64,000 bases of DNA from Haloglomus salinum (GTDB lineage: Archaea > Halobacteriota > Halobacteria > Halobacteriales > Haloarculaceae): assembly GCF_024298825.1 (NCBI RefSeq), contig NZ_CP101153.1:1550001-1614000 (forward strand), written 5' to 3'. Of this stretch, positions 1-64,000 are shown one piece after another; position 1 is the stretch's first letter; each line of letters begins with the position of its first letter. The notes below the pieces were generated by a model, which worked only from the letters and a program-made list of their open reading frames with translations, had not been told where the DNA came from and ran no database searches. The position numbers were made by a program, and so were the translations under genes.

Positions 1-657
1 GAGATGGGGAGCCAGGCCGGTCTGACCGCCGGCGGTGGCCCCCAGTTCGCCACCGGTCCGCCCGACGAGAGCGACAAGGCCACGCTCACCGGCACCGTCG
101 ACGGCCGGGCGGTCCGGGCACGCACCTACAGCACCGGTGGCGGGCAGAACCAGTCCAGCAGGACCTACACGGTGGTCGAGGCCGAGCTCGGAACGCCCGT
201 CGAGTGGCACGCTTCGTTCGGCGTCGTGGGGGCGGCCGAGGCGCCAGACGACCCCGGCATCGACGCCGCGAAGAGCCAGGTGGTCGACGGTGTGGGTGTG
301 CGAGGCGACATCCCCGAGGACGTCGCCAGGTCGGTCCTCGGGCAGGAGGCCGAGGACGCCGTAACGGACCTCGCGGGCCCGGTGTCCGTCGGCGACGTGA
401 CTGACAACGTCGTCGGTGACATGCTCGACGAACTCGACGGCGAGGCGGACGGCCTCGCGGGGTCGGTCGCGAAGGGGATGTTGAACATGTCGAGCGACGG
501 CGAGGACGGCCCCTCCCGGACGGTCCAGTACCGCGACCGGGGACTGCTCACCGACGCGGAGGAACTCCGGCGTCGCATCGACGCCGTCACCACCGTCGCC
601 GACGCCGTCGACGACGCCAGCACGGCTGCCGGACGGCCGAACGCCGCCCCGGAGTGA
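1..657 (+). CDS. Hypothetical protein, 5' end outside the window
   Basis: The reading frame is open at the left edge of the window, so the visible 217 residues (counting from an ATG at position 4) are probably the C-terminal part of a longer protein. It is acidic with haloarchaeal codon use. A Ser/Gly/Asn-rich stretch (about residues 40-55) is followed by a region with beta-strand character and then helical, charged sequence. No membrane segment or catalytic motif is visible in the part present. I do not recognise the family. The TGA at 655-657 lies 33 bp before the stop codon of the convergent NUDIX gene. Confidence 0.6.
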   Translation, partial: EMGSQAGLTAGGGPQFATGPPDESDKATLTGTVDGRAVRARTYSTGGGQNQSSRTYTVVEAELGTPVEWHASFGVVGAAEAPDDPGIDAAKSQVVDGVGVRGDIPEDVARSVLGQEAEDAVTDLAGPVSVGDVTDNVVGDMLDELDGEADGLAGSVAKGMLNMSSDGEDGPSRTVQYRDRGLLTDAEELRRRIDAVTTVADAVDDASTAAGRPNAAPE

Positions 658-690
658 CCCTGTCTCCCCGTCTCCGGTCTCCGCGGTCGG

Positions 691-1284
691 CTACAGCAAG
701 CCCTCTTCGCGCGCCAGCAGCACGCCCTCCATCGTCGCGTCGTTGGCTGGGTCGCTCCGCGCCACGTCCAGCGCCTCGTCGACGGGGACCGCGTGGACGT
801 TGATGAACTCGTTGCCGTCGAGTTTCCGCTCGACCGGCTCCAGCCCCTCCGCCCAGACGATGCCGCGTTCGTGGCGCAGCACGCCCGTCGAGCAGCCGAA
901 CGACTCCAGCAGGGCCATCCCCGACGGCGCGAATCCGGTCTCCTCGGCCAGTTCGCGCGCCCCGGCCTCGGTGTAGCTCTCGCCGTCCTCGACGATGCCG
1001 GCCGGGAGTTCGAGACAGAGTTCGCGGATGGTCGGGCGGTACTGCTCGACCATGAGGAGCGAGCCGTCGGCGACCGCCACCACGACGACCGCGGGCGGCA
1101 GCTCCGCCCAGTAGTACCTCTTCGTCGAGCCGTCGGGCTGCTCGACGAGGTCGTACCCGCCCGTGTACCAGCCGGTCTCGTACTCGGCGACCGACTCGAT
1201 GACCGGCCAGTCGTGGGTCGCGGGGTCGTGGTCCGTGATGGGCTGCTCGCGCCCACCGCTCGCGTCGTCGGGGTCGTCGCTCAT
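691..1284 (-). CDS. NUDIX hydrolase (ADP-ribose pyrophosphatase-like)
   Basis: A 197-residue soluble protein of the NUDIX superfamily, which hydrolyses nucleoside diphosphates linked to another group. The NUDIX box is visible in the middle: GIVEDGES is followed by AGARELAEETGF, giving the GX5EX7REUXEEXGU pattern with the REL..EE metal-binding core. The upstream segment with EQYRPTIRELCLELPAG is typical of the ADP-ribose/ADP-sugar pyrophosphatase branch, so a role in removing ADP-ribose is plausible but the substrate is inferred. The ATG at 1282-1284 overlaps the stop of the upstream gene (ATGA), so the two are probably co-transcribed and translationally coupled. Confidence 0.88.
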   Translation of the reverse strand: MSDDPDDASGGREQPITDHDPATHDWPVIESVAEYETGWYTGGYDLVEQPDGSTKRYYWAELPPAVVVVAVADGSLLMVEQYRPTIRELCLELPAGIVEDGESYTEAGARELAEETGFAPSGMALLESFGCSTGVLRHERGIVWAEGLEPVERKLDGNEFINVHAVPVDEALDVARSDPANDATMEGVLLAREEGLL

Positions 1285-1793
1285 CCGGCTCCCTCCGCGC
1301 GTGATGTCGCATCGCCGGCTGGTCCCGGCCTCACCACCCGACTCGTGGTCGCGTCGGTCCCGGCTCCGCCGACCGACCCCGGCGCCTGCGTAATCTCGAC
1401 CCGATAGCTGGTCCCGTTCCGCGAGAGGTAGACGCTGGTGTCGTTGCCCGCCGTGACCGTGGCGTTCGGGTGGTCCCGCGTGAGCGCCTCGAACTCGTCG
1501 AACGGGGAGTGCGTGAACCCCTCCTTGACGCCGAACGGCCCCCGCCAGTACGGGTCCGAGCGGCCCGTCTCGTTCGCGTTCCCGGCAGCGGCCGTGACGG
1601 CGTCCGTCGTGAAACGGTAACGCTGCGCCGAGAGGTTCGTGGTGTTCACGCTCTCGTTCGGCGCCTCGTCGGCCGTCGCGACCACGTAGTACGGGTCGCC
1701 GCTCTTCAGGTAGGCGGGGAGCGCCCCGAGCGCCAGCAGCAGCACCACGACCGCGAGGATGACCAGGATGGTGTTCCGGGTGATTCGCCTCAC
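1281..1793 (-). CDS. Membrane-anchored hypothetical protein
   Basis: A 170-residue protein with one strongly hydrophobic N-terminal segment (about residues 8-27, rich in Val, Leu and Ala) after a short basic MRRITRN start, consistent with a signal anchor. The remaining 140 residues are polar with several NxT/NxS sequons, suggesting an extracytoplasmic domain. No family is recognised. It overlaps the NUDIX gene by 4 bp downstream and the preceding gene by 4 bp upstream, so it is the middle member of a three-gene minus-strand operon. Confidence 0.65.
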   Translation of the reverse strand: MRRITRNTILVILAVVVLLLALGALPAYLKSGDPYYVVATADEAPNESVNTTNLSAQRYRFTTDAVTAAAGNANETGRSDPYWRGPFGVKEGFTHSPFDEFEALTRDHPNATVTAGNDTSVYLSRNGTSYRVEITQAPGSVGGAGTDATTSRVVRPGPAGDATSRAEGAG

Positions 1794-2362
1794 TGCGTGT
1801 TCTCCTCGGCTTCGGCGGCCGCGTCGGTCTCGTCCTCGGTGCCATCCTCGTCCTCGTCCTCCGGCGGCTCTGCGGTGTGGGCGCCCGTCTCGACGGGGTC
1901 GGCGTGGATAACATCACGGTAGACGCGGCCGAAGACGGTCCGGCGGAGCGTCGCCGTCGCGGCCGCGGGTTCGTCCTGGAACGTCGCGGCCACGGCGACC
2001 GGCGTCACGCCCTCGTCGCCGGCGGCGCGGGTGGGCGGGCCGTCGGCCCCGAACGGGACGACGTGCCAGGCGACGTTGGGCACGTCGCCGCTCCCCATCA
2101 CGCGAACGTCGCCGCCGAAGTCGGTGCGCCACGTCTCGAACGCCTCGCGGTCGCCGACCCGGACCTCCAGCAGTGACGCGAACAGCGCGTCCCGGGCCGT
2201 CGAGCGAACCTCCTCGGTGACGCGGTCGGCGTACTCCTCGCGGTCGAAGCCCATCGCTTTGGCCGTCTCGCGGGTGACCGTCCGGGCCGCCCCGGCGAGG
2301 TCGGCGTACGAGCGGCGCGCCTCGGTCGCCGACTCCGGCGCGAGTTGCCCCTCGGTGTGCAT
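1790..2362 (-). CDS. Haloarchaeal conserved protein, DUF5809-like
   Basis: A 190-residue acidic soluble protein starting MHTEGQLAPESATEARR. The pattern of an N-terminal EGxLAPE motif, a helical region (about 15-75) and a central alpha/beta domain matches my memory of the haloarchaeal family DUF5809. That assignment is from recall only. The C-terminal 30 residues are a run of Glu, Asp and Ala with low complexity, as is common in halophile tails. It is the first gene of the operon with the membrane protein and the NUDIX hydrolase, overlapping the former by 4 bp. No function is known to me. Confidence 0.6.
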   Translation of the reverse strand: MHTEGQLAPESATEARRSYADLAGAARTVTRETAKAMGFDREEYADRVTEEVRSTARDALFASLLEVRVGDREAFETWRTDFGGDVRVMGSGDVPNVAWHVVPFGADGPPTRAAGDEGVTPVAVAATFQDEPAAATATLRRTVFGRVYRDVIHADPVETGAHTAEPPEDEDEDGTEDETDAAAEAEENTQ

Positions 2363-2484
2363 ACCTCCCGGTACGGGGCTTTCGCAGGTAGGCGTTCCCC
2401 TTCCGGTCGTCGAAGGGCGCCCGGGCGTCGGGCGAGGCGACCGCGCCTCGGCCTCACACAGAATCGAGGAGGAAGCCCACGGCT

Positions 2485-2763
2485 CTATCTGTGGGAGGAA
2501 TCCGACGCCAGCCGTGCCGTCACCAGCCGGTCGACGTTGTACAGGAGGACCGCCACGGAGGCGAGCATCGTGGCGAGGTAGACGATGAGCTGTGGCGGGC
2601 CGTTCGCCACGCTGCCGAGGGCCGTCCCGACGCCGCCGACGGCGAGGAGTCCGACCCAGGTGACGATGATCCGAGAGAGCAGGAGCGAGCGGTCCGCGTT
2701 CCCCTGCTGGGTGTCCGTGGACTCGTTCTCGGTGTCGCCTTCCACGGTGGATTCGGCAGCCAC
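2485..2763 (-). CDS. Small membrane protein at the end of the cyd operon
   Basis: A 92-residue protein starting with GTG at 2761-2763, two bases downstream of the cydB stop. A polar N-terminal tail (about 25 residues, rich in Glu, Asp, Thr) precedes two hydrophobic segments (about residues 28-48 and 54-75). Its position immediately behind cydAB suggests a role with the bd-type oxidase, comparable in position to the small CydX-type subunits of bacteria, but it is longer and no sequence similarity to CydX is visible. The start is chosen because the upstream in-frame sequence lies inside cydB. Confidence 0.6.
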   Translation of the reverse strand: MAAESTVEGDTENESTDTQQGNADRSLLLSRIIVTWVGLLAVGGVGTALGSVANGPPQLIVYLATMLASVAVLLYNVDRLVTARLASDSSHR

Positions 2764-2765
2764 GG

Positions 2766-3800
2766 TCAGTACCCCTCCGTCGGCTGTGCTGGGCCGCTGA
2801 ACGCGCTGTAGAGGACGATGAAGTAGCTCGTGATGAGCGGCAGCAGTATCGCCGCGCCGATGGACATAAGATTGAGGGGGAGCGTCGAGATGATGGCCGC
2901 CTCGACCGTCAGCCCGCTCGCGGGGTCGATTGCGGGATACAGCAGTAGCGCGACGGCCGCGACGAGGCCGTAGGTGAGCCCGCCGCTGAGTCCGAGCGCG
3001 AGGTGGTCGCGGTCGCGCCGGAGCGCCATCACGTACCCGGTCGCGAGGGCGACCGAGAGACCGACCAGCGCCAGCACCGGGAGCGACGTGACGCCCGTCC
3101 GTATTCGGGCGGACACCAGCGCCAGGCTGGCGAGCGACGCGACCACGAGGACGAGATAGGCGACGACCGCGGCCTCGCCGTACTGACGGATGTCGGTCCG
3201 GAGCGCTCCGCGGCTCTTCAGCCGGAGGAAGGCGACGCCCGAGACCACCGTGAGCGCGACGACGGTCAGGCCGACGACGACGGCGTGCAGCGTCAGCGAG
3301 CGCTCCGAGCCCAGAACCCAGTTCCCCACGAATGCACCGAGCAGGAACGGCGCCAGCACGCTCCCGACCACGAACGCGCGGCCCCACCACCGCTGCCAGG
3401 CATCGTCGTGACGCTGCTCGTACATCTCCGGGGCGAGCCCGCGGACGATGAGCGCGCCGAGGATACCGAACATCAGCAGGTAGTGGCGGCTGAACAGGTC
3501 GGCGTACACCCGTGGGAACGCCGCGAACAGTGTCCCGCCGAAGACGACCAGCCACACCTCGTTGCCGTCCCAGAACGGGCCGATGGCGGCGAGGATGGTC
3601 TCGCGCTCCGCGTCGTCGTCCCGGGTCGCGAACACGGCCCCGGCCCCGAAGTCGAACCCGTCGAGGAACAGGAACGTCGCGAGGATGGCGAACAGGAGCG
3701 CGAACCAGAGCTCCGGGAGCGGCAGGCCGAACAGCGGCCCGTCGGCCAGCGAGGCCACGATGGGCGTCGCTGCGAGCACTCCGGCCACCGCCTCAGTCAT
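2766..3800 (-). CDS. cydB: Cytochrome bd-type quinol oxidase subunit II
   Basis: A 344-residue polytopic membrane protein, subunit II of a cytochrome bd-type ubiquinol/menaquinol oxidase that reduces oxygen without pumping protons. Family signatures are clear: DGFDFGAG near residue 48, then WDGNEVWLVVFGG near residue 76 with the conserved FAAFPRVYA that follows. About nine hydrophobic segments are present, in line with the family. The ATG at 3798-3800 lies inside the end of cydA (8-bp overlap), so the two subunits are translationally coupled. An ATG further upstream in frame is ignored because it lies deeper within cydA. Confidence 0.92.
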   Translation of the reverse strand: MTEAVAGVLAATPIVASLADGPLFGLPLPELWFALLFAILATFLFLDGFDFGAGAVFATRDDDAERETILAAIGPFWDGNEVWLVVFGGTLFAAFPRVYADLFSRHYLLMFGILGALIVRGLAPEMYEQRHDDAWQRWWGRAFVVGSVLAPFLLGAFVGNWVLGSERSLTLHAVVVGLTVVALTVVSGVAFLRLKSRGALRTDIRQYGEAAVVAYLVLVVASLASLALVSARIRTGVTSLPVLALVGLSVALATGYVMALRRDRDHLALGLSGGLTYGLVAAVALLLYPAIDPASGLTVEAAIISTLPLNLMSIGAAILLPLITSYFIVLYSAFSGPAQPTEGY

Positions 3801-5226
3801 CGCCGGCCCCCACTGTCGGAGGCTCCTCGGGACCGAGCTCGGGGGTCGGCGTCTCCAGCTCATCGTTCCCCGGCGGCCCTTCCCGAACGATTCGTGCGAT
3901 GACGTAGGTGTACAGCACGAGCAACAGCGTGTACACCAGTGCGAACCCGGCGAGCGTGAGGGTCGCCTCGGCGCCGGTCAGCCCGGGCGAGACTCCGTCG
4001 CTCGTCTTCATCACGCCCTGGATGACCCATGGCTGGCGCCCGACCTCCGTCACCACCCAGCCGAGCTGGACGGCGAGGATGCCGAGCAGGCTGGAGCCCA
4101 TCAGCGCCTTGTGCAGCAGGTCGTCCTCCAGCAGCTGCCCCCGCCACCAGCGGTAGCCGCCCCAGAAGGCCAGCAGGAGGAACCAGAATCCCATGCCGAC
4201 CATCGCCCGGAACGACCAGAACACGAGCGCGACCGGTGGGGCCTCCGTCTCGAAGGTGTTCAGGCCGCGTATCTCGGCCTGTGGATCACCCCCGCTGGCG
4301 AGCCACGACGCGCCACCCGGGATGCCGAGGCCGAACAGCTCCTTGGCTCGCGGGTCCGTCAGGTCCTGGAGGTCGGTCGGGAACGCGACGATGTACTCGG
4401 GGACGTAGCTGTCGGTCTCCCAGACGGCCTCCATGGCGGCGAACTTCTGGGGCTGGGTCTCCGCGACGTGTCGCCCGTAGGCATCCCCGTGGAGCACCTG
4501 CAGCGGCGCCGTGATGAGTAGCGCTGCGATGCCGATCTTCATCGTCTTCTCCCAGAATCCGATCTCGACGACGGTGTAGTCCCAGATGTGGTGCCGGAAG
4601 ACGTAGTACGCCCCGACGCCGGCCATGAACAGCGCGACCGACTCCACCGCGGCGTTCTGCATGTGGACGAACATCCAGGGGAACCGTGGGTTGGCGTAGG
4701 CTGCGAGCGGGTCCGTCAGGTGGATCACCCGTTGACCACCCTCCTGAACGACCTCGAACCCGCGGGGCGTCTGCATCCAGGAGTTGGCGATGAGGATCCA
4801 CACTGCCGACAGCCACGTCCCCAGCCCGACGGCAATGCTGGAGACGAAGTACAGTGCGTCACCGACGCGCTCGCGACCGAAGACGAACACGCCGAGGAAG
4901 GTCGCCTCCAGCATGAACGCCATCATCCCCTCGATGGCGAGCGGACCGCCGAACAGCTCGCCCGCCGCGGTCGAGAACGCCGCGAAGTTCGTCCCGAACT
5001 CGAACTCCAGAACGATACCGGTGACGGTCCCGACGACGAAGCTCACCGCGAAGATCTTCGTCCAGAACCGGCGCAGTTGCTCGTACACGGGGTCGTCGCT
5101 CCGGATATCCTTCCAGGTGAAGTATATCAGGAACGGGGCGAGTCCCATGCTCATCACCGGGAAGATGATGTGGACGATGGTGGTGAGCGCGAACTGCAAC
5201 CGACTCGCGAGGACGGGGTCGATCAC
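3793..5226 (-). CDS. cydA: Cytochrome bd-type quinol oxidase subunit I
   Basis: A 477-residue haem-carrying subunit I. With the GTG start at 5224-5226 the first axial His falls at residue 19, exactly as in the E. coli protein, which decides this start over the ATG at 5275-5277. Other conserved features are EFEFGTN, PLAIEGMMAFMLEATF (proton-path acids), SWMQTPRG, the second His in FVHMQNAA, the quinol-site Lys/Glu pair in KFAAMEAVWE, and GRQPW followed by a Met. The Q-loop is of the short type. It is first in the cydAB-small-protein operon. The operon is transcribed away from the oxidase gene at 5453, with 226 bp between them for both promoters. Confidence 0.94.
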   Translation of the reverse strand: MIDPVLASRLQFALTTIVHIIFPVMSMGLAPFLIYFTWKDIRSDDPVYEQLRRFWTKIFAVSFVVGTVTGIVLEFEFGTNFAAFSTAAGELFGGPLAIEGMMAFMLEATFLGVFVFGRERVGDALYFVSSIAVGLGTWLSAVWILIANSWMQTPRGFEVVQEGGQRVIHLTDPLAAYANPRFPWMFVHMQNAAVESVALFMAGVGAYYVFRHHIWDYTVVEIGFWEKTMKIGIAALLITAPLQVLHGDAYGRHVAETQPQKFAAMEAVWETDSYVPEYIVAFPTDLQDLTDPRAKELFGLGIPGGASWLASGGDPQAEIRGLNTFETEAPPVALVFWSFRAMVGMGFWFLLLAFWGGYRWWRGQLLEDDLLHKALMGSSLLGILAVQLGWVVTEVGRQPWVIQGVMKTSDGVSPGLTGAEATLTLAGFALVYTLLLVLYTYVIARIVREGPPGNDELETPTPELGPEEPPTVGAGDD

Positions 5227-5452
5227 GCGGGAACCCCCCCGGTTCGGGTCGAGCCGCTGACGAACCGTTCCATACACGCGCCTCCGTGCCCTGCAGGAAT
5301 AGTCCGTCGCTTGGCGAGCGCCAAATCCCCGTTCTGTCTACCGATTCTCGTCAGCCGACAGGGGGAACGTGTCGAGGTCGGACCCTCACTGGCCACCCAG
5401 TTGTCGCTCGACAACCGAGCTAACTCGGAGATGTGGCCCCCACCCGGAACCG

Positions 5453-7276
5453 ATGGCAGGCGAGCAACTCGCACTCACGGTACTGATGGGTGTTCTCCTG
5501 GTGGCCGTCGCCGGCTACCTCTCCCGGGTGACCGACTGGCGGGCGTACGCGCCCGGCCCGCTCCCGGTCGGCACGGGCACCGGGGGCGCCGCACACAGCG
5601 AGAAGCCCGGTGGTATCGTCCGCTGGCTGACGACCGTCGACCACAGGGACATCGGCATCCTCTATGCCGTCTACTCGGTCATCGCGTTCGCGTGGGCGGG
5701 GCTGGGGGTGCTGGTGATGCGCCTGGAACTGCTCACGCCGGCCCAGGACGTCATCAGCACGCAGTTCTACAACGGCCTGCTGACGAGCCACGGCATCACG
5801 ATGCTGTTGCTGTTCGGGACGCCCGTCCTGGCGGCGTTCTCGAACTACTTCATCCCGTTGCTCATCGGGGCCGACGACATGGCGTTCCCCCGCATCAACG
5901 CCATCGCGTTCTGGCTGTTGCCGCCGGGAGCGTTGCTGGTGTGGGCGGGGTTCTTCCTCGGCCCCCTGACCGGGGGCGCCATCGGGCCCTCGCAGACCTC
6001 CTGGACGATGTACACGCCGCTGTCGGTCCAGCAGGCCAACCCCGGCGTGGACCTGATGATGCTCGGGCTCCACCTCACCGGCATCGCCGCCACCATGGGG
6101 GCGATCAACTTCATCGCGACCATCTTCGTCGAGCGCGACGAGTCCGTCAGCTGGGCGAACCTGGACATCTTCTCCTGGACCGTCCTCGTCCAGTCCGTCC
6201 AGATCCTGTTCGCCTTTCCGCTGCTGGGGTCGGTGTTCATCATGCTGCTGCTGGACCGGAACTTCGGCACGGCGTTCTTCGCCGTCGACGGCGGCTCACC
6301 CGTCCTCTACCAGCACCTGTTCTGGTTCTGGGGCCACCCCGAGGTGTACATCCTCATCCTGCCGGCGATGGGCATCGTCTCGTGGGTCCTGCCGAAGTTC
6401 TCGGGCCGGAAGCTGTTCGGCTTCAAGTTCGTCGTCTACTCCACCATCGCCATCGGTGTCCTGAGCTTCGGCGTCTGGGCCCACCACATGTTCTCGACGG
6501 GTATCGACCCGCGCATCCGGGCCTCGTTCATGGCCATCACGCTGGCCATCGCCATCCCGACGGCGGTGAAGGTATTCAACTGGATCACGACGATGTGGAA
6601 CGGCAAGGTCCGGCTCACGGCGCCGATGCTGTTCTCCATCGGCTTCATCTCGAACGTCATCATCGGCGGCATCACGGGCGTCTTCCTCGCCGCCATCCCG
6701 GTCGACCTCGTGCTCCACGACACCTACTACGTCGTCGGGCACTTCCACTACTTCCTGATGGGCGGGACGGCGTTCGCGGTGTTCGCGGGTGTCTACTACT
6801 GGTTCCCGCTCGTGACGGGCCGGATGTACCAGCGCACGTTCGCGAAGTGGCACTTCTGGCTCACGATGCTCGGGGTCAACCTGACGTTCTTCGCGATGCT
6901 GTTGATGGGGTATCTCGGCATGCCGCGCCGGTACGCCACCTACCAGCTGGACGGCGCGATCGCGCCACTCGCCGAGCTGACGACGCTCCACCAGCTCGCC
7001 ACCGTCGGCGCCTTCGTGCTGGCGTTCGCCCAGCTCGTCTGGCTCTGGAACATGGTCGAGTCCGCCCGCGAGGGGCCGCTCCTCGAATCACCCGACCCGT
7101 GGAATCTCAAGGACGACGGCATGTTCGGCCGTGACTTCCAGTGGCTGGAGGCCCAGCGTCTCGCTGCCGACGGCGGCGAGGTCACGGACGGGTCCTCGGC
7201 GGATGCCTCACGCGCTGATACCGCCGACGAGGCCGACACCGAGCCGACGCCGGCCGTCCGCCGCGTCGAAGGTTGA
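5453..7276 (+). CDS. Haem-copper cytochrome c oxidase subunit I (A-type)
   Basis: A 607-residue catalytic subunit of an aa3-type terminal oxidase that reduces oxygen and pumps protons. Expected ligands are visible: His113 and His432 for low-spin haem, His295 with Glu297 and Tyr299 in WGHPEVY plus His344/His345 for CuB, and His430 for the high-spin haem. The Glu in GHPEVY and the Tyr four residues after His295 place it in the A1 class. The acidic C-terminal 60 residues form an extension. No subunit II or III is next to it, so partner subunits must be encoded elsewhere. It is divergent from cydA, so two alternative oxygen reductases share one intergenic region. Confidence 0.92.
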   Translation: MAGEQLALTVLMGVLLVAVAGYLSRVTDWRAYAPGPLPVGTGTGGAAHSEKPGGIVRWLTTVDHRDIGILYAVYSVIAFAWAGLGVLVMRLELLTPAQDVISTQFYNGLLTSHGITMLLLFGTPVLAAFSNYFIPLLIGADDMAFPRINAIAFWLLPPGALLVWAGFFLGPLTGGAIGPSQTSWTMYTPLSVQQANPGVDLMMLGLHLTGIAATMGAINFIATIFVERDESVSWANLDIFSWTVLVQSVQILFAFPLLGSVFIMLLLDRNFGTAFFAVDGGSPVLYQHLFWFWGHPEVYILILPAMGIVSWVLPKFSGRKLFGFKFVVYSTIAIGVLSFGVWAHHMFSTGIDPRIRASFMAITLAIAIPTAVKVFNWITTMWNGKVRLTAPMLFSIGFISNVIIGGITGVFLAAIPVDLVLHDTYYVVGHFHYFLMGGTAFAVFAGVYYWFPLVTGRMYQRTFAKWHFWLTMLGVNLTFFAMLLMGYLGMPRRYATYQLDGAIAPLAELTTLHQLATVGAFVLAFAQLVWLWNMVESAREGPLLESPDPWNLKDDGMFGRDFQWLEAQRLAADGGEVTDGSSADASRADTADEADTEPTPAVRRVEG

Positions 7277-7457
7277 CGAGGGAACGGGGACGGTCCATCT
7301 CCCTGCGCCACTCGGTACGGCGGCGACTCGCCGGTGATGAGGCCGGGGCGGGTGTCGCCGTCCCCGCGTCCTGGGAAACGCACCCCGCCCGGACAGGGCT
7401 ACCCTGGACGACCGGGACGGAGCCCCCCAGAGTGGGCTCGCGGACGCGACGGCCGTC

Positions 7458-8897
7458 CTACAGTTCCTCCCCGCAGTCGGGGCAGAAGCTCTCGTCGCCG
7501 TCCAGTGTCGACCCGCAGCCGGGACACGTCTCGTCGTCGCCCAGCTCGGTCCCACAGTCGGGACAGAAGCTCTCGTCGCCGTCCAGTGTCGACCCGCAGC
7601 CGGGACACGTCTCGCCGTCGCCCAGCTCGGTCCCACAGTCGGGACAGAACTCCGCGGACCCGTCGACCGAGGCCCCACAGTCCGGACAGTCGGTCGCCGT
7701 CGCTGGCTTGCCGGTCCCACCGCTCTCGCGTGCGGCGTCGGCTGGCTCCAGCCGAGCGAGCCGTCCCCCCCGAACCACGAGACTGTCCTGAAGGGGGAGT
7801 ACGTGACCGATTCGGAACCCCACCTCGTGCCGCCACTCCTCGGTCCCGTCGGCGAGCGACAGCCCGACGAGAACGTCCGACCCCCCGTCCGTCCGACCGA
7901 GGTACACTGTTTCACCCGCGATGGCGGGCTTCGAGTTGTGCTTGCCGTCGTAGTTCTCCCACAGTACGTCACCGTCGACGGCATCCAGCGCGAGGACACC
8001 TCCCGACGAGACGGCGAGCACGGTCCCGTCGGCGACGGCGACGGCCTTGGCCCCCGACTGCGAGATGGGTGTCCGCCACCGCTCGGTTCCGGTGACGGGG
8101 TCGTACGCGGTGACGTACTTCTCGAAGTCACCCCCGTGCCCGAGTGTGACGTACACACCCTGTGGCCCCACCGCGATACCGTCCGCGGCCGGCGAGTACA
8201 CGTCGACACCGTCCAGTTCCGCCAGCGACGCCCGCCACATCTCGTCCCGTGACTCGAGGCCGACGACGACCCCGTCGACAAGGAGGAAGGCCAGCCCGTC
8301 ATGGACCGCGAGGCGGGTGCCCGGGAGGTTCCACCCACCCGCGCCCTGTTCGTAGATACCGACGCCGCCCCCCTTACCGTCGCCGGCGTTCAGCCGCAGG
8401 ATCTTCGTCTCCATTATCTCGTCCGACACCGCCGACTCGACGGTCGCAGCCGCGTACACGGTCTCCGATGTGGGGGCGACACTGGCCATGCTGTCCTCGT
8501 GGGGGCCGTCGTCGGTTTCCCATATCAGCCCGTCCGCTCTCCACGCGATCTGGTCCGCCTTCGGATTGATCGCCGTGACCACACCGTCGGCCGCGACGAC
8601 GAGGAGCCGGCCGTCGGTTGCGAGTTCGTACACCGCCCCGAACTCGGCGCAGTCCAGCCGCCGAACACCCCTCCCATCCGAGAGGTCGTAGCCGACGATC
8701 TCGTAGACTGGATCCGGCGCGGCGTCCGTCTGCTCCAGCACGTACGCGACCCCGTCGAGGACGACCGGCGGCTCCGACCCCGGCCCCGACACCGGTACCT
8801 GCCACCGGGTCTCGAACGTCCCCGAGGCTTCGATTCCCCCCGCGACGGCCGCCGAACGCGACGGTCCTCCCCCTGCCATGGGGTACTGTGTGGGCAT
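7458..8897 (-). CDS. PQQ-like beta-propeller protein with tandem C-terminal zinc ribbons
   Basis: A 479-residue protein. Residues 20-385 contain recurring blade-like segments (AVADGTVLAVSSGGVLALDA and similar, each with a late Trp) typical of PQQ-like beta-propellers. The last about 75 residues are a chain of CPDCG/CPGCG knuckles: ten CxxC-type half sites in an exact 27-residue repeat. There is no signal peptide, unlike most exported PQQ-like propellers, so it is probably cytoplasmic and may act as a scaffold. The start at 8895-8897 is chosen for the complete first blade; an internal ATG six codons later is possible. Function is unknown. Confidence 0.75.
   Translation of the reverse strand: MPTQYPMAGGGPSRSAAVAGGIEASGTFETRWQVPVSGPGSEPPVVLDGVAYVLEQTDAAPDPVYEIVGYDLSDGRGVRRLDCAEFGAVYELATDGRLLVVAADGVVTAINPKADQIAWRADGLIWETDDGPHEDSMASVAPTSETVYAAATVESAVSDEIMETKILRLNAGDGKGGGVGIYEQGAGGWNLPGTRLAVHDGLAFLLVDGVVVGLESRDEMWRASLAELDGVDVYSPAADGIAVGPQGVYVTLGHGGDFEKYVTAYDPVTGTERWRTPISQSGAKAVAVADGTVLAVSSGGVLALDAVDGDVLWENYDGKHNSKPAIAGETVYLGRTDGGSDVLVGLSLADGTEEWRHEVGFRIGHVLPLQDSLVVRGGRLARLEPADAARESGGTGKPATATDCPDCGASVDGSAEFCPDCGTELGDGETCPGCGSTLDGDESFCPDCGTELGDDETCPGCGSTLDGDESFCPDCGEEL
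7474..7660. repeat. Tandem 81-bp coding repeat (zinc-ribbon units)
   Basis: The segments beginning at 7474, 7555 and 7636 start the same CAGTCGGG(A/G)CAGAA sequence. The first two full 81-bp units are nearly identical, differing at a few positions. The period is 27 codons, so the repeat keeps the frame of the beta-propeller gene and encodes paired CPDCG and CPGCG knuckles. The near-identity at DNA level points to recent unit duplication. Confidence 0.9.
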
Positions 8898-8969
8898 ACC
8901 ATGACCTCCGGCTCCTCCGTGTTAGTGGTTCGGAACAGGGGGGTGGCGACCGCGCTCGCCCCACGCCGC

Positions 8970-9389
8970 TCAGTACGGCGGGGACTCGCCCGCGACGACG
9001 CCCGCGAGGTTCCCCAGCTCTCCCACGAGCAGCCGGTTCAGGTCGTCGAGCGTGACGATGCCCGCCAGCTCACCGCCGTCGAGGACCGGCATCCGGCGGA
9101 CGCCGGCCCCGCACATCTCGCGGGACACCTCCATGACGCCGGTCTCGACGTCCACCGTCGTCGGGTCGGCCGTCATCACGTCGCTCGCGGTGGTCGACGT
9201 GGGGTCGGCGCCGTCGGCCACGACGCGGAGCGCGATGTCCCGGTCCGTCACGATGCCCACCGGCTCGCCGTCGTCGACCACGACGACGCTCCCGACGTTC
9301 TCGGCCCTCGCGAGTTCGGCGACCTCGGTGACCGCCGTGCCGGGCGTCGCCGTCACTACGTCCTCCCGCATCAGGTCTCGTACTGTCAT
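8970..9389 (-). CDS. CBS-pair domain protein
   Basis: A 139-residue protein made almost entirely of two CBS motifs (about residues 5-60 and 70-125), each with the GxVPV/GIVT core: VGIVTDRDIALRVV in the first and LAGIVTLDDLNRLL in the second. CBS pairs bind adenine nucleotides and usually regulate an attached or associated protein. Here there is no fused effector, so it is a stand-alone nucleotide sensor. It is divergent from the UspA gene at 9563; both protein types commonly bind adenine nucleotides, so related stress control is possible but unproven. Confidence 0.85.
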   Translation of the reverse strand: MTVRDLMREDVVTATPGTAVTEVAELARAENVGSVVVVDDGEPVGIVTDRDIALRVVADGADPTSTTASDVMTADPTTVDVETGVMEVSREMCGAGVRRMPVLDGGELAGIVTLDDLNRLLVGELGNLAGVVAGESPPY

Positions 9390-9562
9390 TCCGTGTCACC
9401 TCCGCGTGGGGGTTCTCCGGCGAGTACCAGGAGTGTGGCTCTGGTTCCCACACTGCGGGAACCGCGGCGACGGAGTCACCGTAACCGGCCGGATTCGCTG
9501 ATTCCCAGCCGAGAGGAACGCCCGACGTAGTTTACCGCTACGGCGACCTACCTGTAGACATC

Positions 9563-10456
9563 ATGTACGACCGTATCCTCGTGGCGACCGACGGGAGCGA
9601 GACCGCCGACACCGCCGTGGAGGGCGCTGTCCGGCTCGCCGACCAGTTCGGTGCTGACCTCCACGCCATCCACGTCACGCCGCCGGACGACGGGGGGGCG
9701 CCCCGCGGCTCGCCGGACGGAGTCGACCCCGACGCCCTGCTCGAGGATGTCGCTGCTCGTGCCGCCGAGTCCGATGTCCCCGTCTCGACCGCGGTCCGCC
9801 CCAACGAATCCGGCGCCGCTCGCGCCATCGCGGACTACGCCGAGGCCCAGGACGTGGACCTGCTGGTGATGGGGACCCAGGGCCGGACCGGCCTGGACCG
9901 GTTCGTCCTCGGGAGCGTGACCGAGCGGGCCCTCCGAATCTCGCCGGTTCCCGTCCTGACGGCCCGGACCTCGACACCTGTCGAGGAGCTGGACGACGTT
10001 CTCGTCGCCACGGACGGGAGCGAGGGGGCAGCCGCCGCGGTCACGCACGCGGTCGACCTGGCGGCGGCGGCCGACGCGACGCTCCACGTGATACACGTCG
10101 TGGATGTCACCGTCGCGTGGCCGACCGGCGCCGGTGGCCCCCTCCTCGACCGGATGGAGGATGCCGGGCGAGAGGCCGTCGACCGGGCGGTCGAGCGGGC
10201 CGGTCGAGCGGACGTCCCGGCCGTCGAGGCCACCCTCCTCAGTGGGTCGCCGTACCGTGCCATCGTGGACTACGCCGCCGATGCCGACGTGGACCTGACC
10301 GTCGTGGGAACCCACGGCCGGTCCGGGCTCGACCGGCTCCTCCTGGGCAGCGTGGCCGAGCGTGTCGTCCGGACCGCTGGGACGCCCGTGCTGGCGCTCA
10401 AGGCGGCGGATGCCGAGCCGGCCGAGACGGACTGGACCGACGTGCACGAGTCGTAG
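9563..10456 (+). CDS. Tandem universal stress protein (two UspA domains)
   Basis: A 297-residue protein with two UspA folds (about residues 1-145 and 149-290). Each starts with a DxxLVATDGSE-type strand and ends with the ATP-binding signature G-x2-G-x9-GS: GTQGRTGLDRFVLGS in the first and GTHGRSGLDRLLLGS in the second. Both domains therefore look competent to bind ATP. Such tandem Usps act as intracellular dimers within one chain, and their partners are generally unknown. The gene stands alone, divergent from the CBS protein. Confidence 0.9.
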   Translation: MYDRILVATDGSETADTAVEGAVRLADQFGADLHAIHVTPPDDGGAPRGSPDGVDPDALLEDVAARAAESDVPVSTAVRPNESGAARAIADYAEAQDVDLLVMGTQGRTGLDRFVLGSVTERALRISPVPVLTARTSTPVEELDDVLVATDGSEGAAAAVTHAVDLAAAADATLHVIHVVDVTVAWPTGAGGPLLDRMEDAGREAVDRAVERAGRADVPAVEATLLSGSPYRAIVDYAADADVDLTVVGTHGRSGLDRLLLGSVAERVVRTAGTPVLALKAADAEPAETDWTDVHES

Positions 10457-10582
10457 CGCGCTCGCTCGGCACTCGGAATTACGTGGATATGCGGTATTTT
10501 ATGGGGTTGTGTGCCATCTCCGGGGACATAACGTGTACTAAATCTAGAAATAGCGTGTAGAAACGTTATCTGGTATCGCCTT

Positions 10583-10876
10583 TCATCCGGCTCCCCGGGC
10601 GGCCCGGTAGACCCCTCCGGCTATCACTGCGAGCCCGTAGCACGCCATCGCGAACGGCACCCAGTAGACCCACAGCGCGAAGTTCGGGAACAGCAGGTTC
10701 CCGACGGCACTCCCGATGGTGAGGACGAGGTAGCCGGGGAACGCCAGCGGCGTCATGAACGCCGAGTCGAGCGCGCCCGCGACGAGCGGGACCGTCAGCA
10801 GGGCGAACGCGACGACCACGGCGGGCCCGGCGAACAGTTCCCGCAGGTCGGCGGCCGTCCGTGTGTCGGCACTCAT
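10583..10876 (-). CDS. Small polytopic membrane protein
   Basis: A 97-residue protein with three hydrophobic segments (about residues 17-35, 43-62 and 68-90) and short polar ends. The ATG at 10874-10876 overlaps the stop codon of the upstream desuccinylase-like gene (ATGA), so it is translated from the same message. No family is recognised. The coupling suggests it may hold or assist the exported enzyme at the membrane, but that is inference. Confidence 0.6.
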   Translation of the reverse strand: MSADTRTAADLRELFAGPAVVVAFALLTVPLVAGALDSAFMTPLAFPGYLVLTIGSAVGNLLFPNFALWVYWVPFAMACYGLAVIAGGVYRAARGAG

Positions 10877-11676
10877 GCGTCGCCTCCGGCCCGCTCGAGG
10901 CCGTGTCCGGCCAGCAGTTCGGTCGCCAGCCGCCCGGTCCACCGGGCGCCGGCCTCGTCGTCGAGCAGGTACTCGGTCACCTCGACGATGTGGGCCGGTT
11001 CGCCGAGGTCCCCGCCGACCTTGTGTGAGAGGAGCGGTGCGTCGCCACTGAGCGGGTGGCCGACACGGAAGTCGTGGAACGGCATGTACCACGGGACGGC
11101 GGCGTCGTTGACCGTCGCGGTCGCGGTCTCGGCGACGGTGACGGCGTCGCCGGCGGCCGTCGGGAAGACGGCCTGTCCCACGAAGTCCGGGTGCGTGCCG
11201 TACAGTCCCTTCGAGGACTGGAGCGTCGTCAGCACGTCCGGGTCCGCCTCGACGATTCGGTCCCAGAGCGCCCGCGCGAGTTCGGTCGCGGGCTCCCTGC
11301 CGGGCGTGAACTGCCGGTTCAGGTCGCCGTGCTCTCCCTCGCGGGTGTCCCGCTCGACGGCCACCCGGTTCGCGCGTGGAATCACCACGAGGCGGCCCGC
11401 CGCGAGGTCCCACTCCCGGAGCCGGTCGGCGGCGAGGATGCCGCTACGCTCGTCGCCGTGGATGCCACCGACGGCGACGGCTGTCGGCCCCGACTCCGCG
11501 CCTTCGATGACGTACACCGGCGTCTCGTGGGCCGTCCCGGGCATGATGGTGTCCGAGGGCCCGGGCGTCGACGGGGCCGCCTCGGTCGTGCCGGGCGACC
11601 CGAAGCCGACCGCGGATACACCGAGTGCGGTCCCGGCTGCCGCTGCCCCACCCCGGATGAACTGGCGTCGTCTCAT
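10873..11676 (-). CDS. Tat-exported succinylglutamate desuccinylase/aspartoacylase-like protein
   Basis: A 267-residue protein beginning MRRRQFIRGG followed by an Ala/Gly-rich hydrophobic stretch, a Tat signal typical of haloarchaeal secreted enzymes. The mature part has the zinc-peptidase-like core of the AstE/AspA family: GIHGDERSG with His73 and Glu76 as zinc ligands and LNRQFTPG further on. Members hydrolyse N-acyl amino acids or related amides, or trim carboxyl ends; the substrate here is unknown. Export of this family is uncommon. A second, unexported family member lies at 63179. It is followed by a coupled small membrane protein. Confidence 0.75.
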   Translation of the reverse strand: MRRRQFIRGGAAAAGTALGVSAVGFGSPGTTEAAPSTPGPSDTIMPGTAHETPVYVIEGAESGPTAVAVGGIHGDERSGILAADRLREWDLAAGRLVVIPRANRVAVERDTREGEHGDLNRQFTPGREPATELARALWDRIVEADPDVLTTLQSSKGLYGTHPDFVGQAVFPTAAGDAVTVAETATATVNDAAVPWYMPFHDFRVGHPLSGDAPLLSHKVGGDLGEPAHIVEVTEYLLDDEAGARWTGRLATELLAGHGLERAGGDA

Positions 11677-12053
11677 CGTCGGAGGGAGGCACTGTTCGGC
11701 CAAGGTTACGTGGGTGCTAACGCGGCCGCTGTCGAGCCTCCTGCCGGGGGATGCTGCCCTCCGCCTTCGACAGTGGACGTTCCACTGTCTCCAACGCCCG
11801 AATTTACATTGTAGTGTGAATCTCGATATCGTGTCTGGCTCGTAAGGAAAAGTGCGAGTCTGTGGCGGAATGGGGGCGTCGGGTGGGGGGCCATCCGAAC
11901 CGCCGACCTGCCGGGTGTCGTCTAACGGCTTACACGCCCAATCGGCATTCATGGGCGCAAATAGCGCCTGTTGGCGACTTCTGCGACCGGGGAACTCGCC
12001 GTCCCCAGCGCACGAACCAAACCTTTGATGCCACGCGAGCGGGTTTACATTGT
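11677..12053. promoter_or_regulatory. Divergent intergenic control region
   Basis: This 377-bp non-coding region separates the Tat-exported enzyme (leftward) from the glutaryl-CoA dehydrogenase gene (rightward). It contains a perfect 9+3+9 palindrome and two exact copies of an 11-base motif, listed separately. Nothing in it looks coding. Confidence 0.6.
11769..11789. promoter_or_regulatory. Perfect 21-bp palindrome, likely operator
   Basis: The arms GACAGTGGA and TCCACTGTC are exact reverse complements separated by CGT. With no T-tract following and a location between two divergent genes, an operator for a dimeric repressor is more likely than a terminator. Confidence 0.5.
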
Positions 12054-12054
12054 A
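12044..12054 (+). promoter_or_regulatory. TTTACATTGTA motif at the gcdH start (second copy at 11803-11813)
   Basis: The motif TTTACATTGTA occurs twice in this intergenic region, at 11803-11813 and at 12044-12054. Its last base is the A of the gcdH ATG. A protein bound there would cover the 5' end of the message if the transcript is leaderless or nearly so, which suits a repressor site. The regulator is not identified. Confidence 0.45.
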
Positions 12055-13217
12055 TGATAGACTACGTCGATCTGGAGTCGGACCTGACGGAGGAGGAGCG
12101 GATGGTGCGTGACACGGCGCGTGAGTTCGTGGAGGACAAGGTCAAGCCCGTGGTGGCCGACCACTGGATCGAGGGGACGTTCCCGATGGAACTCGTCGGG
12201 GAGATGGGCGAGCTGGGGTTCTACGCGCCCAATCTCTCCGGGTACGGGCTGCCGGACCTCAGCGAGACGGCGTACGGCATCCTGATGCAGGAGCTGGAGG
12301 CGGGCGACTCGGGGCTGCGGTCGATGGCGTCGGTGCAGGGCTCGCTGGTGATGTACCCGATTCACGCGTACGGGAGCGAGGCCCAGAAGGACGAGTGGCT
12401 CGAGGCGATGGGGACCGGCGAGAAAATCGGCTGCTTCGGGCTGACCGAGCCCAACCACGGGTCGAACCCCTCGCGGATGGAGACGTCCGCCGAGGCCGAG
12501 GACGACGGGTACGTGCTGAACGGCACCAAGACGTGGATTACGAACTCACCGCTCGCCGATGTCGCTGTGGTGTGGGCGAAGGACCGCTCGGACCCGGACG
12601 ACCCGGTTCGTGGATTCCTGGTGGAGACGGACCGCGACGGCGTCGAGACGCCGAAAATCGACGAGAAGCTCTCGCTGCGGGCTTCGATTACGGGGCAGAT
12701 CGAGCTCTCGAACGTCTACGTCCCCGAAGCGAACGTGCTGCCGGGCGTGCAGGGGATGAAGGGGCCGCTGTCCTGCCTGACGCAGGCGCGCTACGGGATT
12801 GCCTGGGGCGCGGTCGGTGCGGCCATGGACTGTTTCGAGACCGCGCGGGAGTACGCGACGGACCGCGAGCAGTTCGGCAAGCCCATCGGGAGTTTCCAGC
12901 TCCAGCAGGAGAAGCTGGCCGAGATGGCCACTCAGATCACGACCGCGCAGCTCCTGGCCCAGCGTCTGGCCGAGCTGAAGGAGCGCGGTGACCTGCGCCC
13001 GGAGCAGGTCTCGATGGCCAAGCGCAACAACGTCCGAATGGCGCGTGACCAGTCCCGCATCGCCCGTGAGATGCTGGGCGGGAACGGCATCACGGCGGAC
13101 TACTCGCCGATGCGCCACATGGCCAACCTCGAAACGGTCTACACCTACGAGGGCACCCACGACATCCACTCGCTCATCCTCGGCCACGACCTGACCGGCA
13201 TCCCCGCATTCGAGTGA
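12054..13217 (+). CDS. gcdH: Glutaryl-CoA dehydrogenase-like acyl-CoA dehydrogenase
   Basis: A 387-residue flavoenzyme that by family oxidises and decarboxylates glutaryl-CoA to crotonyl-CoA in lysine, tryptophan or aromatic breakdown. It follows the GCDH branch closely: CFGLTEPNHGSNPSRMET, NGTKTWITNSP, ARYGIAWG, KRNN and MLGGNGI, ending in NTYEGTHDIH-like sequence with the catalytic Glu. The residues corresponding to human Glu87, Arg94 and Ser95 are kept (Glu82, Arg89, Ser90 here), which fits a decarboxylating enzyme. The start gives the usual family length. It is followed after 7 bp by a thiolase, so the two probably form an operon. Confidence 0.85.
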   Translation: MIDYVDLESDLTEEERMVRDTAREFVEDKVKPVVADHWIEGTFPMELVGEMGELGFYAPNLSGYGLPDLSETAYGILMQELEAGDSGLRSMASVQGSLVMYPIHAYGSEAQKDEWLEAMGTGEKIGCFGLTEPNHGSNPSRMETSAEAEDDGYVLNGTKTWITNSPLADVAVVWAKDRSDPDDPVRGFLVETDRDGVETPKIDEKLSLRASITGQIELSNVYVPEANVLPGVQGMKGPLSCLTQARYGIAWGAVGAAMDCFETAREYATDREQFGKPIGSFQLQQEKLAEMATQITTAQLLAQRLAELKERGDLRPEQVSMAKRNNVRMARDQSRIAREMLGGNGITADYSPMRHMANLETVYTYEGTHDIHSLILGHDLTGIPAFE

Positions 13218-13224
13218 CCGACCG

Positions 13225-14373
13225 ATGAGTGCCAACCCATCAGACACCGACCCGGTCGTGGTCGCGGCCTGGCGCACGCCGCAGGGGAAACAGGGGGGCG
13301 TCTACGCCGACACCCGGAGCGAGGAGCTCTCGGTCGCCGTCGTGAACGAACTGCTGGCCGAGACGGGCCTGCCAGGGGAGCAGGTCGACGACCTCCAGTG
13401 GGGCTGTGCGAAGCAGGTGAAAGAGCAGGGGAACAACCTCGCCCGCGTCATCACCCTCCTCTCGGACCTGGGCGAGTCGGTCCCCGGGACGACCATCGAC
13501 CGGCTCTGTGGCTCCTCCGCGCAGGCCATCGCCGCCGCCGCGGACCACATCCGCGCCGGCCAGCGCGACGTGATCATCGCCGGCGGCGTCGAGAACATGT
13601 CCCGCGTCGAGCGCGACCACGGAATCGACTCCTATCCCGGCATCCGCGAGCGGTACGACACCGACGCCCTCCAGATGGGGCAGACCGCCGAGGCCGTCGC
13701 CGAGCGGTTCGACGTCGCCCGCGAGGCCCAGGACTCATACGCCGCCCGCTCACAGCAGCGGGCCGTCGCGGCGACCGAGGCCGGCCGGTTCGACGACGAA
13801 ATCGTTCCCATCGAGACGGCCGACGGCGTCGTCACCGAGGACGAGGGGCTCCGCCCCGGCACGACGGCGGAGAAACTCGCCGAGTTGCCGACCGTCTTCC
13901 GCGAGGACGGAACCGTCACGCCGGGCAACGCCTCGCAGATCTCCGACGGGGCCGCCGGCGTGCTGCTCGCGTCGCGGGCCTTCGCCGACGCGCACGACCT
14001 CCCGGTCCTCGCGGAGGTCGGCGCTCACGACGTGGCCGGCGTCGACCCCGAGGTCATGGGTATCGGTCCGGTTCCCGCCGTCCGCGGGCTCACCGAGCGC
14101 GCCGGGACGACCATCGACGACTACGACCTCGTCGAGTTGAACGAGGCGTTCGCGAGCCAGACGCTGTACTGCCAGCGCGAACTCGGTATCGAGGACGAGC
14201 GGTTCAACGTCAACGGCGGCGCCATCGCCATCGGTCACCCGCTCGGGGCCAGTGGTGCCCGGCTCCCGACGACGCTCATCCACGAACTGGACCGTCGCGG
14301 CGGTGGCCGCGGGCTCTCGACGATGTGCATCGGCTACGGCCAGGGCATCGCCATCGAGTTCATCGTTCCCTGA
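13225..14373 (+). CDS. Thiolase family acetyl-CoA acyltransferase
   Basis: A 382-residue thiolase. The nucleophile is Cys95 in DRLCGSSAQ, the catalytic His338 is in [10 protein letters not shown], and the second active-site Cys368 is in [10 protein letters not shown]. In most thiolases the last motif reads CIGGGQG, so the Tyr replacing Gly is a mild deviation. Thiolases cleave 3-ketoacyl-CoA to acetyl-CoA or run the reverse condensation. Directly downstream of glutaryl-CoA dehydrogenase it would complete the path from glutaryl-CoA to acetyl-CoA once a hydratase and a hydroxyacyl-CoA dehydrogenase, not present here, have acted. Confidence 0.88.
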
Positions 14374-14449
14374 CTGGCGCCGCCCCCCCGAGCGCATCAT
14401 CCAGCGGAAGCGGCCGCGGTAATCAGCTGAGACGACGGTTCCGGCGCTG

Positions 14450-14926
14450 TCAGTCGGTGATACGGCGCCAGGAGAACACCCCTCCGAGCAGTAGTCCGAG
14501 CCCGACCAGCAGATATCCCAGTGCGCTGCTGCGGTCGCCGTACCACGGGCGCTCGACGCAGTTCCCACGGATGCTGTGCGCCCGGTAGTTCCGGCCGTCG
14601 AACACGACGTACGGGGGAAGCGTGTCCGCCGCGGCCATCCGGTCCCGGTCCTGGAACCGGACGAACGACCCGTTCGCGGCACGCCCCTCGTCGAAGACGG
14701 TCTGCTGGGTCTCGTTGAGTGCGCGGTACCGGCTCCGCTCTCGCTCGTCGGGAGGCTCCTCGTCCAACTCGTACACCGCGAGCTGGACCAGTTCACAATC
14801 CGCAATCGAGGTCGAACGCATGGGTGGCTCGGTCGGCCCCACCGGGGCCACGATAAGGCCGGAACCGGTGACGACGAGGACGAGCACACCGGCGAGTACC
14901 CCTCGCTCCCGGGTCGTGAACGACAT
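14450..14926 (-). CDS. Two-TM hypothetical protein with extracytoplasmic domain
   Basis: A 158-residue protein with hydrophobic segments at both ends (about residues 9-28 and 134-152) and a polar domain of about 100 residues between them, which contains two Cys (in ADCEL and GNCVE) that could form a disulfide outside the cell. The C-terminal RRITD end is basic, consistent with the cytoplasm. I do not recognise the family. It stands alone, convergent with the thiolase gene. Confidence 0.55.
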   Translation of the reverse strand: MSFTTRERGVLAGVLVLVVTGSGLIVAPVGPTEPPMRSTSIADCELVQLAVYELDEEPPDERERSRYRALNETQQTVFDEGRAANGSFVRFQDRDRMAAADTLPPYVVFDGRNYRAHSIRGNCVERPWYGDRSSALGYLLVGLGLLLGGVFSWRRITD

Positions 14927-15028
14927 CCGGTTCAGCGTATGGAAACGGGGGCGATAACGGTTCCCACTATCCGGTTCGCCACTACTCGGCGTCCAGAGCA
15001 GCGGCCGACAGTTCCGTCCGGGGGAGCC

Positions 15029-16618
15029 TCAGTCGCCGCTCCGGAGTTCGTACTTCTGGACCTTGCCGGTCTCGGTCCGTGGCAGTTCCTCGCGGAACTC
15101 CACGATGCGGGGGTGTTTGTACTCGGCGAGCGCGTCGAGGCAGTACTGCTTGATCTCCTCTTCGGTCACGTCCTCGCCGGGCTCGTAGCCGGCTGCCGGG
15201 ACGACGAGTGCCTTGATGGTCTGCCCGCGGCGCTCGTCGTCGACGCCGACGACCGCGGCGTCGGCGATGGCCTCGTGTTCGTAGAGGAGTTCCTCGACCT
15301 CGCGCGGGTAGACGTTGTAGCCCCCCGTGACGATCATGTGTTTCTTCCGGTCGACGACGTAGAAGAAGTCGTCCTCGTCCCAGTAGCCGAGGTCGCCGGT
15401 GTGGAACCAGCGCTTGCCGTCGGCCTCGGTGAACGCCGCCTCGTTCGCCTCGGGGAGGCCGTAGTAGCCCTGCATCACGTTCGGCCCGGCGACGACGAGT
15501 TCCCCGACGACCGCGTCGAGGTCCGCCTCGTCCTCGTCGACCGGCCCGCGCTCGACGCGGGGCAGCTCCTCGAACTGCTGGTCGACGATCTTCGCGTCCA
15601 CGGCGTCGATGGGCTGGCCGATGCTGCCCTTCCGCCGGGCGCCCGGCCGGTTCGCGTGGGTAACGGGCGAGGTTTCGGTGAGGCCGTATCCCTCGTAGAG
15701 GTCGACGCCGAACAGCTCCTCGAACGTCTCCAGCACCTCCATCGGGAGGCTGGAGCCGCCGGAGTTGACGAACCGGAGCGAGGAGAGGTCCCGGTCGGCG
15801 GCGTCGGGCTGGTTGATCATGTCGTTGAACATCGCCGGCACGCCGAACATGACCGTGATGCCACGGTCCTCGATGAGGTCGAACACGGCCTGCGGGTCCC
15901 ACTCCGTGACCGGCACGTAGGTCGCGCCCTGGAACATGGCGGCGTTCATCACGCCGGACATGCCGTAGATGTGGAACAGCGGCAGCGTCCCCACGAGTTC
16001 GTCGTCGGGGCCGAGGCTCGGATCCATCACCGTCGCGTTCGCCATCGAGTTCGACGCGAGGTTGTCGTGGCTCAGGAGCACACCCTTCGGCTGCCCGGTC
16101 GTCCCCGAGGTGTACGGCTGGACCGCGATGTCGTCGTCGCCGCGCTCGACGACCGGCAGGGTGTCGGCGGCCAGGAACGACGCGAAACCGACGGCGTCCG
16201 CCGTCGTTTTGTCCGCATCCGCCGCGCTGTCACCGACGCTGATGACCGTCTCGACGTCCGTGTCGTCCTGCACCGCGGCGACGGCGTCGGCGTTCTCGGC
16301 GAGCGTGACGACCGCCTTCGCCCCGCTGTCGGCCAGCAGGTGGCTGATCTCGCGGGCCTTGTACTGCGGGTTCATCGGGACGACGATGGCGCCGGCCCGG
16401 AGCGTCCCGTAGAACGCCGTCACGAACTGCGGGAGGTTCGGGAGGTAGATGCCGACGCGGTCGTCGGCGCCGACGCCGCGCTCGTCGAGTGCGGCGGCGA
16501 ACTGCCCGGTTCGCTCCCAGAACTCGGCGTAGGACTGCTCGGTGCCGTGGTAGGCGATGGCGGTGGCGTCGGGCGTCGATTCGACTGTGTCTCTGACTTC
16601 GCTGACGAGGTTCGTCAT
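15029..16618 (-). CDS. Acyl-CoA synthetase (AMP-forming)
   Basis: A 529-residue ANL-superfamily ligase that activates a carboxylic acid to its CoA thioester via an acyl-adenylate. Core motifs are YTSGTTGQPKGVLLSH (P-loop, about residues 167-182), YGLTETSP, TGDLGYWDEDDFF, and the C-terminal lysine motif RTETGKVQKYELR. It is the last gene of a minus-strand series with the ThDP enzyme (42 bp upstream) and the TRAP transporter, suggesting it activates a product made from an imported acid. Chain length and type of substrate cannot be read from the sequence. Confidence 0.88.
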   Translation of the reverse strand: MTNLVSEVRDTVESTPDATAIAYHGTEQSYAEFWERTGQFAAALDERGVGADDRVGIYLPNLPQFVTAFYGTLRAGAIVVPMNPQYKAREISHLLADSGAKAVVTLAENADAVAAVQDDTDVETVISVGDSAADADKTTADAVGFASFLAADTLPVVERGDDDIAVQPYTSGTTGQPKGVLLSHDNLASNSMANATVMDPSLGPDDELVGTLPLFHIYGMSGVMNAAMFQGATYVPVTEWDPQAVFDLIEDRGITVMFGVPAMFNDMINQPDAADRDLSSLRFVNSGGSSLPMEVLETFEELFGVDLYEGYGLTETSPVTHANRPGARRKGSIGQPIDAVDAKIVDQQFEELPRVERGPVDEDEADLDAVVGELVVAGPNVMQGYYGLPEANEAAFTEADGKRWFHTGDLGYWDEDDFFYVVDRKKHMIVTGGYNVYPREVEELLYEHEAIADAAVVGVDDERRGQTIKALVVPAAGYEPGEDVTEEEIKQYCLDALAEYKHPRIVEFREELPRTETGKVQKYELRSGD

Positions 16619-16660
16619 TGGTTGGTGTGGTGTGTCGTGTGGTTGGCGGTCGATACGGGG

Positions 16661-18358
16661 TCAGTCGTGGACGAGCACGTCCACCACGCTCGGCCCGTCG
16701 GTGTCGAGGGCCCGTTCCAGCGCGGGGGCGATGTCGTCCGGCGTCTCGGCCCGCTCGGCGGTGGCACCGTGGCTCTCGGCACTCGCCACGAGGTCGACCG
16801 GCGGCTCGAAGTCCATCCCCACGTAGTCGTGGTCGGCGTCCGTGCCGCCGAACAGCGCCTGCGTGTTGTCCTTGAGGATGCGGTAGTTGCGGTTGTCCGC
16901 GACCACGACCGTCAGGTCGAGGTCGTAGCGCGCGGCCGAGTACACCGCCTGCGGGTAGTAGAGGTACGACCCGTCGCCGATGAACCCGAGCACGTCCCGG
17001 GGGTCCTCGCGCAGTGACTCGGCCAGCGCCGCGCCGACCGAGGCCGGGAGCCCGTAGCCGAGGCCGCCGCCCTTGTTCGAGAGCAGGCCCTCGGGCGCCA
17101 GCGACGAGCGGATGAGCAGCGGGTACTTCGAGGTGATGCCCTCGTCGACGATGAACGCGTCCGGGGCGACCGCCCCGATGGTGTCGACCAGGTCGGCCTT
17201 CGACGCCCGGGTGTCGCCGGGTGGCGTCTCGTCCTCGCTCGTGGCCCACAGCCGGGCGCCGAACGAGTCCTCGAACGTCTGAACGGCCGCGAGGCGCTCC
17301 TGTCGGGTCGCCGCGTCGAGCCGGTCGTCGAGGCGCTCGGCCAGCCCCTCCAGCACGAGGCCGGGGTCGCCGACGACGGCGGCATCGGCCGGCTGGTTCT
17401 TGCCGAGTTCCCACGCGTCGTCCGAGAGGTGGATGCAGGTCGTTCCCGGGTCGACGAGGTCGCCCTCGTGGCTGGATACGGTCGTGTGCGTCGAGCAGCC
17501 GGCGAAGACGACCGTGTCGGTGTCCATCGCCTCCCGGACCAGCGTCTCGCTCGGTGGGAGGTGTGACACCCACTGTGGGTGCTCGGTCGGGAAGTTCACC
17601 TCACAGCCCAGTATCTCCGCGTGGACGCGGGCGCCCGCCGCTTCGGCGAAGGTGACCGCCGCCTCGACCGCGTCGGTGCCCGCACGGGCGATGCCATCGC
17701 CCACGACGAGGACCGGCTCGTCGGCGTCGACGATGAGGTCGGCGGCCCGGTCGAGCTGGGCGGGGTCTCCGCCGCCGCCGTTCGGGACCGGCCCGAGCGG
17801 CTCGATGGCGTTCGGGGTCGTCGCCTCCTGCATCACGTCGACCGGGAGGCCGAGGAAGACGGGTCCCGTCGGCGGCGTCAGCGCGACGCGGAACGCCCGG
17901 CGCAGCATCGTCGGCAGCGCGTCGACGGACAGCACCTCGTCGGACCACTTCGTGAACTGGTCGACCAGTTCCAGCAGGTCACCGTGCAGCAGGGGCTCCT
18001 CGTGGCGGAAGTCCCGCTCGTGGTTGCCGGCCGTGATGACCAGCGGTGCGCCCGCGAACTCGGCGCCGTACGTGTTGCCGAGCCCGTGGGCGAGTCCCGG
18101 CGTGATGTGGAGGTTGACGACGCCGGCCGGCATGACCGCGTCGTCGTGGTGGCTGTGGTAGCGGCGCGTGCTCGCGTAGCCCGCGGCCATCCCGACGGCG
18201 ATGTCCTCGTGCAGGCCGAGCACGTACTCCAGGTCGCTCCGGCCCAGCGCGTCCATCACGGGCAGTTCGGTCGTGCCGGGATTGCCGAAGACGTGCTCGA
18301 CGCCGTACCGCTCGAGCGCGTCGACGAACAGGTCCGCGCCGGTGTAGTCGGCTACCAC
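16661..18358 (-). CDS. ThDP-dependent decarboxylase-like enzyme (benzoylformate decarboxylase/acetolactate synthase superfamily)
   Basis: A 565-residue enzyme with the three-domain ThDP layout: an N-terminal Pyr domain with the catalytic glutamate (Glu51 in GLHEDIAVGMAAGYA), a central domain, and a C-terminal PP domain with GDGSYLYYPQ and the second half of the motif about 27 residues on (ADNRNYRIL). Such enzymes act on 2-oxo acids. The overall pattern resembles benzoylformate decarboxylase more than acetolactate synthase, but the substrate is inferred. A GTG start at 18356-18358 is chosen because the protein then begins a few residues before the conserved GADLFVDALERYGV helix. Its neighbours are a TRAP importer and an acyl-CoA ligase. 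Confidence 0.75.
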   Translation of the reverse strand: MVADYTGADLFVDALERYGVEHVFGNPGTTELPVMDALGRSDLEYVLGLHEDIAVGMAAGYASTRRYHSHHDDAVMPAGVVNLHITPGLAHGLGNTYGAEFAGAPLVITAGNHERDFRHEEPLLHGDLLELVDQFTKWSDEVLSVDALPTMLRRAFRVALTPPTGPVFLGLPVDVMQEATTPNAIEPLGPVPNGGGGDPAQLDRAADLIVDADEPVLVVGDGIARAGTDAVEAAVTFAEAAGARVHAEILGCEVNFPTEHPQWVSHLPPSETLVREAMDTDTVVFAGCSTHTTVSSHEGDLVDPGTTCIHLSDDAWELGKNQPADAAVVGDPGLVLEGLAERLDDRLDAATRQERLAAVQTFEDSFGARLWATSEDETPPGDTRASKADLVDTIGAVAPDAFIVDEGITSKYPLLIRSSLAPEGLLSNKGGGLGYGLPASVGAALAESLREDPRDVLGFIGDGSYLYYPQAVYSAARYDLDLTVVVADNRNYRILKDNTQALFGGTDADHDYVGMDFEPPVDLVASAESHGATAERAETPDDIAPALERALDTDGPSVVDVLVHD

Positions 18359-18479
18359 GGGCCGGTCCCTCCGGTCGTGAGTCCTGCGCGTGCCGATTCC
18401 GTCCTCGCGGGCGAGTCGCGGTCGGCGTCTCGGAGCGGCGGCGTGTAGCGTGGCATGGAGTGGTGGAATCGAGCGGCGG

Positions 18480-20825
18480 TCACTCGCCGACGGGTGTGAC
18501 GGCCCGCGGGAGGCGGTCCAGCTGGGCCAGTCCGAGTCCGGCGAGCGCGACGGCCGCCGTGGCGAGCTGGAGGACCATGGCACTGCTCCCGCCGATGCTC
18601 CCGGAGAGTGCCGGGCCGAACAGCGCGCCGAGCGAGAGCAGGAGGTAGACCACACGGTGCGGGAGTCCCAGCACGTGGCGCCCGTCGTAGCCGATGGTGA
18701 CGGCTGTGAGCGCGACGACGCCGACGAGGACGCAGGCCGCGGCGACCGGCGTCCCCGTGAGCGTCCACGTGACGAGGCTGTTGTTGGCGACCAGCGCGAA
18801 CGGGATGAGGAAGCCGGCGGCCCCGATACGGAGCGCCTGCTTCGCGGAGATGAGGAAGCCCGCATCCGCGATGCGCGAGGCCACGGCCACCCCGACCGCG
18901 ACGGGCGGTGTGATGGCCGACAGCATCGCGAAGTAGAACACGAACAGGTGGGCCGTGATCTGCGGGACGCCCAGCTCCATCAGCGGGCTCGTCAGCAGTG
19001 CCGCCACCAGCACGTACGCGGCCGGCGTCGGCATGCCCAGCCCGAACAGGATGCTCGTTATCATCGCCAGCAGCAGGGCGACGAGCAACACGCCGCCCGC
19101 CAGCGCGACCATCCGGAGGCTGATCTTCCCGGAGAGACCCGTCTGGGTCAGCATCTTGATGATGACGCCCATCGCGGCCAGCACGCCGACCAGCGGCGCC
19201 ATGTCGAGCGCGCCCTTCCGGAAGCCGCGAAGCGTTTTGACCGTCGTGCCCACGACGGTCGCACCGACCTGACTGGCGCCGTCGCGTTCGGCGACCCAGT
19301 CCCGGTCGATATCCTCGCCGACCGAGGTCCACGACAGCACCACCAGCGTCAGGTCGCGGACGTACATCACAGCGATGAGCGTCAGCACCGTGTACAGCCC
19401 CGTCGGGAGCGCCGACAGCTGCATGACCGCGAGCGCGTACACCAGCACGGCCATCGGGATGAGGAAGTAGGTCCCGTGGAAGAACCACTGGATGGCCTTC
19501 CCGAGTTCGAGGGTCCCCTCGCGGGCGGAGGTGGCGACCGCGCCCTGGACGTACCGGACGACCAGCAGCGCGGCGAGCGCCACCCCGCCGGAGACGAGCA
19601 GCGAGAGGCCGACTCCCTGCCGGGCGGCCAGGAAGCTGCCGATGGCCAGCGCCATGTACCCGACCTTCGAGAGCGCACTCCGGCTGAACAGGATACCGGC
19701 CATCCCGGCCGTGTCCTCGCCGCGCTCGCTCGTCCAGCCGTGCTTGAGGACGACGAACTGGACGGCGACGCCGACGCTGAAGTAGAACAGCAGCGCCGGC
19801 AGGAAGCCGGCCTGGATGATGCGGACGTACGGCACCCCGATGAAGTCGGCCATCAGGAAGGCCGCGACGCCCATGACCGGCGGCATGATCTGGCCGCCGC
19901 TGGAGGCGACACTCTCGATGGCGGCGGTGAAGTCCTCGCGGACGCCCTGGCGCTGCATCATCGGGATGGTGAAGCTGCCCGTCGTCGCGGCGTTGGCGGC
20001 CGCGCTCCCCGTGATGGAGCCCATCGCCATCGAGGAGATGACGGCGACGTGGACGATGCCGCTGCGGAGCCGCTTGCCCAGCTTCTCGCTCAGGTCCAGC
20101 ACGATGTCGAGGATGCCGTAGGCCCGGGCGAGCCCGGCGAACATGATGAAGATGGCGACGTACTTCGCGCCGGCCTGGGTGATGAAGCCGTACGCGCCCG
20201 AACGCTCGATCTGGGTCGCGCCGTAGAGCGCGACGTCGGTGGTGGCGAGGCCGGTGTGCTGCAGGAAGCCCGGGAACACCGAGCCGTACAGCGCGTAGCC
20301 GATGGCTGTCAGCGCGACGAGCGCGATGGACCAGCCGTACGCCCGCCGGGTCGCGTCGATGGCGAGGCCGACGACCACCAGCCCCATGTAGAGGTCGAAG
20401 TTCGCGTAGCCCAGCAGGATGGCGTCGCCGGTCAGCCGGTCGTACTGCGTGACGAAGAAGTAGCCCGAGTACGCCGCGACGACGGCCAGCACCAGACAGA
20501 CGACCGTGTCGACGGCGCCGTACAGGCGCTGGACCCGTTCGCCCAGGCGCCCGACGACTGGCCCCTCCACGATGGACCCGCCCTCGGCGACCCGCCGGTA
20601 GGCCAGCTCCAGATAGTACAGCGAGAGGCCGATATGCATGAAGACGATGCCGTGGATAATCTGCGTGAACGGCCGGTCCCACGCGAAGTAGATGGTGTAG
20701 GCGGTCAGTGCAACCGCGAGGAGCGATACGAGCGGCAGCAGCAACCGCTCCTGTGGCGAGCGGTCCCTGAACTCCGCGAGGAGTGCGGACGGCGATGTCG
20801 ACTGGGTGTCGGTGGTCTCGGGCAT
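18480..20825 (-). CDS. TRAP transporter permease, fused small and large subunits
   Basis: A 781-residue integral membrane protein of the fused DctQ-DctM type that pairs with TAXI binding proteins. The N-terminal part (to about residue 190) has the small-subunit helices; the rest carries the large-subunit helices with typical motifs such as GSITGSAAANAATTGSFTIP, GGQIMPPVMG and, near the C-terminus, the second half PTPAAYVLVAAL and ITPPVAVG. These secondary transporters use an ion gradient to import organic acids. The gene sits 21 bp after the TAXI gene and upstream of the ThDP enzyme and acyl-CoA ligase. Confidence 0.9.
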   Translation of the reverse strand: MPETTDTQSTSPSALLAEFRDRSPQERLLLPLVSLLAVALTAYTIYFAWDRPFTQIIHGIVFMHIGLSLYYLELAYRRVAEGGSIVEGPVVGRLGERVQRLYGAVDTVVCLVLAVVAAYSGYFFVTQYDRLTGDAILLGYANFDLYMGLVVVGLAIDATRRAYGWSIALVALTAIGYALYGSVFPGFLQHTGLATTDVALYGATQIERSGAYGFITQAGAKYVAIFIMFAGLARAYGILDIVLDLSEKLGKRLRSGIVHVAVISSMAMGSITGSAAANAATTGSFTIPMMQRQGVREDFTAAIESVASSGGQIMPPVMGVAAFLMADFIGVPYVRIIQAGFLPALLFYFSVGVAVQFVVLKHGWTSERGEDTAGMAGILFSRSALSKVGYMALAIGSFLAARQGVGLSLLVSGGVALAALLVVRYVQGAVATSAREGTLELGKAIQWFFHGTYFLIPMAVLVYALAVMQLSALPTGLYTVLTLIAVMYVRDLTLVVLSWTSVGEDIDRDWVAERDGASQVGATVVGTTVKTLRGFRKGALDMAPLVGVLAAMGVIIKMLTQTGLSGKISLRMVALAGGVLLVALLLAMITSILFGLGMPTPAAYVLVAALLTSPLMELGVPQITAHLFVFYFAMLSAITPPVAVGVAVASRIADAGFLISAKQALRIGAAGFLIPFALVANNSLVTWTLTGTPVAAACVLVGVVALTAVTIGYDGRHVLGLPHRVVYLLLSLGALFGPALSGSIGGSSAMVLQLATAAVALAGLGLAQLDRLPRAVTPVGE

Positions 20826-20846
20826 GGGCGAACGTGCGGGTCCGCG

Positions 20847-21935
20847 TTACTCCTCTCCGCGGACGAACTCGTCGGACCAGAGACCCTGCTCCTCGTAGAA
20901 GTCGGCGGCTGCGGGGTGGAAGGGGAAGTCGGCGTAGGCGTTCTTCACCCAGGCGTCACCCTCCGCCAGCGGCGCCAGCAGCCCCGTCTCCTCCTGGAGC
21001 CCCTCGCGCTGCTCCCACAGCGTCGTCAGGAAGTTGTAGAGGGTGTCGTAGTCGTGGTCCTCGCGGACGATGAAGTTGTACGCCAGCGTCGGCGTGCTGA
21101 GGGTGTCCGGCGTGTAGCCGTAGTCATCGAAGTCGCTCATGTCGATGTCGGAGACGACGATGGCCGGGTCGTCCTCCAGCTCGCTGACGACCTCGTCGGG
21201 GAAGTCGAGCACCCGGAGGTCGACCGTGCTCTTCATCTGCTGGAGCCACCCCGGCTCGATGGAGAGGTTGACGTAGGTCCCCGCGCCGGCGTCCAGGCGT
21301 CCCTCGCTCATCGCACTGGCCTGGTCGCTGTAGCCGATACTGGTCCGCTCGTAGTCGTCGACGGCGAACCCGAGCGCGTACTCGAGCATCTCCGCCGTCC
21401 CCGAGCCCCGGGGTGTCGGGGAGACGGCGCTGTCGGCGCCGATGTCGCTCACGCTCGTCCAGCCGTCGTTGGCCGAGGCCATGAACCACGCCAGGTCGTA
21501 CAGGTGGAACACCTGGTAGGGCTGGTAGTCGAGGTCGCCGAACGGGTCCTCGCCCTCGCGGATCTTGTTGGCCGTCCAGTTCTGGACGTAGGCGATCTCG
21601 GTCTTCCCCTGGGTGACCTCCGCGACGTTCCGGTTGGTCCCCTGACTCGGCCGGGCGTTGACCGTTACCTCGTCGGAGTTCTGACTGACGGCCGAGGCGA
21701 TGACCTGGCTCATCGAGTAGGCCGCGGTCGTCTCGGAGGCCGTCTTCATCACCATCTCGCCGTCGGCGCCCGGGGCACTGCCCCCATCGCCACCGTCGCC
21801 GCCGCCCCCATCGCCACCGTCGCCGGTGTCACCGAAACAGCCGGCGATAGCCGTGAGTCCAGCGGCCCCGGTCGCGCCGGCGGTGTGTTTCAGGAACGAA
21901 CGCCTGTCTACGTCGTGCGACAGCCTTTCTCTCAT
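20847..21935 (-). CDS. TAXI-family TRAP transporter substrate-binding lipoprotein
   Basis: A 362-residue extracytoplasmic binding protein. The signal has both a twin arginine (Arg11-Arg12 in DRRSFLKH) and a lipobox ending at Cys33 (TAIAGC), so it is likely exported folded by Tat and lipid-anchored. A Gly/Asp linker follows (about residues 35-55). The mature domain carries the TAXI pattern (KTASETTAAYSMSQVIASAV, then QGKTEIAYVQNW, PRGSGTAEMLEY). It feeds the fused permease encoded 21 bp downstream. A TATA-like box 26 nt before the ATG suggests a leaderless operon mRNA. The ligand is not determinable. Confidence 0.88.
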   Translation of the reverse strand: MRERLSHDVDRRSFLKHTAGATGAAGLTAIAGCFGDTGDGGDGGGGDGGDGGSAPGADGEMVMKTASETTAAYSMSQVIASAVSQNSDEVTVNARPSQGTNRNVAEVTQGKTEIAYVQNWTANKIREGEDPFGDLDYQPYQVFHLYDLAWFMASANDGWTSVSDIGADSAVSPTPRGSGTAEMLEYALGFAVDDYERTSIGYSDQASAMSEGRLDAGAGTYVNLSIEPGWLQQMKSTVDLRVLDFPDEVVSELEDDPAIVVSDIDMSDFDDYGYTPDTLSTPTLAYNFIVREDHDYDTLYNFLTTLWEQREGLQEETGLLAPLAEGDAWVKNAYADFPFHPAAADFYEEQGLWSDEFVRGEE

Positions 21936-21956
21936 GGGTGTCGGATAACAGTGGTG

Positions 21957-21967
21957 CCGTATATAGC
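21957..21967 (-). promoter_or_regulatory. TATA box of the TAXI-TRAP operon
   Basis: On the minus strand this reads GCTATATACGG and is centred about 26 nt before the ATG of the TAXI gene. That is the spacing of a haloarchaeal leaderless promoter. Confidence 0.6.
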
Positions 21968-22311
21968 CTTCTATCTTAAGTCCGTTAACTGGGGCGGAGG
22001 TTTATTTGACAGAGTATGTGTCGTATGGATATACTCGAACGATGTATGTGTGTGGATGTCACTCGCGTCTCCTGGACCCGGCCGTCCGCCGTCGACCATC
22101 TGGACGGCTCCAGAGTAGCCATCATCGCCCCAGTACTCCGTGACACTCGCCGCTGAGCTCTCCTGTTCGGGCCTCTGCGAAATCGCCCCTGACGCGCTTC
22201 TCCAACGGTACCCGGCCAGCCAATCGGTGTCGAATATTGCCGGGCTTCTCGAATACGAATTACCACCTGAATCGTGAAAATTTAAGGCCGATACCTCGCC
22301 AAAAGCGCCTC
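21968..22311. other. Intergenic region with no gene recognised
   Basis: No convincing coding sequence is present here. An AT-rich AAAATTTAAGG at about 22277-22287 lies roughly 28 nt before the ATG at 22312 and probably serves as the promoter of the truncated pilus operon that follows. Confidence 0.5.
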
Positions 22312-22389
22312 ATGCTGTCGCAGGAAGTGACACCCACGGACCCGGACAGGGAGACGGATGCGGGGGTGACCGATGGCGACCCGGACTGA
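22312..22389 (+). CDS. 25-codon leader or remnant ORF before the truncated pilus gene
   Basis: A short frame (MLSQEVTPTDPDRETD..., ending TGA at 22387-22389) starts about 28 nt after a TATA-like sequence and overlaps the next gene by 17 bp. In related haloarchaeal loci the gene ahead of the F/TadC-like protein usually encodes the secretion ATPase. This tiny frame could be what is left after most of such a gene was lost, or a genuine leader peptide. Neither can be decided from the sequence. Confidence 0.3.
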   Translation: MLSQEVTPTDPDRETDAGVTDGDPD

Positions 22390-22681
22390 CGACGGTGCCG
22401 GTCGCGGGACCGGGGCGGGACCGTTCGCCGTGGTCGAGGCGCTCGACCGCGGCGTGTACGCGCTGTTCGCCGGCCGTGCCGACCGGGCGCGACACGACCG
22501 CGACCGGAAGCGCTACCGCGCCGCCGACCTCCACGTCGGCTTCGACCGCTACCTCGCACGGGTGTACGCGCTGTCGTGGCTCGTCGGGCTGTGGGTCGGA
22601 GCGCTGGTGGCGGTGGGCGGGCTCGCGGTCCCCGCCGACCTGCTGACCGCGGTCGGGGCTTGTGAGAAATTCTGCGGTTGA
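22373..22681 (+). pseudogene. Truncated type II secretion/pilus F (TadC-like) protein, N-terminal part only
   Basis: The first about 95 residues match my recollection of the N-terminus of haloarchaeal T2SS F-family (TadC/PilC-like) platform proteins: a variable head, then VEALDRGVYALFAGRADRAR, DRKRYRAADL, and FDRYLARVYALSWLVG entering the first membrane helix. The normal protein is several hundred residues with multiple helices. Here homology stops near LLTAVGA (about 22660) and six unrelated codons lead to a stop. The sequence beyond is less GC-rich and unrelated, so this is the left junction of the inserted island. No tRNA is present at the junction. Confidence 0.6.
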
Positions 22682-22729
22682 CTTCCGACAGTTGCTACCC
22701 TTCATTTCAACTGCACACGGCCTCGCTAG

Positions 22730-23307
22730 TCCGCAACAAAACACCGTGTTGAGCGCGTGTGAGGTACCTCGCTGACGAGATGGCGGTCACTGGACGAATC
22801 CACCGGAGAGCATCGACAGAAGAGCATCCAAAATATCGGCGTACAGGGCTGTTACACCTCCATATCGATGGCAGTGGGGACAATCCGGTCTCGGACCCTG
22901 TTTCTGGTAACGGGTCGCAACGGACGATATCGACGTACACGCAGCGCTGCACGGCGAAATCGACGAATACCGGGACTACATCCGAAATCACACACCAACG
23001 TAGAAAATCCATACTAGCGGCCTGTATAGCGGCTGTATCTGTAACATAGGCCGAGCGATACAGAATGAACTCGAGCCGATGGACTGGTATCGATTCGGTG
23101 TCGCTGCCGAATTCCGGGGATACATCGGTGCTCGATACGGAACTTGCCATATCCGTGTCCCGGATTCTCCGGGGGCTCGATGTACTCGAGTGCACAGATG
23201 TCGGGGTAGCGTGGCTGTATCGGCCGACTCTGAGCGACGCGTTTCGACTGAACATCGACGAGAGGTCGACCTCCCTGCACACACGATTTCACGGTGTTTG
23301 TTGCGGA
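22730..23307. mobile_element. 578-bp segment with terminal inverted repeats (MITE-like)
   Basis: The left end TCCGCAACAAAACACCGTG (22730-22748) and the right end CACGGTGTTTGTTGCGGA (23290-23307) are reverse complements apart from one extra A on the left. The interior has several overlapping short frames in both directions but none with recognisable domains. It may be a small non-autonomous transposon or the decayed remains of an IS. No clear target duplication is visible. It lies only about 70 bp inside the left junction of the island. Confidence 0.45.
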
Positions 23308-23645
23308 TACTGACCCCCGTGTGCACCTCCCCGAGGGAGCCGATCGGGACAGGCCGTATCGGCGCTCCCGCCCGATTCGCCGGCGTAGCGGCTCGCTATC
23401 GAGGTGTGTGAACGCCGCAATCGTGACAGAACCTCCTCGAGAATCCGTGAACCGCTGCGAGCGGCCGTGTGCGGTCGGAATCGAGCGTCAGCGATTCGAA
23501 TCACGCTCGTCACGGGTCGAGCGACGAACGCCGTACTGGTGAATCTGCCGGCGTATACGCTGTGTATCCGGCGGTTAGCGACCAGTGCAAGCGGTCGAAT
23601 CGGACAGATTTTTCCGGGCGATTCGATACGGAACGTGATAGACCG
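23308..23645. other. Intergenic stretch, no gene recognised
   Basis: Moderate GC, no convincing coding sequence. The frame of the next gene is open upstream to 23469, but the composition there (Arg/Ser-rich, without acidic bias) does not look like haloarchaeal protein, so the later ATG at 23646 is preferred. Confidence 0.5.
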
Positions 23646-24863
23646 ATGGGCGAGCTCCCCCCCGCCGATGCATTGCCGGCGCCGCTGGTCACTCGGGACC
23701 AGTGGGTCGCCTGGGAGACCAAGGACCGCGATGGAAAGCAGACGAAGGTGCCCGTGGATCCCCGGACAGCGAAGTACGCCTCCGCGACGGATGCCGACAC
23801 CTGGGTTGACTTCGCGACGGCCCGCGAGTACGCGACCCGAAACGATGCCGGCATCGGCTTCGTGTTCACCGACGCGGACCCGATCGTCGGGGTGGACCTT
23901 GACGACTGTCGCGACCCGGACGACGGGACGCTCACCGACTGGGCACAGGATATCGTCGAGCGACTCGATTCGTTCACGGAAGTGTCGCCGTCGGGGACCG
24001 GGGTCCACGTCCTCGTCGAGGGCGAGCTGCCCGATGGCCGGAATCGGCACGGGGATGTCGAGTTGTACGATGATGCGCGATTCTTCACCATGACCGGAAA
24101 TCGGCTCTCCGAGACGCCCGGGGCGCTCGAGCCCCGGCAGGAGGCGCTGGCCGCCGTGCACGCGGAGTACGTGATGCCGGACGATGCAGGCGACGGCGTG
24201 TCGACAGATGCCGACAGCGAGGGGACTGCAGACGCCGTGGATGCTTCGGGGCCAGCGAGCGATAGAGCGGCCAATGGCCCAGGGAACGACCTCGGGGACG
24301 AGGAACTGTTGTCGCGGGCCCGGAGTGCGACGAACGGCGAGAAGTTCGAACGACTCTGTGCGGGGGATACGTCCGGCTATCCGAGTCAGTCGGAGGCGGA
24401 CATGGCGCTGTGTTCGCTGCTGGCCTTTTGGACCGGCGGGGACCCCGAGCAGATGGACCGGCTGTTCCGGGCGTCCGGATTGGTGCGCCCGAAGTGGGAC
24501 GAGCCGCATTTCGCGGATGGCGCGACATACGGGGAGCGGACGATCGAGCGGGCCATCGCCGGGACCGACGAGTTCTACACTGGATCGGGTGGTGCAGGGG
24601 GGAGCGTTTCGGGTCGAACCGATCCCGTGGATAGGGCTGCCGACTCGTCTCCTGTCGAGGCCGAGTCGGAGGCCGCCACCGTGTCGGTGGACGTGGTCGA
24701 AGAGCTCGAAGCCGAACTGCAGCGGCTGCAGTCCGAGAAGGCGGCGTTGGAGGCGGAACTCGAGGCCGAACGTGAGGCACGGCAGGCGCTGGAGGCGGAG
24801 GTGGAGACGCTTCGTGAGGATGGTTCGGAGGGGGGGTGGCTCCAACGACTCGGCTGGTGGTAA
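23646..24863 (+). CDS. Phage NrS-1 polymerase-like primase-polymerase
   Basis: A 405-residue protein of the kind carried by haloarchaeal plasmids and viruses. Residues about 10-175 look like a PrimPol catalytic domain: QWVAWETKDRDGKQTKVPVD, then acidic GVDLDDCRDPDDG, and SPSGTGVHVLVEGELP. Residues about 225-300 match the helix-bundle domain of NrS-1 polymerase (DEELLSRARSA, SEADMALCSLLAFWTGGDPEQMDRLFRAS). After a linker, residues about 345-395 form a Glu-rich coiled coil. It probably starts replication of the island or its circular form, without the helicase part found in NrS-1. It stands alone at the left end of the island. Confidence 0.7.
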   Translation: MGELPPADALPAPLVTRDQWVAWETKDRDGKQTKVPVDPRTAKYASATDADTWVDFATAREYATRNDAGIGFVFTDADPIVGVDLDDCRDPDDGTLTDWAQDIVERLDSFTEVSPSGTGVHVLVEGELPDGRNRHGDVELYDDARFFTMTGNRLSETPGALEPRQEALAAVHAEYVMPDDAGDGVSTDADSEGTADAVDASGPASDRAANGPGNDLGDEELLSRARSATNGEKFERLCAGDTSGYPSQSEADMALCSLLAFWTGGDPEQMDRLFRASGLVRPKWDEPHFADGATYGERTIERAIAGTDEFYTGSGGAGGSVSGRTDPVDRAADSSPVEAESEAATVSVDVVEELEAELQRLQSEKAALEAELEAEREARQALEAEVETLREDGSEGGWLQRLGWW

Positions 24864-25041
24864 CCGTTGGACGGGTGGTTTGTACCGTTCAAATACGCGG
24901 GAGGCATGTTGATTCCGCAATCGGTCACAGTGCTCGGTTGAGGGCGTATCTCTCGTCGGAATATTCTACGATTGATACCCACGTTTTGTGACGCATAAAA
25001 ACCACTGCAGGTGGCTGTATAATATCTCACCGAAAGTTACC

Positions 25042-25049
25042 TTTTTATC
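25042..25049 (+). promoter_or_regulatory. TATA box of the 25073 gene
   Basis: The sequence TTTTTATC lies 28 nt before the ATG at 25073, preceded by purine-rich CGAAAGTT that fits a BRE. This supports a leaderless transcript and the reality of the AT-rich gene. Confidence 0.5.
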
Positions 25050-25072
25050 ACTTTGTGTGATATATTTCGCGT

Positions 25073-25396
25073 ATGGTTTCATATCAAACTGCATATTTAG
25101 TAATTCCCAAAGAGAAAGCAAGGCGAATTATCACTGCAGAAGTTGGTTCTCTTAGCGTATATGAACAGGAGGATGATGCAATCAAAATCGGCGCCAACGA
25201 TAAGAACGGAAGTACTAGTGATAACTGGAGGGTGAGTCTTTACGATTACAAGTTCACCGGTGAACGGGTGGAAACAGATGATGGGAGTGTAGAAACCGGC
25301 GTTTTAGGGACGAAAATGAACTATACGGATACAGACAAGAAAAGCTACGGTATGGATGCGAAAAGCGCTGTTTCGGAGTATATAGAGACTGGATAG
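25073..25396 (+). CDS. AT-rich hypothetical protein
   Basis: A 107-residue protein with markedly lower GC than its neighbours, suggesting recent acquisition from a different source. It starts MVSYQTAYLVIPKEKARRII, is soluble, and is rich in Lys, Asp, Thr and Tyr, with alternating hydrophobic residues suggesting beta structure. No family is recognised. A TATA box at the correct distance supports the chosen start. It stands alone. Confidence 0.55.
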   Translation: MVSYQTAYLVIPKEKARRIITAEVGSLSVYEQEDDAIKIGANDKNGSTSDNWRVSLYDYKFTGERVETDDGSVETGVLGTKMNYTDTDKKSYGMDAKSAVSEYIETG

Positions 25397-25510
25397 ACGG
25401 CAGTATCCGACGCATCCATGGAAGATATGCTAGCTCTGTATCTAGTCTGCTCCCCTTTGCGCTCCGCGAAAAAAGTGAGTAATGGCGTCGGTATGATGGC
25501 AACTGCCTGG

Positions 25511-25628
25511 TGAAAGCCCCCGCTCGCTCGATACTCCGGGGCTCGCTGCGCTCCTCGGCCTCACTGCGTTCGGCCTGCGGTGCTTTCTTCGCCCGGGAGC
25601 AGTCGAGCGAGCGGCCCCTTTCAGTCCC
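25511..25628. repeat. Palindromic element, copy 1
   Basis: This GC-rich element runs from TGAAAGCCCCCGCTCGCT to AGCGAGCGGCCCCTTTCA, whose outer arms are inverted repeats, with an interior containing CTCGCTGCGCTCCTCG and CTGCGGTGCTT. A second copy with the same arms and interior motifs is at 44131-44234. It occupies most of an otherwise geneless gap (25397-25867). Function is unknown; it could fold as a long cruciform or RNA hairpin. Confidence 0.7.
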
Positions 25629-25867
25629 CCTCGGTTCGGGGTGTCGGAGGTCGCCGTGGCCGTGGCTGGCTGGTGTGTGGCTCCGATGCCAGGTGAGGCC
25701 GGTCGCGGCGGTGACTGAGGTTCTTCACCGAAGCCGCAGCACCCGGGCGTGCCCTCGCTCGAGGCGTGTTCTGTCGGCTCCTGATGAGTGAGGGCCGGCG
25801 TCCCACCTCGCAGCGATTGAGGATGCCAGCACCAACATGCTTAGTATGATGGCGGCAACACCAACAA

Positions 25868-26166
25868 ATGACTGATGAATCGCCGACCGACTCCGTCACG
25901 GTCGTTCGCGACCGCCGGCGTGACTTCGGGGACCACGTCGTCCGGATTTGCGTGCTCAGTGTGCCGGCTTCGGAGCGGTTTCCGGATGGCATCAACGACG
26001 CCTTCCACTACGGACGGCAGGGCGCGGCCGAGCCGATTCTCAGGTACACAACCACCATGGCGTCCACGAGCGACGCGAAGGCGCCGAGGTGGATGTCATC
26101 GACTTTCCCGGATACGATCAGCTTCTCGGTCGCTTCATCGACGAGCTCCCAGACCATGCACCCTGA
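25868..26166 (+). pseudogene. TumE-family toxin gene with a 1-bp frameshift
   Basis: The frame from 25868 encodes MTDESPTDSVTVVRDRRRDFGDHVVRICVL... up to about residue 60 (EPILRY). The family sequence then continues in the next frame as NHHGVHERREGAEVDVIDFP and ends ELPDHAP at 26166. Adding one base after the TAC near 26048 restores a single TumE-like (DUF6516-type) protein of about 99 residues. TumE proteins are toxins paired with a DNA-binding antitoxin. As written the toxin would be truncated and altered, so it is inactive or the site is a sequencing error. The antitoxin gene follows after 5 bp. Confidence 0.65.
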
Positions 26167-26171
26167 CTCCC

Positions 26172-26570
26172 ATGAGTAGCGACACGCTCCACATCACAGT
26201 CGAATCGACAGCGGAGTTCTTCGACGCAGCGCGGTCGGACCTGCGCCGGTTGACGGGTGGCGAAGACATTTCGGATGAATACGTGCTGAGCCTGCCGGAT
26301 GAAGCCGCACTCGAGCGGGTGTTGCGGGCGAAGAACCTCGAGTTGATTCGGACCATCGCCAGGTCGGGCCCGGAGAGCATGCGTGAACTGGCCCGCCTCG
26401 TGGACCGTGACCCGAAGAACGTCTCGACGGCGCTCCACCGGCTCGCCGACCTCGGGCTGGTCCGGTTCGAGGAGCACGGTCGAGCCAAACGCCCCGTTGT
26501 CTGGTACGAGGATATCGCGATCGATATCCCGGTGGTCGGGGTTGACGCCGACGAAACGATTCCTGCGTAA
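26172..26570 (+). CDS. HVO_A0114-type winged-helix antitoxin/DNA-binding protein (TumA-like)
   Basis: A 132-residue protein. Residues about 50-115 form a winged helix of MarR/ArsR character (LELIRTIARSGPESMRELAR, then DRDPKNVSTALHRLADLGLV) with a basic wing (EEHGRAKRPVVWYEDI). This matches the HVO_A0114 family that sits beside TumE toxins in haloarchaea. It likely represses its own promoter and neutralises the toxin. Here the toxin gene is frameshifted, so the antitoxin may persist alone. The start is 5 bp after the end of the toxin remnant. Confidence 0.75.
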   Translation: MSSDTLHITVESTAEFFDAARSDLRRLTGGEDISDEYVLSLPDEAALERVLRAKNLELIRTIARSGPESMRELARLVDRDPKNVSTALHRLADLGLVRFEEHGRAKRPVVWYEDIAIDIPVVGVDADETIPA

Positions 26571-26604
26571 CCCGGGGGATGCTGCCCCGTCGTATCTCGG
26601 CGTC

Positions 26605-26636
26605 GGTTTGTGGGCCCCTGACGGGCGAGGGGCGCC
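26605..26636 (+). promoter_or_regulatory. Hairpin leader, copy A
   Basis: The leader GGTTTGTGGGCCCCT-GACGGGC-AGGGGCGCC contains a CCCCT/AGGGG stem with a GACGGG-type loop. It ends 24 nt before the ATG of the DUF6735 gene. Over 40 nt, including the TCTCGGCGTC in front, it differs from copy B at one position. Confidence 0.7.
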
Positions 26637-26660
26637 CTGAAGCGTCTCTCGGAGTACCCG

Positions 26661-27281
26661 ATGGGACATAGAGCACTCGTCGCCTACGAACGTACCGATG
26701 GCAACTACAACCTGCATTACACGCACTGGGGGGCGTTGGATCTCCGTCTGTGCCGCACCATTACAGACACGACGCCGTTCGGGAGTGATCGACCGACGAA
26801 GGCGGCTACCGAGGCGTACACCTATCTGAGCGGCGGGGCGGTCCCCGAAGTCGTTCAGGAGCGATTCGATCTGGAGGACTGTGCCGGCGCCGATGTCGAA
26901 CCCATCCCTCAAGTGACTGGTGTCACGCTTCAGGAGGTCATCACCGACCACCTCGATTACCTACTCCACGAGGCGTTCTACGTGGTCGACTGGGAGTTCG
27001 AGGTGACCGCGTATCGGACGCTGTGGTTCGGGCTGCAGTACGAGGCCACCTGCATCGCTGAGAGTCCGACGGTCGGCCATGGAGCGCTGCAGCCGGTCCA
27101 GTGGCACAATGGCGAGCCCGTCGGTGACGGCTTCACCCGCGGGCAGTTCTCGGGGATGAAGCAGGTCGTCGGCGAGATGGTCGACCGTGGGATGTTCGAC
27201 CGCGATGGCGCGCTGGAGTACCTGCAGGGGAAACTGTTCAGCACGACCGATGCCGAGGTGCGTGTGAGTCTGGCCGTCTGA
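26661..27281 (+). CDS. DUF6735-family protein
   Basis: A 206-residue protein starting MGHRALVAYERTDGNYNLHY, which I recall as the haloarchaeal accessory family DUF6735. It is soluble, with Trp-, Tyr- and His-rich stretches (VVDWEFEVTAYRTLWFGLQYEATC) and no recognisable catalytic motif. The family occurs mainly on plasmids and integrated elements; function is unknown. It is preceded by a conserved hairpin leader shared almost exactly with the tfb gene downstream, so the two genes may be controlled together although they have separate leaders. Confidence 0.65.
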   Translation: MGHRALVAYERTDGNYNLHYTHWGALDLRLCRTITDTTPFGSDRPTKAATEAYTYLSGGAVPEVVQERFDLEDCAGADVEPIPQVTGVTLQEVITDHLDYLLHEAFYVVDWEFEVTAYRTLWFGLQYEATCIAESPTVGHGALQPVQWHNGEPVGDGFTRGQFSGMKQVVGEMVDRGMFDRDGALEYLQGKLFSTTDAEVRVSLAV

Positions 27282-27299
27282 CTCCGCGTTCTCGGCGTC

Positions 27300-27331
27300 G
27301 GTTTGTGGGCCCCTGACGGGTGAGGGGCGCC
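27300..27331 (+). promoter_or_regulatory. Hairpin leader, copy B
   Basis: This is the same 32-nt leader as copy A with one C-to-T change in the loop, ending 22 nt before the tfb ATG. The spacer (GCGTC-CTCGATACCCG) is also partly shared with copy A. Confidence 0.7.
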
Positions 27332-27353
27332 AGCAGGCGTCGCTCGATACCCG

Positions 27354-28307
27354 ATGCAGACTGATGCGATCTACAAGCGGACGTTCGATGAGTCGAGCGG
27401 GAAGCAGAATACGAACGGCTGTCCGGAGTGCGGCGGCCGCGTGAACACGACCGACCACGAGACGGTCTGTGAGGACTGTGGGCTCGTGCTGGCCGAGTCG
27501 GCGATCGACCGCGGGCCGGAGTGGCGATCCTTTGAGGACGATGCGGGCGAGTCGGATGCACGACGGACGGGCGCGCCGCTCACGCCGACACGACACGATG
27601 ATGGGCTGTCGACGGAGATCGGCCAGACCGTCAACGGGCGCGGGAAGGGGCCTTCTGGCGCGAAGCGGCGGCGGCTGAGTCGGCTCCGCCGAGAACACCA
27701 GCGGACGAAATTCGGGTCGAAGCGCGAGCGCAACCAGATGGAGGGGCTGTTCGAGATTGATCGCATGGGGAGTGCGCTCGGCTTGCCTGAGCCGGTGGGC
27801 GAGCAGGCGAGTGTCCTGTTCAAATCGACACAGGAGGCTGGCCTCCTGCCGGGTCGGTCGATCGAGGCGATGGCGACGGCGAGCCTGTACGCGGCCTGCC
27901 GATGTTCGGAGGTGGCGCGGCTGCTGGACGAGTTCGTCCGCGTCTCTCGTGTCGACGAGAGCAGCGTCACCAACGCCTATAAAGCACTGAACCGGGAGCT
28001 TGGCTTGCCTACTCCCCCGCCGTCCCCCGATGCGTATCTCCCGCAGTTCGCGTCGGAACTGGGCCTGGAGCCAGTGGTCGAGCGGCGGGCGTATGCGGTG
28101 CTGGAGGTTGCGGAGGAGCACGATATCGTGAACGGCCGGAACCCGGCGGGCGTGGCGGCCGCGTGCCTGCTGGTCGCGGTGCGGGAGGTTGGGTGTGGGC
28201 TGGGAGTGACGCAGACGATGATTGCGGATGTGGCCGGTGTGGCGCCGCGGACGGTTCGGAAACATCGGGACGAGTTGCTCGACGCGAGCGGGAAGCCGGT
28301 CGCGTAA
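27354..28307 (+). CDS. tfb: Transcription initiation factor IIB (TFB)
   Basis: A 317-residue TFB, the archaeal counterpart of TFIIB that bridges TBP-bound promoters and RNA polymerase. The N-terminal zinc ribbon has Cys23, Cys26, Cys39 and Cys42. A B-reader-like region follows (RGPEWRSFEDD), and then two cyclin folds (about 115-205 and 215-310). Halobacteria use several TFBs to switch gene sets, and an element-borne copy could direct polymerase to the island's own promoters. Its hairpin leader is shared with other island genes. The second repeat ends in a helix-turn-helix (MIADVAGVAPRTVRKHRDEL) that contacts the BRE. Confidence 0.92.
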   Translation: MQTDAIYKRTFDESSGKQNTNGCPECGGRVNTTDHETVCEDCGLVLAESAIDRGPEWRSFEDDAGESDARRTGAPLTPTRHDDGLSTEIGQTVNGRGKGPSGAKRRRLSRLRREHQRTKFGSKRERNQMEGLFEIDRMGSALGLPEPVGEQASVLFKSTQEAGLLPGRSIEAMATASLYAACRCSEVARLLDEFVRVSRVDESSVTNAYKALNRELGLPTPPPSPDAYLPQFASELGLEPVVERRAYAVLEVAEEHDIVNGRNPAGVAAACLLVAVREVGCGLGVTQTMIADVAGVAPRTVRKHRDELLDASGKPVA

Positions 28308-28414
28308 TCGCGGCAGAGCCGTCGCTTCGAATTCGACCTCCTGTCGAATCAAGCACTTTCTGATAGGTTCTCGAGAGCGGTGCTGAATAGAGGGCGCGAG
28401 TCGGTCAAGTTGGG

Positions 28415-28813
28415 TCATGAAGAGAGGGATGTCTTCGTCACAAGAGCCGCGCCAGCAATAATGGCGGCAAGACCGATAAGCGGCCAGAATAGCGTTGTTC
28501 CGTGCCAGTTGCAGCCATCATACCACGTCATGCTGAACTCGAATATGTCAATACGAAGTGAGAATTTTGGAAAATATATTCCAAAGACATCGTATACACC
28601 TGCAAAGATACCACCTTCAAAAGAACAAGCCACCATGGTTGAGTCTCCGCCGATATAACCAATCGTCAGCGCCAATACTCCCGTTATGAGTAGAATAATT
28701 GCGCTTATTCGGCGCTGAGCCGTAGAGAGGGAGGGCCTATCCATCAATCTCGATGAACCACGTTCGGTAATGAGTCTTGGGTCGGTGACCGACGCATCCT
28801 CTGTATCGGTCAC
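28415..28813 (-). CDS. AT-rich two-TM hypothetical protein
   Basis: A 132-residue protein with a polar N-terminus (about 35 residues), hydrophobic segments at about 36-56 and 105-125, and a 50-residue loop holding two Cys (VACSFEGG and YDGCNWHG) that may form a disulfide. Codon usage is more AT-rich than the flanking tfb and SWIM genes. No family is recognised. It is convergent with tfb and divergent from the SWIM-domain gene. Confidence 0.5.
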   Translation of the reverse strand: MTDTEDASVTDPRLITERGSSRLMDRPSLSTAQRRISAIILLITGVLALTIGYIGGDSTMVACSFEGGIFAGVYDVFGIYFPKFSLRIDIFEFSMTWYDGCNWHGTTLFWPLIGLAAIIAGAALVTKTSLSS

Positions 28814-28854
28814 GCCGGTACTGACAACGTCCAGTTAAATCTACGACGTCCGCC

Positions 28855-28884
28855 GGTTTATTGGCGCCCCGACGGGCGGGGCGC
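28855..28884 (+). promoter_or_regulatory. Hairpin leader, divergent copy D
   Basis: This copy starts GGTTTATTGG and continues into a CGCCCCG...CGGGGCG stem with an ACGGG loop. It lies 32 nt before the SWIM-protein ATG at 28917. The sequence outside the loop differs from copies A and B, but the layout is the same. Confidence 0.5.
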
Positions 28885-28916
28885 GAGCCGAGTTCCGTCG
28901 CGTCCCGGTGTTCCGA

Positions 28917-29393
28917 ATGGCCGAGGAGATTCATTCCCCTGATGCAGACGCACCGACTTCAGATGCGGCCGCCGCCCGCCGTGCGCAACGGGCACGTGGC
29001 GAGGCAATGACCGTCTCTCTCCGGCGGACCGGCGGCATCTACGATGCCCAGTCCGAGTCCGGGAGTACGTACCGTGTCGACCTCGGTGCGGGGACGTGTA
29101 GCTGTCCGGACTGGCAGCAACGTGAACCGGAGGGCGGGTGCAAGCACCTTCGGCGCGTCCGGCTGGACGTTCGGGCCGGACGGGTTCCAACGCCGGATGG
29201 GCGACTCCCGGCGCCGTCAGGCGGCGAGCCTGGTGTCCCATGTCGGATGGCTGCGGACGGTGGCGGTGCCGTCGGTGTCACGGGGCCGCATCTCGAATTC
29301 GACAGGCACGGTCGACCGACCGGTGAGACCTACTACCGGTGTGAGGACTGCGGACGGGAGACGATTCATCGGACTGATCTTGACTGTGAGTGA
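28917..29393 (+). CDS. SWIM zinc-finger protein
   Basis: A 158-residue protein with a SWIM finger: Cys61 and Cys63 in CSC, then Cys75 and His77 in CKH, an exact CxC-x11-CxH arrangement. SWIM fingers bind DNA or protein and occur in transposases, SWI2 ATPases and Rad51-paralogue partners; here the finger is nearly the whole protein. A second C-terminal knuckle (YRCEDCGRE) may hold another zinc. An alternative GTG start at 28908 would add three residues. It is convergent with the coupling-protein gene and preceded by a hairpin leader. Confidence 0.75.
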   Translation: MAEEIHSPDADAPTSDAAAARRAQRARGEAMTVSLRRTGGIYDAQSESGSTYRVDLGAGTCSCPDWQQREPEGGCKHLRRVRLDVRAGRVPTPDGRLPAPSGGEPGVPCRMAADGGGAVGVTGPHLEFDRHGRPTGETYYRCEDCGRETIHRTDLDCE

Positions 29394-29404
29394 GCGACGG
29401 TCCT

Positions 29405-32400
29405 CTACGACTGCTCTTCCAACTGGTTCCGTATCCGGCGAACCGACAGGATATCGGTGAACCCCGCCGTGTCGATCGTCCAGCGCTGTGGGGGTGAGTT
29501 CTCGCTGTAGGTTTTCTCGACGCGGGGCTCGCCATCGGCCGGCTCGTTCAGCGCCGCGAGCACGTCATGTGCGGCCTCGCGATTCCGAACCATCCAGAGT
29601 GCGGCCGCCGGGTCGCAGGCCGCCATCGCGTCGAAGTCGGCCGGAGCGCCCGTTCGGAGGTCGTTGTTCACCCGCTCGGCTTCCAGCGTGACGACGACCT
29701 CTCCGGTCTCGTCGAGCCCGGCGGCATCGAGCCGCCGTCCATCCCCGACAGGGTGATAGCTCACTGCCTCGACGACATCCGAGTCCGAATCCGCTGCATA
29801 CTCTTGCTCGATGAACTTCTCGCCGTAGGCCACCATCATCCTGTGGTAACTCGATTCGGCGAGGTCGCCCTCGCCGTCGCCATGCGCCACGCCCTCCCGG
29901 TGTCGTTCACCGATCTCGTCCCGGCCGGCTGCGGTCACCGTGTAGAGTTTATGGGGCATGTGGCCATCCTCGGAGAGGAGTCCCTCATCGATGAGTTCCT
30001 GCAGTTCGTCGTCAGCCAGCCCGAGGTACTCCTCGAGCAGCGTCATCGAATCCGACAGCAGGTCGAACTCCAGTTCGGGATCGAACCGCTGCTGGCTGGC
30101 CGCGTAGACTGCCTGCAGGAACAGGAGTTGCTGATCAGTGGAGTCGCTCGCGGCGCGTTCCGATGGGGAGAGCTTCAGTGGCACCTGACAGACCGGGATG
30201 TCGTCTCGGTCGACCTCGTTGAGCGTGTGACAACAGCTGATGGCCCGTTCCATCCCATCGATGGCCGGCTCGTAGCGGGCGTCGCACGCCTCACATCGGA
30301 GCACATGGCGCTCGTCGTCGTATCGAACGGGCTCTGGCATCGGTTCCGTGAACGGCAGTGCCGAGTCGACGCGGTTGGTCGCGTCGGTCCCCGGCGATGT
30401 AGTGGTAGCCGTTGGCGTGTCGGTGTCGACAGTGAGTCCGTGGTGCTGTCGGGTGCGCTCGCCGACGGCCGTGAACAGGGCTTCGAACCCCTTCGTTTCC
30501 GATGGAGCGAGGGGGTCGCCCCCGGATGGGGCTCCCGGTGGAAGCGGGAGCGATTCGACGAGGAACGGCCGTGGTTCGGCCTCCCCGAACGGTGCCGGCA
30601 GGGAGACGAACCACTGGCCGCGTTCGAGCGCTCGGAGCCGGTTGCCGACGTCTTCGGGCGGCATGTCCGCCGTCGCGAAGCGTGTCGTCAGCTGTTCGTC
30701 GACGGGGACGTTGCCGGTGACGATGGTGGAGACGTTGTTGAGCAGCTCCTCGTACGCACCGGCGTCGGCCTGCTGGAGTTGCGCGGGGAACTGCATCGCG
30801 AGCGTCATCGACAGCCCGAAGCTCCGGGACTGGGCCAGCAAATCGCCGAGCAGGTCCGTCGCCGCAACGGAAGCGGCTTCCTCAAGGTAGAGGTTGACCA
30901 GCGGTGTGTCACCGGTGCTGGTGCGCTCGCGCCGCCGGAGTGCCGTCCAGAGGTTCGACAGGAGAACCAGCGTGAGGACGCGCTTGCTCTCCGAGCGGAG
31001 CCCGCCCAGATCGAACAGGACGACGGCGTCCTCGTCGAGGATGCGATGGAAATCGAACCGTGGGGCGCCGTCGGCGTGGACGTGGTTGAACACTCGGGCG
31101 AGCCGGTCGTCGAGCGGAATCTTCTCGATGCGGTTGGCCACCCCCTGCATCAGCTCGCTGAACGAGCGCTCGTTGTTCGCAATGATGCCCTCCAGCATCG
31201 CCTCGAGTTCCGGGTCCGAGACCTGCGGTGGCTGGCGGGTGCTCCGGAGTTGCTGGACGGCCGCCTGCAGGTCCGCGTGCGTGTAGGCGTCGCTGCCGTG
31301 GACCGGGTCGAACAGTGCCTTCACCAGATACCGGATGATGTCCGGCGACCGGACGGCCTGCTCGAAGCGCTCGGTGCCCATCACGCCCCGGAGGACCTCG
31401 ACGTAGTGGTCGACGACGTTCTGCACCGCGCTGGCACGGTTGATGCCCGCATCCAGCTGTGGTCGGATATCGAAGAACGAGAGCGCTGGGAGCGTCTCGG
31501 CGCAGTCGAAGTAGTAGACATCGTCGAGGTCGCCGTGGTCGGCGTAGTGGGCCCGGAGGTACTCGGTGGGCATCCCGTCGCCCTTCGGGTCGATAAGGAT
31601 GTCCGCGCCGTCGGTGGCGGCGTGGTTCTCGCGGATGGCGTTGACGAGGCTCGTCGACTTGCCGGCGCCGGTCTTCCCGAACCAGGCGACGTGGAGTGGC
31701 TGGAGTGCTGGCGGGAGTGCGACGGTGCGGTCGAGTGGGTCGCTGTCGGCGGAGAGTGGCTGGCCAAGCGGGAGGCCCTGGTCGGCGTAGTGGGCGAGCG
31801 TGTGCTCGTCCGGGAGGGGGACGCCGGTCCGTTCTTCGGGGAGCGTGCTGAACGCCCGCCGGGCCTGTTCAGAGAGGTCGTTCCCGTCAAGCAGGCAGAA
31901 GTGTGCGACGGTGGTCGCGTCGGCGACGATGCAGGGATCGTGGTTGCTCCCCAGTGGGAGGCGGCGCCGGAGCGTGTCCGTGAGCGAGTCGGCCTCACGG
32001 AAGGTCGCGCTCGTGAGGGCGTCGGCGAGCTCGGTGGTGGTGTCGTCCGTGTGGAGCCGATGGCCGACCCGATAGAAGTCCCCGCCGACGGCTGCGAAGG
32101 CGCTGGCGAGTTCCCGGGCCGTCGGTTCGGCGTCCGGACCGGTCGCGAGGAGGCGTGCGTTCACCTCGAAGGAGTGGGATGCGGATTTCGCCAGAATCGC
32201 GTCGATGCGGGTTCCCGGCCGGCTGCCAGTGTCGCCCTTCCGGTGGGCCGGGGTGGTCGTCGCGTCGCTGTCGACATCCTCGGGGTCGGTGGGGCCGACG
32301 AGCGTCTTGAACGCTCGCTGGCTGATCGTGTCCTCGTTGTGTTCGAGCTTGTGGACGCGATATTCGGCCTCGCCACTCCAGTCCGGTTTCGGGCGGAGGA

Positions 32401-32887
32401 GTGCCTGGTAGACGACTCGGCCGTCGGCGTCGAGCATCCCCTCGGCGACGCTACTCAGGGCGAGATCCGGGGCGTCTTCGACGCGGGCGGTGTCGTGCTG
32501 TTCCGGGGCATCGGAGAGTTGTGGCGGTCGGAGTCGGGTTTGCCAGTCCTCCCGGCGTTCGCCGACCCCCTGGAGTTCCGCGATGGCGTAGTCTTGGTTC
32601 TGGAGGTCGGGCAGCGGGTCGGTGTCGGTATCGGTGATGGCGTAGCCATCCGGAGTGAGTCGTTGTGCGAGTCGGCGGACGGTCGGGAGGGTGTCCGGTG
32701 GGGCGCCAAGATAGTAGGCGATCTCGTCGGCGTCGGGTTCGGCCACGAGACAGAACTCGATCGGGTCGGTGACTGCTTCGTGGAGTTGCGTGAACTGGGT
32801 GGTAAGCCGGTCGGCGGCTAAGGGCTCGTTTGCCGGGCGGATACGGAGGTACTGGTGGGTTTGCTGGGGTGTACCTGTCGTAGCCAT
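29405..32887 (-). CDS. VirD4/TraD-like conjugative coupling ATPase
   Basis: A 1160-residue protein with a HerA/FtsK-type ATPase core: Walker A GKTGAGKS at residues 404-411 and Walker B ending in acidic residues (LVNLYLEE, 663-670), followed by LLAQSRSFGLSMTLAMQFP, the sensor region of coupling proteins. The N-terminal 390 residues are unlike bacterial VirD4 and contain no obvious membrane helix, so anchoring may require a partner. The C-terminal third has a Cys-rich zinc-binding segment (about 870-905) and a winged-helix-like part. It probably recruits DNA for the VirB4-based apparatus encoded at 50.8-58.3 kb. It is much longer than a typical VirD4. Confidence 0.75.
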   Translation of the reverse strand: MATTGTPQQTHQYLRIRPANEPLAADRLTTQFTQLHEAVTDPIEFCLVAEPDADEIAYYLGAPPDTLPTVRRLAQRLTPDGYAITDTDTDPLPDLQNQDYAIAELQGVGERREDWQTRLRPPQLSDAPEQHDTARVEDAPDLALSSVAEGMLDADGRVVYQALLRPKPDWSGEAEYRVHKLEHNEDTISQRAFKTLVGPTDPEDVDSDATTTPAHRKGDTGSRPGTRIDAILAKSASHSFEVNARLLATGPDAEPTARELASAFAAVGGDFYRVGHRLHTDDTTTELADALTSATFREADSLTDTLRRRLPLGSNHDPCIVADATTVAHFCLLDGNDLSEQARRAFSTLPEERTGVPLPDEHTLAHYADQGLPLGQPLSADSDPLDRTVALPPALQPLHVAWFGKTGAGKSTSLVNAIRENHAATDGADILIDPKGDGMPTEYLRAHYADHGDLDDVYYFDCAETLPALSFFDIRPQLDAGINRASAVQNVVDHYVEVLRGVMGTERFEQAVRSPDIIRYLVKALFDPVHGSDAYTHADLQAAVQQLRSTRQPPQVSDPELEAMLEGIIANNERSFSELMQGVANRIEKIPLDDRLARVFNHVHADGAPRFDFHRILDEDAVVLFDLGGLRSESKRVLTLVLLSNLWTALRRRERTSTGDTPLVNLYLEEAASVAATDLLGDLLAQSRSFGLSMTLAMQFPAQLQQADAGAYEELLNNVSTIVTGNVPVDEQLTTRFATADMPPEDVGNRLRALERGQWFVSLPAPFGEAEPRPFLVESLPLPPGAPSGGDPLAPSETKGFEALFTAVGERTRQHHGLTVDTDTPTATTTSPGTDATNRVDSALPFTEPMPEPVRYDDERHVLRCEACDARYEPAIDGMERAISCCHTLNEVDRDDIPVCQVPLKLSPSERAASDSTDQQLLFLQAVYAASQQRFDPELEFDLLSDSMTLLEEYLGLADDELQELIDEGLLSEDGHMPHKLYTVTAAGRDEIGERHREGVAHGDGEGDLAESSYHRMMVAYGEKFIEQEYAADSDSDVVEAVSYHPVGDGRRLDAAGLDETGEVVVTLEAERVNNDLRTGAPADFDAMAACDPAAALWMVRNREAAHDVLAALNEPADGEPRVEKTYSENSPPQRWTIDTAGFTDILSVRRIRNQLEEQS

Positions 32888-33085
32888 CAGTTTGTTCCGC
32901 GGAATTCGATGAGAGTATAAATAACTGATGAGTTCCGTGAGCCGGACCGAAACTGCTGCTACCTGCGATGGTGGTCTCTCGACTAAGACGGCCGAGAGAT
33001 TCGTCCTCCATACCAGCCTCGGGAAGTATTAGTCGCCTCGTGTCCGGTGTCTCCTCCGCCTCTCAGTGACTGTCGCCTCTTCCAG

Positions 33086-33886
33086 TCATTGCATCGGGGC
33101 TAATCGCTCTTGCAGCTCCTGCATCTGGTTATATGTCTCCTCTAGCTCGGTAATCGTCCGTCCGGACTCGCCGATTCCTCGGTTCGTGTTCTGGATGACA
33201 GGCCTTGAGTGAGCGACATCGTTCCGGAGTTCGACTACCTTGTCGAGTCGACTCCCGGCCTGATGGCCTGCGGAGAACCCGCAGGCCTCCCAGCAGGCCT
33301 CGTTGTTAGCTACGATCCGTTTCAACGTGGAGAACTGTGCGTAGTGGATCGGCTCCAATTCGATATTCGCCCGTGCTGCCTGCTCTCGTCGTTGGTCGAT
33401 GTCGTCAAGTGCGTCCCCTTTGAGGCCGGGAGTTGTCTCCCGCCAGTCTGGAGCATGTTCGGTGATGCAGGCTCGGAAGGCGTGCTCCAGCCGCGAGAGG
33501 TGCGTGAAGAGGTGGCGGTAGACGGATTCGCTATTCAGATCTGCTCGAGTGAGGATTCCGCTGATGCGATCTCTATCGCCAAGATAGTAGAACGATCGCT
33601 CGTACAGCGCATCCAGCACCGTCTCGAACGAGGCATCACCCGAGATGAGAACCTCAATCGTGAGTGGTGATGCGACCGCCTCGAGTAGATCATCGCTGTT
33701 GGCCTCCTGCGCAGTCTCTACCGTGACGTATCCGACGGGCCGGTCATCGTCGTCGACGACCGGGGCGCTGTCGAACCCCTGGGCTTGCAGCCAGGTCGAG
33801 GTTTCTCCTGCACCGGCGCCAACTGGCCGTGTTGCGGGATCAGGGGTTGCGATGGCCCGGGCGGTAGCGCTGTCCGTATGGTCCAT
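33086..33886 (-). CDS. CBS-domain protein fused to a HEPN-like domain
   Basis: A 266-residue protein. Residues about 20-115 resemble a CBS pair (FDSAPVVDDDDRPVGYVTVE and later YYLGDRDRISGILTRADL). The rest is helical and contains RNDVAH (Arg221 to His226), an R-x4-H motif typical of HEPN RNases and toxins, preceded by a long helical segment with conserved-looking Trp and Cys (ACWEACGFSAG). An adenine nucleotide sensor fused to a possible RNase would fit a stress or defence role. I do not know a named family with this layout. It is divergent from the 113-residue gene at 33964. Confidence 0.6.
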   Translation of the reverse strand: MDHTDSATARAIATPDPATRPVGAGAGETSTWLQAQGFDSAPVVDDDDRPVGYVTVETAQEANSDDLLEAVASPLTIEVLISGDASFETVLDALYERSFYYLGDRDRISGILTRADLNSESVYRHLFTHLSRLEHAFRACITEHAPDWRETTPGLKGDALDDIDQRREQAARANIELEPIHYAQFSTLKRIVANNEACWEACGFSAGHQAGSRLDKVVELRNDVAHSRPVIQNTNRGIGESGRTITELEETYNQMQELQERLAPMQ

Positions 33887-33963
33887 GTGTCGTCCCCCGA
33901 CTCCGGCGCTGGTAATGATTTGGCACAGATTTATGCCCTTAAAGCATAATATATCGATAAGAT

Positions 33964-34305
33964 ATGTCCCTGGAGAATCCTCACGTCCGGTTCGACAGCG
34001 TGCCCTACAGCGCCGCTCGTTCGGTTCTCCCGGTGGAGTCGCTGTCTCCGGACGTCTGGGCTCGTCACGATACGGCGGCGGAATGGTTGGAATCGGTGCC
34101 CGTATCGGGCATCCTCGCGGTTGCGCCGGAGAGCATGGCGACCGGGTACAAGTTAGCCCAGATGCCGCTGACCGTCGTCTCGCTTGATGATCTGCCTGCC
34201 GAGGTTCGTACCTCCGTGGTCGAGGCTGCGTCCGGGGACTACTCGCTGCTTGTGCTCGGACAGGCGACGAATCAGGTGAACCACCGACTTCGTGAATACG
34301 TGTAA
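33964..34305 (+). CDS. Hypothetical protein divergent from the CBS-HEPN gene
   Basis: A 113-residue soluble acidic protein with an alpha/beta pattern; central strands include SGILAVAP and LTVVSLDDLP, and the end is LVLGQATNQVNHRLREYV. There is a TATA-like TTTAT about 30 nt before the ATG, consistent with a leaderless transcript, and the divergent arrangement leaves 77 bp for two promoters. No family is recognised. It could be an antitoxin or regulator of the neighbouring HEPN protein, but only its position suggests that. It is convergent with the Mrr-like gene (8 bp between). Confidence 0.5.
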   Translation: MSLENPHVRFDSVPYSAARSVLPVESLSPDVWARHDTAAEWLESVPVSGILAVAPESMATGYKLAQMPLTVVSLDDLPAEVRTSVVEAASGDYSLLVLGQATNQVNHRLREYV

Positions 34306-34313
34306 TCGGTGGG

Positions 34314-35678
34314 TCAGATGACGCCTGTTGCCACCAGCGTCAGGAGCACTAGGACTAGTGCGGTGACAGCACTACCGCCGACCAACGGCGGATTCTCCAT
34401 CGCCTTCTCGTGGAGTGGCATCTCCGCGTACTCCTCACGGAAGTCCTCCAGATTCGCCTCGTCGTAGAAGTGTTTCGTCGCGAACGCGAACTTGCCGGTC
34501 ACCGAACAGCCGGTACAGATGGGTGTCTCCTCCAGCCGTTCTGTCTTCGTGTGTGATTCGCAGTTGATGCTCCCGCAGTTCGTGCAGTAGGTGTACGTCT
34601 CGTCGCTCGCGTCGGTGTCGCAGTGGACGCAGCGCCGTACGTCGTCCTCGACGGTCTCCCGTGAGGGTCCCGCGATGTAGGCCTCGTACCCGTGTCGATA
34701 CTCGCCGAGCGTCACGCCGAATCGAATCTGTGGCAGATAGATTGGCGTGACCGACTGCACCGAGATATCCGACTGGTTGGGTTCGCACTCTTTCGTGTAC
34801 GTGACGTTGTTGTCGCCGGTGTACTGGACGGTGGTCGTATGGCGGCGCCGGAACCGGTCGACGGCCCAGTCCTTGTACTCGGTCTGGGTCTGGCCGAACC
34901 GGTTGACGACGAGGTCACCGTAGGTCTCCCCGAAGGATTCCTCGTCCAATTCGATTGCCTGCGAGAGATTGTTGCCGACCAGTTCGGCGACGTGGTCCGG
35001 GCAGGGGGTCGGTCCATCACGCCCGGCGTGTAGGGCGACGCCGTCGGTCTGGTTGACCCGGTGGATGACACCAACGGAGGTTTCGAACGTGGCCTGGATG
35101 CGGGCCGAGACGATGATGATTGGCTGGAAGTGCGCCTGCCGGTGGGCTGGCGGCAGGTCCTCGATGGCGAGGTTCTCCACATCACGGACGGCTGTGAAGA
35201 GCGGGTCGTCGACGGGCCCGGTCGGGTCGTGGGGGCGGAGAGTCTCGTCACAGAGGACCTCGATGCGGCCGTTGTAGAGGTCGAGCCCCACCTCGTCGGC
35301 CAACTCGCGGAGCTTGCGGCCGTCAATGAGTTCGATCGGATACGGGTCGTCGTTGGCTTCGAGTCGCTCGGCGTACTCTTCGGCCGGCCCGGAGAAGCGT
35401 CCCGTTGTGACGACCATCCCGCGCTTCGGACCATCGAAGTCGTGCGTGGCGATGGCCGAGTGGAGTTTCTGGACGACCGGCCGGCCGACCGACTGTGTGT
35501 GTTTGCACTCGACGACGATACTGCGACGGGTCCCGTCGACGACCTCCTCCATGATGATGTCCCGTCCCTCGTCGGCGGTTTTGGTGGCCTGTCGGACGTT
35601 CTCGTAGCCGAGGTTCCGGAAGACGTCTTCCATCACGTCCTCGAACTCGAACCCTGAGAGGTCGTCCAGAATCGGCAT
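34314..35678 (-). CDS. Membrane-anchored Mrr-like restriction endonuclease with zinc ribbons
   Basis: A 454-residue protein. The N-terminal about 130 residues are an Mrr-type PD-(D/E)xK nuclease: an FEDVMEDVFRNLGY helix, then Asp40 in EGRDI and Glu57-x-Lys59 in VVECKH. The middle is unassigned. Residues about 355-410 carry several CxxC pairs (CVHCD, CTNCG, CTGCS), likely two zinc ribbons. The last about 20 residues are hydrophobic (VTALVLVLLTLVATG), a tail anchor. Mrr enzymes cut modified foreign DNA without a partner methyltransferase; tethering to the membrane would place it where DNA enters. The start is chosen at the nuclease helix. Confidence 0.75.
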   Translation of the reverse strand: MPILDDLSGFEFEDVMEDVFRNLGYENVRQATKTADEGRDIIMEEVVDGTRRSIVVECKHTQSVGRPVVQKLHSAIATHDFDGPKRGMVVTTGRFSGPAEEYAERLEANDDPYPIELIDGRKLRELADEVGLDLYNGRIEVLCDETLRPHDPTGPVDDPLFTAVRDVENLAIEDLPPAHRQAHFQPIIIVSARIQATFETSVGVIHRVNQTDGVALHAGRDGPTPCPDHVAELVGNNLSQAIELDEESFGETYGDLVVNRFGQTQTEYKDWAVDRFRRRHTTTVQYTGDNNVTYTKECEPNQSDISVQSVTPIYLPQIRFGVTLGEYRHGYEAYIAGPSRETVEDDVRRCVHCDTDASDETYTYCTNCGSINCESHTKTERLEETPICTGCSVTGKFAFATKHFYDEANLEDFREEYAEMPLHEKAMENPPLVGGSAVTALVLVLLTLVATGVI

Positions 35679-35719
35679 TACCCAGTGTCGGGTGGGCGTG
35701 TGGCTTGAGTGTTCGGCAT

Positions 35720-35727
35720 GGAGAGTC
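35720..35727. repeat. Target site duplication (left) of the IS6-type element
   Basis: GGAGAGTC here is repeated exactly at 36419-36426 on the other side of the IS. The 8-bp size is that expected for the IS6 family. Confidence 0.85.
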
Positions 35728-36418
35728 GGTCGCGTTAAGTTAGAGGATGAGGCGGTCGAGTTTGAAGTGTCTATGCCCAAATCCAACCGCCTCAGCAACG
35801 CTATCGACTGGATCGACTTGTCGTTTGTGGAGCGAGATTGGACTCCCCGCTGGGCGATTGAAGTGGGTATCCGGTGTCACCTGTCCGGTATGTCATTACG
35901 GGATACCAGTCAATTTCTCGGTGAGTTGGGAGTCCAGCGCAGTCACGTCGCCATCCACAACTGGGTGCATAAGGCCGAACTACAGCCCATCTCGACGCCG
36001 TCAGCGGATCAGCTTGCGGTTGACGAGAAGATGATTCGCCTCCACGGCAAGGAGTTCTGGCTGTACGGTGCCGTCGATCCGAAAACGAACGAAATCATTG
36101 CCCTCGAGTTGTATCCGACGACAACCAAGGTGACGACGCGGTGGTTTCTCGACCAGCTTCATCGCCGTTGTAACCTGGCTGAGGTCACGATCCTCGTCGA
36201 TGACGCCACGTATCTCACCGAGGTTCTCGCCGACGACGGCTACCGATTCCGATATGAGCCAGATGGGGATCGGAACAGCATCGAACGTGTCTTCAGAGAG
36301 ATAGAACGCAGAACTTCTTCGTTCTCGAATAGTTTCAGCCATGTCGAGCTAGAGACAGCTCAATCGTGGCTCGAAGCCTTCGCCGTCTACCACAATTCAC
36401 GACAAAGTTAACACGACC
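35728..36418 (+). mobile_element. Complete IS6-family insertion sequence (691 bp)
   Basis: The left end GGTCGCGTTAAGTT and the right end, read inwards on the other strand as GGTCGTGTTAACTT, are imperfect inverted repeats (12 of 14 match). They enclose one transposase gene, and identical 8-bp direct repeats flank them. It is inserted in the region between the Mrr-like gene and the wHTH gene, about 50 bp upstream of the Mrr ATG. It does not appear to break a reading frame but may have displaced the Mrr promoter. The intact target duplication indicates a recent, simple insertion. Confidence 0.88.
35773..36411 (+). CDS. IS6-family transposase
   Basis: A 212-residue DDE transposase that moves by replicative cointegrate formation. 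The three acidic residues are visible in LAVDEKMI, VTILVDDAT and NSIERVFREIE, and the N-terminal part carries the HTH used for end recognition (GMSLRDTSQFLGELGVQRSHVAIHNW). Length is normal for haloarchaeal IS6-type transposases, and the frame is intact, so it may be active. The ATG is the first after the left end, 45 bp inside the IS. Confidence 0.9.
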   Translation: MPKSNRLSNAIDWIDLSFVERDWTPRWAIEVGIRCHLSGMSLRDTSQFLGELGVQRSHVAIHNWVHKAELQPISTPSADQLAVDEKMIRLHGKEFWLYGAVDPKTNEIIALELYPTTTKVTTRWFLDQLHRRCNLAEVTILVDDATYLTEVLADDGYRFRYEPDGDRNSIERVFREIERRTSSFSNSFSHVELETAQSWLEAFAVYHNSRQS

Positions 36419-36539
36419 GGAGAGTCCGTGCCGGTCCATCCTGCCGACGAGTTGTCTCGTCGCTCGTCAGCGCTCATCTCTCAATATTCTACGAGCGGTC
36501 GTAACATATATTGACACCAGTGGACAAGGAATCGTAGAG

Positions 36540-37082
36540 ATGCCCGACTGGAAGGATGACCGCTCGCCCCGCGAGCGAGTCCGGCAGATCGCCGAAACGG
36601 TCACCGATCCGGTCTCGACGAACTGGGTCGCTGAGCAGGCTGCTGTCGGCTGGCAGACCGCCAAAGACGAACTGGAGCAACTCGCAGATCGGGGCGACCT
36701 CCGGCGGGTCCAGCAGGGTGACAACGTCAGATACGTCCCGGACTTCACTCGCCTGTATACGGAGCGGATTCGGGAACTCGTGCTCTCGTTCTCCCGTGAG
36801 GAGCTTCGCGAGGAAATCGTCCAGGCGAAAGAGGATATCCAGAGTATCCAGTCCGAGTACGCAGTCGAGTCGCGAGACGAACTCGAGGCGTCGTTGAGCG
36901 CCCCGGACGTGTCCGCAGCTGAGGCCAGGGAGCGACAGCAATCGCTCCGTCGATGGGAAGAGGTAGCCGACGAAATCCAGCTTCTGGAACACGCCCTCAG
37001 CCTCTACGATGACCTCCACGATGTCGATCCGTACGCTGAAGAGGACGTCGACGAGGGAGCCTCCGAGACGAGGGTTGCGTAG
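36540..37082 (+). CDS. wHTH protein with coiled-coil tail (DUF7342-like)
   Basis: A 180-residue protein starting MPDWKDDRSPRERVRQIA. Residues about 15-65 form a winged helix (TVTDPVSTNWVAEQAAVGWQ, then ELEQLADRGDLRRVQQGDNV). From residue 75 on it is highly charged and helical (SREELREEIVQAKEDIQ), suggesting a coiled coil for dimerisation or partner binding. I recall this as the haloarchaeal DUF7342 family. The gene ends 5 bp before the next, so they form a two-gene unit like a toxin-antitoxin pair, with this protein as the DNA-binding antitoxin candidate. Confidence 0.65.
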   Translation: MPDWKDDRSPRERVRQIAETVTDPVSTNWVAEQAAVGWQTAKDELEQLADRGDLRRVQQGDNVRYVPDFTRLYTERIRELVLSFSREELREEIVQAKEDIQSIQSEYAVESRDELEASLSAPDVSAAEARERQQSLRRWEEVADEIQLLEHALSLYDDLHDVDPYAEEDVDEGASETRVA

Positions 37083-37087
37083 GAACC

Positions 37088-37603
37088 ATGGCACCGTTCG
37101 GGTTCATCTTCCTCGCGAACAGGGGGAACCTCACGAAGGCGAAGCTCTACGAGGCGATTCGTCGACGGCTCGGTAAGGAGCCCGGCTGTTACGGGGTTCG
37201 GGTGCGTCCGTCTCGGGCTCGTCCGAGAACCATCGAAGCTCGTGTGGAGACAGCGGAATTCCTGGGGCGAGCGTATGCCGTCGACGATGCGACCTTGACG
37301 GTGCGATTCTCTTACCCTCGGGCCGTGGGGTACGAGTACTACGTCATCGAATGGAGTGAGGCTGCACGTGATTTCGGAATCGGCTGGCATCAGGACGAGG
37401 ACCATCCCGACCTCGGAGAGTGTCACTTCCAGATTGACCACGTCGGGGCGACGATCGACCGACGGTCAGCGACGTTCGTCGACGAACATCCTCTGGAGGT
37501 TCTAGAGACCCGGCTGGACCAGTTGCGAACGGTCCTTCCCCGAATCGATTGGGCCGAGGGTGAGCCGAAGCTTTCCGACGATGGATTACCCGTCCCCGAG
37601 TAG
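37088..37603 (+). CDS. Putative TumE-like partner protein
   Basis: A 171-residue soluble protein. Its second half (WHQDEDHPDLGECHFQIDHV, later FVDEHPLEVLETRLDQLRTV) has the His/Asp-rich order of TumE-type toxins (a WxxD..HH..L..FPHH-like pattern followed by an amphipathic helix), though similarity is weak and from pattern memory only. Its placement 5 bp behind a wHTH protein also fits. Alternatively it is simply a conserved haloarchaeal protein of unknown function. Together with the preceding gene it is a candidate second toxin-antitoxin system on the island. Confidence 0.5.
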   Translation: MAPFGFIFLANRGNLTKAKLYEAIRRRLGKEPGCYGVRVRPSRARPRTIEARVETAEFLGRAYAVDDATLTVRFSYPRAVGYEYYVIEWSEAARDFGIGWHQDEDHPDLGECHFQIDHVGATIDRRSATFVDEHPLEVLETRLDQLRTVLPRIDWAEGEPKLSDDGLPVPE

Positions 37604-37759
37604 TCTCTGCTCGGTCGCTCGACGAGTGAGCGGGAGGGGACGCTTCACGAGTGATGTGGCCAGCAGTTGCTGACATTGAATCGCATCAGCGCTTCACTAC
37701 CTCATGAGTGGGGTGGGCGCAGTACGTTCAAACCTGTTGCTATCCAATAGACGACACGA

Positions 37760-38623
37760 ATGGTCTCCCAGGCCGAGATCGACCGGCTTCGTCTCGAGGC
37801 CGATACCATCATGACTCGCTACGAGGCGGTCCGGGAGGCGCTGGAGACGGCCCGTACCGAGTCTGGTGACCACTGGGAGGACGGCGAGTTGGACGTGACA
37901 CTCCAGACGCCCCACGGTGAGCCAATCGAGCTCACGCTCGATCTCGACGCCGATCCGTCGAGCAACGCTCAGCAGCGATACGAACGGGCGTCGGAGCTGG
38001 AAGCCGAACTGGAACGCAAGCAGGCCGTCGTGGGACAACTGGCGCCGATGCCCGCGGAGCCGGTTGCGTACCTGCTCCTGTATCATCTCGATACCGTCGA
38101 GGGGAACTACCCACGCTCGATGGCCGGGCATCTCGACGCCGAGCGTGGACAGGTCGAGGACCTGTGTGAGGAGCTAGAGCGCGTGGGGTTCCTGGAGCGC
38201 CTCGAATCTGGGACCGTCAAGCAGCGGCGGGCGAAGGCCAAGCAGAGCGACGAGGTCCGACAGCATCACACCTACTACCGCCTCTCCCGGGAGGGTGACC
38301 ACCTGCTACGCTTCCTCGAGGAACGGGAGGGGAAGCTGAACGTGTTGCGGCATCTCCCCGACGGGCAGACCATCGTTCGCCGGTTAGCTCGTGGGGGGCC
38401 TGATTACGCGCGGATGACGGCGAACGAGTTGGGGATGGCGTTCGAGTACGTCCGGCACTGCTACCGGGCGCTTCGCCGCGTCGGGCTCGTCACCGAGTAC
38501 GAGGGGGGCACGATCAAGGCGAGCGAGCGGAAACTGAAGCCGAAGGACGAGACCCATCGGAAGCACACCTACTACGTGGCGACCGACATCGCCGATACGT
38601 TGCTGCGGGAGCTAGATGAGTAA
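37760..38623 (+). CDS. DUF2250-like winged-helix protein with N-terminal coiled coil
   Basis: A 287-residue protein. The first about 95 residues are helical and Glu/Arg-rich with a beta segment (ELDVTLQTPHGEPIELTLDL) and a coiled coil. Residues 95-285 contain two winged-helix units of the same type: each has a helix, a relationship of the form ERVGFLERLESGTVKQ or RRVGLVTEYEGGTIKA, and ends with HTYY. The repetition suggests internal duplication. I recall haloarchaeal DUF2250 proteins with this appearance. A DNA-binding role is likely; the target is unknown. Confidence 0.6.
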   Translation: MVSQAEIDRLRLEADTIMTRYEAVREALETARTESGDHWEDGELDVTLQTPHGEPIELTLDLDADPSSNAQQRYERASELEAELERKQAVVGQLAPMPAEPVAYLLLYHLDTVEGNYPRSMAGHLDAERGQVEDLCEELERVGFLERLESGTVKQRRAKAKQSDEVRQHHTYYRLSREGDHLLRFLEEREGKLNVLRHLPDGQTIVRRLARGGPDYARMTANELGMAFEYVRHCYRALRRVGLVTEYEGGTIKASERKLKPKDETHRKHTYYVATDIADTLLRELDE

Positions 38624-38793
38624 TCGGCAGGGCGATGTCATTCCATCTCTGAGCCCCTTTCGTGATGTCACCTGTTCTGACTCTGCCGAACTCAATCATA
38701 CTTGACAGTATCTGGGTGCTAAATATAGAGGATGGGCTCAGCAGAGGTGATTGTGTTTGCCTCAGTGAAGTGAACTGCGTTGATTGTCTCTTT

Positions 38794-39261
38794 TCAGCAG
38801 TTGAGGGCCTGGTCTTGGTGTAACTCCAGACGGACTGTGGGGACAAATAGCCAGTCACCCTTGACAAGCGGTAATTCTGGAGAAGGAACGAACTCTGATA
38901 GCGAGTTATGCACCAGCACCGTTCCGTCTCCTACATCCAACAGATACGAGTCCTCTGTATCCCCCACGCCGACCGACGCACCAATTTTCTCAATTCGCCC
39001 GTAGAGGTCGTAATTCCACTTCGTTGGTGGAGAATTGGCTGCTTCGATTCGAGCTTTGTTCGCAGAGATACGCTCTACGCCCTCTCGCGGATACGCCAGA
39101 ACACAGACTCGTTCGATGTTCGGCCTGACCCACGAGATGTGGAAGTGATCTGCCTCATAAAGGTGGATGGTCTGACCGGAAGGAACGTTGACCGTGACGG
39201 TGTAGGAGCCCTCGCCATCTTTGGAAACATCCACCGAACGGACGTGAAGGCCAGCGAGCAT
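38794..39261 (-). CDS. Hypothetical protein, lower-GC
   Basis: A 155-residue soluble protein with mixed beta structure (SYTVTVNVPSGQTIHLYEAD, then DSYLLDVGDGTVLVHN) and lower GC than neighbours, suggesting separate origin. No signal peptide, membrane segment or known motif. It faces the DUF2250-like gene (convergent). About 360 bp without genes lie upstream of it before the MoaD-like gene. No function can be suggested. Confidence 0.45.
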   Translation of the reverse strand: MLAGLHVRSVDVSKDGEGSYTVTVNVPSGQTIHLYEADHFHISWVRPNIERVCVLAYPREGVERISANKARIEAANSPPTKWNYDLYGRIEKIGASVGVGDTEDSYLLDVGDGTVLVHNSLSEFVPSPELPLVKGDWLFVPTVRLELHQDQALNC

Positions 39262-39625
39262 CTCGTAACTGCGTATCCGTGCCTCTACGCTTTAATTTGC
39301 TCCCTCAACTACCTCACTGGAACTTCACAAGGGGCTCGGTTATCTCTGACTGCTGCATTCGCGCCCTGTATGCAGCACGACCGCTGGAACCTGTCATCGA
39401 TGTAGCGGCTCAACAACTTTCTGTTCGGCAGACCGATTTGTGAACCGGCGTCGTAATCCTCCGTACGGCCGAGAATGGGAGCCGCTGGCCCGCTTACCTA
39501 TATCAGGACACCACCGGTATGAACGAAGGACGCGAACACGAGGGTGTTTACCGGAGTCCGGTTCCGTGGTGTTGACCAGCTACCGGGGCAGCGGACTTTT
39601 GCTGCGGCTCCCTCTAGACCTGCTC
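39262..39625. other. Intergenic region, no gene recognised
   Basis: Mixed GC with no convincing coding sequence. It marks the boundary between lower-GC island genes and a GC-rich block (39.6-43.6 kb) of more chromosome-like genes. Confidence 0.45.
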
Positions 39626-39886
39626 ATGGAGGTCGTCGTCTACGGGTCGCTCCGCTCGGCTACCGGATCGAAGGAGGTCACGCTCTCGCCGACGGAGCAG
39701 ACCGTCGCGGGCGTCATCGAAGCACTCTGCGATGCGTATCCACGGGCGGAGTCGCATCTGGTCGACGATGAGGATGCGCTCCGTCCCAGCGTTCGTGTCG
39801 CTGTCGACGGCGAGACCGCCGACATGGATAGGTCCTGTCCGCCGGACGCCAAAATCGAGATTTTCCCCGCGATGCGGGGCGGCTGA
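39626..39886 (+). CDS. MoaD/SAMP-like ubiquitin-fold protein
   Basis: An 86-residue beta-grasp protein starting MEVVVYGSLRSATGSKEV, with an aromatic-poor core and a C-terminal FPAMRGG ending in the Gly-Gly that MoaD/ThiS and archaeal SAMP proteins use for adenylation and sulfur transfer or protein conjugation. Either molybdopterin biosynthesis or SAMPylation is possible; no moaE or E1-like gene is nearby to decide. The ATG places the fold at the very N-terminus. It is convergent with the amidase gene (one base between the stops). Confidence 0.75.
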   Translation: MEVVVYGSLRSATGSKEVTLSPTEQTVAGVIEALCDAYPRAESHLVDDEDALRPSVRVAVDGETADMDRSCPPDAKIEIFPAMRGG

Positions 39887-39887
39887 G

Positions 39888-41198
39888 CTACAGGCCGTAC
39901 TGGGCGCGGACCGTCTCGGCCAGGCCGACCGCTTCGAGTCTCTCCATCGGCGCGAGCATCGACAGCTGCACGACCCCTGGTAGCCGGGCGATCTCGACGC
40001 CGCCGGTGAACGTACACCGGCCACGGACCTCGCCCTCGGTCATGTCGAGCAGGTCGCCGGCCCGGTCGAAGGCGTTCTCCGTTGCCTCGTTGATCGTCGC
40101 CCCGGACCCGATTACCTGAATCGGCGCAGCATCGGCGAGGTCGTCGACATCGTACTCATCGGCGACGACCTGCCCGGCCTCGCGCTCGGCGTCCGTGTAC
40201 GGTTGTGCGATGTGGGGCAGGTCCTCCTCGTTGGGCAGGAGGAGCGGCCCGCCCAGGTCGAGGTCCTTGATGACCTCCACCTCCAGCTCGGTCCGGCCGC
40301 TCACGTCGGTCGTGTGGAGCGAGAGCTCACCGTCCCCCTGGTTGGCGTGCAGGTCGCCGACGTAGAGCCCGCCGCCCTCGATGCGGACCGGACAGATGAG
40401 CGTCGCCCCCGGACGGACATCGTTGGAGTCGAGGTGGCCGTCGGTCCGTGCTTCGAGGGCTGCCTCGTCAGGTAGGCCCCAGTCGTGCTCGGCGCCGATG
40501 AGGAACTGGCCGAAGTCGCCGGCGTTATGCGAGTCCGGGAACTCCCGGGCCGGCGTCGTCCCGATGTTGCCGATGAACGGCCGAAGCCGGCCGAGCGTGC
40601 CCGGAATCTCGTCAGCGTCGGGGCCGTACAGGAGGATGGGATGCTGCCGGGAGTTCTCCGGGAGTGCCATCGCCTCATCAGCGTTGTTCGCGAGCTGGTC
40701 GGCTCCCTCGGGCCCGACGGTCACGCCGACGGTCCGGTCGTCATCGAACGCGACGGTGTAGCCGAACTCGAAGCCGAACGAGGAGGCGTTCGCCCCGCAC
40801 TCCGCACAGCGGATAGCCTCCTCGCCGATGCCTTCGACGACGCTCTCGGGCCACTCGGCACCACACTCCGGGCAGACGTGATCGACGAACGGGTCGTCTC
40901 CGAACGCCTCCTCTCGCTCGCGCATACTCCCGGTGCTGGTGGCGACGCTCGTCACCTCGACGTCCTTGATCCGGACGACGAGGGCGTCACCCGGCTCGGC
41001 GTTCTCGACCCGGATCGGCCGTGTCACCTCGTGGCCGCCACGGAACTTCGGTGTGATCATCGGTCCCCAGCAGGCCGGTGGCGTGTGGGTCCGCACGGTT
41101 CCGCCGTCGGCGACCGTCCCGGCCCATTCCTGCTCGGGTCCGACCAGCCCGAGGGTGAACGCGTCGACCTCGAGTTCCTGTTGGATCTGTTGGGACAT
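39888..41198 (-). CDS. Acetamidase/formamidase family protein with zinc-ribbon insert
   Basis: A 436-residue hydrolase of the FmdA_AmdA family, which releases ammonia from short amides such as formamide or acetamide. Typical pieces are THTPPACWGPMITPKF, EPGDALVVRIKDVEV, DPGDF-like NAGDFGQFLIGAEHDWG, and GGLYVGDLHANQGDGEL. A CPECG...CAECG pair (about 117-145) forms a zinc-ribbon insert that I do not recall in bacterial members. The ATG at 41198 is preferred to 41219 because the family fold starts just after it. It is divergent from the exonuclease VII gene. Such an enzyme would help use amides as nitrogen source. Confidence 0.8.
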   Translation of the reverse strand: MSQQIQQELEVDAFTLGLVGPEQEWAGTVADGGTVRTHTPPACWGPMITPKFRGGHEVTRPIRVENAEPGDALVVRIKDVEVTSVATSTGSMREREEAFGDDPFVDHVCPECGAEWPESVVEGIGEEAIRCAECGANASSFGFEFGYTVAFDDDRTVGVTVGPEGADQLANNADEAMALPENSRQHPILLYGPDADEIPGTLGRLRPFIGNIGTTPAREFPDSHNAGDFGQFLIGAEHDWGLPDEAALEARTDGHLDSNDVRPGATLICPVRIEGGGLYVGDLHANQGDGELSLHTTDVSGRTELEVEVIKDLDLGGPLLLPNEEDLPHIAQPYTDAEREAGQVVADEYDVDDLADAAPIQVIGSGATINEATENAFDRAGDLLDMTEGEVRGRCTFTGGVEIARLPGVVQLSMLAPMERLEAVGLAETVRAQYGL

Positions 41199-41322
41199 AC
41201 GTGTGGCAGTACGTAGCATGATGGCATAAATCTCGACCCCGTTGGCGTTGGTTTCCGGCGGCCGGCGTGTGTTCCGGATAGCCGATGGTTTATCCTGTTG
41301 CCAGCCGACGGACGGAGTAACC

Positions 41323-42714
41323 GTGGCGAACGTCGACCAGCCAGGAGGTGGGGACGTTGACCTCCCGGACGGCACCTGGTCCGTCGCCGAACTCAACGAG
41401 GAGATCACGACCATCCTCGAGGCGTCGAATGACCGCCTCCCGACCTACGTCGTCGGCGAGGTGTCCGACGTGAGCCACTACGACTTCGGGACGTTCTTCG
41501 ACCTCCGAGATCTCGACGGGGAGGCTCTCATCTCCTGTCTGGCGTGGTCATACGCTATCGACGGCTTCGACCACGACCTCGAGGCGGGCACGTCGGCGGT
41601 CGTCCAGGCGTCGGTCGAGTACCACGCCGAGAAAGGCAATATGCAGCTCATGGTCAGCGACTACTGGCCGCTTGGCGAGAGCGCCCGGGTGCAGGAACTC
41701 GAGGCGTTGCGGGCGGCGCTCGACGAGGAGGGACTGTTGGATGCTGACCGGAAGCGGGAAGTGCCCGCGTATCCCCGAACGGTCGGCGTCGTTACCTCGC
41801 TGTCGGGGTCGGCGCGTGAGGACGTCTGTTCGGCCATCCACGACCGGGCGCCCGGTGTGGACGTGAAGCTCTGTGGGGCGACCGTGCAGGGTGAGAACGC
41901 GGTGTCCTCGGTCATCGGCGCAGTCGAGCACCTAGACCGTGACCCGACGGTGGACGTGCTGATCGTGACCCGTGGTGGGGGCGCCGATGCGGATCTCTGG
42001 TGTTTCAACGCTGAGCCGCTTGTCCGCCGGCTCGGGGACTGCCGGACGCCCGTGGTTGCGGCTATCGGCCACGAGGACGACCGGACGCTGGCCGACGACG
42101 TGGCCGACGAGCGGTGCATGACGCCGACCGACGCGGGTGTGAACGCGGTGCCCGACATGGCGGTCGTTCGGCGTGGCATCGGTGACCTGGAGCGACGCAT
42201 CGACGACGCGTATCGCGGGTTCGTCGACGGGCGGCTGGAGGAGTTGGACCGGCGGGTGGCGACGGCCCACGAATCGCTCCAGCAGACCGTGGCGACGCAG
42301 CGAGCGGAGCGTCGGGGGCAGTTGCAGCGCGCCTCGGCGCTGGAGGCCCGTATCCACGGGGCGTACGCGTCGCTGGTGGCCGACCGGCTCGATGGGTTGG
42401 AACAACGACTGGATGGGGCCCTGCGTGACCTCGAGCACGCCGCCGAGACCGAGGCTGTGACTGCGCGGGCAGCCCGCGGTCGGGTGGCCGATCTGGAGGC
42501 GCGAATCGATGGGGCGTACGAGACTCGCGTCGAGCGTGAACTGGCCTCGCTGGAGACGCGCATCGAGAGCGCCTATCGGGAGCGGGAAGCGGATGCCCGT
42601 GTGGCGGCCGGGACCGCGGAGGCACGACGGCTGCGCGTGGTCGTGGCCGTGTTGCTGGCTGTACTGGTGATCGGTGGCGTGGTTGTGGCGGCCCTGTTGC
42701 TGGGGCTGGTGTGA
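41323..42714 (+). CDS. xseA: Exonuclease VII large subunit with C-terminal membrane anchor
   Basis: A 463-residue large subunit of the ssDNA exonuclease VII. The N-terminal OB fold (YVVGEVSDVSHYDFGTFFDLRD) is followed by the catalytic domain with VTRGGGADADLWCFN and PVVAAIGHEDDRTLADDVADERCMTPTDA, both matching XseA signatures. Residues about 285-430 are coiled coil with recurring RxDG/RIDGAY units. The last 28 residues are hydrophobic (VVVAVLLAVLVIGGVVVAALL), a membrane anchor not known to me in bacterial XseA. A GTG at 41323 is chosen since upstream in-frame sequence is non-protein-like. The small subunit is encoded at 43338. Confidence 0.85.
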   Translation: MANVDQPGGGDVDLPDGTWSVAELNEEITTILEASNDRLPTYVVGEVSDVSHYDFGTFFDLRDLDGEALISCLAWSYAIDGFDHDLEAGTSAVVQASVEYHAEKGNMQLMVSDYWPLGESARVQELEALRAALDEEGLLDADRKREVPAYPRTVGVVTSLSGSAREDVCSAIHDRAPGVDVKLCGATVQGENAVSSVIGAVEHLDRDPTVDVLIVTRGGGADADLWCFNAEPLVRRLGDCRTPVVAAIGHEDDRTLADDVADERCMTPTDAGVNAVPDMAVVRRGIGDLERRIDDAYRGFVDGRLEELDRRVATAHESLQQTVATQRAERRGQLQRASALEARIHGAYASLVADRLDGLEQRLDGALRDLEHAAETEAVTARAARGRVADLEARIDGAYETRVERELASLETRIESAYREREADARVAAGTAEARRLRVVVAVLLAVLVIGGVVVAALLLGLV

Positions 42715-42727
42715 CTGCGGTATTCGA

Positions 42728-43162
42728 TCAGTCGTAGTAACTCAGCCGCTCCACGACCTCACCGAACGCGACGGTCTGCTTGACGTCCGCGATCTCGATG
42801 CGGACGCGTTCGCCCTGTTCAGTGTCCGGGACGATGACGACGAACCCGCGCTCGACGCGAGTGATGCCGTCGCCCTGGTCACCGAGGTTCTCGATTTCTA
42901 CTGTCAGTGTCTCTCCTTCCTCGACTGGCGGCTCGGGGTGGTCGCGGTCAGGGGATTCAGTCGGCTCCGGCTCGCTCTTGGTGTCGGCTGTCGTCTCGCT
43001 CTCGGTATCGGCGTCCGTCTCGAGGACGGCCACGCGATACGTCTCGTTCTCCGAGAGTGTGCCGAGCTGCAGCTCCTGTTCGGGAATCTCAACGTGGTAG
43101 CTCCCGCCCTGTTCGGTTATCTGCGCGGAAAACAGACATCGGAGTTGGTCCGAGATCTCCAT
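42728..43162 (-). CDS. TRAM-domain protein
   Basis: A 144-residue protein whose C-terminal about 65 residues are a TRAM domain (EVEIENLGDQGDGITRVERGFVVIVPDTEQGERVRIEIADVKQ-type pattern, seen here with small changes), a beta-barrel that binds RNA and in archaea often acts as an RNA chaperone. The N-terminal part has a short beta-rich segment and an acidic linker. It lies on the opposite strand between the two exonuclease VII subunit genes, separating what is usually a compact pair. Confidence 0.78.
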   Translation of the reverse strand: MEISDQLRCLFSAQITEQGGSYHVEIPEQELQLGTLSENETYRVAVLETDADTESETTADTKSEPEPTESPDRDHPEPPVEEGETLTVEIENLGDQGDGITRVERGFVVIVPDTEQGERVRIEIADVKQTVAFGEVVERLSYYD

Positions 43163-43337
43163 CGAAACTCTCTGTAATCGCTCCCCCCCGAAACATTTGA
43201 TTCTGCCGTCTTGCAGGCTCTACTGGCTGCTGATTCGTCATCTGATGGCGACGATTGTCTCTGATTCGTGGTTCGATGGTTCTGATTTTGCTGTCCGTCC
43301 GAGGGTTGAAGCCGACTCGTCAGCGTAGTCGGAGGTG

Positions 43338-43568
43338 ATGAGTGCATCAGGGGACGCCGACGAGTGGGGCATCAGCGAGCGGATCGACCGGCTGGAAGCG
43401 ATTGCCGAGACGCTCGAGGACGGGGAGATCGGGCTGGAACGAGCGAAGGAGTTGCGTGAAGAGGCCGACGAGCATCTGGACGTGCTCCGCGAGGAGCTGG
43501 ATGTGGGTGATGGGGAGATCATCGAGATGGACGCCGAGGCAGTCGATGTCGATGGGGACGAGAGCTAA
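43338..43568 (+). CDS. xseB: Exonuclease VII small subunit
   Basis: A 76-residue helical protein (ISERIDRLEAIAETLEDGEIGLERAKELREEADEHL-type pattern with two antiparallel helices) typical of XseB, which wraps the large subunit's coiled coil to form active exonuclease VII. The acidic tail is a halophile trait. The ATG at 43338 is preferred to the GTG one codon earlier. The gene sits 620 bp after xseA with a TRAM gene on the opposite strand between them. Confidence 0.82.
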   Translation: MSASGDADEWGISERIDRLEAIAETLEDGEIGLERAKELREEADEHLDVLREELDVGDGEIIEMDAEAVDVDGDES

Positions 43569-43583
43569 GCGTCGGCACTGGAG

Positions 43584-44045
43584 CTATCTCTTTGGGATGT
43601 GAGGCAAACGCTCCTGGACGGTCACGAGAACCCCGTCTCGTTCGTTGGTGGAGACGACTGCGACTACCTCCTCGGTCTCTTCGTCGTAATCGAGGAGTCC
43701 GAGTAGGTAGTGGGTCCGTGGAGAGCATGTCAGTTCTTCCCCGGTCGGTTTCGCCACGTCGATACGGAACGGTTTCCCAGTTCCATCGTTGACTGGCTCT
43801 GCTTCGTACTCAAAGTCGACGCCGATGACAGTGTAGTCGTCGTTCGTGTACTCGAACAGATCTTGATTCTCGAGGTAGTGTTCGTACGTCCAGGCGTCGA
43901 TTTCGGCTGCCAACACCAGAAACCAATCGAGCGGGATTCGGTGCGTGAATCGTTCGATCTCGTAGGCCGTTTGCTCCGACCGGATCGGCTCGGTGAAGTG
44001 CGTCTCAGTTGTCAGGGGCGCAATCTCGTGACGGGAGAACTCCAT
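43584..44045 (-). CDS. Hypothetical protein
   Basis: A 153-residue acidic soluble protein. It has alpha/beta character: RIPLDWFLVLAAEIDAWTYEHY, then DDYTVIGVDFEYEAEPVN, and a last strand EEVVAVVSTNERDGVLVTVQ. No signal, membrane segment or catalytic motif is visible and the family is not recognised. The frame stays open far upstream on this strand, but that part is Arg/Pro/Ala-rich and overlaps other genes, so the ATG at 44045 is preferred. It is convergent with xseB. Confidence 0.55.
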   Translation of the reverse strand: MEFSRHEIAPLTTETHFTEPIRSEQTAYEIERFTHRIPLDWFLVLAAEIDAWTYEHYLENQDLFEYTNDDYTVIGVDFEYEAEPVNDGTGKPFRIDVAKPTGEELTCSPRTHYLLGLLDYDEETEEVVAVVSTNERDGVLVTVQERLPHIPKR

Positions 44046-44130
44046 TACCGTGAGTGGCGTTCGGGCCGCTGTTGAACTCCTCGGAACCTGCTGGACCCGG
44101 CGCGCGGGATACAGAATGGTGGAGCCGTAT

Positions 44131-44234
44131 TGAAAGCCCCCGCTCGCTGGACCAGCCGGGTCTCGCTGCGCTCCTCGTGCCTGCGGTGCTTGCAGCGGCC
44201 GGGCTGGGTCCAGCGAGCGGCCCCTTTCAGTCCC
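44131..44234. repeat. Palindromic element, copy 2
   Basis: The element runs from TGAAAGCCCCCGCTCGCTGG to CCAGCGAGCGGCCCCTTTCA and contains TCTCGCTGCGCTCCTCG and CTGCGGTGCTT inside, as in copy 1 at 25511-25628. The inner arm bases differ between copies (GGACCAGCC here versus CGATACTCC there) yet each pairs roughly with its own partner, so the fold rather than the exact sequence is kept. Confidence 0.7.
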
Positions 44235-44292
44235 GCCCTGTTCGGTCTGGGGCCGCGTAGGGGGTCGTGTGAAATCGGTGTCGGCTACGGTT

Positions 44293-44327
44293 GGTTTGTG
44301 GCCCCCCGCGATAGGTGGCGGGGCGCC
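44293..44327 (+). promoter_or_regulatory. Hairpin leader, copy C
   Basis: GGTTTGTGGCC is followed by a CCCCGC...GCGGGGC-type stem with a GATAGGTG loop, ending 17 nt before the ATG at 44345. The opening GGTTTGTGG matches copies A, B and E; the loop differs. Confidence 0.6.
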
Positions 44328-44344
44328 AGCTCCGTCGACCAAGC

Positions 44345-44770
44345 ATGGATTCGGCAACTCGCGGTACGGATGACAGTATCGACTTCCCAACCGGCTTCGA
44401 GCCGCTGGACGAGATCGACCTCGCGGTGCCGAACGAGTGGGACGACGTTGCGATTGCGGCGCTCGTCGACCGCGTGCTCGCGGCGGTCGCCGAAGGCGAG
44501 CTCGCGGCTGAGTACCGGTCGAGGAATCTCTGGGGGTCGAAGCTGATTCGGTATCTGCCTGAGGAAGATGGCTGGTGGTTCGAGAAGCGCCTCTACGACG
44601 CCCGGATTGGGTGGCAGTCCGTCTCGAAGTCCCGGGCCGAGGTTCGCGGGGAGCTGACACGATGGCTCTCGCGTGAGACTTCGCGGGCTCGGGATCGGGA
44701 CGTCGGCCAGTACGTGGATCGGGACGATGCGTTCGTCGTGCGGCCGGTCGAGGCGTTGCGCAACGACTGA
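44345..44770 (+). CDS. Island hypothetical protein with hairpin leader
   Basis: A 141-residue soluble acidic protein. A helix (DDVAIAALVDRVLAAVAEGE) is followed by NLWGSKLIRYLPEEDGWWFEKRLYDA, a Trp-rich region, and a charged helical C-terminus (RAEVRGELTRWLSRETSRARD). I believe similar proteins occur on other haloarchaeal plasmids but cannot name a family. The start is supported by the hairpin leader ending 17 nt upstream. It is the first gene after palindromic element copy 2. Confidence 0.55.
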   Translation: MDSATRGTDDSIDFPTGFEPLDEIDLAVPNEWDDVAIAALVDRVLAAVAEGELAAEYRSRNLWGSKLIRYLPEEDGWWFEKRLYDARIGWQSVSKSRAEVRGELTRWLSRETSRARDRDVGQYVDRDDAFVVRPVEALRND

Positions 44771-45144
44771 CTGCCGGCCGGCGTGGGGCTGTATTCGCAG
44801 CTCTGGCGTCGTGGAGCGGGTTGGCTCCCCCCTGTGGCTCGCGATCGTTCGTCAGGCTGGCGCGTTTGTGAGTGGTTTGGGTGGGTCGTCGACGGCCCGT
44901 CACGCTCGCCACATGCGGGCGGGCGCGGCACTCGTCACCGACCGTTCCGGGCTGCCTGCCTGCGGTAGCGGGCGGGCTGCCGGGCATCCGGTTTGACGCC
45001 AGCGGGTAAGCGAGCCGGTCCTGCGCTGCAGTGGCTGCTCGGACTGCCCTCGCTCGCGGTGCTCGCTCGGCGGCACGCTTACTCCGCTGGACGTTTGCGC
45101 CTGCCCGGTTGGCGCGCGTGACTGGTTGGGTGCCCGAGCAGACC

Positions 45145-45197
45145 GCGCTCTCGCTCGCGCCCCCTACGGGGGCGCTCGGAGGCGCGAGCGAGAGCGC
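45145..45197. repeat. Perfect 17-bp-arm inverted repeat
   Basis: GCGCTCTCGCTCGCGCC (45145-45161) pairs exactly with 45181-45197. The 19-nt loop itself contains a CCCC-TAC-GGGG mini-stem. It lies 88 bp before the OB-fold gene start. Confidence 0.8.
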
Positions 45198-45226
45198 TGG
45201 TGCTGGTTCGGTCGGTCGTGAAAGGT

Positions 45227-45248
45227 GCCCCGTGCTGGAACACGGGGC
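45227..45248. promoter_or_regulatory. Perfect 8-bp hairpin in the OB-fold gene leader
   Basis: GCCCCGTG and CACGGGGC flank a CTGGAA loop. It ends 37 nt before the ATG at 45286, in the same position relative to its gene as the GGTTTGTGG-type hairpins, but without that opening motif. No T-tract follows, so a terminator is less likely than a leader or operator. Confidence 0.5.
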
Positions 45249-45285
45249 GTCGGACGCTCTGGTGAGCGCCTGCAGAGTGACTGCA

Positions 45286-46143
45286 ATGTCGAGTAACAAC
45301 ATAATCGGTGAAAAGGTTTCAGTCGAGTCGGCGGACGAACAGGTTGCGGTCGAGGCAGAGGAGCCGGAGCTGCGGCCGACGGTGGAGCTGCGGTCGCAGG
45401 CGAAGATCGATTCGGAGACGATCGCGAAGGTCGACGGGACGGCCGAGCGTGAGCACCCGTACGGGATGACGCTCGTTGCAGAGGAGAAGTGGGAGGCGCG
45501 TGAGCAGGAGAAGGCCCGGACGCGGGCGCGGACGAGTGGTCCCGTGAACGAGCGGCGCGAGGCGGAAGCGCGGGTGACGGCGGCACACGGCAGTCGGCGC
45601 AAGCGTGAGGCGTTCGCCCGGCGACGAGCGGGCGTGGACCCGTTGGCCGGGCCGGACAGCGTGGATCCCCGAGAGAAAATGGATGCGGCGACGTTGGCGG
45701 AGGTCAATCAGCAGGCCCAGCGCATTCGGGAGACGGTTCGCGAATGCGGCAGTCGGGCTAGCATCAGCCGACAGTTGGCCGAACGGGTCGCTCGGGGGCA
45801 GGGTGTCACCGAGGCGACGCTGGACGTGCTGGACGCGGAACGCCGGCGTCCTGGGACGGTCGTGCCCATCGGAGAGCTGGAAGACGTGCCTCGAAAGGAG
45901 GTGGCAGTCTCGGGTGAGTGGATTGAATCCTGGGACGCCGATTCATCCAAGATTCAGCAAGTCGGGTTGTTGGAAGACCAGACAGGTCGAACGAAGGTGA
46001 CGGTCTGGCAGAAGAGCCGTCAGCCGTTGATCGAAGAGGGCGAACGCGTGCGGATTCGGGCGGCCGCGACGAGCTGGTACCAGGGGCGGGTGTCGCTCGC
46101 GGTGACGGGCGATACGCGCATCATCTTCACTGACCGGGTGTAG
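45286..46143 (+). CDS. OB-fold nucleic-acid-binding protein
   Basis: A 285-residue protein. The first about 110 residues are charged, low in structure, with basic patches (GSRRKREAFARRRAG). The middle is helical (AATLAEVNQQAQRIRETV). Residues about 195-285 form an OB fold of the RPA type: VPRKEVAVSGEWIESW, QVGLLEDQTGRTKVTVWQ, GERVRIRAAATSWYQGRVSLAV. It probably binds single-stranded DNA during replication or transfer of the island. Strong hairpins lie just upstream. It resembles DNA-binding proteins I recall from haloarchaeal plasmids. Confidence 0.7.
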   Translation: MSSNNIIGEKVSVESADEQVAVEAEEPELRPTVELRSQAKIDSETIAKVDGTAEREHPYGMTLVAEEKWEAREQEKARTRARTSGPVNERREAEARVTAAHGSRRKREAFARRRAGVDPLAGPDSVDPREKMDAATLAEVNQQAQRIRETVRECGSRASISRQLAERVARGQGVTEATLDVLDAERRRPGTVVPIGELEDVPRKEVAVSGEWIESWDADSSKIQQVGLLEDQTGRTKVTVWQKSRQPLIEEGERVRIRAAATSWYQGRVSLAVTGDTRIIFTDRV

Positions 46144-46582
46144 TGGGGCTGCCCCGCTCTTTCTTTCGTGATGGCCACCACCCGCCAGCCGCCTCCCCAC
46201 CCACCGCTCCGTGCTCGCTCGCTGCGCTCGCTGTGCGCGCAGCCACGACCTCTGGGTGGAGTTTTGGAATCCATCGGAGCGGGTGTCGGTTGTCGGGTGC
46301 TCAGCACCGTTGGGGGTCCGACTGCGCGTGTCAGCTCGGAGCGGGCTCTCCCTGTATCCTCGCCGCCCGGGGACGCTCGGTCTCGGCCTGGCACGGTGTC
46401 GTCCGTGCCTCGGCATCGTGCTCCTCGCCACCTTCGACCGGCTCCATTTCCGTCCATCCGCTTCGCGTCGGGCCGGGATGAAACACGTCGGTTGCGACGA
46501 CGGACCCGGGTTGCGAGTCCTCACCCGGGTTGCGTCGACGGACGCGAGCGGTATCATCCCGGCCCGACGCGGCGGGTCGCGC
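46144..46582. other. Non-coding region with direct repeat copy R1
   Basis: This region of 439 bp holds R1 (46173-46251) and otherwise no convincing coding sequence. Just before the next gene, a small CCCG...CGGG hairpin (about 46562-46577) ends a few bases ahead of the ATG at 46583, again a hairpin-before-ATG arrangement. Confidence 0.45.
46173..46251. repeat. Direct repeat R1 (79 bp)
   Basis: It runs from GGCCACCACCCGCCAGCCGC to GCGCGCAGCCACGACCT and matches R2 at 46809-46889 at about 90% with small indels. The two copies flank the zinc-ribbon gene at 46583. Confidence 0.8.
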
Positions 46583-46756
46583 ATGGACGGAAATTGTCCT
46601 GTCTGCGGTGGCGAGATGCGCGCGATCGACCTCGGCGCTTCGGACGCGTACGAGTGCCAGACCTGCGGCGTCGAGCGTCCCGGAGAGGAACTGAGCTACG
46701 AGGGCGAGTGGTTCCCGCTCCACAACGAGATGCTCGACGCGGACCCCCGGCGGTAG
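46583..46756 (+). CDS. Small zinc-ribbon protein
   Basis: A 57-residue protein with two CxxC knuckles (NCPVCGGE and YECQTCGVE) that form one zinc ribbon, followed by a short acidic tail. Such single-ribbon micro-proteins are frequent in haloarchaea and some affect adhesion or stress behaviour, but the role of this one is unknown. It is flanked on both sides by the R1/R2 direct repeats, as if carried as a cassette. Confidence 0.65.
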   Translation: MDGNCPVCGGEMRAIDLGASDAYECQTCGVERPGEELSYEGEWFPLHNEMLDADPRR

Positions 46757-47075
46757 GGGCGGTCCCGTCGTTCTGGTGTGTCGTGTGCTGGAGGACTGGC
46801 TCGTAGTGGGCCACCACCCGCCAGCCGCCACCCCCACCCTCCGCTCCGTGCTCGCTCACATGCGTTCGCTGTGCGCGCAGCCACGACCTGAAGGTGCACC
46901 ACTAATCAGTTCGTATTAGTGCTCCCTGGCGTGCTGATCAGGGGTCGGATGTTCGGTAATACGGGGATTGCTCCGAGTCAGACAGAATGACAATCGTTTC
47001 ACCCGTTTCTTCAAAAAGAGGATACTATTCAATATGTTACCAATTAACAAGCATTGCGATTCTTAAACAAAGAGC
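46757..47075. other. Non-coding region with direct repeat copy R2
   Basis: R2 fills 46809-46889. From about 46900 the sequence turns AT-rich (TTCAAAAAGAGGATACTATTC near 47015), probably containing the promoter of the split zinc-ribbon gene that follows. No gene is seen. Confidence 0.45.
46809..46889. repeat. Direct repeat R2 (81 bp)
   Basis: This is the second copy of R1 in the same orientation, 636 bp further on. The central part differs by a few substitutions; both ends are identical. Confidence 0.8.
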
Positions 47076-47297
47076 ATGGCAGACCTCAGCAACCGCATGA
47101 AGCATACCGTCGATAGTTCGGATTCTGCACGAGAATACTGTCACTCCTGCGAATAGATGACCTCGCATACGATTAGTCTTGAACTCCAAGTGGAGAATCC
47201 AGAGGCCGAATACGCCGAGTTCTCTCGAGAACCCTATCGAATCACAACCTGCCGCAGCTGTGGAGATAACACGTCCAAGCGTATGAATGACCAGTAA
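47076..47297 (+). pseudogene. DUF7835-like zinc beta-ribbon protein interrupted by an in-frame TAG
   Basis: The frame gives MADLSNRMKHTVDSSDSARE-YCHSCE, then TAG at 47154-47156, then immediately ATG and SHTISLELQVENPEAEYAEF...TCRSCGDNTSKRMNDQ to a TAA at 47295. Joined, this is a 73-codon zinc beta-ribbon with one CxxC on each side of the stop and the EFSREPYRITTC motif that I recall as DUF7835. Each half alone has only one CxxC, so neither can build the ribbon. A point change (for example AAG or CAG to TAG) is the simplest cause. Reinitiation at the adjacent ATG could still make the second half. Confidence 0.65.
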
Positions 47298-47514
47298 GAT
47301 ATCCCACTGTACTTAGCGATTCCTCGCCAGTGGCTTCAGCGGTGATGACGTGACCGAGACGCGCTCTGCATCGTTCGATGGCTGGTGCGTATTTCCCGCC
47401 GTTCTTCCTCGGGAATCAGCTCGGCGATCGGTTCCGTCTGCCTGTGTGGTGGGCGTTGCTAATGTTGCTGCACCATAGCGGCGCTTGCGTCATCGGCTGA
47501 GCCCTTGGCCGGGT

Positions 47515-47658
47515 TTAGTCGTGAGCGACAGTTGTGTTTCGCAATGGGCCACCACAGTCGGGGCACGCGTCGTCCTGGTCTGGGTTTTCGACACCTTTGC
47601 CGCACTCTTGACACACGTACAACGTTGACTCGCCGGGAGTCGGATTAGATTTAGACAT
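47515..47658 (-). CDS. Rubrerythrin-like zinc-ribbon protein (DUF7129-like)
   Basis: A 47-residue protein with YVCQECGKGV and ACPDCGGPLRN, the two knuckles of a rubredoxin/rubrerythrin-like zinc ribbon. I recall this as DUF7129, which haloarchaeal annotation calls rubrerythrin-like. It lacks the diiron domain of true rubrerythrin. AT-rich sequence immediately upstream (ATAATCAATCATTATG read on the + strand) supports a promoter there. The gene is too short for most gene finders. The 217 bp before its stop (47298-47514) hold no recognised feature. Confidence 0.65.
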   Translation of the reverse strand: MSKSNPTPGESTLYVCQECGKGVENPDQDDACPDCGGPLRNTTVAHD

Positions 47659-48238
47659 AATCAATCATTATGTTTGTGGAGGTATAAGTTACGGGGTCTC
47701 ATTATCGCGGTGCAGTAGCAACTGAGCCCGCTTCCACACGGAGTTGGGCAAGGCGGTCGCTACCCACACTGAATCTAATGATTGGAGTAACATCGTTCCG
47801 GCCACTTTCGGTGATCGACTCGCGCTCCGTATGCAGCACGACTCAACAAACTATCATCGGCTGAGGATTTCAACAGAGCCCGCTCCGATTATATCGGTTC
47901 TCAGAAGCCCAGTAGACCGCTGCCCATCGAATCATCGATGTTGCCCAGTGCCGTGCTGGCCGCATCCCGACCGAACTGAACGTAGCCCTCGCTTGCGACC
48001 GAGGATTCACAGCCCAGAACGGTACATCCTTCGGGGGCTTCCGGCCCCAGGCCGAGGGCCGCGGCTGGCCTCGAGCGTGAGGAGTCCGAACGCGCTTGAA
48101 CTGCACCGTATAGTACTATTCCACAGTTCGCTGGTACTCGTTGTCCGGACGTGGCGGAACGGCTGCCATGGCCCCTCGTCCATCTCCGGCCCCCGTGGAT
48201 ACCTTCTTGATAGACTCCGACCAAGCGCGGGGCAACAC
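47659..48238. other. Geneless region before the MBL lipoprotein
   Basis: The frame of the next gene stays open back to 47744, but the sequence there lacks acidic bias and protein-like pattern, so it is treated as non-coding. A GC-rich cluster of short inverted repeats (GGGGGCTTCCGGCCCC and neighbours, about 48030-48075) is present. No gene is recognised. Confidence 0.45.
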
Positions 48239-49663
48239 GTGGCCAACTCCTCCCGAACACTCCTCATCATCTGTGCTGGGCTTGTCATCCTGGCTGGCTG
48301 TAGCGCTCCCACTGCCCCGGCCAGCGATGGGGGCGAGAGTCCGCAGCCGGCGAGCGGTGACGCGACCGTCGAGGGAACGACTGAGGTTCACTTCATCAAT
48401 GTCGGGCAGTCAGTTGCAACGCTCATCATCGGGCCGACGGGTGAGACGATGCTCATCGACAGCGGCCATTTCAACGACGACGGTGAGTACGTGCTGCAGT
48501 ATCTCCAGCAGCAGAACATCGACCGGATCGACTACTTCGTCACGAGCCACAACGACGCCGACCACATCGGTGGGAACGCAGCCGTCATCAACTACTTCGA
48601 GACGGAAGCGGACGGCATCGGCGCCGTCTACGACCCCGGTATCGCCGCCGGGACCGAGACCTACAGCGAATACCTCGATGCGATCGAACAACACGAGGTC
48701 ACCCTGTACGAGACCCGCGAGGGGGATAGCATCCCGTTCGAGAACGTGAGCGTGCAGGTCATGGGGCCGCCGGACCCGTATCTCGAGAGCGAGGCCCGCA
48801 ACGAGAACAGTATCGTGCTCAAGCTCACCTACGGCCAGACGAGCTTCCTGTTCACCGGCGATGCCGAAGACGACCAGGAGGCGTATCTCGTCGAGGAGTA
48901 CGGTTCACAGCTCCGGGCCACCGTGATGAAGGCCGGACACCACGGGAGCAAGACCTCGACGAGCGGAGCACTACTGGACGCAGCACAGCCGCAGGCGGTC
49001 ATCATCTCGAGTGAATTCGACTCGCGGTACGACCACCCGAACGAGGCGACGCTGCAGCGACTCGCCGAGCGCGACATTGCTACCTACTGGACGGCCACAC
49101 AGGGACACGTCGTTCTCACGAGCGATGGTGCCCAGGTGACGGTCGCTACCCAACGGTCCGCCCCGACCGAGCCGATGCGGCTCCGCGACGGGTCGCCGGT
49201 CGAACTCGGCACGACGACAGACGCCGAGCGGCGAGCCACAATCACGGGTACCGGCGTGACGGACGCCACTAGCACGGCGACACCGGTCGCGACCGACGGC
49301 GGAACTGACAGTGGGGCCGGGTCTGGAGAAGGCACGCTCGCGCTCAAGTCGGTCAACGCTGACGCCGAGGGAAGCGACCGTGACAATCTCAATGACGAGT
49401 TCATCGTCCTCGAGAACACTGGCGATGGGTCGCTCGATCTCTCGAGGTGGACCGTGAGCGACGAAGCCGGGGCCACGTACACGATTCCTGACGGCACCAC
49501 GCTTGCGGCCGGCGCCACACTCACGATTCACTCCGGAAGCGGCACCGATACCGAGGCTGATCTCTACTGGGGGTCCAGCAGTCCCATCTGGAACAACGCC
49601 GGCGATACAGTCATCGTGTCGGACGAGAATGATGCAACTGTCCTTCGAGAGGCCTACGAATGA
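48239..49663 (+). CDS. ComEC/Rec2-like metallo-beta-lactamase lipoprotein with lamin-tail domain
   Basis: A 474-residue extracellular protein. The GTG start gives a signal peptide with lipobox LVILAGC (Cys21). Residues about 45-310 form an MBL domain of the ComEC-hydrolase branch: HNDADH (104-109), FTGDAEDD, GHHGSKTS. A Thr/Ala/Gly-rich linker leads to a C-terminal lamin-tail-like beta sandwich (about 365-474, DEFIVLENTGDGSLDLSRW). In bacteria this kind of MBL domain is linked to DNA uptake or extracellular nuclease action. The next gene overlaps by 4 bp and encodes a DUF3006 protein, a usual companion. Confidence 0.8.
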   Translation: MANSSRTLLIICAGLVILAGCSAPTAPASDGGESPQPASGDATVEGTTEVHFINVGQSVATLIIGPTGETMLIDSGHFNDDGEYVLQYLQQQNIDRIDYFVTSHNDADHIGGNAAVINYFETEADGIGAVYDPGIAAGTETYSEYLDAIEQHEVTLYETREGDSIPFENVSVQVMGPPDPYLESEARNENSIVLKLTYGQTSFLFTGDAEDDQEAYLVEEYGSQLRATVMKAGHHGSKTSTSGALLDAAQPQAVIISSEFDSRYDHPNEATLQRLAERDIATYWTATQGHVVLTSDGAQVTVATQRSAPTEPMRLRDGSPVELGTTTDAERRATITGTGVTDATSTATPVATDGGTDSGAGSGEGTLALKSVNADAEGSDRDNLNDEFIVLENTGDGSLDLSRWTVSDEAGATYTIPDGTTLAAGATLTIHSGSGTDTEADLYWGSSSPIWNNAGDTVIVSDENDATVLREAYE

Positions 49664-49941
49664 TTCCGAATGGTGCCTATACGGCCGTGTTGGACCGGTT
49701 CGAAGACAGCGACCCAGTGCTGGAGCTGACGGGCGAGAGCGGGCGCTACGAGCTGGTCGTCGAGCAACAGGCCCTCCCACAGCCTGCCCGACATACTGAT
49801 GCCGTGCTGGAAATCGAACTGGTTGACGAGGCGATTGTGGCTGCGGACTACAAACCTGCAGAGTCGAAGCAGCGGATTAGCGACGCACAGAATCGGTTCG
49901 ACCGGCTGTCGAAGCGGCCGCCGAGTGACGACGAATCCTGA
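49660..49941 (+). CDS. DUF3006-like protein
   Basis: A 93-residue protein matching the DUF3006 pattern, a small beta-rich domain with TAVLDRFEDSDPVLEL near the start and a C-terminal helix (AESKQRISDAQNRFDRLSKR). DUF3006 genes typically follow ComEC-like MBL genes, as here, where ATGA overlaps the stop of the lipoprotein gene. It has no signal peptide. Function is unknown; the coupling suggests a regulatory or dosage partner. Confidence 0.75.
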   Translation: MIPNGAYTAVLDRFEDSDPVLELTGESGRYELVVEQQALPQPARHTDAVLEIELVDEAIVAADYKPAESKQRISDAQNRFDRLSKRPPSDDES

Positions 49942-50076
49942 GACTCTCGGTATTCAGGGCGGCGCGAGTCCGGCCCGTGCGACTCTCGTCTCCAGTCGAA
50001 CCTCTTGGTCCCGATTGCGGGTTCCCAGACAGTATGGCGGGATAAATTGAGGTGGTTGGATTCCAATCGCTCGGTA

Positions 50077-50244
50077 ATGGTCGAATGTAGTAACTGTGGT
50101 GACGAACTGGAATGGGGTTGGACAGGACTGTGCTTAGAATGTCGAGAACGTTCTTGCAAGCCTTGTTGGGAGGCGATGCCGCTGGAAGACGGGTTAGCTG
50201 GTGGTCACGCATGTCCTGTTTGTAATGCTGGTCTCACGGAGTAG
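50077..50244 (+). CDS. Small double-knuckle zinc protein
   Basis: A 55-residue protein with four CxxC pairs (CSNCGDE, CLECRER, CKPCWEA, CPVCNAG), enough for two zinc sites, perhaps a treble-clef or RING-like arrangement. It may be a protein-protein adaptor. The ATG at 50077 is the first in the dense Cys frame. No family recognised. It is separate from the DUF3006 gene by 135 bp. Confidence 0.5.
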   Translation: MVECSNCGDELEWGWTGLCLECRERSCKPCWEAMPLEDGLAGGHACPVCNAGLTE

Positions 50245-50811
50245 GCGCTATTGGACGCCGTTCTCGAGTAGGAGCTTCGTAGAATCGGAGCTCTGAGGTG
50301 GAGTGAAGCAAGCCCGGTTTCCGATTCCCGATTCAACTGCTTTCAAAAGAGTCGACTTCTGGATAGTACTCGGCCGCCAGTATTCAACAGAACCAGCCAA
50401 CAATCGCTGTGCCCACAGTATACGATTGTCCTTGACGTGTGGGTATTTCCGGCACTGGCTCACTGTCGGCTCGTTGGGTCGTTTCTGAATCTCTCGCAGC
50501 TTGCACTCATTCGAGTATACTGTCCCCTCTGGGTATAAAAGTGGCCGCGAGGATTCGCAGACTCCCCCACCTCTTGCCCCACTGAATCTGCCACCGCACC
50601 TCGGAGTAAACGCCTGTCTCGGATGGCACGGAATGGTATTCTGGTTCAGAATGGATATGCGCCCATCCTATCTCTATTCGCAACTTTGGTATTGTCCGAA
50701 AGCGCCCGGAAAATACTGCCGTTAATTTCGATAGTTGAATTTATGTACAAAGGCGGTTCCGGATTGGATGTCGCCTTCCGATAGTGTCGTAGCCAATCTC
50801 GCACGCACATC
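50245..50811. other. Geneless region before the conjugation cluster
   Basis: This stretch of 567 bp has lower GC and no convincing gene. Short frames exist on both strands (for example 50248-50463, minus), but none shows domains or haloarchaeal acidic bias. Its right end (about 50715-50745, AATTTCGATAGTTGAATTTATG) is AT-rich and probably holds the promoter of the VirB4 cluster. Confidence 0.45.
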
Positions 50812-51255
50812 ATGATACATCGATTCCAATCGCTGATGGCCTCCGCTCTGGAACGACGTCGTCTCCGTCTCGCTGCCCGAACCGCCGTGTTGGTCCTCCT
50901 GCTCGTCGGGTTGATCGCATCGGCTGCGGTGCCGGCTGCAGCCCAAGACAACTCCGGGAGTTCGGCGACGAACCCGATCTGCCAGGATAGCTCCAATACG
51001 TTGCCCGACATGATCGAGGGGTTCGTTCAGATAACAACCGCTCTCGGGTTGATGGGGCTGCTCGTCGTCTGGCAGGCGGATTCGCTGATGGAGATGTTCA
51101 CACTCAGCCGCGAGCAGAAAGCCAACATCAAACAGCACAAACGCGGTGCAATGCGGTCTGCCGTTGTGCTAGTGGTTCTCGGGCCGGTGTTCACTGTTGC
51201 TGGGTCGACGATGGGGCTACCTATCGCCCAGTGTGTGGACCTAATCCCGTTCTGA
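50812..51255 (+). CDS. Small membrane protein, first gene of the VirB4 cluster
   Basis: A 147-residue protein with a basic N-terminus and hydrophobic signal (about residues 23-46, ending VPAAAQD), then membrane segments at about 65-85 and 112-135. Size and topology are like a VirB2/pilin-type or accessory T4SS subunit, but no sequence link to VirB2 can be claimed. It has a pair of Cys in the presumed exterior part. It leads the tight run of genes up to VirB4, so a role in the conjugation apparatus is likely. Confidence 0.55.
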   Translation: MIHRFQSLMASALERRRLRLAARTAVLVLLLVGLIASAAVPAAAQDNSGSSATNPICQDSSNTLPDMIEGFVQITTALGLMGLLVVWQADSLMEMFTLSREQKANIKQHKRGAMRSAVVLVVLGPVFTVAGSTMGLPIAQCVDLIPF

Positions 51256-51265
51256 CTCCTCACAG

Positions 51266-53080
51266 ATGTCGGAACGCGGATTCACCCTACTACTCATCAT
51301 CAGCCTCCTCGCAGGCGGTGTCACCAGTGTCGCGTCTGCGACTCCCCCACGGCCTGGGACCGAGGGGAACGGACTTGACGAGAACGAGTCAGCGACCCTC
51401 TGGTCCCGTGACAACGACAGTCAGCGTATCACGAACGCCGAGTACCGGCGGGCCTACGGTGAGCAGCGGACGGCGATTCAGAGCGTGGCCAACGGGACGG
51501 ACCTGACGTTCCGGCGACCCCCGTCAACCGCTGGAATCTGGACGCGCCACGACTTCTCAGATTACGCGCCCGGAAACGCGAGTGTCTCGGTGTACCCAAC
51601 ATCGGCGAACCGAACGAATTCGACGCTGATTCGGGATGCGCATGCGACTGTGTTTGCCGCAACGCCGTCGACGGTGGCACACACGGGGCCAGGAGAGACG
51701 ACGCGATATCTGGCACCGGACGGGGAGCTGCGTGGCGCTGTCGACTACCGAGTCGCTGTTCCAGATGGCAACGTAACCACACGCCGCTCCACTGCTACGA
51801 ACGGATCGAACACGACCACCGGCCGTCGCACCCGCCGCGTATCGTGGTCGCTTACGAGCCATGAGATTAGCGCCATCCGGCTTCTCCAAGACGGTGAGGT
51901 TATCGCGCGGACGAACGGCTCTCATCGGCCTCGAATCGAGTACGCGCTCACAGGACAGGACGGAACGCTCAGGCTGGAAGCCGATATCGAGGTCAGCCTC
52001 ACACGTCGCGTCACCGTCACTCGCACGACGAATAGAACCACCCCGAACGGGACGGAGAACATCGTCCGCGAACGGACGACGACCAGCATCGTGACGGATT
52101 CGGTGACGGTAACCGACGAAATTCACGGCCACGTGTACGGCCTAGAACCGTCGCTCGAGTACGTGACGTATCCCGATGGCGACCTCGGTCTTGCTGTCTT
52201 CCAGGAGCTTCCCTGGCAGGGATACCGCCTGCGTACGAACGGCGGGGCACGGGTCCGTGGTGTTTGGCGATTCTACACCGCTCGTGATACTGGCTGGGAC
52301 ACGCTCGTCCGGAGCCGAGCAGGCGGTTCACGACGTACCGAATCCAATGCAGTTCCAGTGTCCGTCCACGCATACCCGTCTCGCATCGGCCCACGAATCG
52401 AACCGGAGGGTCGCGGCCCTGAGTTGCTAAACCGGTGGGGCGCACGGCGGGACTCGCCCGCTGGAACGCTCGGTCGGAACGTCCACGTTGAGGTAGTCGA
52501 TAGGTCGTACGAGGCGACGCACGGGCTGGCTGTTCGGTATCGTGCCAACGCTAGCACTCGGATTACGGTTCGTGGCATCGTTCGCGGTGAGAACCGGACA
52601 TTTCGCCCCGAAGCCGACGGCACGCGGCGGGTCCTCCGGCAGAGCAATCTCACCGTCGAGCGCATCTCCGAGTCGGAGTCACAGCTCACGGTCCGAATCA
52701 CCCTCCGCGATGCCGAGACTGGAGAGCCGATTTCGCTCTCGGCGCCGAATCGTCCCCGGTACGAACCGTTGCTAGTCGGTCGAGACGAGGCGTATATCTC
52801 GATTGGTGACCGGCGCGTCCAGACGAACCTCTCAGGGATGGCGACCGTCCGGCTCGATGAGAGCGGCGTCTACACGGTACGCTACCATCCGGAATCGTGG
52901 CTTACCCACGATCCGGCATACACCGGGGCGGCGACATCCGTTCGATGGCACCCCCTCGCGACGATAATGGGCTGGCTTGCTCTCGCGGTCCGAGTGGCAC
53001 AGTGGTTCCTGCCGTTCGCTCTTGCGCTGTATGCGGGGCGACGGCTGGGTGGGATGTTTCGGTATCGAGGTGACCTCTGA
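51266..53080 (+). CDS. Large secreted, C-terminally anchored protein of the conjugation cluster
   Basis: A 604-residue protein with a signal peptide (about residues 6-26), a long Thr/Arg/Asn-rich extracellular part with many potential N-glycosylation sites, and a C-terminal hydrophobic segment (about 565-590, GWLALAVRVAQWFLPFALAL) before a short basic tail. The beta-rich exterior suggests a surface structure. No family is recognised. It starts 10 bp after the preceding gene and its TGA overlaps the next ATG by one base, so it is firmly inside the operon. It may be an adhesin or mating-contact protein. Confidence 0.55.
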   Translation: MSERGFTLLLIISLLAGGVTSVASATPPRPGTEGNGLDENESATLWSRDNDSQRITNAEYRRAYGEQRTAIQSVANGTDLTFRRPPSTAGIWTRHDFSDYAPGNASVSVYPTSANRTNSTLIRDAHATVFAATPSTVAHTGPGETTRYLAPDGELRGAVDYRVAVPDGNVTTRRSTATNGSNTTTGRRTRRVSWSLTSHEISAIRLLQDGEVIARTNGSHRPRIEYALTGQDGTLRLEADIEVSLTRRVTVTRTTNRTTPNGTENIVRERTTTSIVTDSVTVTDEIHGHVYGLEPSLEYVTYPDGDLGLAVFQELPWQGYRLRTNGGARVRGVWRFYTARDTGWDTLVRSRAGGSRRTESNAVPVSVHAYPSRIGPRIEPEGRGPELLNRWGARRDSPAGTLGRNVHVEVVDRSYEATHGLAVRYRANASTRITVRGIVRGENRTFRPEADGTRRVLRQSNLTVERISESESQLTVRITLRDAETGEPISLSAPNRPRYEPLLVGRDEAYISIGDRRVQTNLSGMATVRLDESGVYTVRYHPESWLTHDPAYTGAATSVRWHPLATIMGWLALAVRVAQWFLPFALALYAGRRLGGMFRYRGDL

Positions 53081-53892
53081 TGGACTGGACTCGACGAACC
53101 CTGGTTGGAGGTATCGCATCCGCAACCGTACCGCTGGCTGGCTGTTCGCTCGATTCGCCATCCGACGACCCAACCGACAGTGGCGGCGGTGGCGATTTCG
53201 AACAGGTACAGGTAGACGGGCAGACACTCGTGGTTGGGCTCGGAGAACTCTCACCAAGCACAGTGAACGTTATCGCTCCCGATGGCACTGCGTTTGCGTC
53301 ACGGTCGGTCCCACAGGGAGCGACGACGGTCACGTTCGATATCGGACTCTCATACGCCCCGGGCGAGTATCGGGTCGTTGCGAGTACCGGAGAGTCGACG
53401 ATAGCGGAAACCACTCTCACGATTGCACCGGACCTCGAGATCCTGGAGGTCGGCGTCGGTGCAAATCATCTTGACCGGATGCCAACTGGCCTCGGTAATA
53501 CGAAATCTGCGGAGGCACTGGTTACCGTCATTAATCGCGGAAACGGTCCAGCTATCCTCGAAAAAATACTGTTCCTTGGTGGGGTACCAAATCCAACTAC
53601 TGACCTTCAAGATGCAGATGAAGAGGAGGCTAGTGGTATATTCATTAAAGCTGAGGGCGCCAGCGAGGTTACTCAGCTCGTAATTCTTGGAAATCAAAAA
53701 GACACCCTCTATACTAGCAGACTCCCGTTCAGCTTCCACGAAGATGGAGTGAGCTGTAGCAGTGACGAACAAACTGGGAAGTTCCGAGTAGTACTGTCTA
53801 CGAGGATTGAGGGTGCTTCTGCTACCGGTGAGTACTCTATTAGCTATACTCGGTCCAGTGAATCTGGTGAGTGTAACATCCGAATTAATTGA
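53080..53892 (+). CDS. Tat lipoprotein of the conjugation cluster
   Basis: A 270-residue lipoprotein. MDWTRRTLVGGIASATVPLAGC has a twin arginine and a lipobox, so it should be exported by Tat and lipid-anchored. After a Gly/Asp/Ser linker, residues about 40-120 look like an Ig-like or CARDB-type beta sandwich (QTLVVGLGELSPSTVNVIAPDG), and the rest is a second beta-rich domain. The second half is AT-richer than the first, hinting at a mosaic gene. It is translationally coupled to the preceding surface protein. Confidence 0.6.
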   Translation: MDWTRRTLVGGIASATVPLAGCSLDSPSDDPTDSGGGGDFEQVQVDGQTLVVGLGELSPSTVNVIAPDGTAFASRSVPQGATTVTFDIGLSYAPGEYRVVASTGESTIAETTLTIAPDLEILEVGVGANHLDRMPTGLGNTKSAEALVTVINRGNGPAILEKILFLGGVPNPTTDLQDADEEEASGIFIKAEGASEVTQLVILGNQKDTLYTSRLPFSFHEDGVSCSSDEQTGKFRVVLSTRIEGASATGEYSISYTRSSESGECNIRIN

Positions 53893-53900
53893 ACTCAACA

Positions 53901-55019
53901 ATGCCAGGGATTCCATTTGCTGATTTTGGGCTGAAGTGGTTTACCGACATCATTGAGAAGATCTCCGAATGGTTCGGAACTGAAATATCACAGAGTTATC
54001 GAAATCTCGCCAATGATTTCTTCGGCACTCCCCTCCCGAACGGTTCCGGGGCAGACCTGATTTTCAGCGCTCCTGCTCCGGATGACAAGCCGTGGTACGA
54101 TATCTACGAATCTGTCGTCGCCGGTGATATCATGATACTCGCTCTGGTCATTCTTTTCCTCGCCGTACAGGGCCGTCACTTCGTACGAATCTTCGACTTC
54201 AGTAGTCCGTATGAGGCCCGGAGAACCAGGCGGACAGCCTGGACCGGGGCTGTACTGATCGTCGCTTGGTACTGGGTCGCCGTGTTGTTGCTCTACTTCG
54301 TTGATGCATTCACGATTGCGCTGGTCCCGAGTCTCGGTGAACTCGGAGCGGCGATGGTCGATCTCATGCCCTCGGCTGTGAGCAATCCGGGACTCACTGC
54401 TATCATGGCATTCCTCGGGGCGCTATCGATGCTTGCGCTGAAGGCTCTCTTCTTCATCCGGGAGGTACTGCTCTACGTGTATCTCTACGCGATGCCACTT
54501 GGTATCGCGGTCGCCTTCGGGAACGTACCGGTCGTCTCTCATATCGCTCGCCGCCTCTGCCGGCAGTTCATCCCGCTGGCTGTACTGCCGTTGCCAGCGA
54601 CTCTCCTCTTCCGCGGTTACGGGCTGATTTTCGTCGGTAATAGTGTCGTAGCGCCGAAAAGCGAGTTTCTCCAGTATTTCGTCGTTATCTCACTCCCCAT
54701 CATCGCGCTGTTTGTCACCTGGAAAACGTTCCAGTACGCCAGTCCGCTGACTGCGACGGCACTTCGCCGTGGAACACAGGCTGCGGCAACGGCTGGCGCC
54801 GTCGCCGGTGTCGGATACGTCGGTGGTCAGCGAGCAGCGCTCACGACGGCTCGGTACGGCACGATGGCCGGCGCCATGCAGGTCGCGACAGGACAGGGAA
54901 GTCAGCAACAGTCCGGCTCGGATGGCACGAACAACAACAACGGCGGGAATAGCGGCGGCGGTGGCGGCGGTGGCGGCGGTGGCGTGCCCAACCATCGGCG
55001 GACCGGAAATAATCCGTAG
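53901..55019 (+). CDS. VirB6/TrbL-like polytopic membrane protein
   Basis: A 372-residue protein with about seven hydrophobic segments between residues 70 and 285 and a soluble C-terminus ending in an Asn/Gly-rich tail (GGNSGGGGGGGGGG). Topology, size and position next to VirB4 are those of VirB6/TrbL, the inner channel component of type IV secretion. Sequence similarity to bacterial VirB6 is not visible, so the call rests on context. The ATG at 53901 is used; a TTG at 53889 would overlap the upstream stop. An 8-bp gap leads to the next gene. Confidence 0.6.
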   Translation: MPGIPFADFGLKWFTDIIEKISEWFGTEISQSYRNLANDFFGTPLPNGSGADLIFSAPAPDDKPWYDIYESVVAGDIMILALVILFLAVQGRHFVRIFDFSSPYEARRTRRTAWTGAVLIVAWYWVAVLLLYFVDAFTIALVPSLGELGAAMVDLMPSAVSNPGLTAIMAFLGALSMLALKALFFIREVLLYVYLYAMPLGIAVAFGNVPVVSHIARRLCRQFIPLAVLPLPATLLFRGYGLIFVGNSVVAPKSEFLQYFVVISLPIIALFVTWKTFQYASPLTATALRRGTQAAATAGAVAGVGYVGGQRAALTTARYGTMAGAMQVATGQGSQQQSGSDGTNNNNGGNSGGGGGGGGGGVPNHRRTGNNP

Positions 55020-55027
55020 TACTGAGT

Positions 55028-56143
55028 ATGAGCTCTGACTCCACGCATTCAGCAGCGAAGCGTCGCATCATGAACCAGCTCGGCGAGGAGAATCGCGTTC
55101 CCATCCTCAACGTGTCGGAGGGAGATATCGGAGTGCTGTTCGGATTCCCGATTACTGGCCTGTTCGTCGCCAGTCTCCTCGGTGCCGATGTGTTGCTCCT
55201 CCCCCTCGTTCTGCTGGGGGTGACGCTCGGCACTGCTGTGGTCTATGCAGCACCGGCGCAGCTGACGGCCTGGCAGTGGCTTCGCGACGTATCCCGCTTC
55301 TATCTCAAGCGCCCGCGGGTTACCCACAGTCACGAGCCGGATAGCGACCACGCTCCTACTGAGGGCGGCGTCGTTCAGTATACGCCCTTCACCCCGGCTG
55401 AGCGGACCCAAGACCTCACGAACGTGCAGCGGGCGTGGCCCGGTGCGGGAGCGGTTCAACGCACCGATGGCCGGATGGAAGCGTTCGTCGAGATCGACCC
55501 GGCGAACATGGATTTCGCGATGGCCGGAGACTGGCAAGCTGTCCAAGAGGCCGGTGCCGAGTTCGCCAACTCGGAACTCGAATTCCCGCTCACGTTCCAT
55601 GCGACGACCCGCTCGTTCCCGGTTGGACAGCTCATCGAACAGCTTGACGACCGTCTGAGCGATGGTGATGTCCAAGACAACCCTGCGTTTCAGGAACTAC
55701 TGACCGAGTACCGTGACCGACGGCCGGCGGACCTCGCTGACACGCAGCGCCTCCACTACTACATCGGGGTTGAGGTCGGCCGGCTTGAGGTGTACAACCA
55801 CTACGAGCAGGAACAGACACCGGGAGAGAAACTCGCAGAAATCCCGCTCTTCGGCCTCTTGATCCAGCCGTTCGTGGCCCGGAAGCACGACCTCGATGAT
55901 GCGGAGGTGCAGGCGGCGATGTTCGAGAAGCTTGACGAGCGCATTCGCACGGTCCGGTCCGAGTTCGTCGAGAACGTCTCCGGCTGGTCGGCGACCCGAC
56001 TCAGCACGCTCGAACTGTTCCTGCTCAATATGGAATTCTGGAATGGAGAGGAGTACGATTCCGAGGTGCCCGCGAGTACAATCAGAACCGAGCCTGCTAT
56101 TCAGCGTGAACCGCGTGCCCCCCGAGGTGAGCCGGATGCATAA
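55028..56143 (+). CDS. Conjugation cluster protein with VirB3/PrgI-like N-terminus
   Basis: A 371-residue protein. An N-terminal cytoplasmic stretch (about 1-32) precedes two close membrane helices (about 36-55 and 58-78), as in VirB3/PrgI, and a soluble part of about 290 residues resembles the N-terminal domain of VirB4 (ERTQDLTNVQRAWPGAG, ETFVEIDPANMDFA-like segments, FPLTFHATTRSFPVGQLIEQLDDRL). It may combine VirB3-like and VirB4 N-domain roles, since the VirB4 gene that overlaps it by 8 bp carries its own short N-terminal part. The assignment is by pattern and context. Confidence 0.55.
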   Translation: MSSDSTHSAAKRRIMNQLGEENRVPILNVSEGDIGVLFGFPITGLFVASLLGADVLLLPLVLLGVTLGTAVVYAAPAQLTAWQWLRDVSRFYLKRPRVTHSHEPDSDHAPTEGGVVQYTPFTPAERTQDLTNVQRAWPGAGAVQRTDGRMEAFVEIDPANMDFAMAGDWQAVQEAGAEFANSELEFPLTFHATTRSFPVGQLIEQLDDRLSDGDVQDNPAFQELLTEYRDRRPADLADTQRLHYYIGVEVGRLEVYNHYEQEQTPGEKLAEIPLFGLLIQPFVARKHDLDDAEVQAAMFEKLDERIRTVRSEFVENVSGWSATRLSTLELFLLNMEFWNGEEYDSEVPASTIRTEPAIQREPRAPRGEPDA

Positions 56144-58280
56144 CCCCGGCTGGCTGCAGGCGGCTCTCCCTCGGAGTGTACAGAATACGCTTGAATCGCT
56201 CCCGCCCCTCATCTCACCGGCCGGCCTGCTGGTCTACGGCGTCGGGAGCATCCTCGCGCTCATCGTGGTCGCGAACATCGTGACCTGGTACCGTGAACGC
56301 CAGGCCGAGGACGTGGTGCTAGCAGAGTTACTCGACGAGGAGACACTGGATGCTGGTACCCACGAAGAGGCGTTATTCGACGATATCGCGGAGCGCCAGC
56401 AGTCGGCGATGGCTCCAGCAGCGATCGAGTGGGAAACCCGTGCCGCTCGCGTCGGCGAGAATTGGATGACGACCCTGTACGTCGCCGGGTATCCGGATTA
56501 CCCATCTGACGGCTATCTGAGTGGCTTGTTCGAGTTGACGAATGTCCGATTCGACTTGACGGCACACGTCGCGCCGAAGAACCAGTCGCGAGCACGGGAT
56601 ACACTCCAGCAGACAGCCGACGACATCCAAGCTGATGCGGACCTCGAACGAAGCGTCCGGGGTGCGTACCTGCAGGAACGGGCAAACGAGGCGACGGCGA
56701 CGTACAAGGCCGTCGAGAACGGACAGCGCGTGTTCGACCAAGGGATGTTCGTCACAGTCCGCGCGGAGACGAAAGACGAACTCCGCGAGTCCGTCCAGCA
56801 GGTTCGAGCGGCGTTGCGCGAGCAGCCAGCAGGACTGAATCCGAAGACCGCTATCTGTACGCAGGACCTCGCACTCCAGTCGGCGGCACCGGTTGGGCCG
56901 AACGTATTCGACCGCGATGCGATTGCCCTCGGCGGTGCGGTCGGTGCGCTACTGGCATCACCACACAATGCGACGATTCTCGAGGAAGGGGGCGTGGAGT
57001 TCGGCATTCACAAGGATACCCGGAGCCCCCTCGTACTCGACCCGTTCGCCCGCGAAGACGGCTACGCGATGTTCACCGTCGGCGATCCAGGAAGCGGGAA
57101 GTCGTTCGGCGCGAAACAGAACTTCATCCGGACGATCGAGCAGGACCCGGACTGCATCGGCGTTGTCCTCGAACCGCTCAACAACTGGAACGGTGTCATC
57201 GAGGCGCTCGGCGGCCAGCGTATCACCGTCGGCGGAACGATGGGTCTGAACCCGTTGGAGATCAAGCCGACGCCCGACCGGGTTCTCCAGAGTCGCGGCG
57301 AGGACGCGAGTCCGCTCAAGGAGCGTCGCGAGCGGGCGATTAGTTTCTTCACGAACTTCTTCGCGTTGCGCGACGTAACGCTCGGCGACCGGCGGACAAC
57401 GCTGGAACTGGCACTCGACGAGGCGTACGAGCGCAAGGGCATCACGGAGGATGTGAGCACCCACGACAACGAGAGCCCGACCGTCCGTGATATGCTGGAT
57501 ATTCTGGAGGAGATGAGCAACGCCCCCGAGTCGTTCGTCGTCCGGGCGGACGCCGAGGGGGAGAAACTCGCGGACGACGCGGTCTGGCTGCTGGACCAGC
57601 TTCGGCCGTTCACCGAAGGCGGCCAGTTCGAGAACCTGGGTCGGGCGAGTGAATTCGACATCCGCGACGAGAAGCTCATCTATCTCGATCTGGTCCAGCA
57701 GGGCGGCAATCTCGGCGGCCACACGAGCCTGCTCATGGAGCTGCTCATCTCGCTGGTCTACGAGCGGGCGAAGGAGACCGACAAGCGCGTCGTTTTCGTG
57801 GTGGACGAGGCGCGCTACCTGATGTCCGATGCGGCGACACTCTCGTATCTCGAGACCATCTTCCGCCATCACCGGCACCACGACCTCTCGATCCGGCTCA
57901 TCACACAGACCGTCGACGAGTTCTTCCAGTGGCCGGAAGCGGAGATGATCCTCGACCAGTGTGCGATCAAGCAGTTCCACAAGCTCGACGGGATGGACGA
58001 GGAGTGGGCTAACGAGTTCGGCCTGAACTACGCGCAGATGCGCTACGTGCAGGATGCGATTCCCGGAAATGAGCAGGAAGGCTACTCACAGGCACTCCTT
58101 GGCGTCGACGGTGAGTGGCGAGGGATGGAGATTCAGGCACTCCCAAAAGAGAAGCAGATCATCGACTTCGATCCGACGGCAGACGCCACCGAAGTGTCGG
58201 AGGTTGTCGAGACGGGTCGGGAGTCATCACAACCCAGCGATTCGATGGAGGATTTGCCGGTGCCCGACGGGGGTGAGTGA
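56136..58280 (+). CDS. VirB4-like conjugation ATPase
   Basis: A 714-residue ATPase that would energise assembly and DNA transfer. It has an N-terminal membrane helix (about 31-50), an N-domain, then the RecA-like ATPase with Walker A GDPGSGKS (316-323) and Walker B VVFVVDEARYL with Asp557 and Glu558, followed by the RLITQTVDEFFQWPEAEMILDQC motif characteristic of VirB4/TraC. The start ATG lies inside the preceding gene (8-bp overlap); a GTG three codons earlier is possible. It is the best-defined member of the cluster and, with the coupling ATPase at 29405, identifies the island as conjugative or derived from such an element. Confidence 0.85.
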   Translation: MHNPGWLQAALPRSVQNTLESLPPLISPAGLLVYGVGSILALIVVANIVTWYRERQAEDVVLAELLDEETLDAGTHEEALFDDIAERQQSAMAPAAIEWETRAARVGENWMTTLYVAGYPDYPSDGYLSGLFELTNVRFDLTAHVAPKNQSRARDTLQQTADDIQADADLERSVRGAYLQERANEATATYKAVENGQRVFDQGMFVTVRAETKDELRESVQQVRAALREQPAGLNPKTAICTQDLALQSAAPVGPNVFDRDAIALGGAVGALLASPHNATILEEGGVEFGIHKDTRSPLVLDPFAREDGYAMFTVGDPGSGKSFGAKQNFIRTIEQDPDCIGVVLEPLNNWNGVIEALGGQRITVGGTMGLNPLEIKPTPDRVLQSRGEDASPLKERRERAISFFTNFFALRDVTLGDRRTTLELALDEAYERKGITEDVSTHDNESPTVRDMLDILEEMSNAPESFVVRADAEGEKLADDAVWLLDQLRPFTEGGQFENLGRASEFDIRDEKLIYLDLVQQGGNLGGHTSLLMELLISLVYERAKETDKRVVFVVDEARYLMSDAATLSYLETIFRHHRHHDLSIRLITQTVDEFFQWPEAEMILDQCAIKQFHKLDGMDEEWANEFGLNYAQMRYVQDAIPGNEQEGYSQALLGVDGEWRGMEIQALPKEKQIIDFDPTADATEVSEVVETGRESSQPSDSMEDLPVPDGGE

Positions 58281-58321
58281 AGAAAACTTATTCACGAACC
58301 CAACTGGATGCAGGATGTCGG

Positions 58322-58807
58322 ATGGACTTCGAACCGGGGGACGATGTCGGCTATCAGAACGTCGCATATCTTCGGGAGAACGGCCCGGCTCCAGCGGCAG
58401 ATCTCCCAACGGAAGTCGCTACTCGCCACCGGGCCGTCGGCGTGTACTCGTTCACGATTCAGGGTGGGTCCGGTTCGGATGGCATCTCGCTTCCCGGGTC
58501 ACTCCGGAAGGTGTACTATCTCGATGAGCACTCCCCGTCGGACGTAATCACGGTCTTTCTCGAAACGAATGATGGACTCCTCGAGGAGGCAACCACGAAA
58601 GGACTGGTTCGTCGGTTTGGCGGCCACGGAGCGGAGTGGCGGGACGCGGCTCGGACGGTTTTGCGCGAGGAATTCGGCCTCCTAAGCAGTGATCCAACTC
58701 CAGAATCCCGTGGTGAACCGCAGAGGGTGAAATGCTGGCGCTGCGATGAGTACGTCGTCGATCTGGAGACCCATCTCGTTGCGGAGTGTCCGGAATCGGA
58801 CTCGTAG
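58322..58807 (+). CDS. Hypothetical protein with C-terminal zinc finger
   Basis: A 161-residue protein. The N-terminal part (VAYLRENGPAPAADLPTEVA) suggests a small helix-turn-helix, and the C-terminus has CWRCDEYVVDLETHLVAEC, a C2HC-type finger. A TATA-like ACTTATTC lies about 30 nt before the ATG at 58322, which favours this start over an in-frame GTG at 58277 overlapping the VirB4 stop. It may regulate the cluster. No family is recognised. Confidence 0.55.
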   Translation: MDFEPGDDVGYQNVAYLRENGPAPAADLPTEVATRHRAVGVYSFTIQGGSGSDGISLPGSLRKVYYLDEHSPSDVITVFLETNDGLLEEATTKGLVRRFGGHGAEWRDAARTVLREEFGLLSSDPTPESRGEPQRVKCWRCDEYVVDLETHLVAECPESDS

Positions 58808-58830
58808 TTCTCATCTTCGTCGTAACGCGG

Positions 58831-58859
58831 GGTTTGTGGTCGGCCCTGACGGGTGGACC
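58831..58859 (+). promoter_or_regulatory. Hairpin leader, copy E
   Basis: GGTTTGTGGTCGGCCC is followed by TGACGGGTGG and ACC. It ends one base before the ATG at 58861 and shares GGTTTGTGG and CCCTGACGGGTG with copies A and B. This supports 58861 as the start although the frame is open further upstream. Confidence 0.6.
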
Positions 58860-58860
58860 G

Positions 58861-60102
58861 ATGACACAACCCATCCAGTCGTCGTCGACTCGTGGCAAGC
58901 CCCTCGATGAGGAACGTGGCGGCTTCGTCCCAGATACTGAGATTATGAGCGAGCACGGTGCCGTCGAGATTACCGATCTAGAACCTGGTAACCGGATTTA
59001 CGCTCTCGATCCGCTCACTGGAATCGCGAAGCTCAAGCCGGTTACCCATATCAGCTCACGGCAGTACCACGGACGAGTGTACGACATCAGTGCGAGACGC
59101 ATTGCTCTTCGGGTGGCTCCGGGGCATCCGATCCTGTACGAAACCCAGTCGAAGTGCCCGCCACGGTTCAGGCCGGCGAACCAACTCTCCGAGTATGAGG
59201 AAAATATTCTCATCAACGACTGGGAGACGGTGCCCCGGAAGGCACCGGACGAGATCGATGTCACCGATTTCCTTGACGAGTTCGAAGTGTGCGTCAGCTA
59301 CGATTGTCACGGACACACGTTTCGGGCGGCGCTTCCGGACGGATGCGAGCCGATTGGTCGGAATCAATGGGTCGGGTACCGGTTCGATGCTGCCACATTC
59401 AAGCGATATCAGGCTGCCATCGAGGAACTCGGGACGGGTGTCTGGATTCGAGACGGAACATCACATTGGCGCATGCCGTATCGGTTTCAACTCGAGGACT
59501 TCGTCCAGTTTATCGGTTGGTACGTGACTGAAGGGAGCGTTACTTGGAAGAAGAACCGAGACACTGCCGAAATACAGATCGCACAAAAGAAGGCTGAAAA
59601 CCGCGAGAAAATCGGTGCTCTACTGGACCGGATGGGCCTTGAGCATGATCGGCAGGAGAAATCGTTCAAGTTCGGCTCGAAGCTCTATGGCCGTCTGATG
59701 GAGGGTCTGGGCGGCACGGACTGTCGCGATAAGCACCTTCCCGATTTCGTTTGGGAGCTTCCGACAGAGCACCAGCAACTGCTGCTTCAGACGCTTTTAG
59801 ACGGTGATGGAAACGAGCGGCAAACGTACTACACGACGAGCGACAAGCTGGCTCGTGATGTCTGTCGGTTGTGCACAGAGTTAGGAATCAAGCCGCGCCA
59901 CGCCTGGCGGGAGCGATCCTGGGGAACTCCGATTTGGGAGATCTACATCAGCCGGACGCAAGACCAGTTGTTCTATTCCTCGCAGGTTTCGGAACTGCTC
60001 AGCTCGGGGCCAGTATTTCGACTTACTGTCCGTGACTACCCTGCAGTTCTCGCCGGACGCAATGGCCGATTCCAGTGGATCGGCGCTAACGCCGTTTCAT
60101 AA
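58861..60102 (+). CDS. Free-standing intein-like (Hint) LAGLIDADG homing endonuclease
   Basis: A 413-residue protein that looks like an intein without a host protein. Block A-like VPDTEIMSEHGAVEITDLEPG is near the start but has Phe where the splicing Cys/Ser should be (GGFVPDTE). Block B-like VAPGHPILYE contains His89. Two LAGLIDADG helices follow (IGWYVTEGS about 218-226 and LLDGDG about 313-318). The end reads FRLTVRDYPAVLAGRNGRFQWIGANAVS, like intein blocks F and G but without the terminal His-Asn. It is therefore probably a DNA-cutting enzyme that cannot splice. It sits at the right edge of the island, with a hairpin leader. Confidence 0.75.
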   Translation: MTQPIQSSSTRGKPLDEERGGFVPDTEIMSEHGAVEITDLEPGNRIYALDPLTGIAKLKPVTHISSRQYHGRVYDISARRIALRVAPGHPILYETQSKCPPRFRPANQLSEYEENILINDWETVPRKAPDEIDVTDFLDEFEVCVSYDCHGHTFRAALPDGCEPIGRNQWVGYRFDAATFKRYQAAIEELGTGVWIRDGTSHWRMPYRFQLEDFVQFIGWYVTEGSVTWKKNRDTAEIQIAQKKAENREKIGALLDRMGLEHDRQEKSFKFGSKLYGRLMEGLGGTDCRDKHLPDFVWELPTEHQQLLLQTLLDGDGNERQTYYTTSDKLARDVCRLCTELGIKPRHAWRERSWGTPIWEIYISRTQDQLFYSSQVSELLSSGPVFRLTVRDYPAVLAGRNGRFQWIGANAVS

Positions 60103-60320
60103 CGATTTCACGCTACAACCGCTCGGCGGCGAACGCGTGGGCCGACACGAACTGTCCCGGCGGCCGTGGCCGCGCGTTCGGGTCCTGCCGCGGTGACCGT
60201 GGCGTCGTCGTGCAGGAGCGTGCCGGCGAGACGGTGGTCCTGGCGGCGGCGTTCGATGTGGACGTGACGACGCCGCGTGGACACCGCGACCTGACGCTGG
60301 TGGTACGGGTGGTGGGGTGA
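60103..60320 (+). pseudogene. C-terminal remnant of a pilus-operon (pilin-like DUF) protein
   Basis: A frame without an upstream start reads RYNRSAANAWADTNCPGGRG..., GVVVQERAGETVVLAAAFDVDV and ends TLVVRVVG at a TGA (60318-60320). The GC content and codon pattern are those of the host. Its Cys-Pro-Gly-Gly and AFDVDVTTPRG patterns resemble small pilin-associated proteins encoded behind T2SS F/TadC genes in haloarchaea, by recall only. Together with the truncated F protein at 22373 it suggests that the island sits in a deleted pilus operon. The 114 bp after it are non-coding. Confidence 0.45.
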
Positions 60321-60434
60321 GGGGCGACACGGCCGGCTGACTGACTATTCGTTCGGCAGCCTGCGGGCCTGTACGACACCCGAACGCCGGTCTGGTGGTT
60401 GGTTTGATAAGGGTAGAGTATCGACCTCCGGGGT

Positions 60435-61622
60435 ATGGAACACGCCAGCGCCACCCGCCCCGCCCCCTCGAGGGTCCCCTGGTACGTCCTCGCCATCGGC
60501 GTGGCGCTGGTGCTGGTGTTGACCGCCGAGACGCTGCTCCGGATGCTCGGGCTCGTGACCATCCGGCAGACGACGCTGGTCCTCAGCGGCGAGTATCTCA
60601 TCGGTATCGTCTCCTCGGTGCCGTTCATCGCCGCCATCCTCTGGGGCGGGCTCAGGCTCAGGCGCGAGCGGTACACCCCGGTCGATCACTCGCGGGTCCT
60701 GCTGTGGGTCGTCTCCGGCGTGGTGGTGTCGCTCTGTATCAACGGTTCGATCATCCTCCTGACCGAGGACCTGAGTGTCTGGTATATCGTCGCGTGGTTG
60801 CGGTGGGGGGCCGCTATCGGCGGGGGTGTCGGGATGCTGGTCGGGTACATCGAGATGCGGGCGGTCCTGAACGCTCTCGACGCGGAACGGGCCCGGCTTC
60901 AGGCCGAGCAGATCGAGGACCAGCGCGAGACGCTGGACTACCTGAACAGCCTGCTCCGCCACGAGGTGCTGAACGGGATGAACGTTATCGAGGGTCACAG
61001 CCTGCTCCTCGAACAGGAGCTCGACGACGAGGAACTCGAAGAGACCCACGTCCAGCCCATCATCCGCCACAGCCAGGACATCTCCGCGGTCATCTCCGAC
61101 GTTCGGCGGCTGGTCGGCGTCATCCAGGGTGACCGGGAGCTCGAGCCCGTCGACCTGCACGGGGCACTGGAGGCGGAGGTCCGGAAGCTCCGCGACACCC
61201 ATCCGGACGCCGATATCTCGCTCGACGTTCCCAGCGGGGTGTTCGTCTACGGCAACGAGATGCTGCCGCGGGTCTTCGGGAACCTCCTCGCCAACGCCGT
61301 CGAGCACAACGACAACGAGAGCCCACGGGTCCGGGTCGAGAGCCGCGTCGGGGAGGAGGTGATCGAGGTTCTCGTCTCGGACGACGGCCCGGGCATCGAC
61401 GATGCGACCCAGGAGACGCTGTTCGAACGTCCGGATGCGGGGCCGACGGACCACGGGTTCGGTCTCTACCTCGTGAGCCAGCTCTGTGGCCACTACGGCG
61501 GCGACATCGACCTCGTCGAGACCGGTCCGGAGGGGACGACGTTCGGTGCCACGTTACAGCGGGCCCCGGAGCCGCCGGCCATGGCGTCGACGGAGCCGTT
61601 CTCTGCGGAGTCCCCTACCTGA
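60435..61622 (+). CDS. Sensor histidine kinase
   Basis: A 395-residue membrane kinase. Four or five hydrophobic segments fill residues 15-140, with little extracellular sequence, so sensing is probably within the membrane. A linker coiled coil (about 145-170) leads to the H-box LLRHEVLNGMN with His176 as phosphate acceptor, an N-box NLLANAVEHN (about 290) and the G-box SDDGPGI, then FGLYLVSQLCGHYGG. The family uses a response regulator; none is adjacent. It is the first complete host-like gene after the right junction. Confidence 0.85.
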   Translation: MEHASATRPAPSRVPWYVLAIGVALVLVLTAETLLRMLGLVTIRQTTLVLSGEYLIGIVSSVPFIAAILWGGLRLRRERYTPVDHSRVLLWVVSGVVVSLCINGSIILLTEDLSVWYIVAWLRWGAAIGGGVGMLVGYIEMRAVLNALDAERARLQAEQIEDQRETLDYLNSLLRHEVLNGMNVIEGHSLLLEQELDDEELEETHVQPIIRHSQDISAVISDVRRLVGVIQGDRELEPVDLHGALEAEVRKLRDTHPDADISLDVPSGVFVYGNEMLPRVFGNLLANAVEHNDNESPRVRVESRVGEEVIEVLVSDDGPGIDDATQETLFERPDAGPTDHGFGLYLVSQLCGHYGGDIDLVETGPEGTTFGATLQRAPEPPAMASTEPFSAESPT

Positions 61623-61748
61623 GGGAGTCCGGACGGCCGTCCGCCGTCGGCTCCCACGACCCGTTCTATCGCCGCCGCGCCGTCACGGTGGGTAGGGGCA
61701 AATATTGAAGGCACTCGCCCGTCGAGGGCTAGTCGGAGTGTGATATGT

Positions 61749-62036
61749 ATGCACGGCACAGGGGGTCGGTCGCAATCGAACAGTTCCGGTGCGGTTCCTG
61801 AGCAGGCCCGTACCGTCGGCACCGTCGAGCACTGCTCCTGCGGCATGGCCGCACTCGTCGCGACTGTCGGTGCAGTCGTCCTGCTCTACTCGTCGCTCGT
61901 GGCGGTGACCACGGCGCTGGGGCTCCTCGGGTCGACGATGTTCGTCCTGGGCGTGTTCGCCGTCTGGTTCGTCACCTGGTTCGTGTTAGAGCTCGTCTGG
62001 GAGTGGCGCGCCGGTCGGTTGCACGTCCGCGGATAG
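61749..62036 (+). CDS. Small two-TM membrane protein
   Basis: A 95-residue protein with two hydrophobic segments (about residues 35-55 and 60-82) and a short polar N-terminus. An AT-rich AAATATTG about 40 nt upstream may be its promoter. The ATG at 61749 is preferred to a GTG nine bases earlier. This kind of two-helix protein (GSTMFVLGVFAVWFVTWFVLEL) is common in haloarchaea; no function is known. It stands alone. Confidence 0.55.
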   Translation: MHGTGGRSQSNSSGAVPEQARTVGTVEHCSCGMAALVATVGAVVLLYSSLVAVTTALGLLGSTMFVLGVFAVWFVTWFVLELVWEWRAGRLHVRG

Positions 62037-62137
62037 CGCCCGGGCCCCGACACGCCCGTCGTTCGCGTCGCGTACTTCAATGACCGTCCAGGGACGGGAC
62101 AACCGCCAACCGGGGGGAGCGTAGAGTAGGCGTACGA

Positions 62138-63145
62138 ATGCGACTCGACGCACGAACGACCCTGACGGTGGTGGCGGTGCTCGTCGCCGCGCTGGCGCTG
62201 GTCGCGGCGCCCGCGGCCGCTGACGACGACATCGGCATCGCCACCGGTGACGGCATCAACTCGACCATCGACCTGTCGGCCTCGGGTGGCGAGGCCGGCA
62301 ACGGCGGCTCCGGGACCCTCGACTGCGAGGGCCAGCCCACGCACCACCAGTGCGACAAGGGCGGTGAGCTGAACAGCGAGGCCGGTTCGCTCACCTACAC
62401 CGGCGATACGTACAGCGACGACGACGATACGCGCTTCGGCGGCGGCGACGAGGTCACCGTCGCGGGCCAGGGCGAACAGGCCACCGTCGAGTTCGACTGC
62501 GACCTCAGCACGTCGCCCTCGCCGGACGACTGCGCGGTCAACGCCACGTCCTCGCAGGGCGACGCGCCCGGCCCGCTCGGGGAGAGCGGCGAGGAGGACG
62601 ACTCCGGTGGCGACGACGGCTCCGGCGGCGCGCCGACCCTCCCGGCCCCCGGCGGTGAGGCACCGGGTACCGCCGACCTCGATGTCGGCCTCTTCCAGGG
62701 CGAGGGCATCAACTCGACGGTCGGTGTCGCCTACCAGGGCGGCTCCGGGCCCGTCGCGAGCGACGGCGCAGTCGACTGTATCGGCCAGCCCAGCCACCAC
62801 CAGTGTGACAAGGGTGGCTCGCTGACGCTGGGCCCGCTCGGCGTCGCGTACGTCGGTGACAACTACGCGGACGACGACGACATCCGCGTCGGCGGCGGCG
62901 ACGAGTTCGTCGTCTCGGCCGGCGGCGAGGAACTGCTCGCCGGCTTCGACTGTGACTTCACCACCTCCCCGTCCCCGGAGACGTGTGACTTCGACCTAGG
63001 CTCCTCGCAGGCCGACGCGCCCGGGCCGCTCGGTCCGGAGGACGGCGAGTTCGACAACGAGGGCGAGGCCCCCGGCGACGAGCGCTCCGAGCAGGGTGAG
63101 GAGAACAGCAACGACCAGAACAACCGGAACGAGAACGCCGAGTAG
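62138..63145 (+). CDS. Secreted two-repeat cysteine protein
   Basis: A 335-residue exported protein with a Sec-type signal (about residues 8-28, ending AAADDD). The mature part has two copies of a roughly 115-residue unit (about 30-145 and 180-300). Each has GxGINSTxxxxxxGG, CxGQPxHHQCDKGG, YxGDxYxDDDDxRxGGGDE and FDCDxxTSPSPxxC, so four Cys per unit. The unit is then followed by SSQxDAPGPLG. The high Asp content could bind calcium. A Gly/Ser/Asp linker joins the units and the tail is Asn/Glu-rich. I do not know the family. Confidence 0.65.
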   Translation: MRLDARTTLTVVAVLVAALALVAAPAAADDDIGIATGDGINSTIDLSASGGEAGNGGSGTLDCEGQPTHHQCDKGGELNSEAGSLTYTGDTYSDDDDTRFGGGDEVTVAGQGEQATVEFDCDLSTSPSPDDCAVNATSSQGDAPGPLGESGEEDDSGGDDGSGGAPTLPAPGGEAPGTADLDVGLFQGEGINSTVGVAYQGGSGPVASDGAVDCIGQPSHHQCDKGGSLTLGPLGVAYVGDNYADDDDIRVGGGDEFVVSAGGEELLAGFDCDFTTSPSPETCDFDLGSSQADAPGPLGPEDGEFDNEGEAPGDERSEQGEENSNDQNNRNENAE

Positions 63146-63178
63146 CGCGCCCCGCGGCTCCGTTCTTGTCGGATATTC

Positions 63179-64000
63179 ATGGGTTCGCCACGCGGGAGTC
63201 CAGCGAGCGTGGGCACACTGGGCCGGACCGTGTCAGCCTTTCCGCTCGCTCCCGGACGGCCGTGTGTGTTCGGAGAAGATGTCACTCCGGCCACGACGGT
63301 GCTCGGTCCCGGCGACGATGCCGACGTGGCCATCGTGGGGGGCGTCCACGGTGACGAGCCGAGCGGTGTTCGCGCCGTGCGGCAGGTGATCGAGTCCAAC
63401 CCCGACCTCCAGCGCCCGGTGAAACTCGTGGTGGCGAACCCGCCCGCAGTGGCCAGCCACCGTCGCTACCTCGATGCCGACATGAACCGGGTGTTCCCCG
63501 GAGATCCCGACAGTGGGGCCCGTGAACGCCGGCTCGCGGCCGCGCTCCTCGCGGAGATCGACGACTGTGGTCCGGTGCTCTCGATCCATTCGACCCACTC
63601 CTTCGACGACCCCATCGCGTTCGTCTCACGGTCGTATCCCCCCGTCCAGGAGCTGGCCGCACGCCTTCCGATACCGCACATCGTCGATCCGACGCCCTGT
63701 ATCGAGGGGTCGCTCCCGACCGCTGCCCCCGTCATCAGCATCGAGGCGGGGCGACAGCTCACCGAGGAGGCCACGGAGAACGCCACCGGGATCGTCGAGG
63801 CGTTCCTCCGGCTGGTCGACGTGCTCCCCGAGGAGCCGACTGGTGGCGACTCGACCTACTACACGGTGACCGACGCGGTCTCGCAACCGTCCGGCCCCGA
63901 CTACGAGCTACTCGTGGAGAACTTCGAACGAGTCTCCGAGGGGAGTACCGTCGCCCAGAGTGCCACTGAGGAGTACGTGGCCGACGAGCCGTTCGTCCCG
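63179..64000 (+). CDS. Succinylglutamate desuccinylase/aspartoacylase-like protein, 3' end outside the window
   Basis: An open frame of 274 codons reaching the right edge. Motifs of the AstE/AspA zinc hydrolase fold are clear: GGVHGDEPSG (His57, Glu60), DMNRVFPGDPDSG with the Asn-Arg substrate residues, and SIHSTHSF with the third zinc-binding His. It has no signal peptide, unlike the relative at 10873. The start may be the ATG at 63179 or a GTG at 63209; conserved sequence starts after both. The physiological substrate is unknown. Confidence 0.75.
   Translation, partial: MGSPRGSPASVGTLGRTVSAFPLAPGRPCVFGEDVTPATTVLGPGDDADVAIVGGVHGDEPSGVRAVRQVIESNPDLQRPVKLVVANPPAVASHRRYLDADMNRVFPGDPDSGARERRLAAALLAEIDDCGPVLSIHSTHSFDDPIAFVSRSYPPVQELAARLPIPHIVDPTPCIEGSLPTAAPVISIEAGRQLTEEATENATGIVEAFLRLVDVLPEEPTGGDSTYYTVTDAVSQPSGPDYELLVENFERVSEGSTVAQSATEEYVADEPFVP

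Follow-up and report, generated by a model that had tools for sequence, protein, structure and literature searches.

The closest described counterparts of the gene studied here are the WHO elements and the HO gene of yeasts, which are stand-alone LAGLIDADG nucleases derived from inteins, without exteins or splicing; in WHO, a 3' fragment of the target host gene FBA1 adjoins the nuclease and degenerate copies occur, and the available part of the source further describes a zinc finger, clusters, an FBA1 gene that is kept working and movement of the element by itself (PMC7282813). Free-standing LAGLIDADG genes of another family by name (pfam03161) were described in the glycosylation islands of Haloferax, with gene conversion suggested as a means by which the island may spread; that report, in its accessible portion, makes no mention of a Hint part, of a fixed operon as target or of a conjugative element (PMC5867893). 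In phage HEG-islands, homing genes border exchanged blocks with cargo between them, and the accessible sections stress T5orf172/GIY-YIG and HNH nucleases and a cargo of phage genes (PMC10448857). The PolB inteins keep Cys1 and a C-terminal Gln-Ser and lie in frame in their host gene. That of Haloferax volcanii is reportedly a published haloarchaeal case. Integrative and conjugative elements (ICEs) are usually explained by tyrosine or serine integrases, and among the matches listed in the open-access literature no conjugative element using a homing nuclease for integration was found.

The DNA analyzed, referred to as the window, is a 64,000-nt stretch of contig NZ_CP101153.1 of Haloglomus salinum (genome G000; other G numbers denote genomes of relatives), whose position 1 is forward-strand position 1,550,001. 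Like WHO and HO, as far as the available text portrays them, the nuclease encoded in the window is a stand-alone, intein-derived protein without exteins, and a host-gene fragment lies beside it, here at 10 of 20 loci, with a pilus-like operon as the putative target. It differs from them in the lack of a zinc finger, in the host operon being broken and in the conjugative island of 37-80 kb behind the nuclease. With PolB inteins it shares the fold, block F (AGRNGKFQ-(W/F)VG) and both catalytic acids; with the Haloferax genes, as depicted in the portion of their account at hand, it shares the situation of a free-standing nuclease in a haloarchaeal island; and its island shares with ICEs the VirB4-, VirB6- and VirD4-like genes inserted in a chromosome.

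The nuclease gene and its relation to PolB inteins

Analysis of the nuclease gene revealed the following features:

58861..60102, + strand: splicing-dead free-standing intein-derived LAGLIDADG endonuclease of 413 aa, the final gene of the island
58921..58923, + strand: codon 21, coding for Gly in all 17 free-standing copies, where PolB inteins carry the nucleophile Cys
59491..59538, + strand: first LAGLIDADG helix, residues 211-226, with acid E224 (17 of 17)
59764..59814, + strand: second LAGLIDADG helix, residues 302-318, with acid D316 (17 of 17)

The open reading frame starts with ATG at 58861 and closes with a TAA stop ending at 60102, and an in-frame GTG at 58786, upstream of the ATG, is a possible alternative start. 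The conserved part begins at residue 20-21, and in the window copy approximately 20 variable residues precede the Hint part. Pfam searches identified LAGLIDADG_3 (E=2.8e-9) as the sole family above its cut-off, with Hint_2 (E=0.0032) below its own. The AlphaFold model, based on a 17-sequence alignment, had a mean pLDDT of 89.7, and its residues 21-409 aligned with whole intein endonucleases; the best match was PI-PkoII (2cw7; Z 25.8, rmsd 6.1 over 373 residues), followed by VMA inteins, PI-PfuI and PI-SceI, the structural alignment scores (VIA-align) being a re-examination of the Foldseek matches only. Reading frame, Pfam matches and structural comparison confirm the free-standing intein-like nuclease, with Hint part and two LAGLIDADG helices, that an earlier note on this DNA had described.

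Searches of 146 genomes of the family detected a full-length free-standing copy in 8, that of the window included, and in an order sample of 392 genomes (E 1e-60) a full-length copy was present in 14, 9 of them new, giving 17 full-length copies (the window's and 16 others); the carrier cut-offs, E 1e-5 in the family and E 1e-60 in the order sample, miss weaker or decayed copies. Together with the nuclease of G088, which is split in two pieces ~257 kb apart, and with G116 and G065, which hold remnants only, these form the 20 loci compared. The G088 halves (G088:C1:329591-330067 and 587169-587927) are on the same strand, as if rearranged within the gene. In G116 only the last 20 nuclease residues are left, adjoining DUF7261, and the nuclease site (L147, G116:C1:1660000-1679999; oriented 51400-53530) is occupied by TnpA-like and TnpB-like genes, so named from a reading of their translations. 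Rough gene calls by composition score missed several nuclease genes in the stretches of relatives. A wider scan of genome contigs revealed three distant relatives of the nuclease, and none was found in viral contigs, plasmids or phages.

Intein blocks and the roles of their residues are referred to here in the customary way. In all 17 full-length free-standing copies the nucleophile Cys1 is changed to Gly, the Asn-His pair of block F and the C-terminal Gln are likewise replaced, and the protein stops 4 residues past the intein end; the block B His is retained in 12 of the 17, and the LAGLIDADG acids E224 and D316, at the helix ends, in every one. A stop codon stands at the intein end, and in-frame exteins on both sides were not found. 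The window copy ends in GANAVS where PolB inteins read VGQ/S, which, along with Gly at residue 21, bears out the earlier statement that exteins, N-terminal nucleophile and terminal Asn are lacking. Pfam scans, made on 9 of the 17 full-length copies, detected no zinc-finger family. The dN/dS values of the nuclease were 0.12, 0.08, 0.18, and 0.13 for four pairs, of which the second and fourth were close to saturation (dS above 2.5); a fifth pair was saturated. The loss of the splicing residues, the conservation of the acids and the dN/dS of 0.08-0.18 indicate that splicing is dead and that the nuclease copies, on sequence grounds, are under purifying selection.

A comparison with polymerase inteins, which the earlier note had proposed, separated the free-standing copies as one clade (support 100/100) from 15 related PolB inteins; within the nuclease tree the carriers of genus g3, G027 and G029, did not group together. 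Judged by sequence, the window nuclease is related to haloarchaeal PolB inteins: G000 itself has a PolB intein 33% identical to it, and the highest identity (40%) was found with the intein of a divergent PolB in G082. The latter gene (L047 (G082:C3), 8009-12442, minus strand) carries an intein that keeps Cys1 and VGQ/S and forms the first branch among the PolB inteins in the midpoint-rooted tree. The Cys found in 15 of 15 PolB inteins is partly forced, because for the residue comparison these were excised by a pattern that demands C...VGQS; two PolB inteins taken without that pattern also show Cys1. Severance of the intein from its host gene in this strain alone was rejected, since 16 full-length homologues end at the same place.

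The island and the operon that it interrupts

Comparison with the same-genus genomes G047 and G048, in which the operon is intact at the place of the island, delimited the island; its features and those of its junctions are as follows:

22373..22655, + strand: 3'-truncated chromosomal tadC of ~94 codons, forming the left junction (homology on this side extends to 22655)
22656..60110, no strand assigned: conjugative-type island, where G047 and G048 have 4.6-4.7 kb of pilus-like operon
23469..24863, + strand: NrS-1-like primase-polymerase near the left end (HBD domain, E=3.2e-31)
29405..32887, - strand: VirD4/TraG-like coupling protein, 1160 aa (TraG-D_C, TrwB and DUF87 matches, all below cut-offs)
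53889..55019, + strand: VirB6/TrbL_3 protein (E=1.9e-126)
55896..58280, + strand: VirB4-like conjugation ATPase (NF045971, E=6.5e-39, below cut-off; syntenic with G122)
58277..58807, + strand: small protein between VirB4 and the nuclease, with relatives in G333, G116 and G063
60103..60110, no strand assigned: right junction, 8 bases from the nuclease stop to chromosomal homology
60111..60321, + strand: 5'-truncated chromosomal DUF7261 pilin-like gene, from codon 116 of 184 (DUF7261 named on the intact G048 gene)

The island of the window, of 37.5 kb, replaces the middle of a TadA/TadC-DUF72xx operon. According to Pfam, the operon genes belong to T2SSE (in G119), T2SSF and, in G048, DUF7289, DUF7266, DUF7263, DUF7262, and DUF7261; the T2SSE and T2SSF genes are those that we take to be TadA and TadC, respectively. 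TadA directly precedes TadC in six reference genomes, which is not so in G047 and G048, and in G000 an intact TadA lies ~330 kb away. A search of G000 for the missing middle of the operon gave only a single match, of ~98 query bases, and a relocation of this part within the genome was therefore rejected. On the right side, homology to G047 restarts at 60111, 8 bases past the nuclease stop, which sharpens the right junction that the earlier note had placed at the nuclease gene.

VirB4 and VirD4 were assigned by similarity below family cut-offs, and with these assignments the island holds the conjugation genes of an ICE. The order primase-polymerase, VirD4 (reversed), ..., VirB4, nuclease is common to G000, G122, G233, and G220. 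No Pfam family matched the small protein at 58277-58807 at E 1 or better. Further genes in the island of the window are a homologue of the large subunit of exonuclease VII (41242-42714), with relatives in the G122, G029, G027, and G432 islands, and a protein of ComEC-like metallo-beta-lactamase fold with a C-terminal lamin-tail domain (47744-49663), with relatives in several islands. G000 also contains a second VirB4-like gene and VirB4-like pieces (G000:C1:245845-247767 and 253699-254609), with in-frame TGA codons in 2 of 3 of these extra matches.

The genome search for integrases covered the family PF00589 alone. It gave no match at E 0.001 within the window island (G000:C1:1572656-1610110), and for this family the earlier observation that no integrase is in sight holds inside the island; at the same threshold none was detected in the G220 island, nor in G432 from the last tadA piece to the nuclease. 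A PF00589 (integrase-like) stretch in a 137-aa frame was found in the G233 island, and in G122 a weak partial match lies at 3009622, ~24 kb ahead of the nuclease. At 35692-36411 the window shows a match of the IS240-type DDE kind that is below cut-off. The window contains no tRNA gene, and its island differs from ICEs with tyrosine integrases in the absence of PF00589 and of a tRNA gene, in ends that fall in protein genes and in break points that vary.

Junctions across relatives and the loss of TadC

The earlier note had named homologues always far from element ends as the finding that would speak against its proposal, and had suggested a search at island edges. Such a search did not show this pattern: the nuclease 3' end is ~65 bases or less from operon DNA in 10 of the 20 loci, i.e., 8 with full-length copies (G000, G122, G027, G029, G062, G307, G321, and G333) and 2 with remnants (G116 and G065). 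The right break falls at DUF7261 codon ~22 in G122, G321, and G333, at ~55 in G307, at 116 in G000, and at 134 in G062, while in G027 and G029 the last ~35 codons of the DUF7266 gene are followed by the next operon genes, with DUF7263, DUF7262, and DUF7261 retained; the adjoining pieces in G027, G029, and G065 were each read from a frame, and for G065 DUF7261 was not a search match. The closest pair consists of the carrier G062 and the same-genus G064, whose operon is intact: the two have right flanks with 95% identity across 3.2 kb, and the G062 junction shows the nuclease stop, 20 extra bases and DUF7261 codon 134.

A looser link to the operon was observed in five more loci, bringing the linked ones to 15 of 20. 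In G233 one gene (~1.25 kb) separates the nuclease from operon DNA (DUF7261 break at codon ~27); G223 and G094 have the nuclease in the opposite orientation, at a distance from DUF7261 of ~100 bases and ~1.5 kb, respectively; and G220 and G432 have tadC or tadA remnants on the other side, ~70 and 82 kb off. No operon DNA was seen beside the nuclease in the remaining 5 of 20 loci (G089, G114, G395, G400, and G088), the stretches searched in G395 and G400, like those of G122, G029, and G062, stopping short of the left ends of the islands; tadA fragments occur elsewhere in G089, G114, and G088, in the latter ~73 kb from the C-terminal nuclease half. In G333 a search reaching back to ~109 kb from the nuclease revealed no operon piece, and in G321 the contig end leaves ~12 kb on the relevant side.

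A border position arising by chance in one genome is rejected by the repeated operon junctions. A single constant integration site was also considered and not upheld, as the break points differ between loci; being non-identical, they do not follow the pattern of an att site, and they fit a break followed by variable repair and decay.

Loss of the operon TadC was a common trait of carriers. No intact operon TadC was found in any of the 18 carrier genomes (17 with full copies and G088), and the trait of WHO and HO that the host gene stays functional is thus not shared. Remnants of TadC occur among carriers in G000 and G220 only; the other matches in carriers are 23-33% identical and were taken, from their sequences, for paralogues. 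When presence was defined as a match at E 1e-120 or better and weaker matches were scored absent, TadC was present in 0 of 9 carriers of the family against 90 of 137 non-carriers (Fisher p=1.2e-4; 47 non-carriers were counted as lacking it), and in 0 of 9 carriers against 21 of 32 non-carriers among the 41 VirD4-type genomes (taken at E 1e-170 or better; p=4.8e-4), where the p-values serve as guides only because genomes within a genus are not independent, and some of the genomes counted are incomplete. In this scoring G009, G013, G104, and G133 passed as TadC-present with a match only from codon 123-193 on, genomes with split or partial tadC (G044, G102, G111, G127, and G125) counted as lacking it, and G116 and G065, with nuclease remnants, counted as non-carriers. 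The second comparison, made among VirD4-bearing genomes, indicates that TadC loss is associated with the nuclease rather than with the element as such. Within genus g3, 29 of the 30 non-carriers have TadC, only G033 (58% complete) giving no match, and both carriers lack it. This distribution, with g3 carriers that are not grouped, argues against one ancient insertion inherited by all.

Proposed entry of the island and competing explanations

These data point to a homing endonuclease, related to PolB inteins, that probably drives the conjugative island into the pilus operon. The nuclease would have lost protein splicing and would serve the island whose border its gene forms. Expressed alone, it would cut the intact TadA-TadC-DUF72xx operon of a recipient, and the break would be repaired from incoming donor DNA, with the 3' part of the operon after the nuclease on one side and the tadA/tadC side beyond the island as the other arm. 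The whole island of 37-80 kb would thus be copied in, with loss of the operon middle; the operon, and in time also the nuclease gene, would decay afterwards. We infer the cut and where it falls, the way of repair (by gene conversion or by microhomology joining) and a continued mobility of the island. More tentatively, the island might rely on a domesticated, splicing-dead intein where other elements use an integrase: the nuclease would open one conserved pilus operon in every new host, with the broken operon's 3' part acting as homology arm and the pilus being disabled on entry, a proposal that could well go either way. The idea of the earlier note that cleavage by the nuclease initiates the insertion or spread of the island agrees with the operon being joined in half of the loci, with no intact TadC of the operon being found in carriers and with the absence of PF00589 from the window island, and is only partly supported because cleavage is something that we infer, the break points differ, 5 of 20 loci show no operon DNA and nuclease-free relatives lie beside operon pieces.

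The nuclease could instead be a passenger at a hot spot, i.e., a selfish homing gene with its own site in the operon that moves only itself, next to which the conjugative element entered otherwise, by a lost integrase or by homologous recombination. This is rather unlikely, although several observations agree with it: the nuclease is absent from 32 of the 41 VirD4-bearing genomes of the family; it may occupy either end of the element module, and its orientation varies; the G307 copy sits in the operon together with a primase-polymerase gene, and no relative of VirD4, VirB4, or VirB6 was found in the 49 kb that precede it; and the G233 island contains the integrase-like frame. On the other hand, a VirD4 homologue was found in 10 of 10 other nuclease-bearing stretches compared, and a relative also in G223, G321, and G400 (broken in the latter) and beside the C-terminal half in G088, while none was seen in G307 or in G089 and G114, whose contigs end there. 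Identities of nuclease and VirD4 are, moreover, moderately correlated (Mantel r=0.49, p=0.004, 14 loci), with nearest neighbors agreeing in only 5 of the 14, and the lack of PF00589 in the window island also counts against a passenger.

It is improbable that selection against the pilus explains the association, in the sense that the operon is often lost (e.g., in escape from viruses) and islands accumulate in the dead locus, with the nuclease uninvolved. The 47 nuclease-free genomes counted without TadC would accord with such loss, as would operon pieces beside nuclease-free elements in three genomes. One is an element of G047 (G047:C1, ~2051382-2079774; L140, L141) located in another place, 75-95% identical in DNA to parts of 23.6-46.9 kb of the window, with two TadA C-terminal pieces on its left and neither conjugation operon nor nuclease found in it. 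In G066, a DUF7261 piece lies ~4.6 kb from the VirD4 gene, and in G076 (L159, G076:C1:776000-795999) VirD4 precedes a TadA scrap to which a truncated DUF7262 and a nearly complete DUF7261 are joined, no nuclease being found in that stretch. These three genomes may once have carried the nuclease, as seems to be the case for G116 and G065, or the nuclease may not be needed. Selection against the pilus leaves unexplained, however, the close approach of the nuclease 3' end to operon DNA at half of the loci and the selection on the nuclease itself. Very improbable is a role as a weapon, in which the nuclease would exclude rival elements or plasmids by cutting them. Such a role is described for free-standing nucleases of phages, and the available part of the Haloferax report considers that it may apply there (PMC5867893), but it would leave the repeated junction with a single chromosomal operon unexplained.

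If the reading of a nuclease that drives the island into the operon is true, a homing nuclease placing a whole conjugative island would represent a further route of integration and would account for islands without an integrase or a constant att site. The gene would be an archaeal counterpart of WHO, with a conjugation machine as its cargo, and another case of descent from an intein to a stand-alone homing gene. The operon is struck in several genera, and this reading gives a testable reason for the repeated breakage of the pilus-like operon in haloarchaea.
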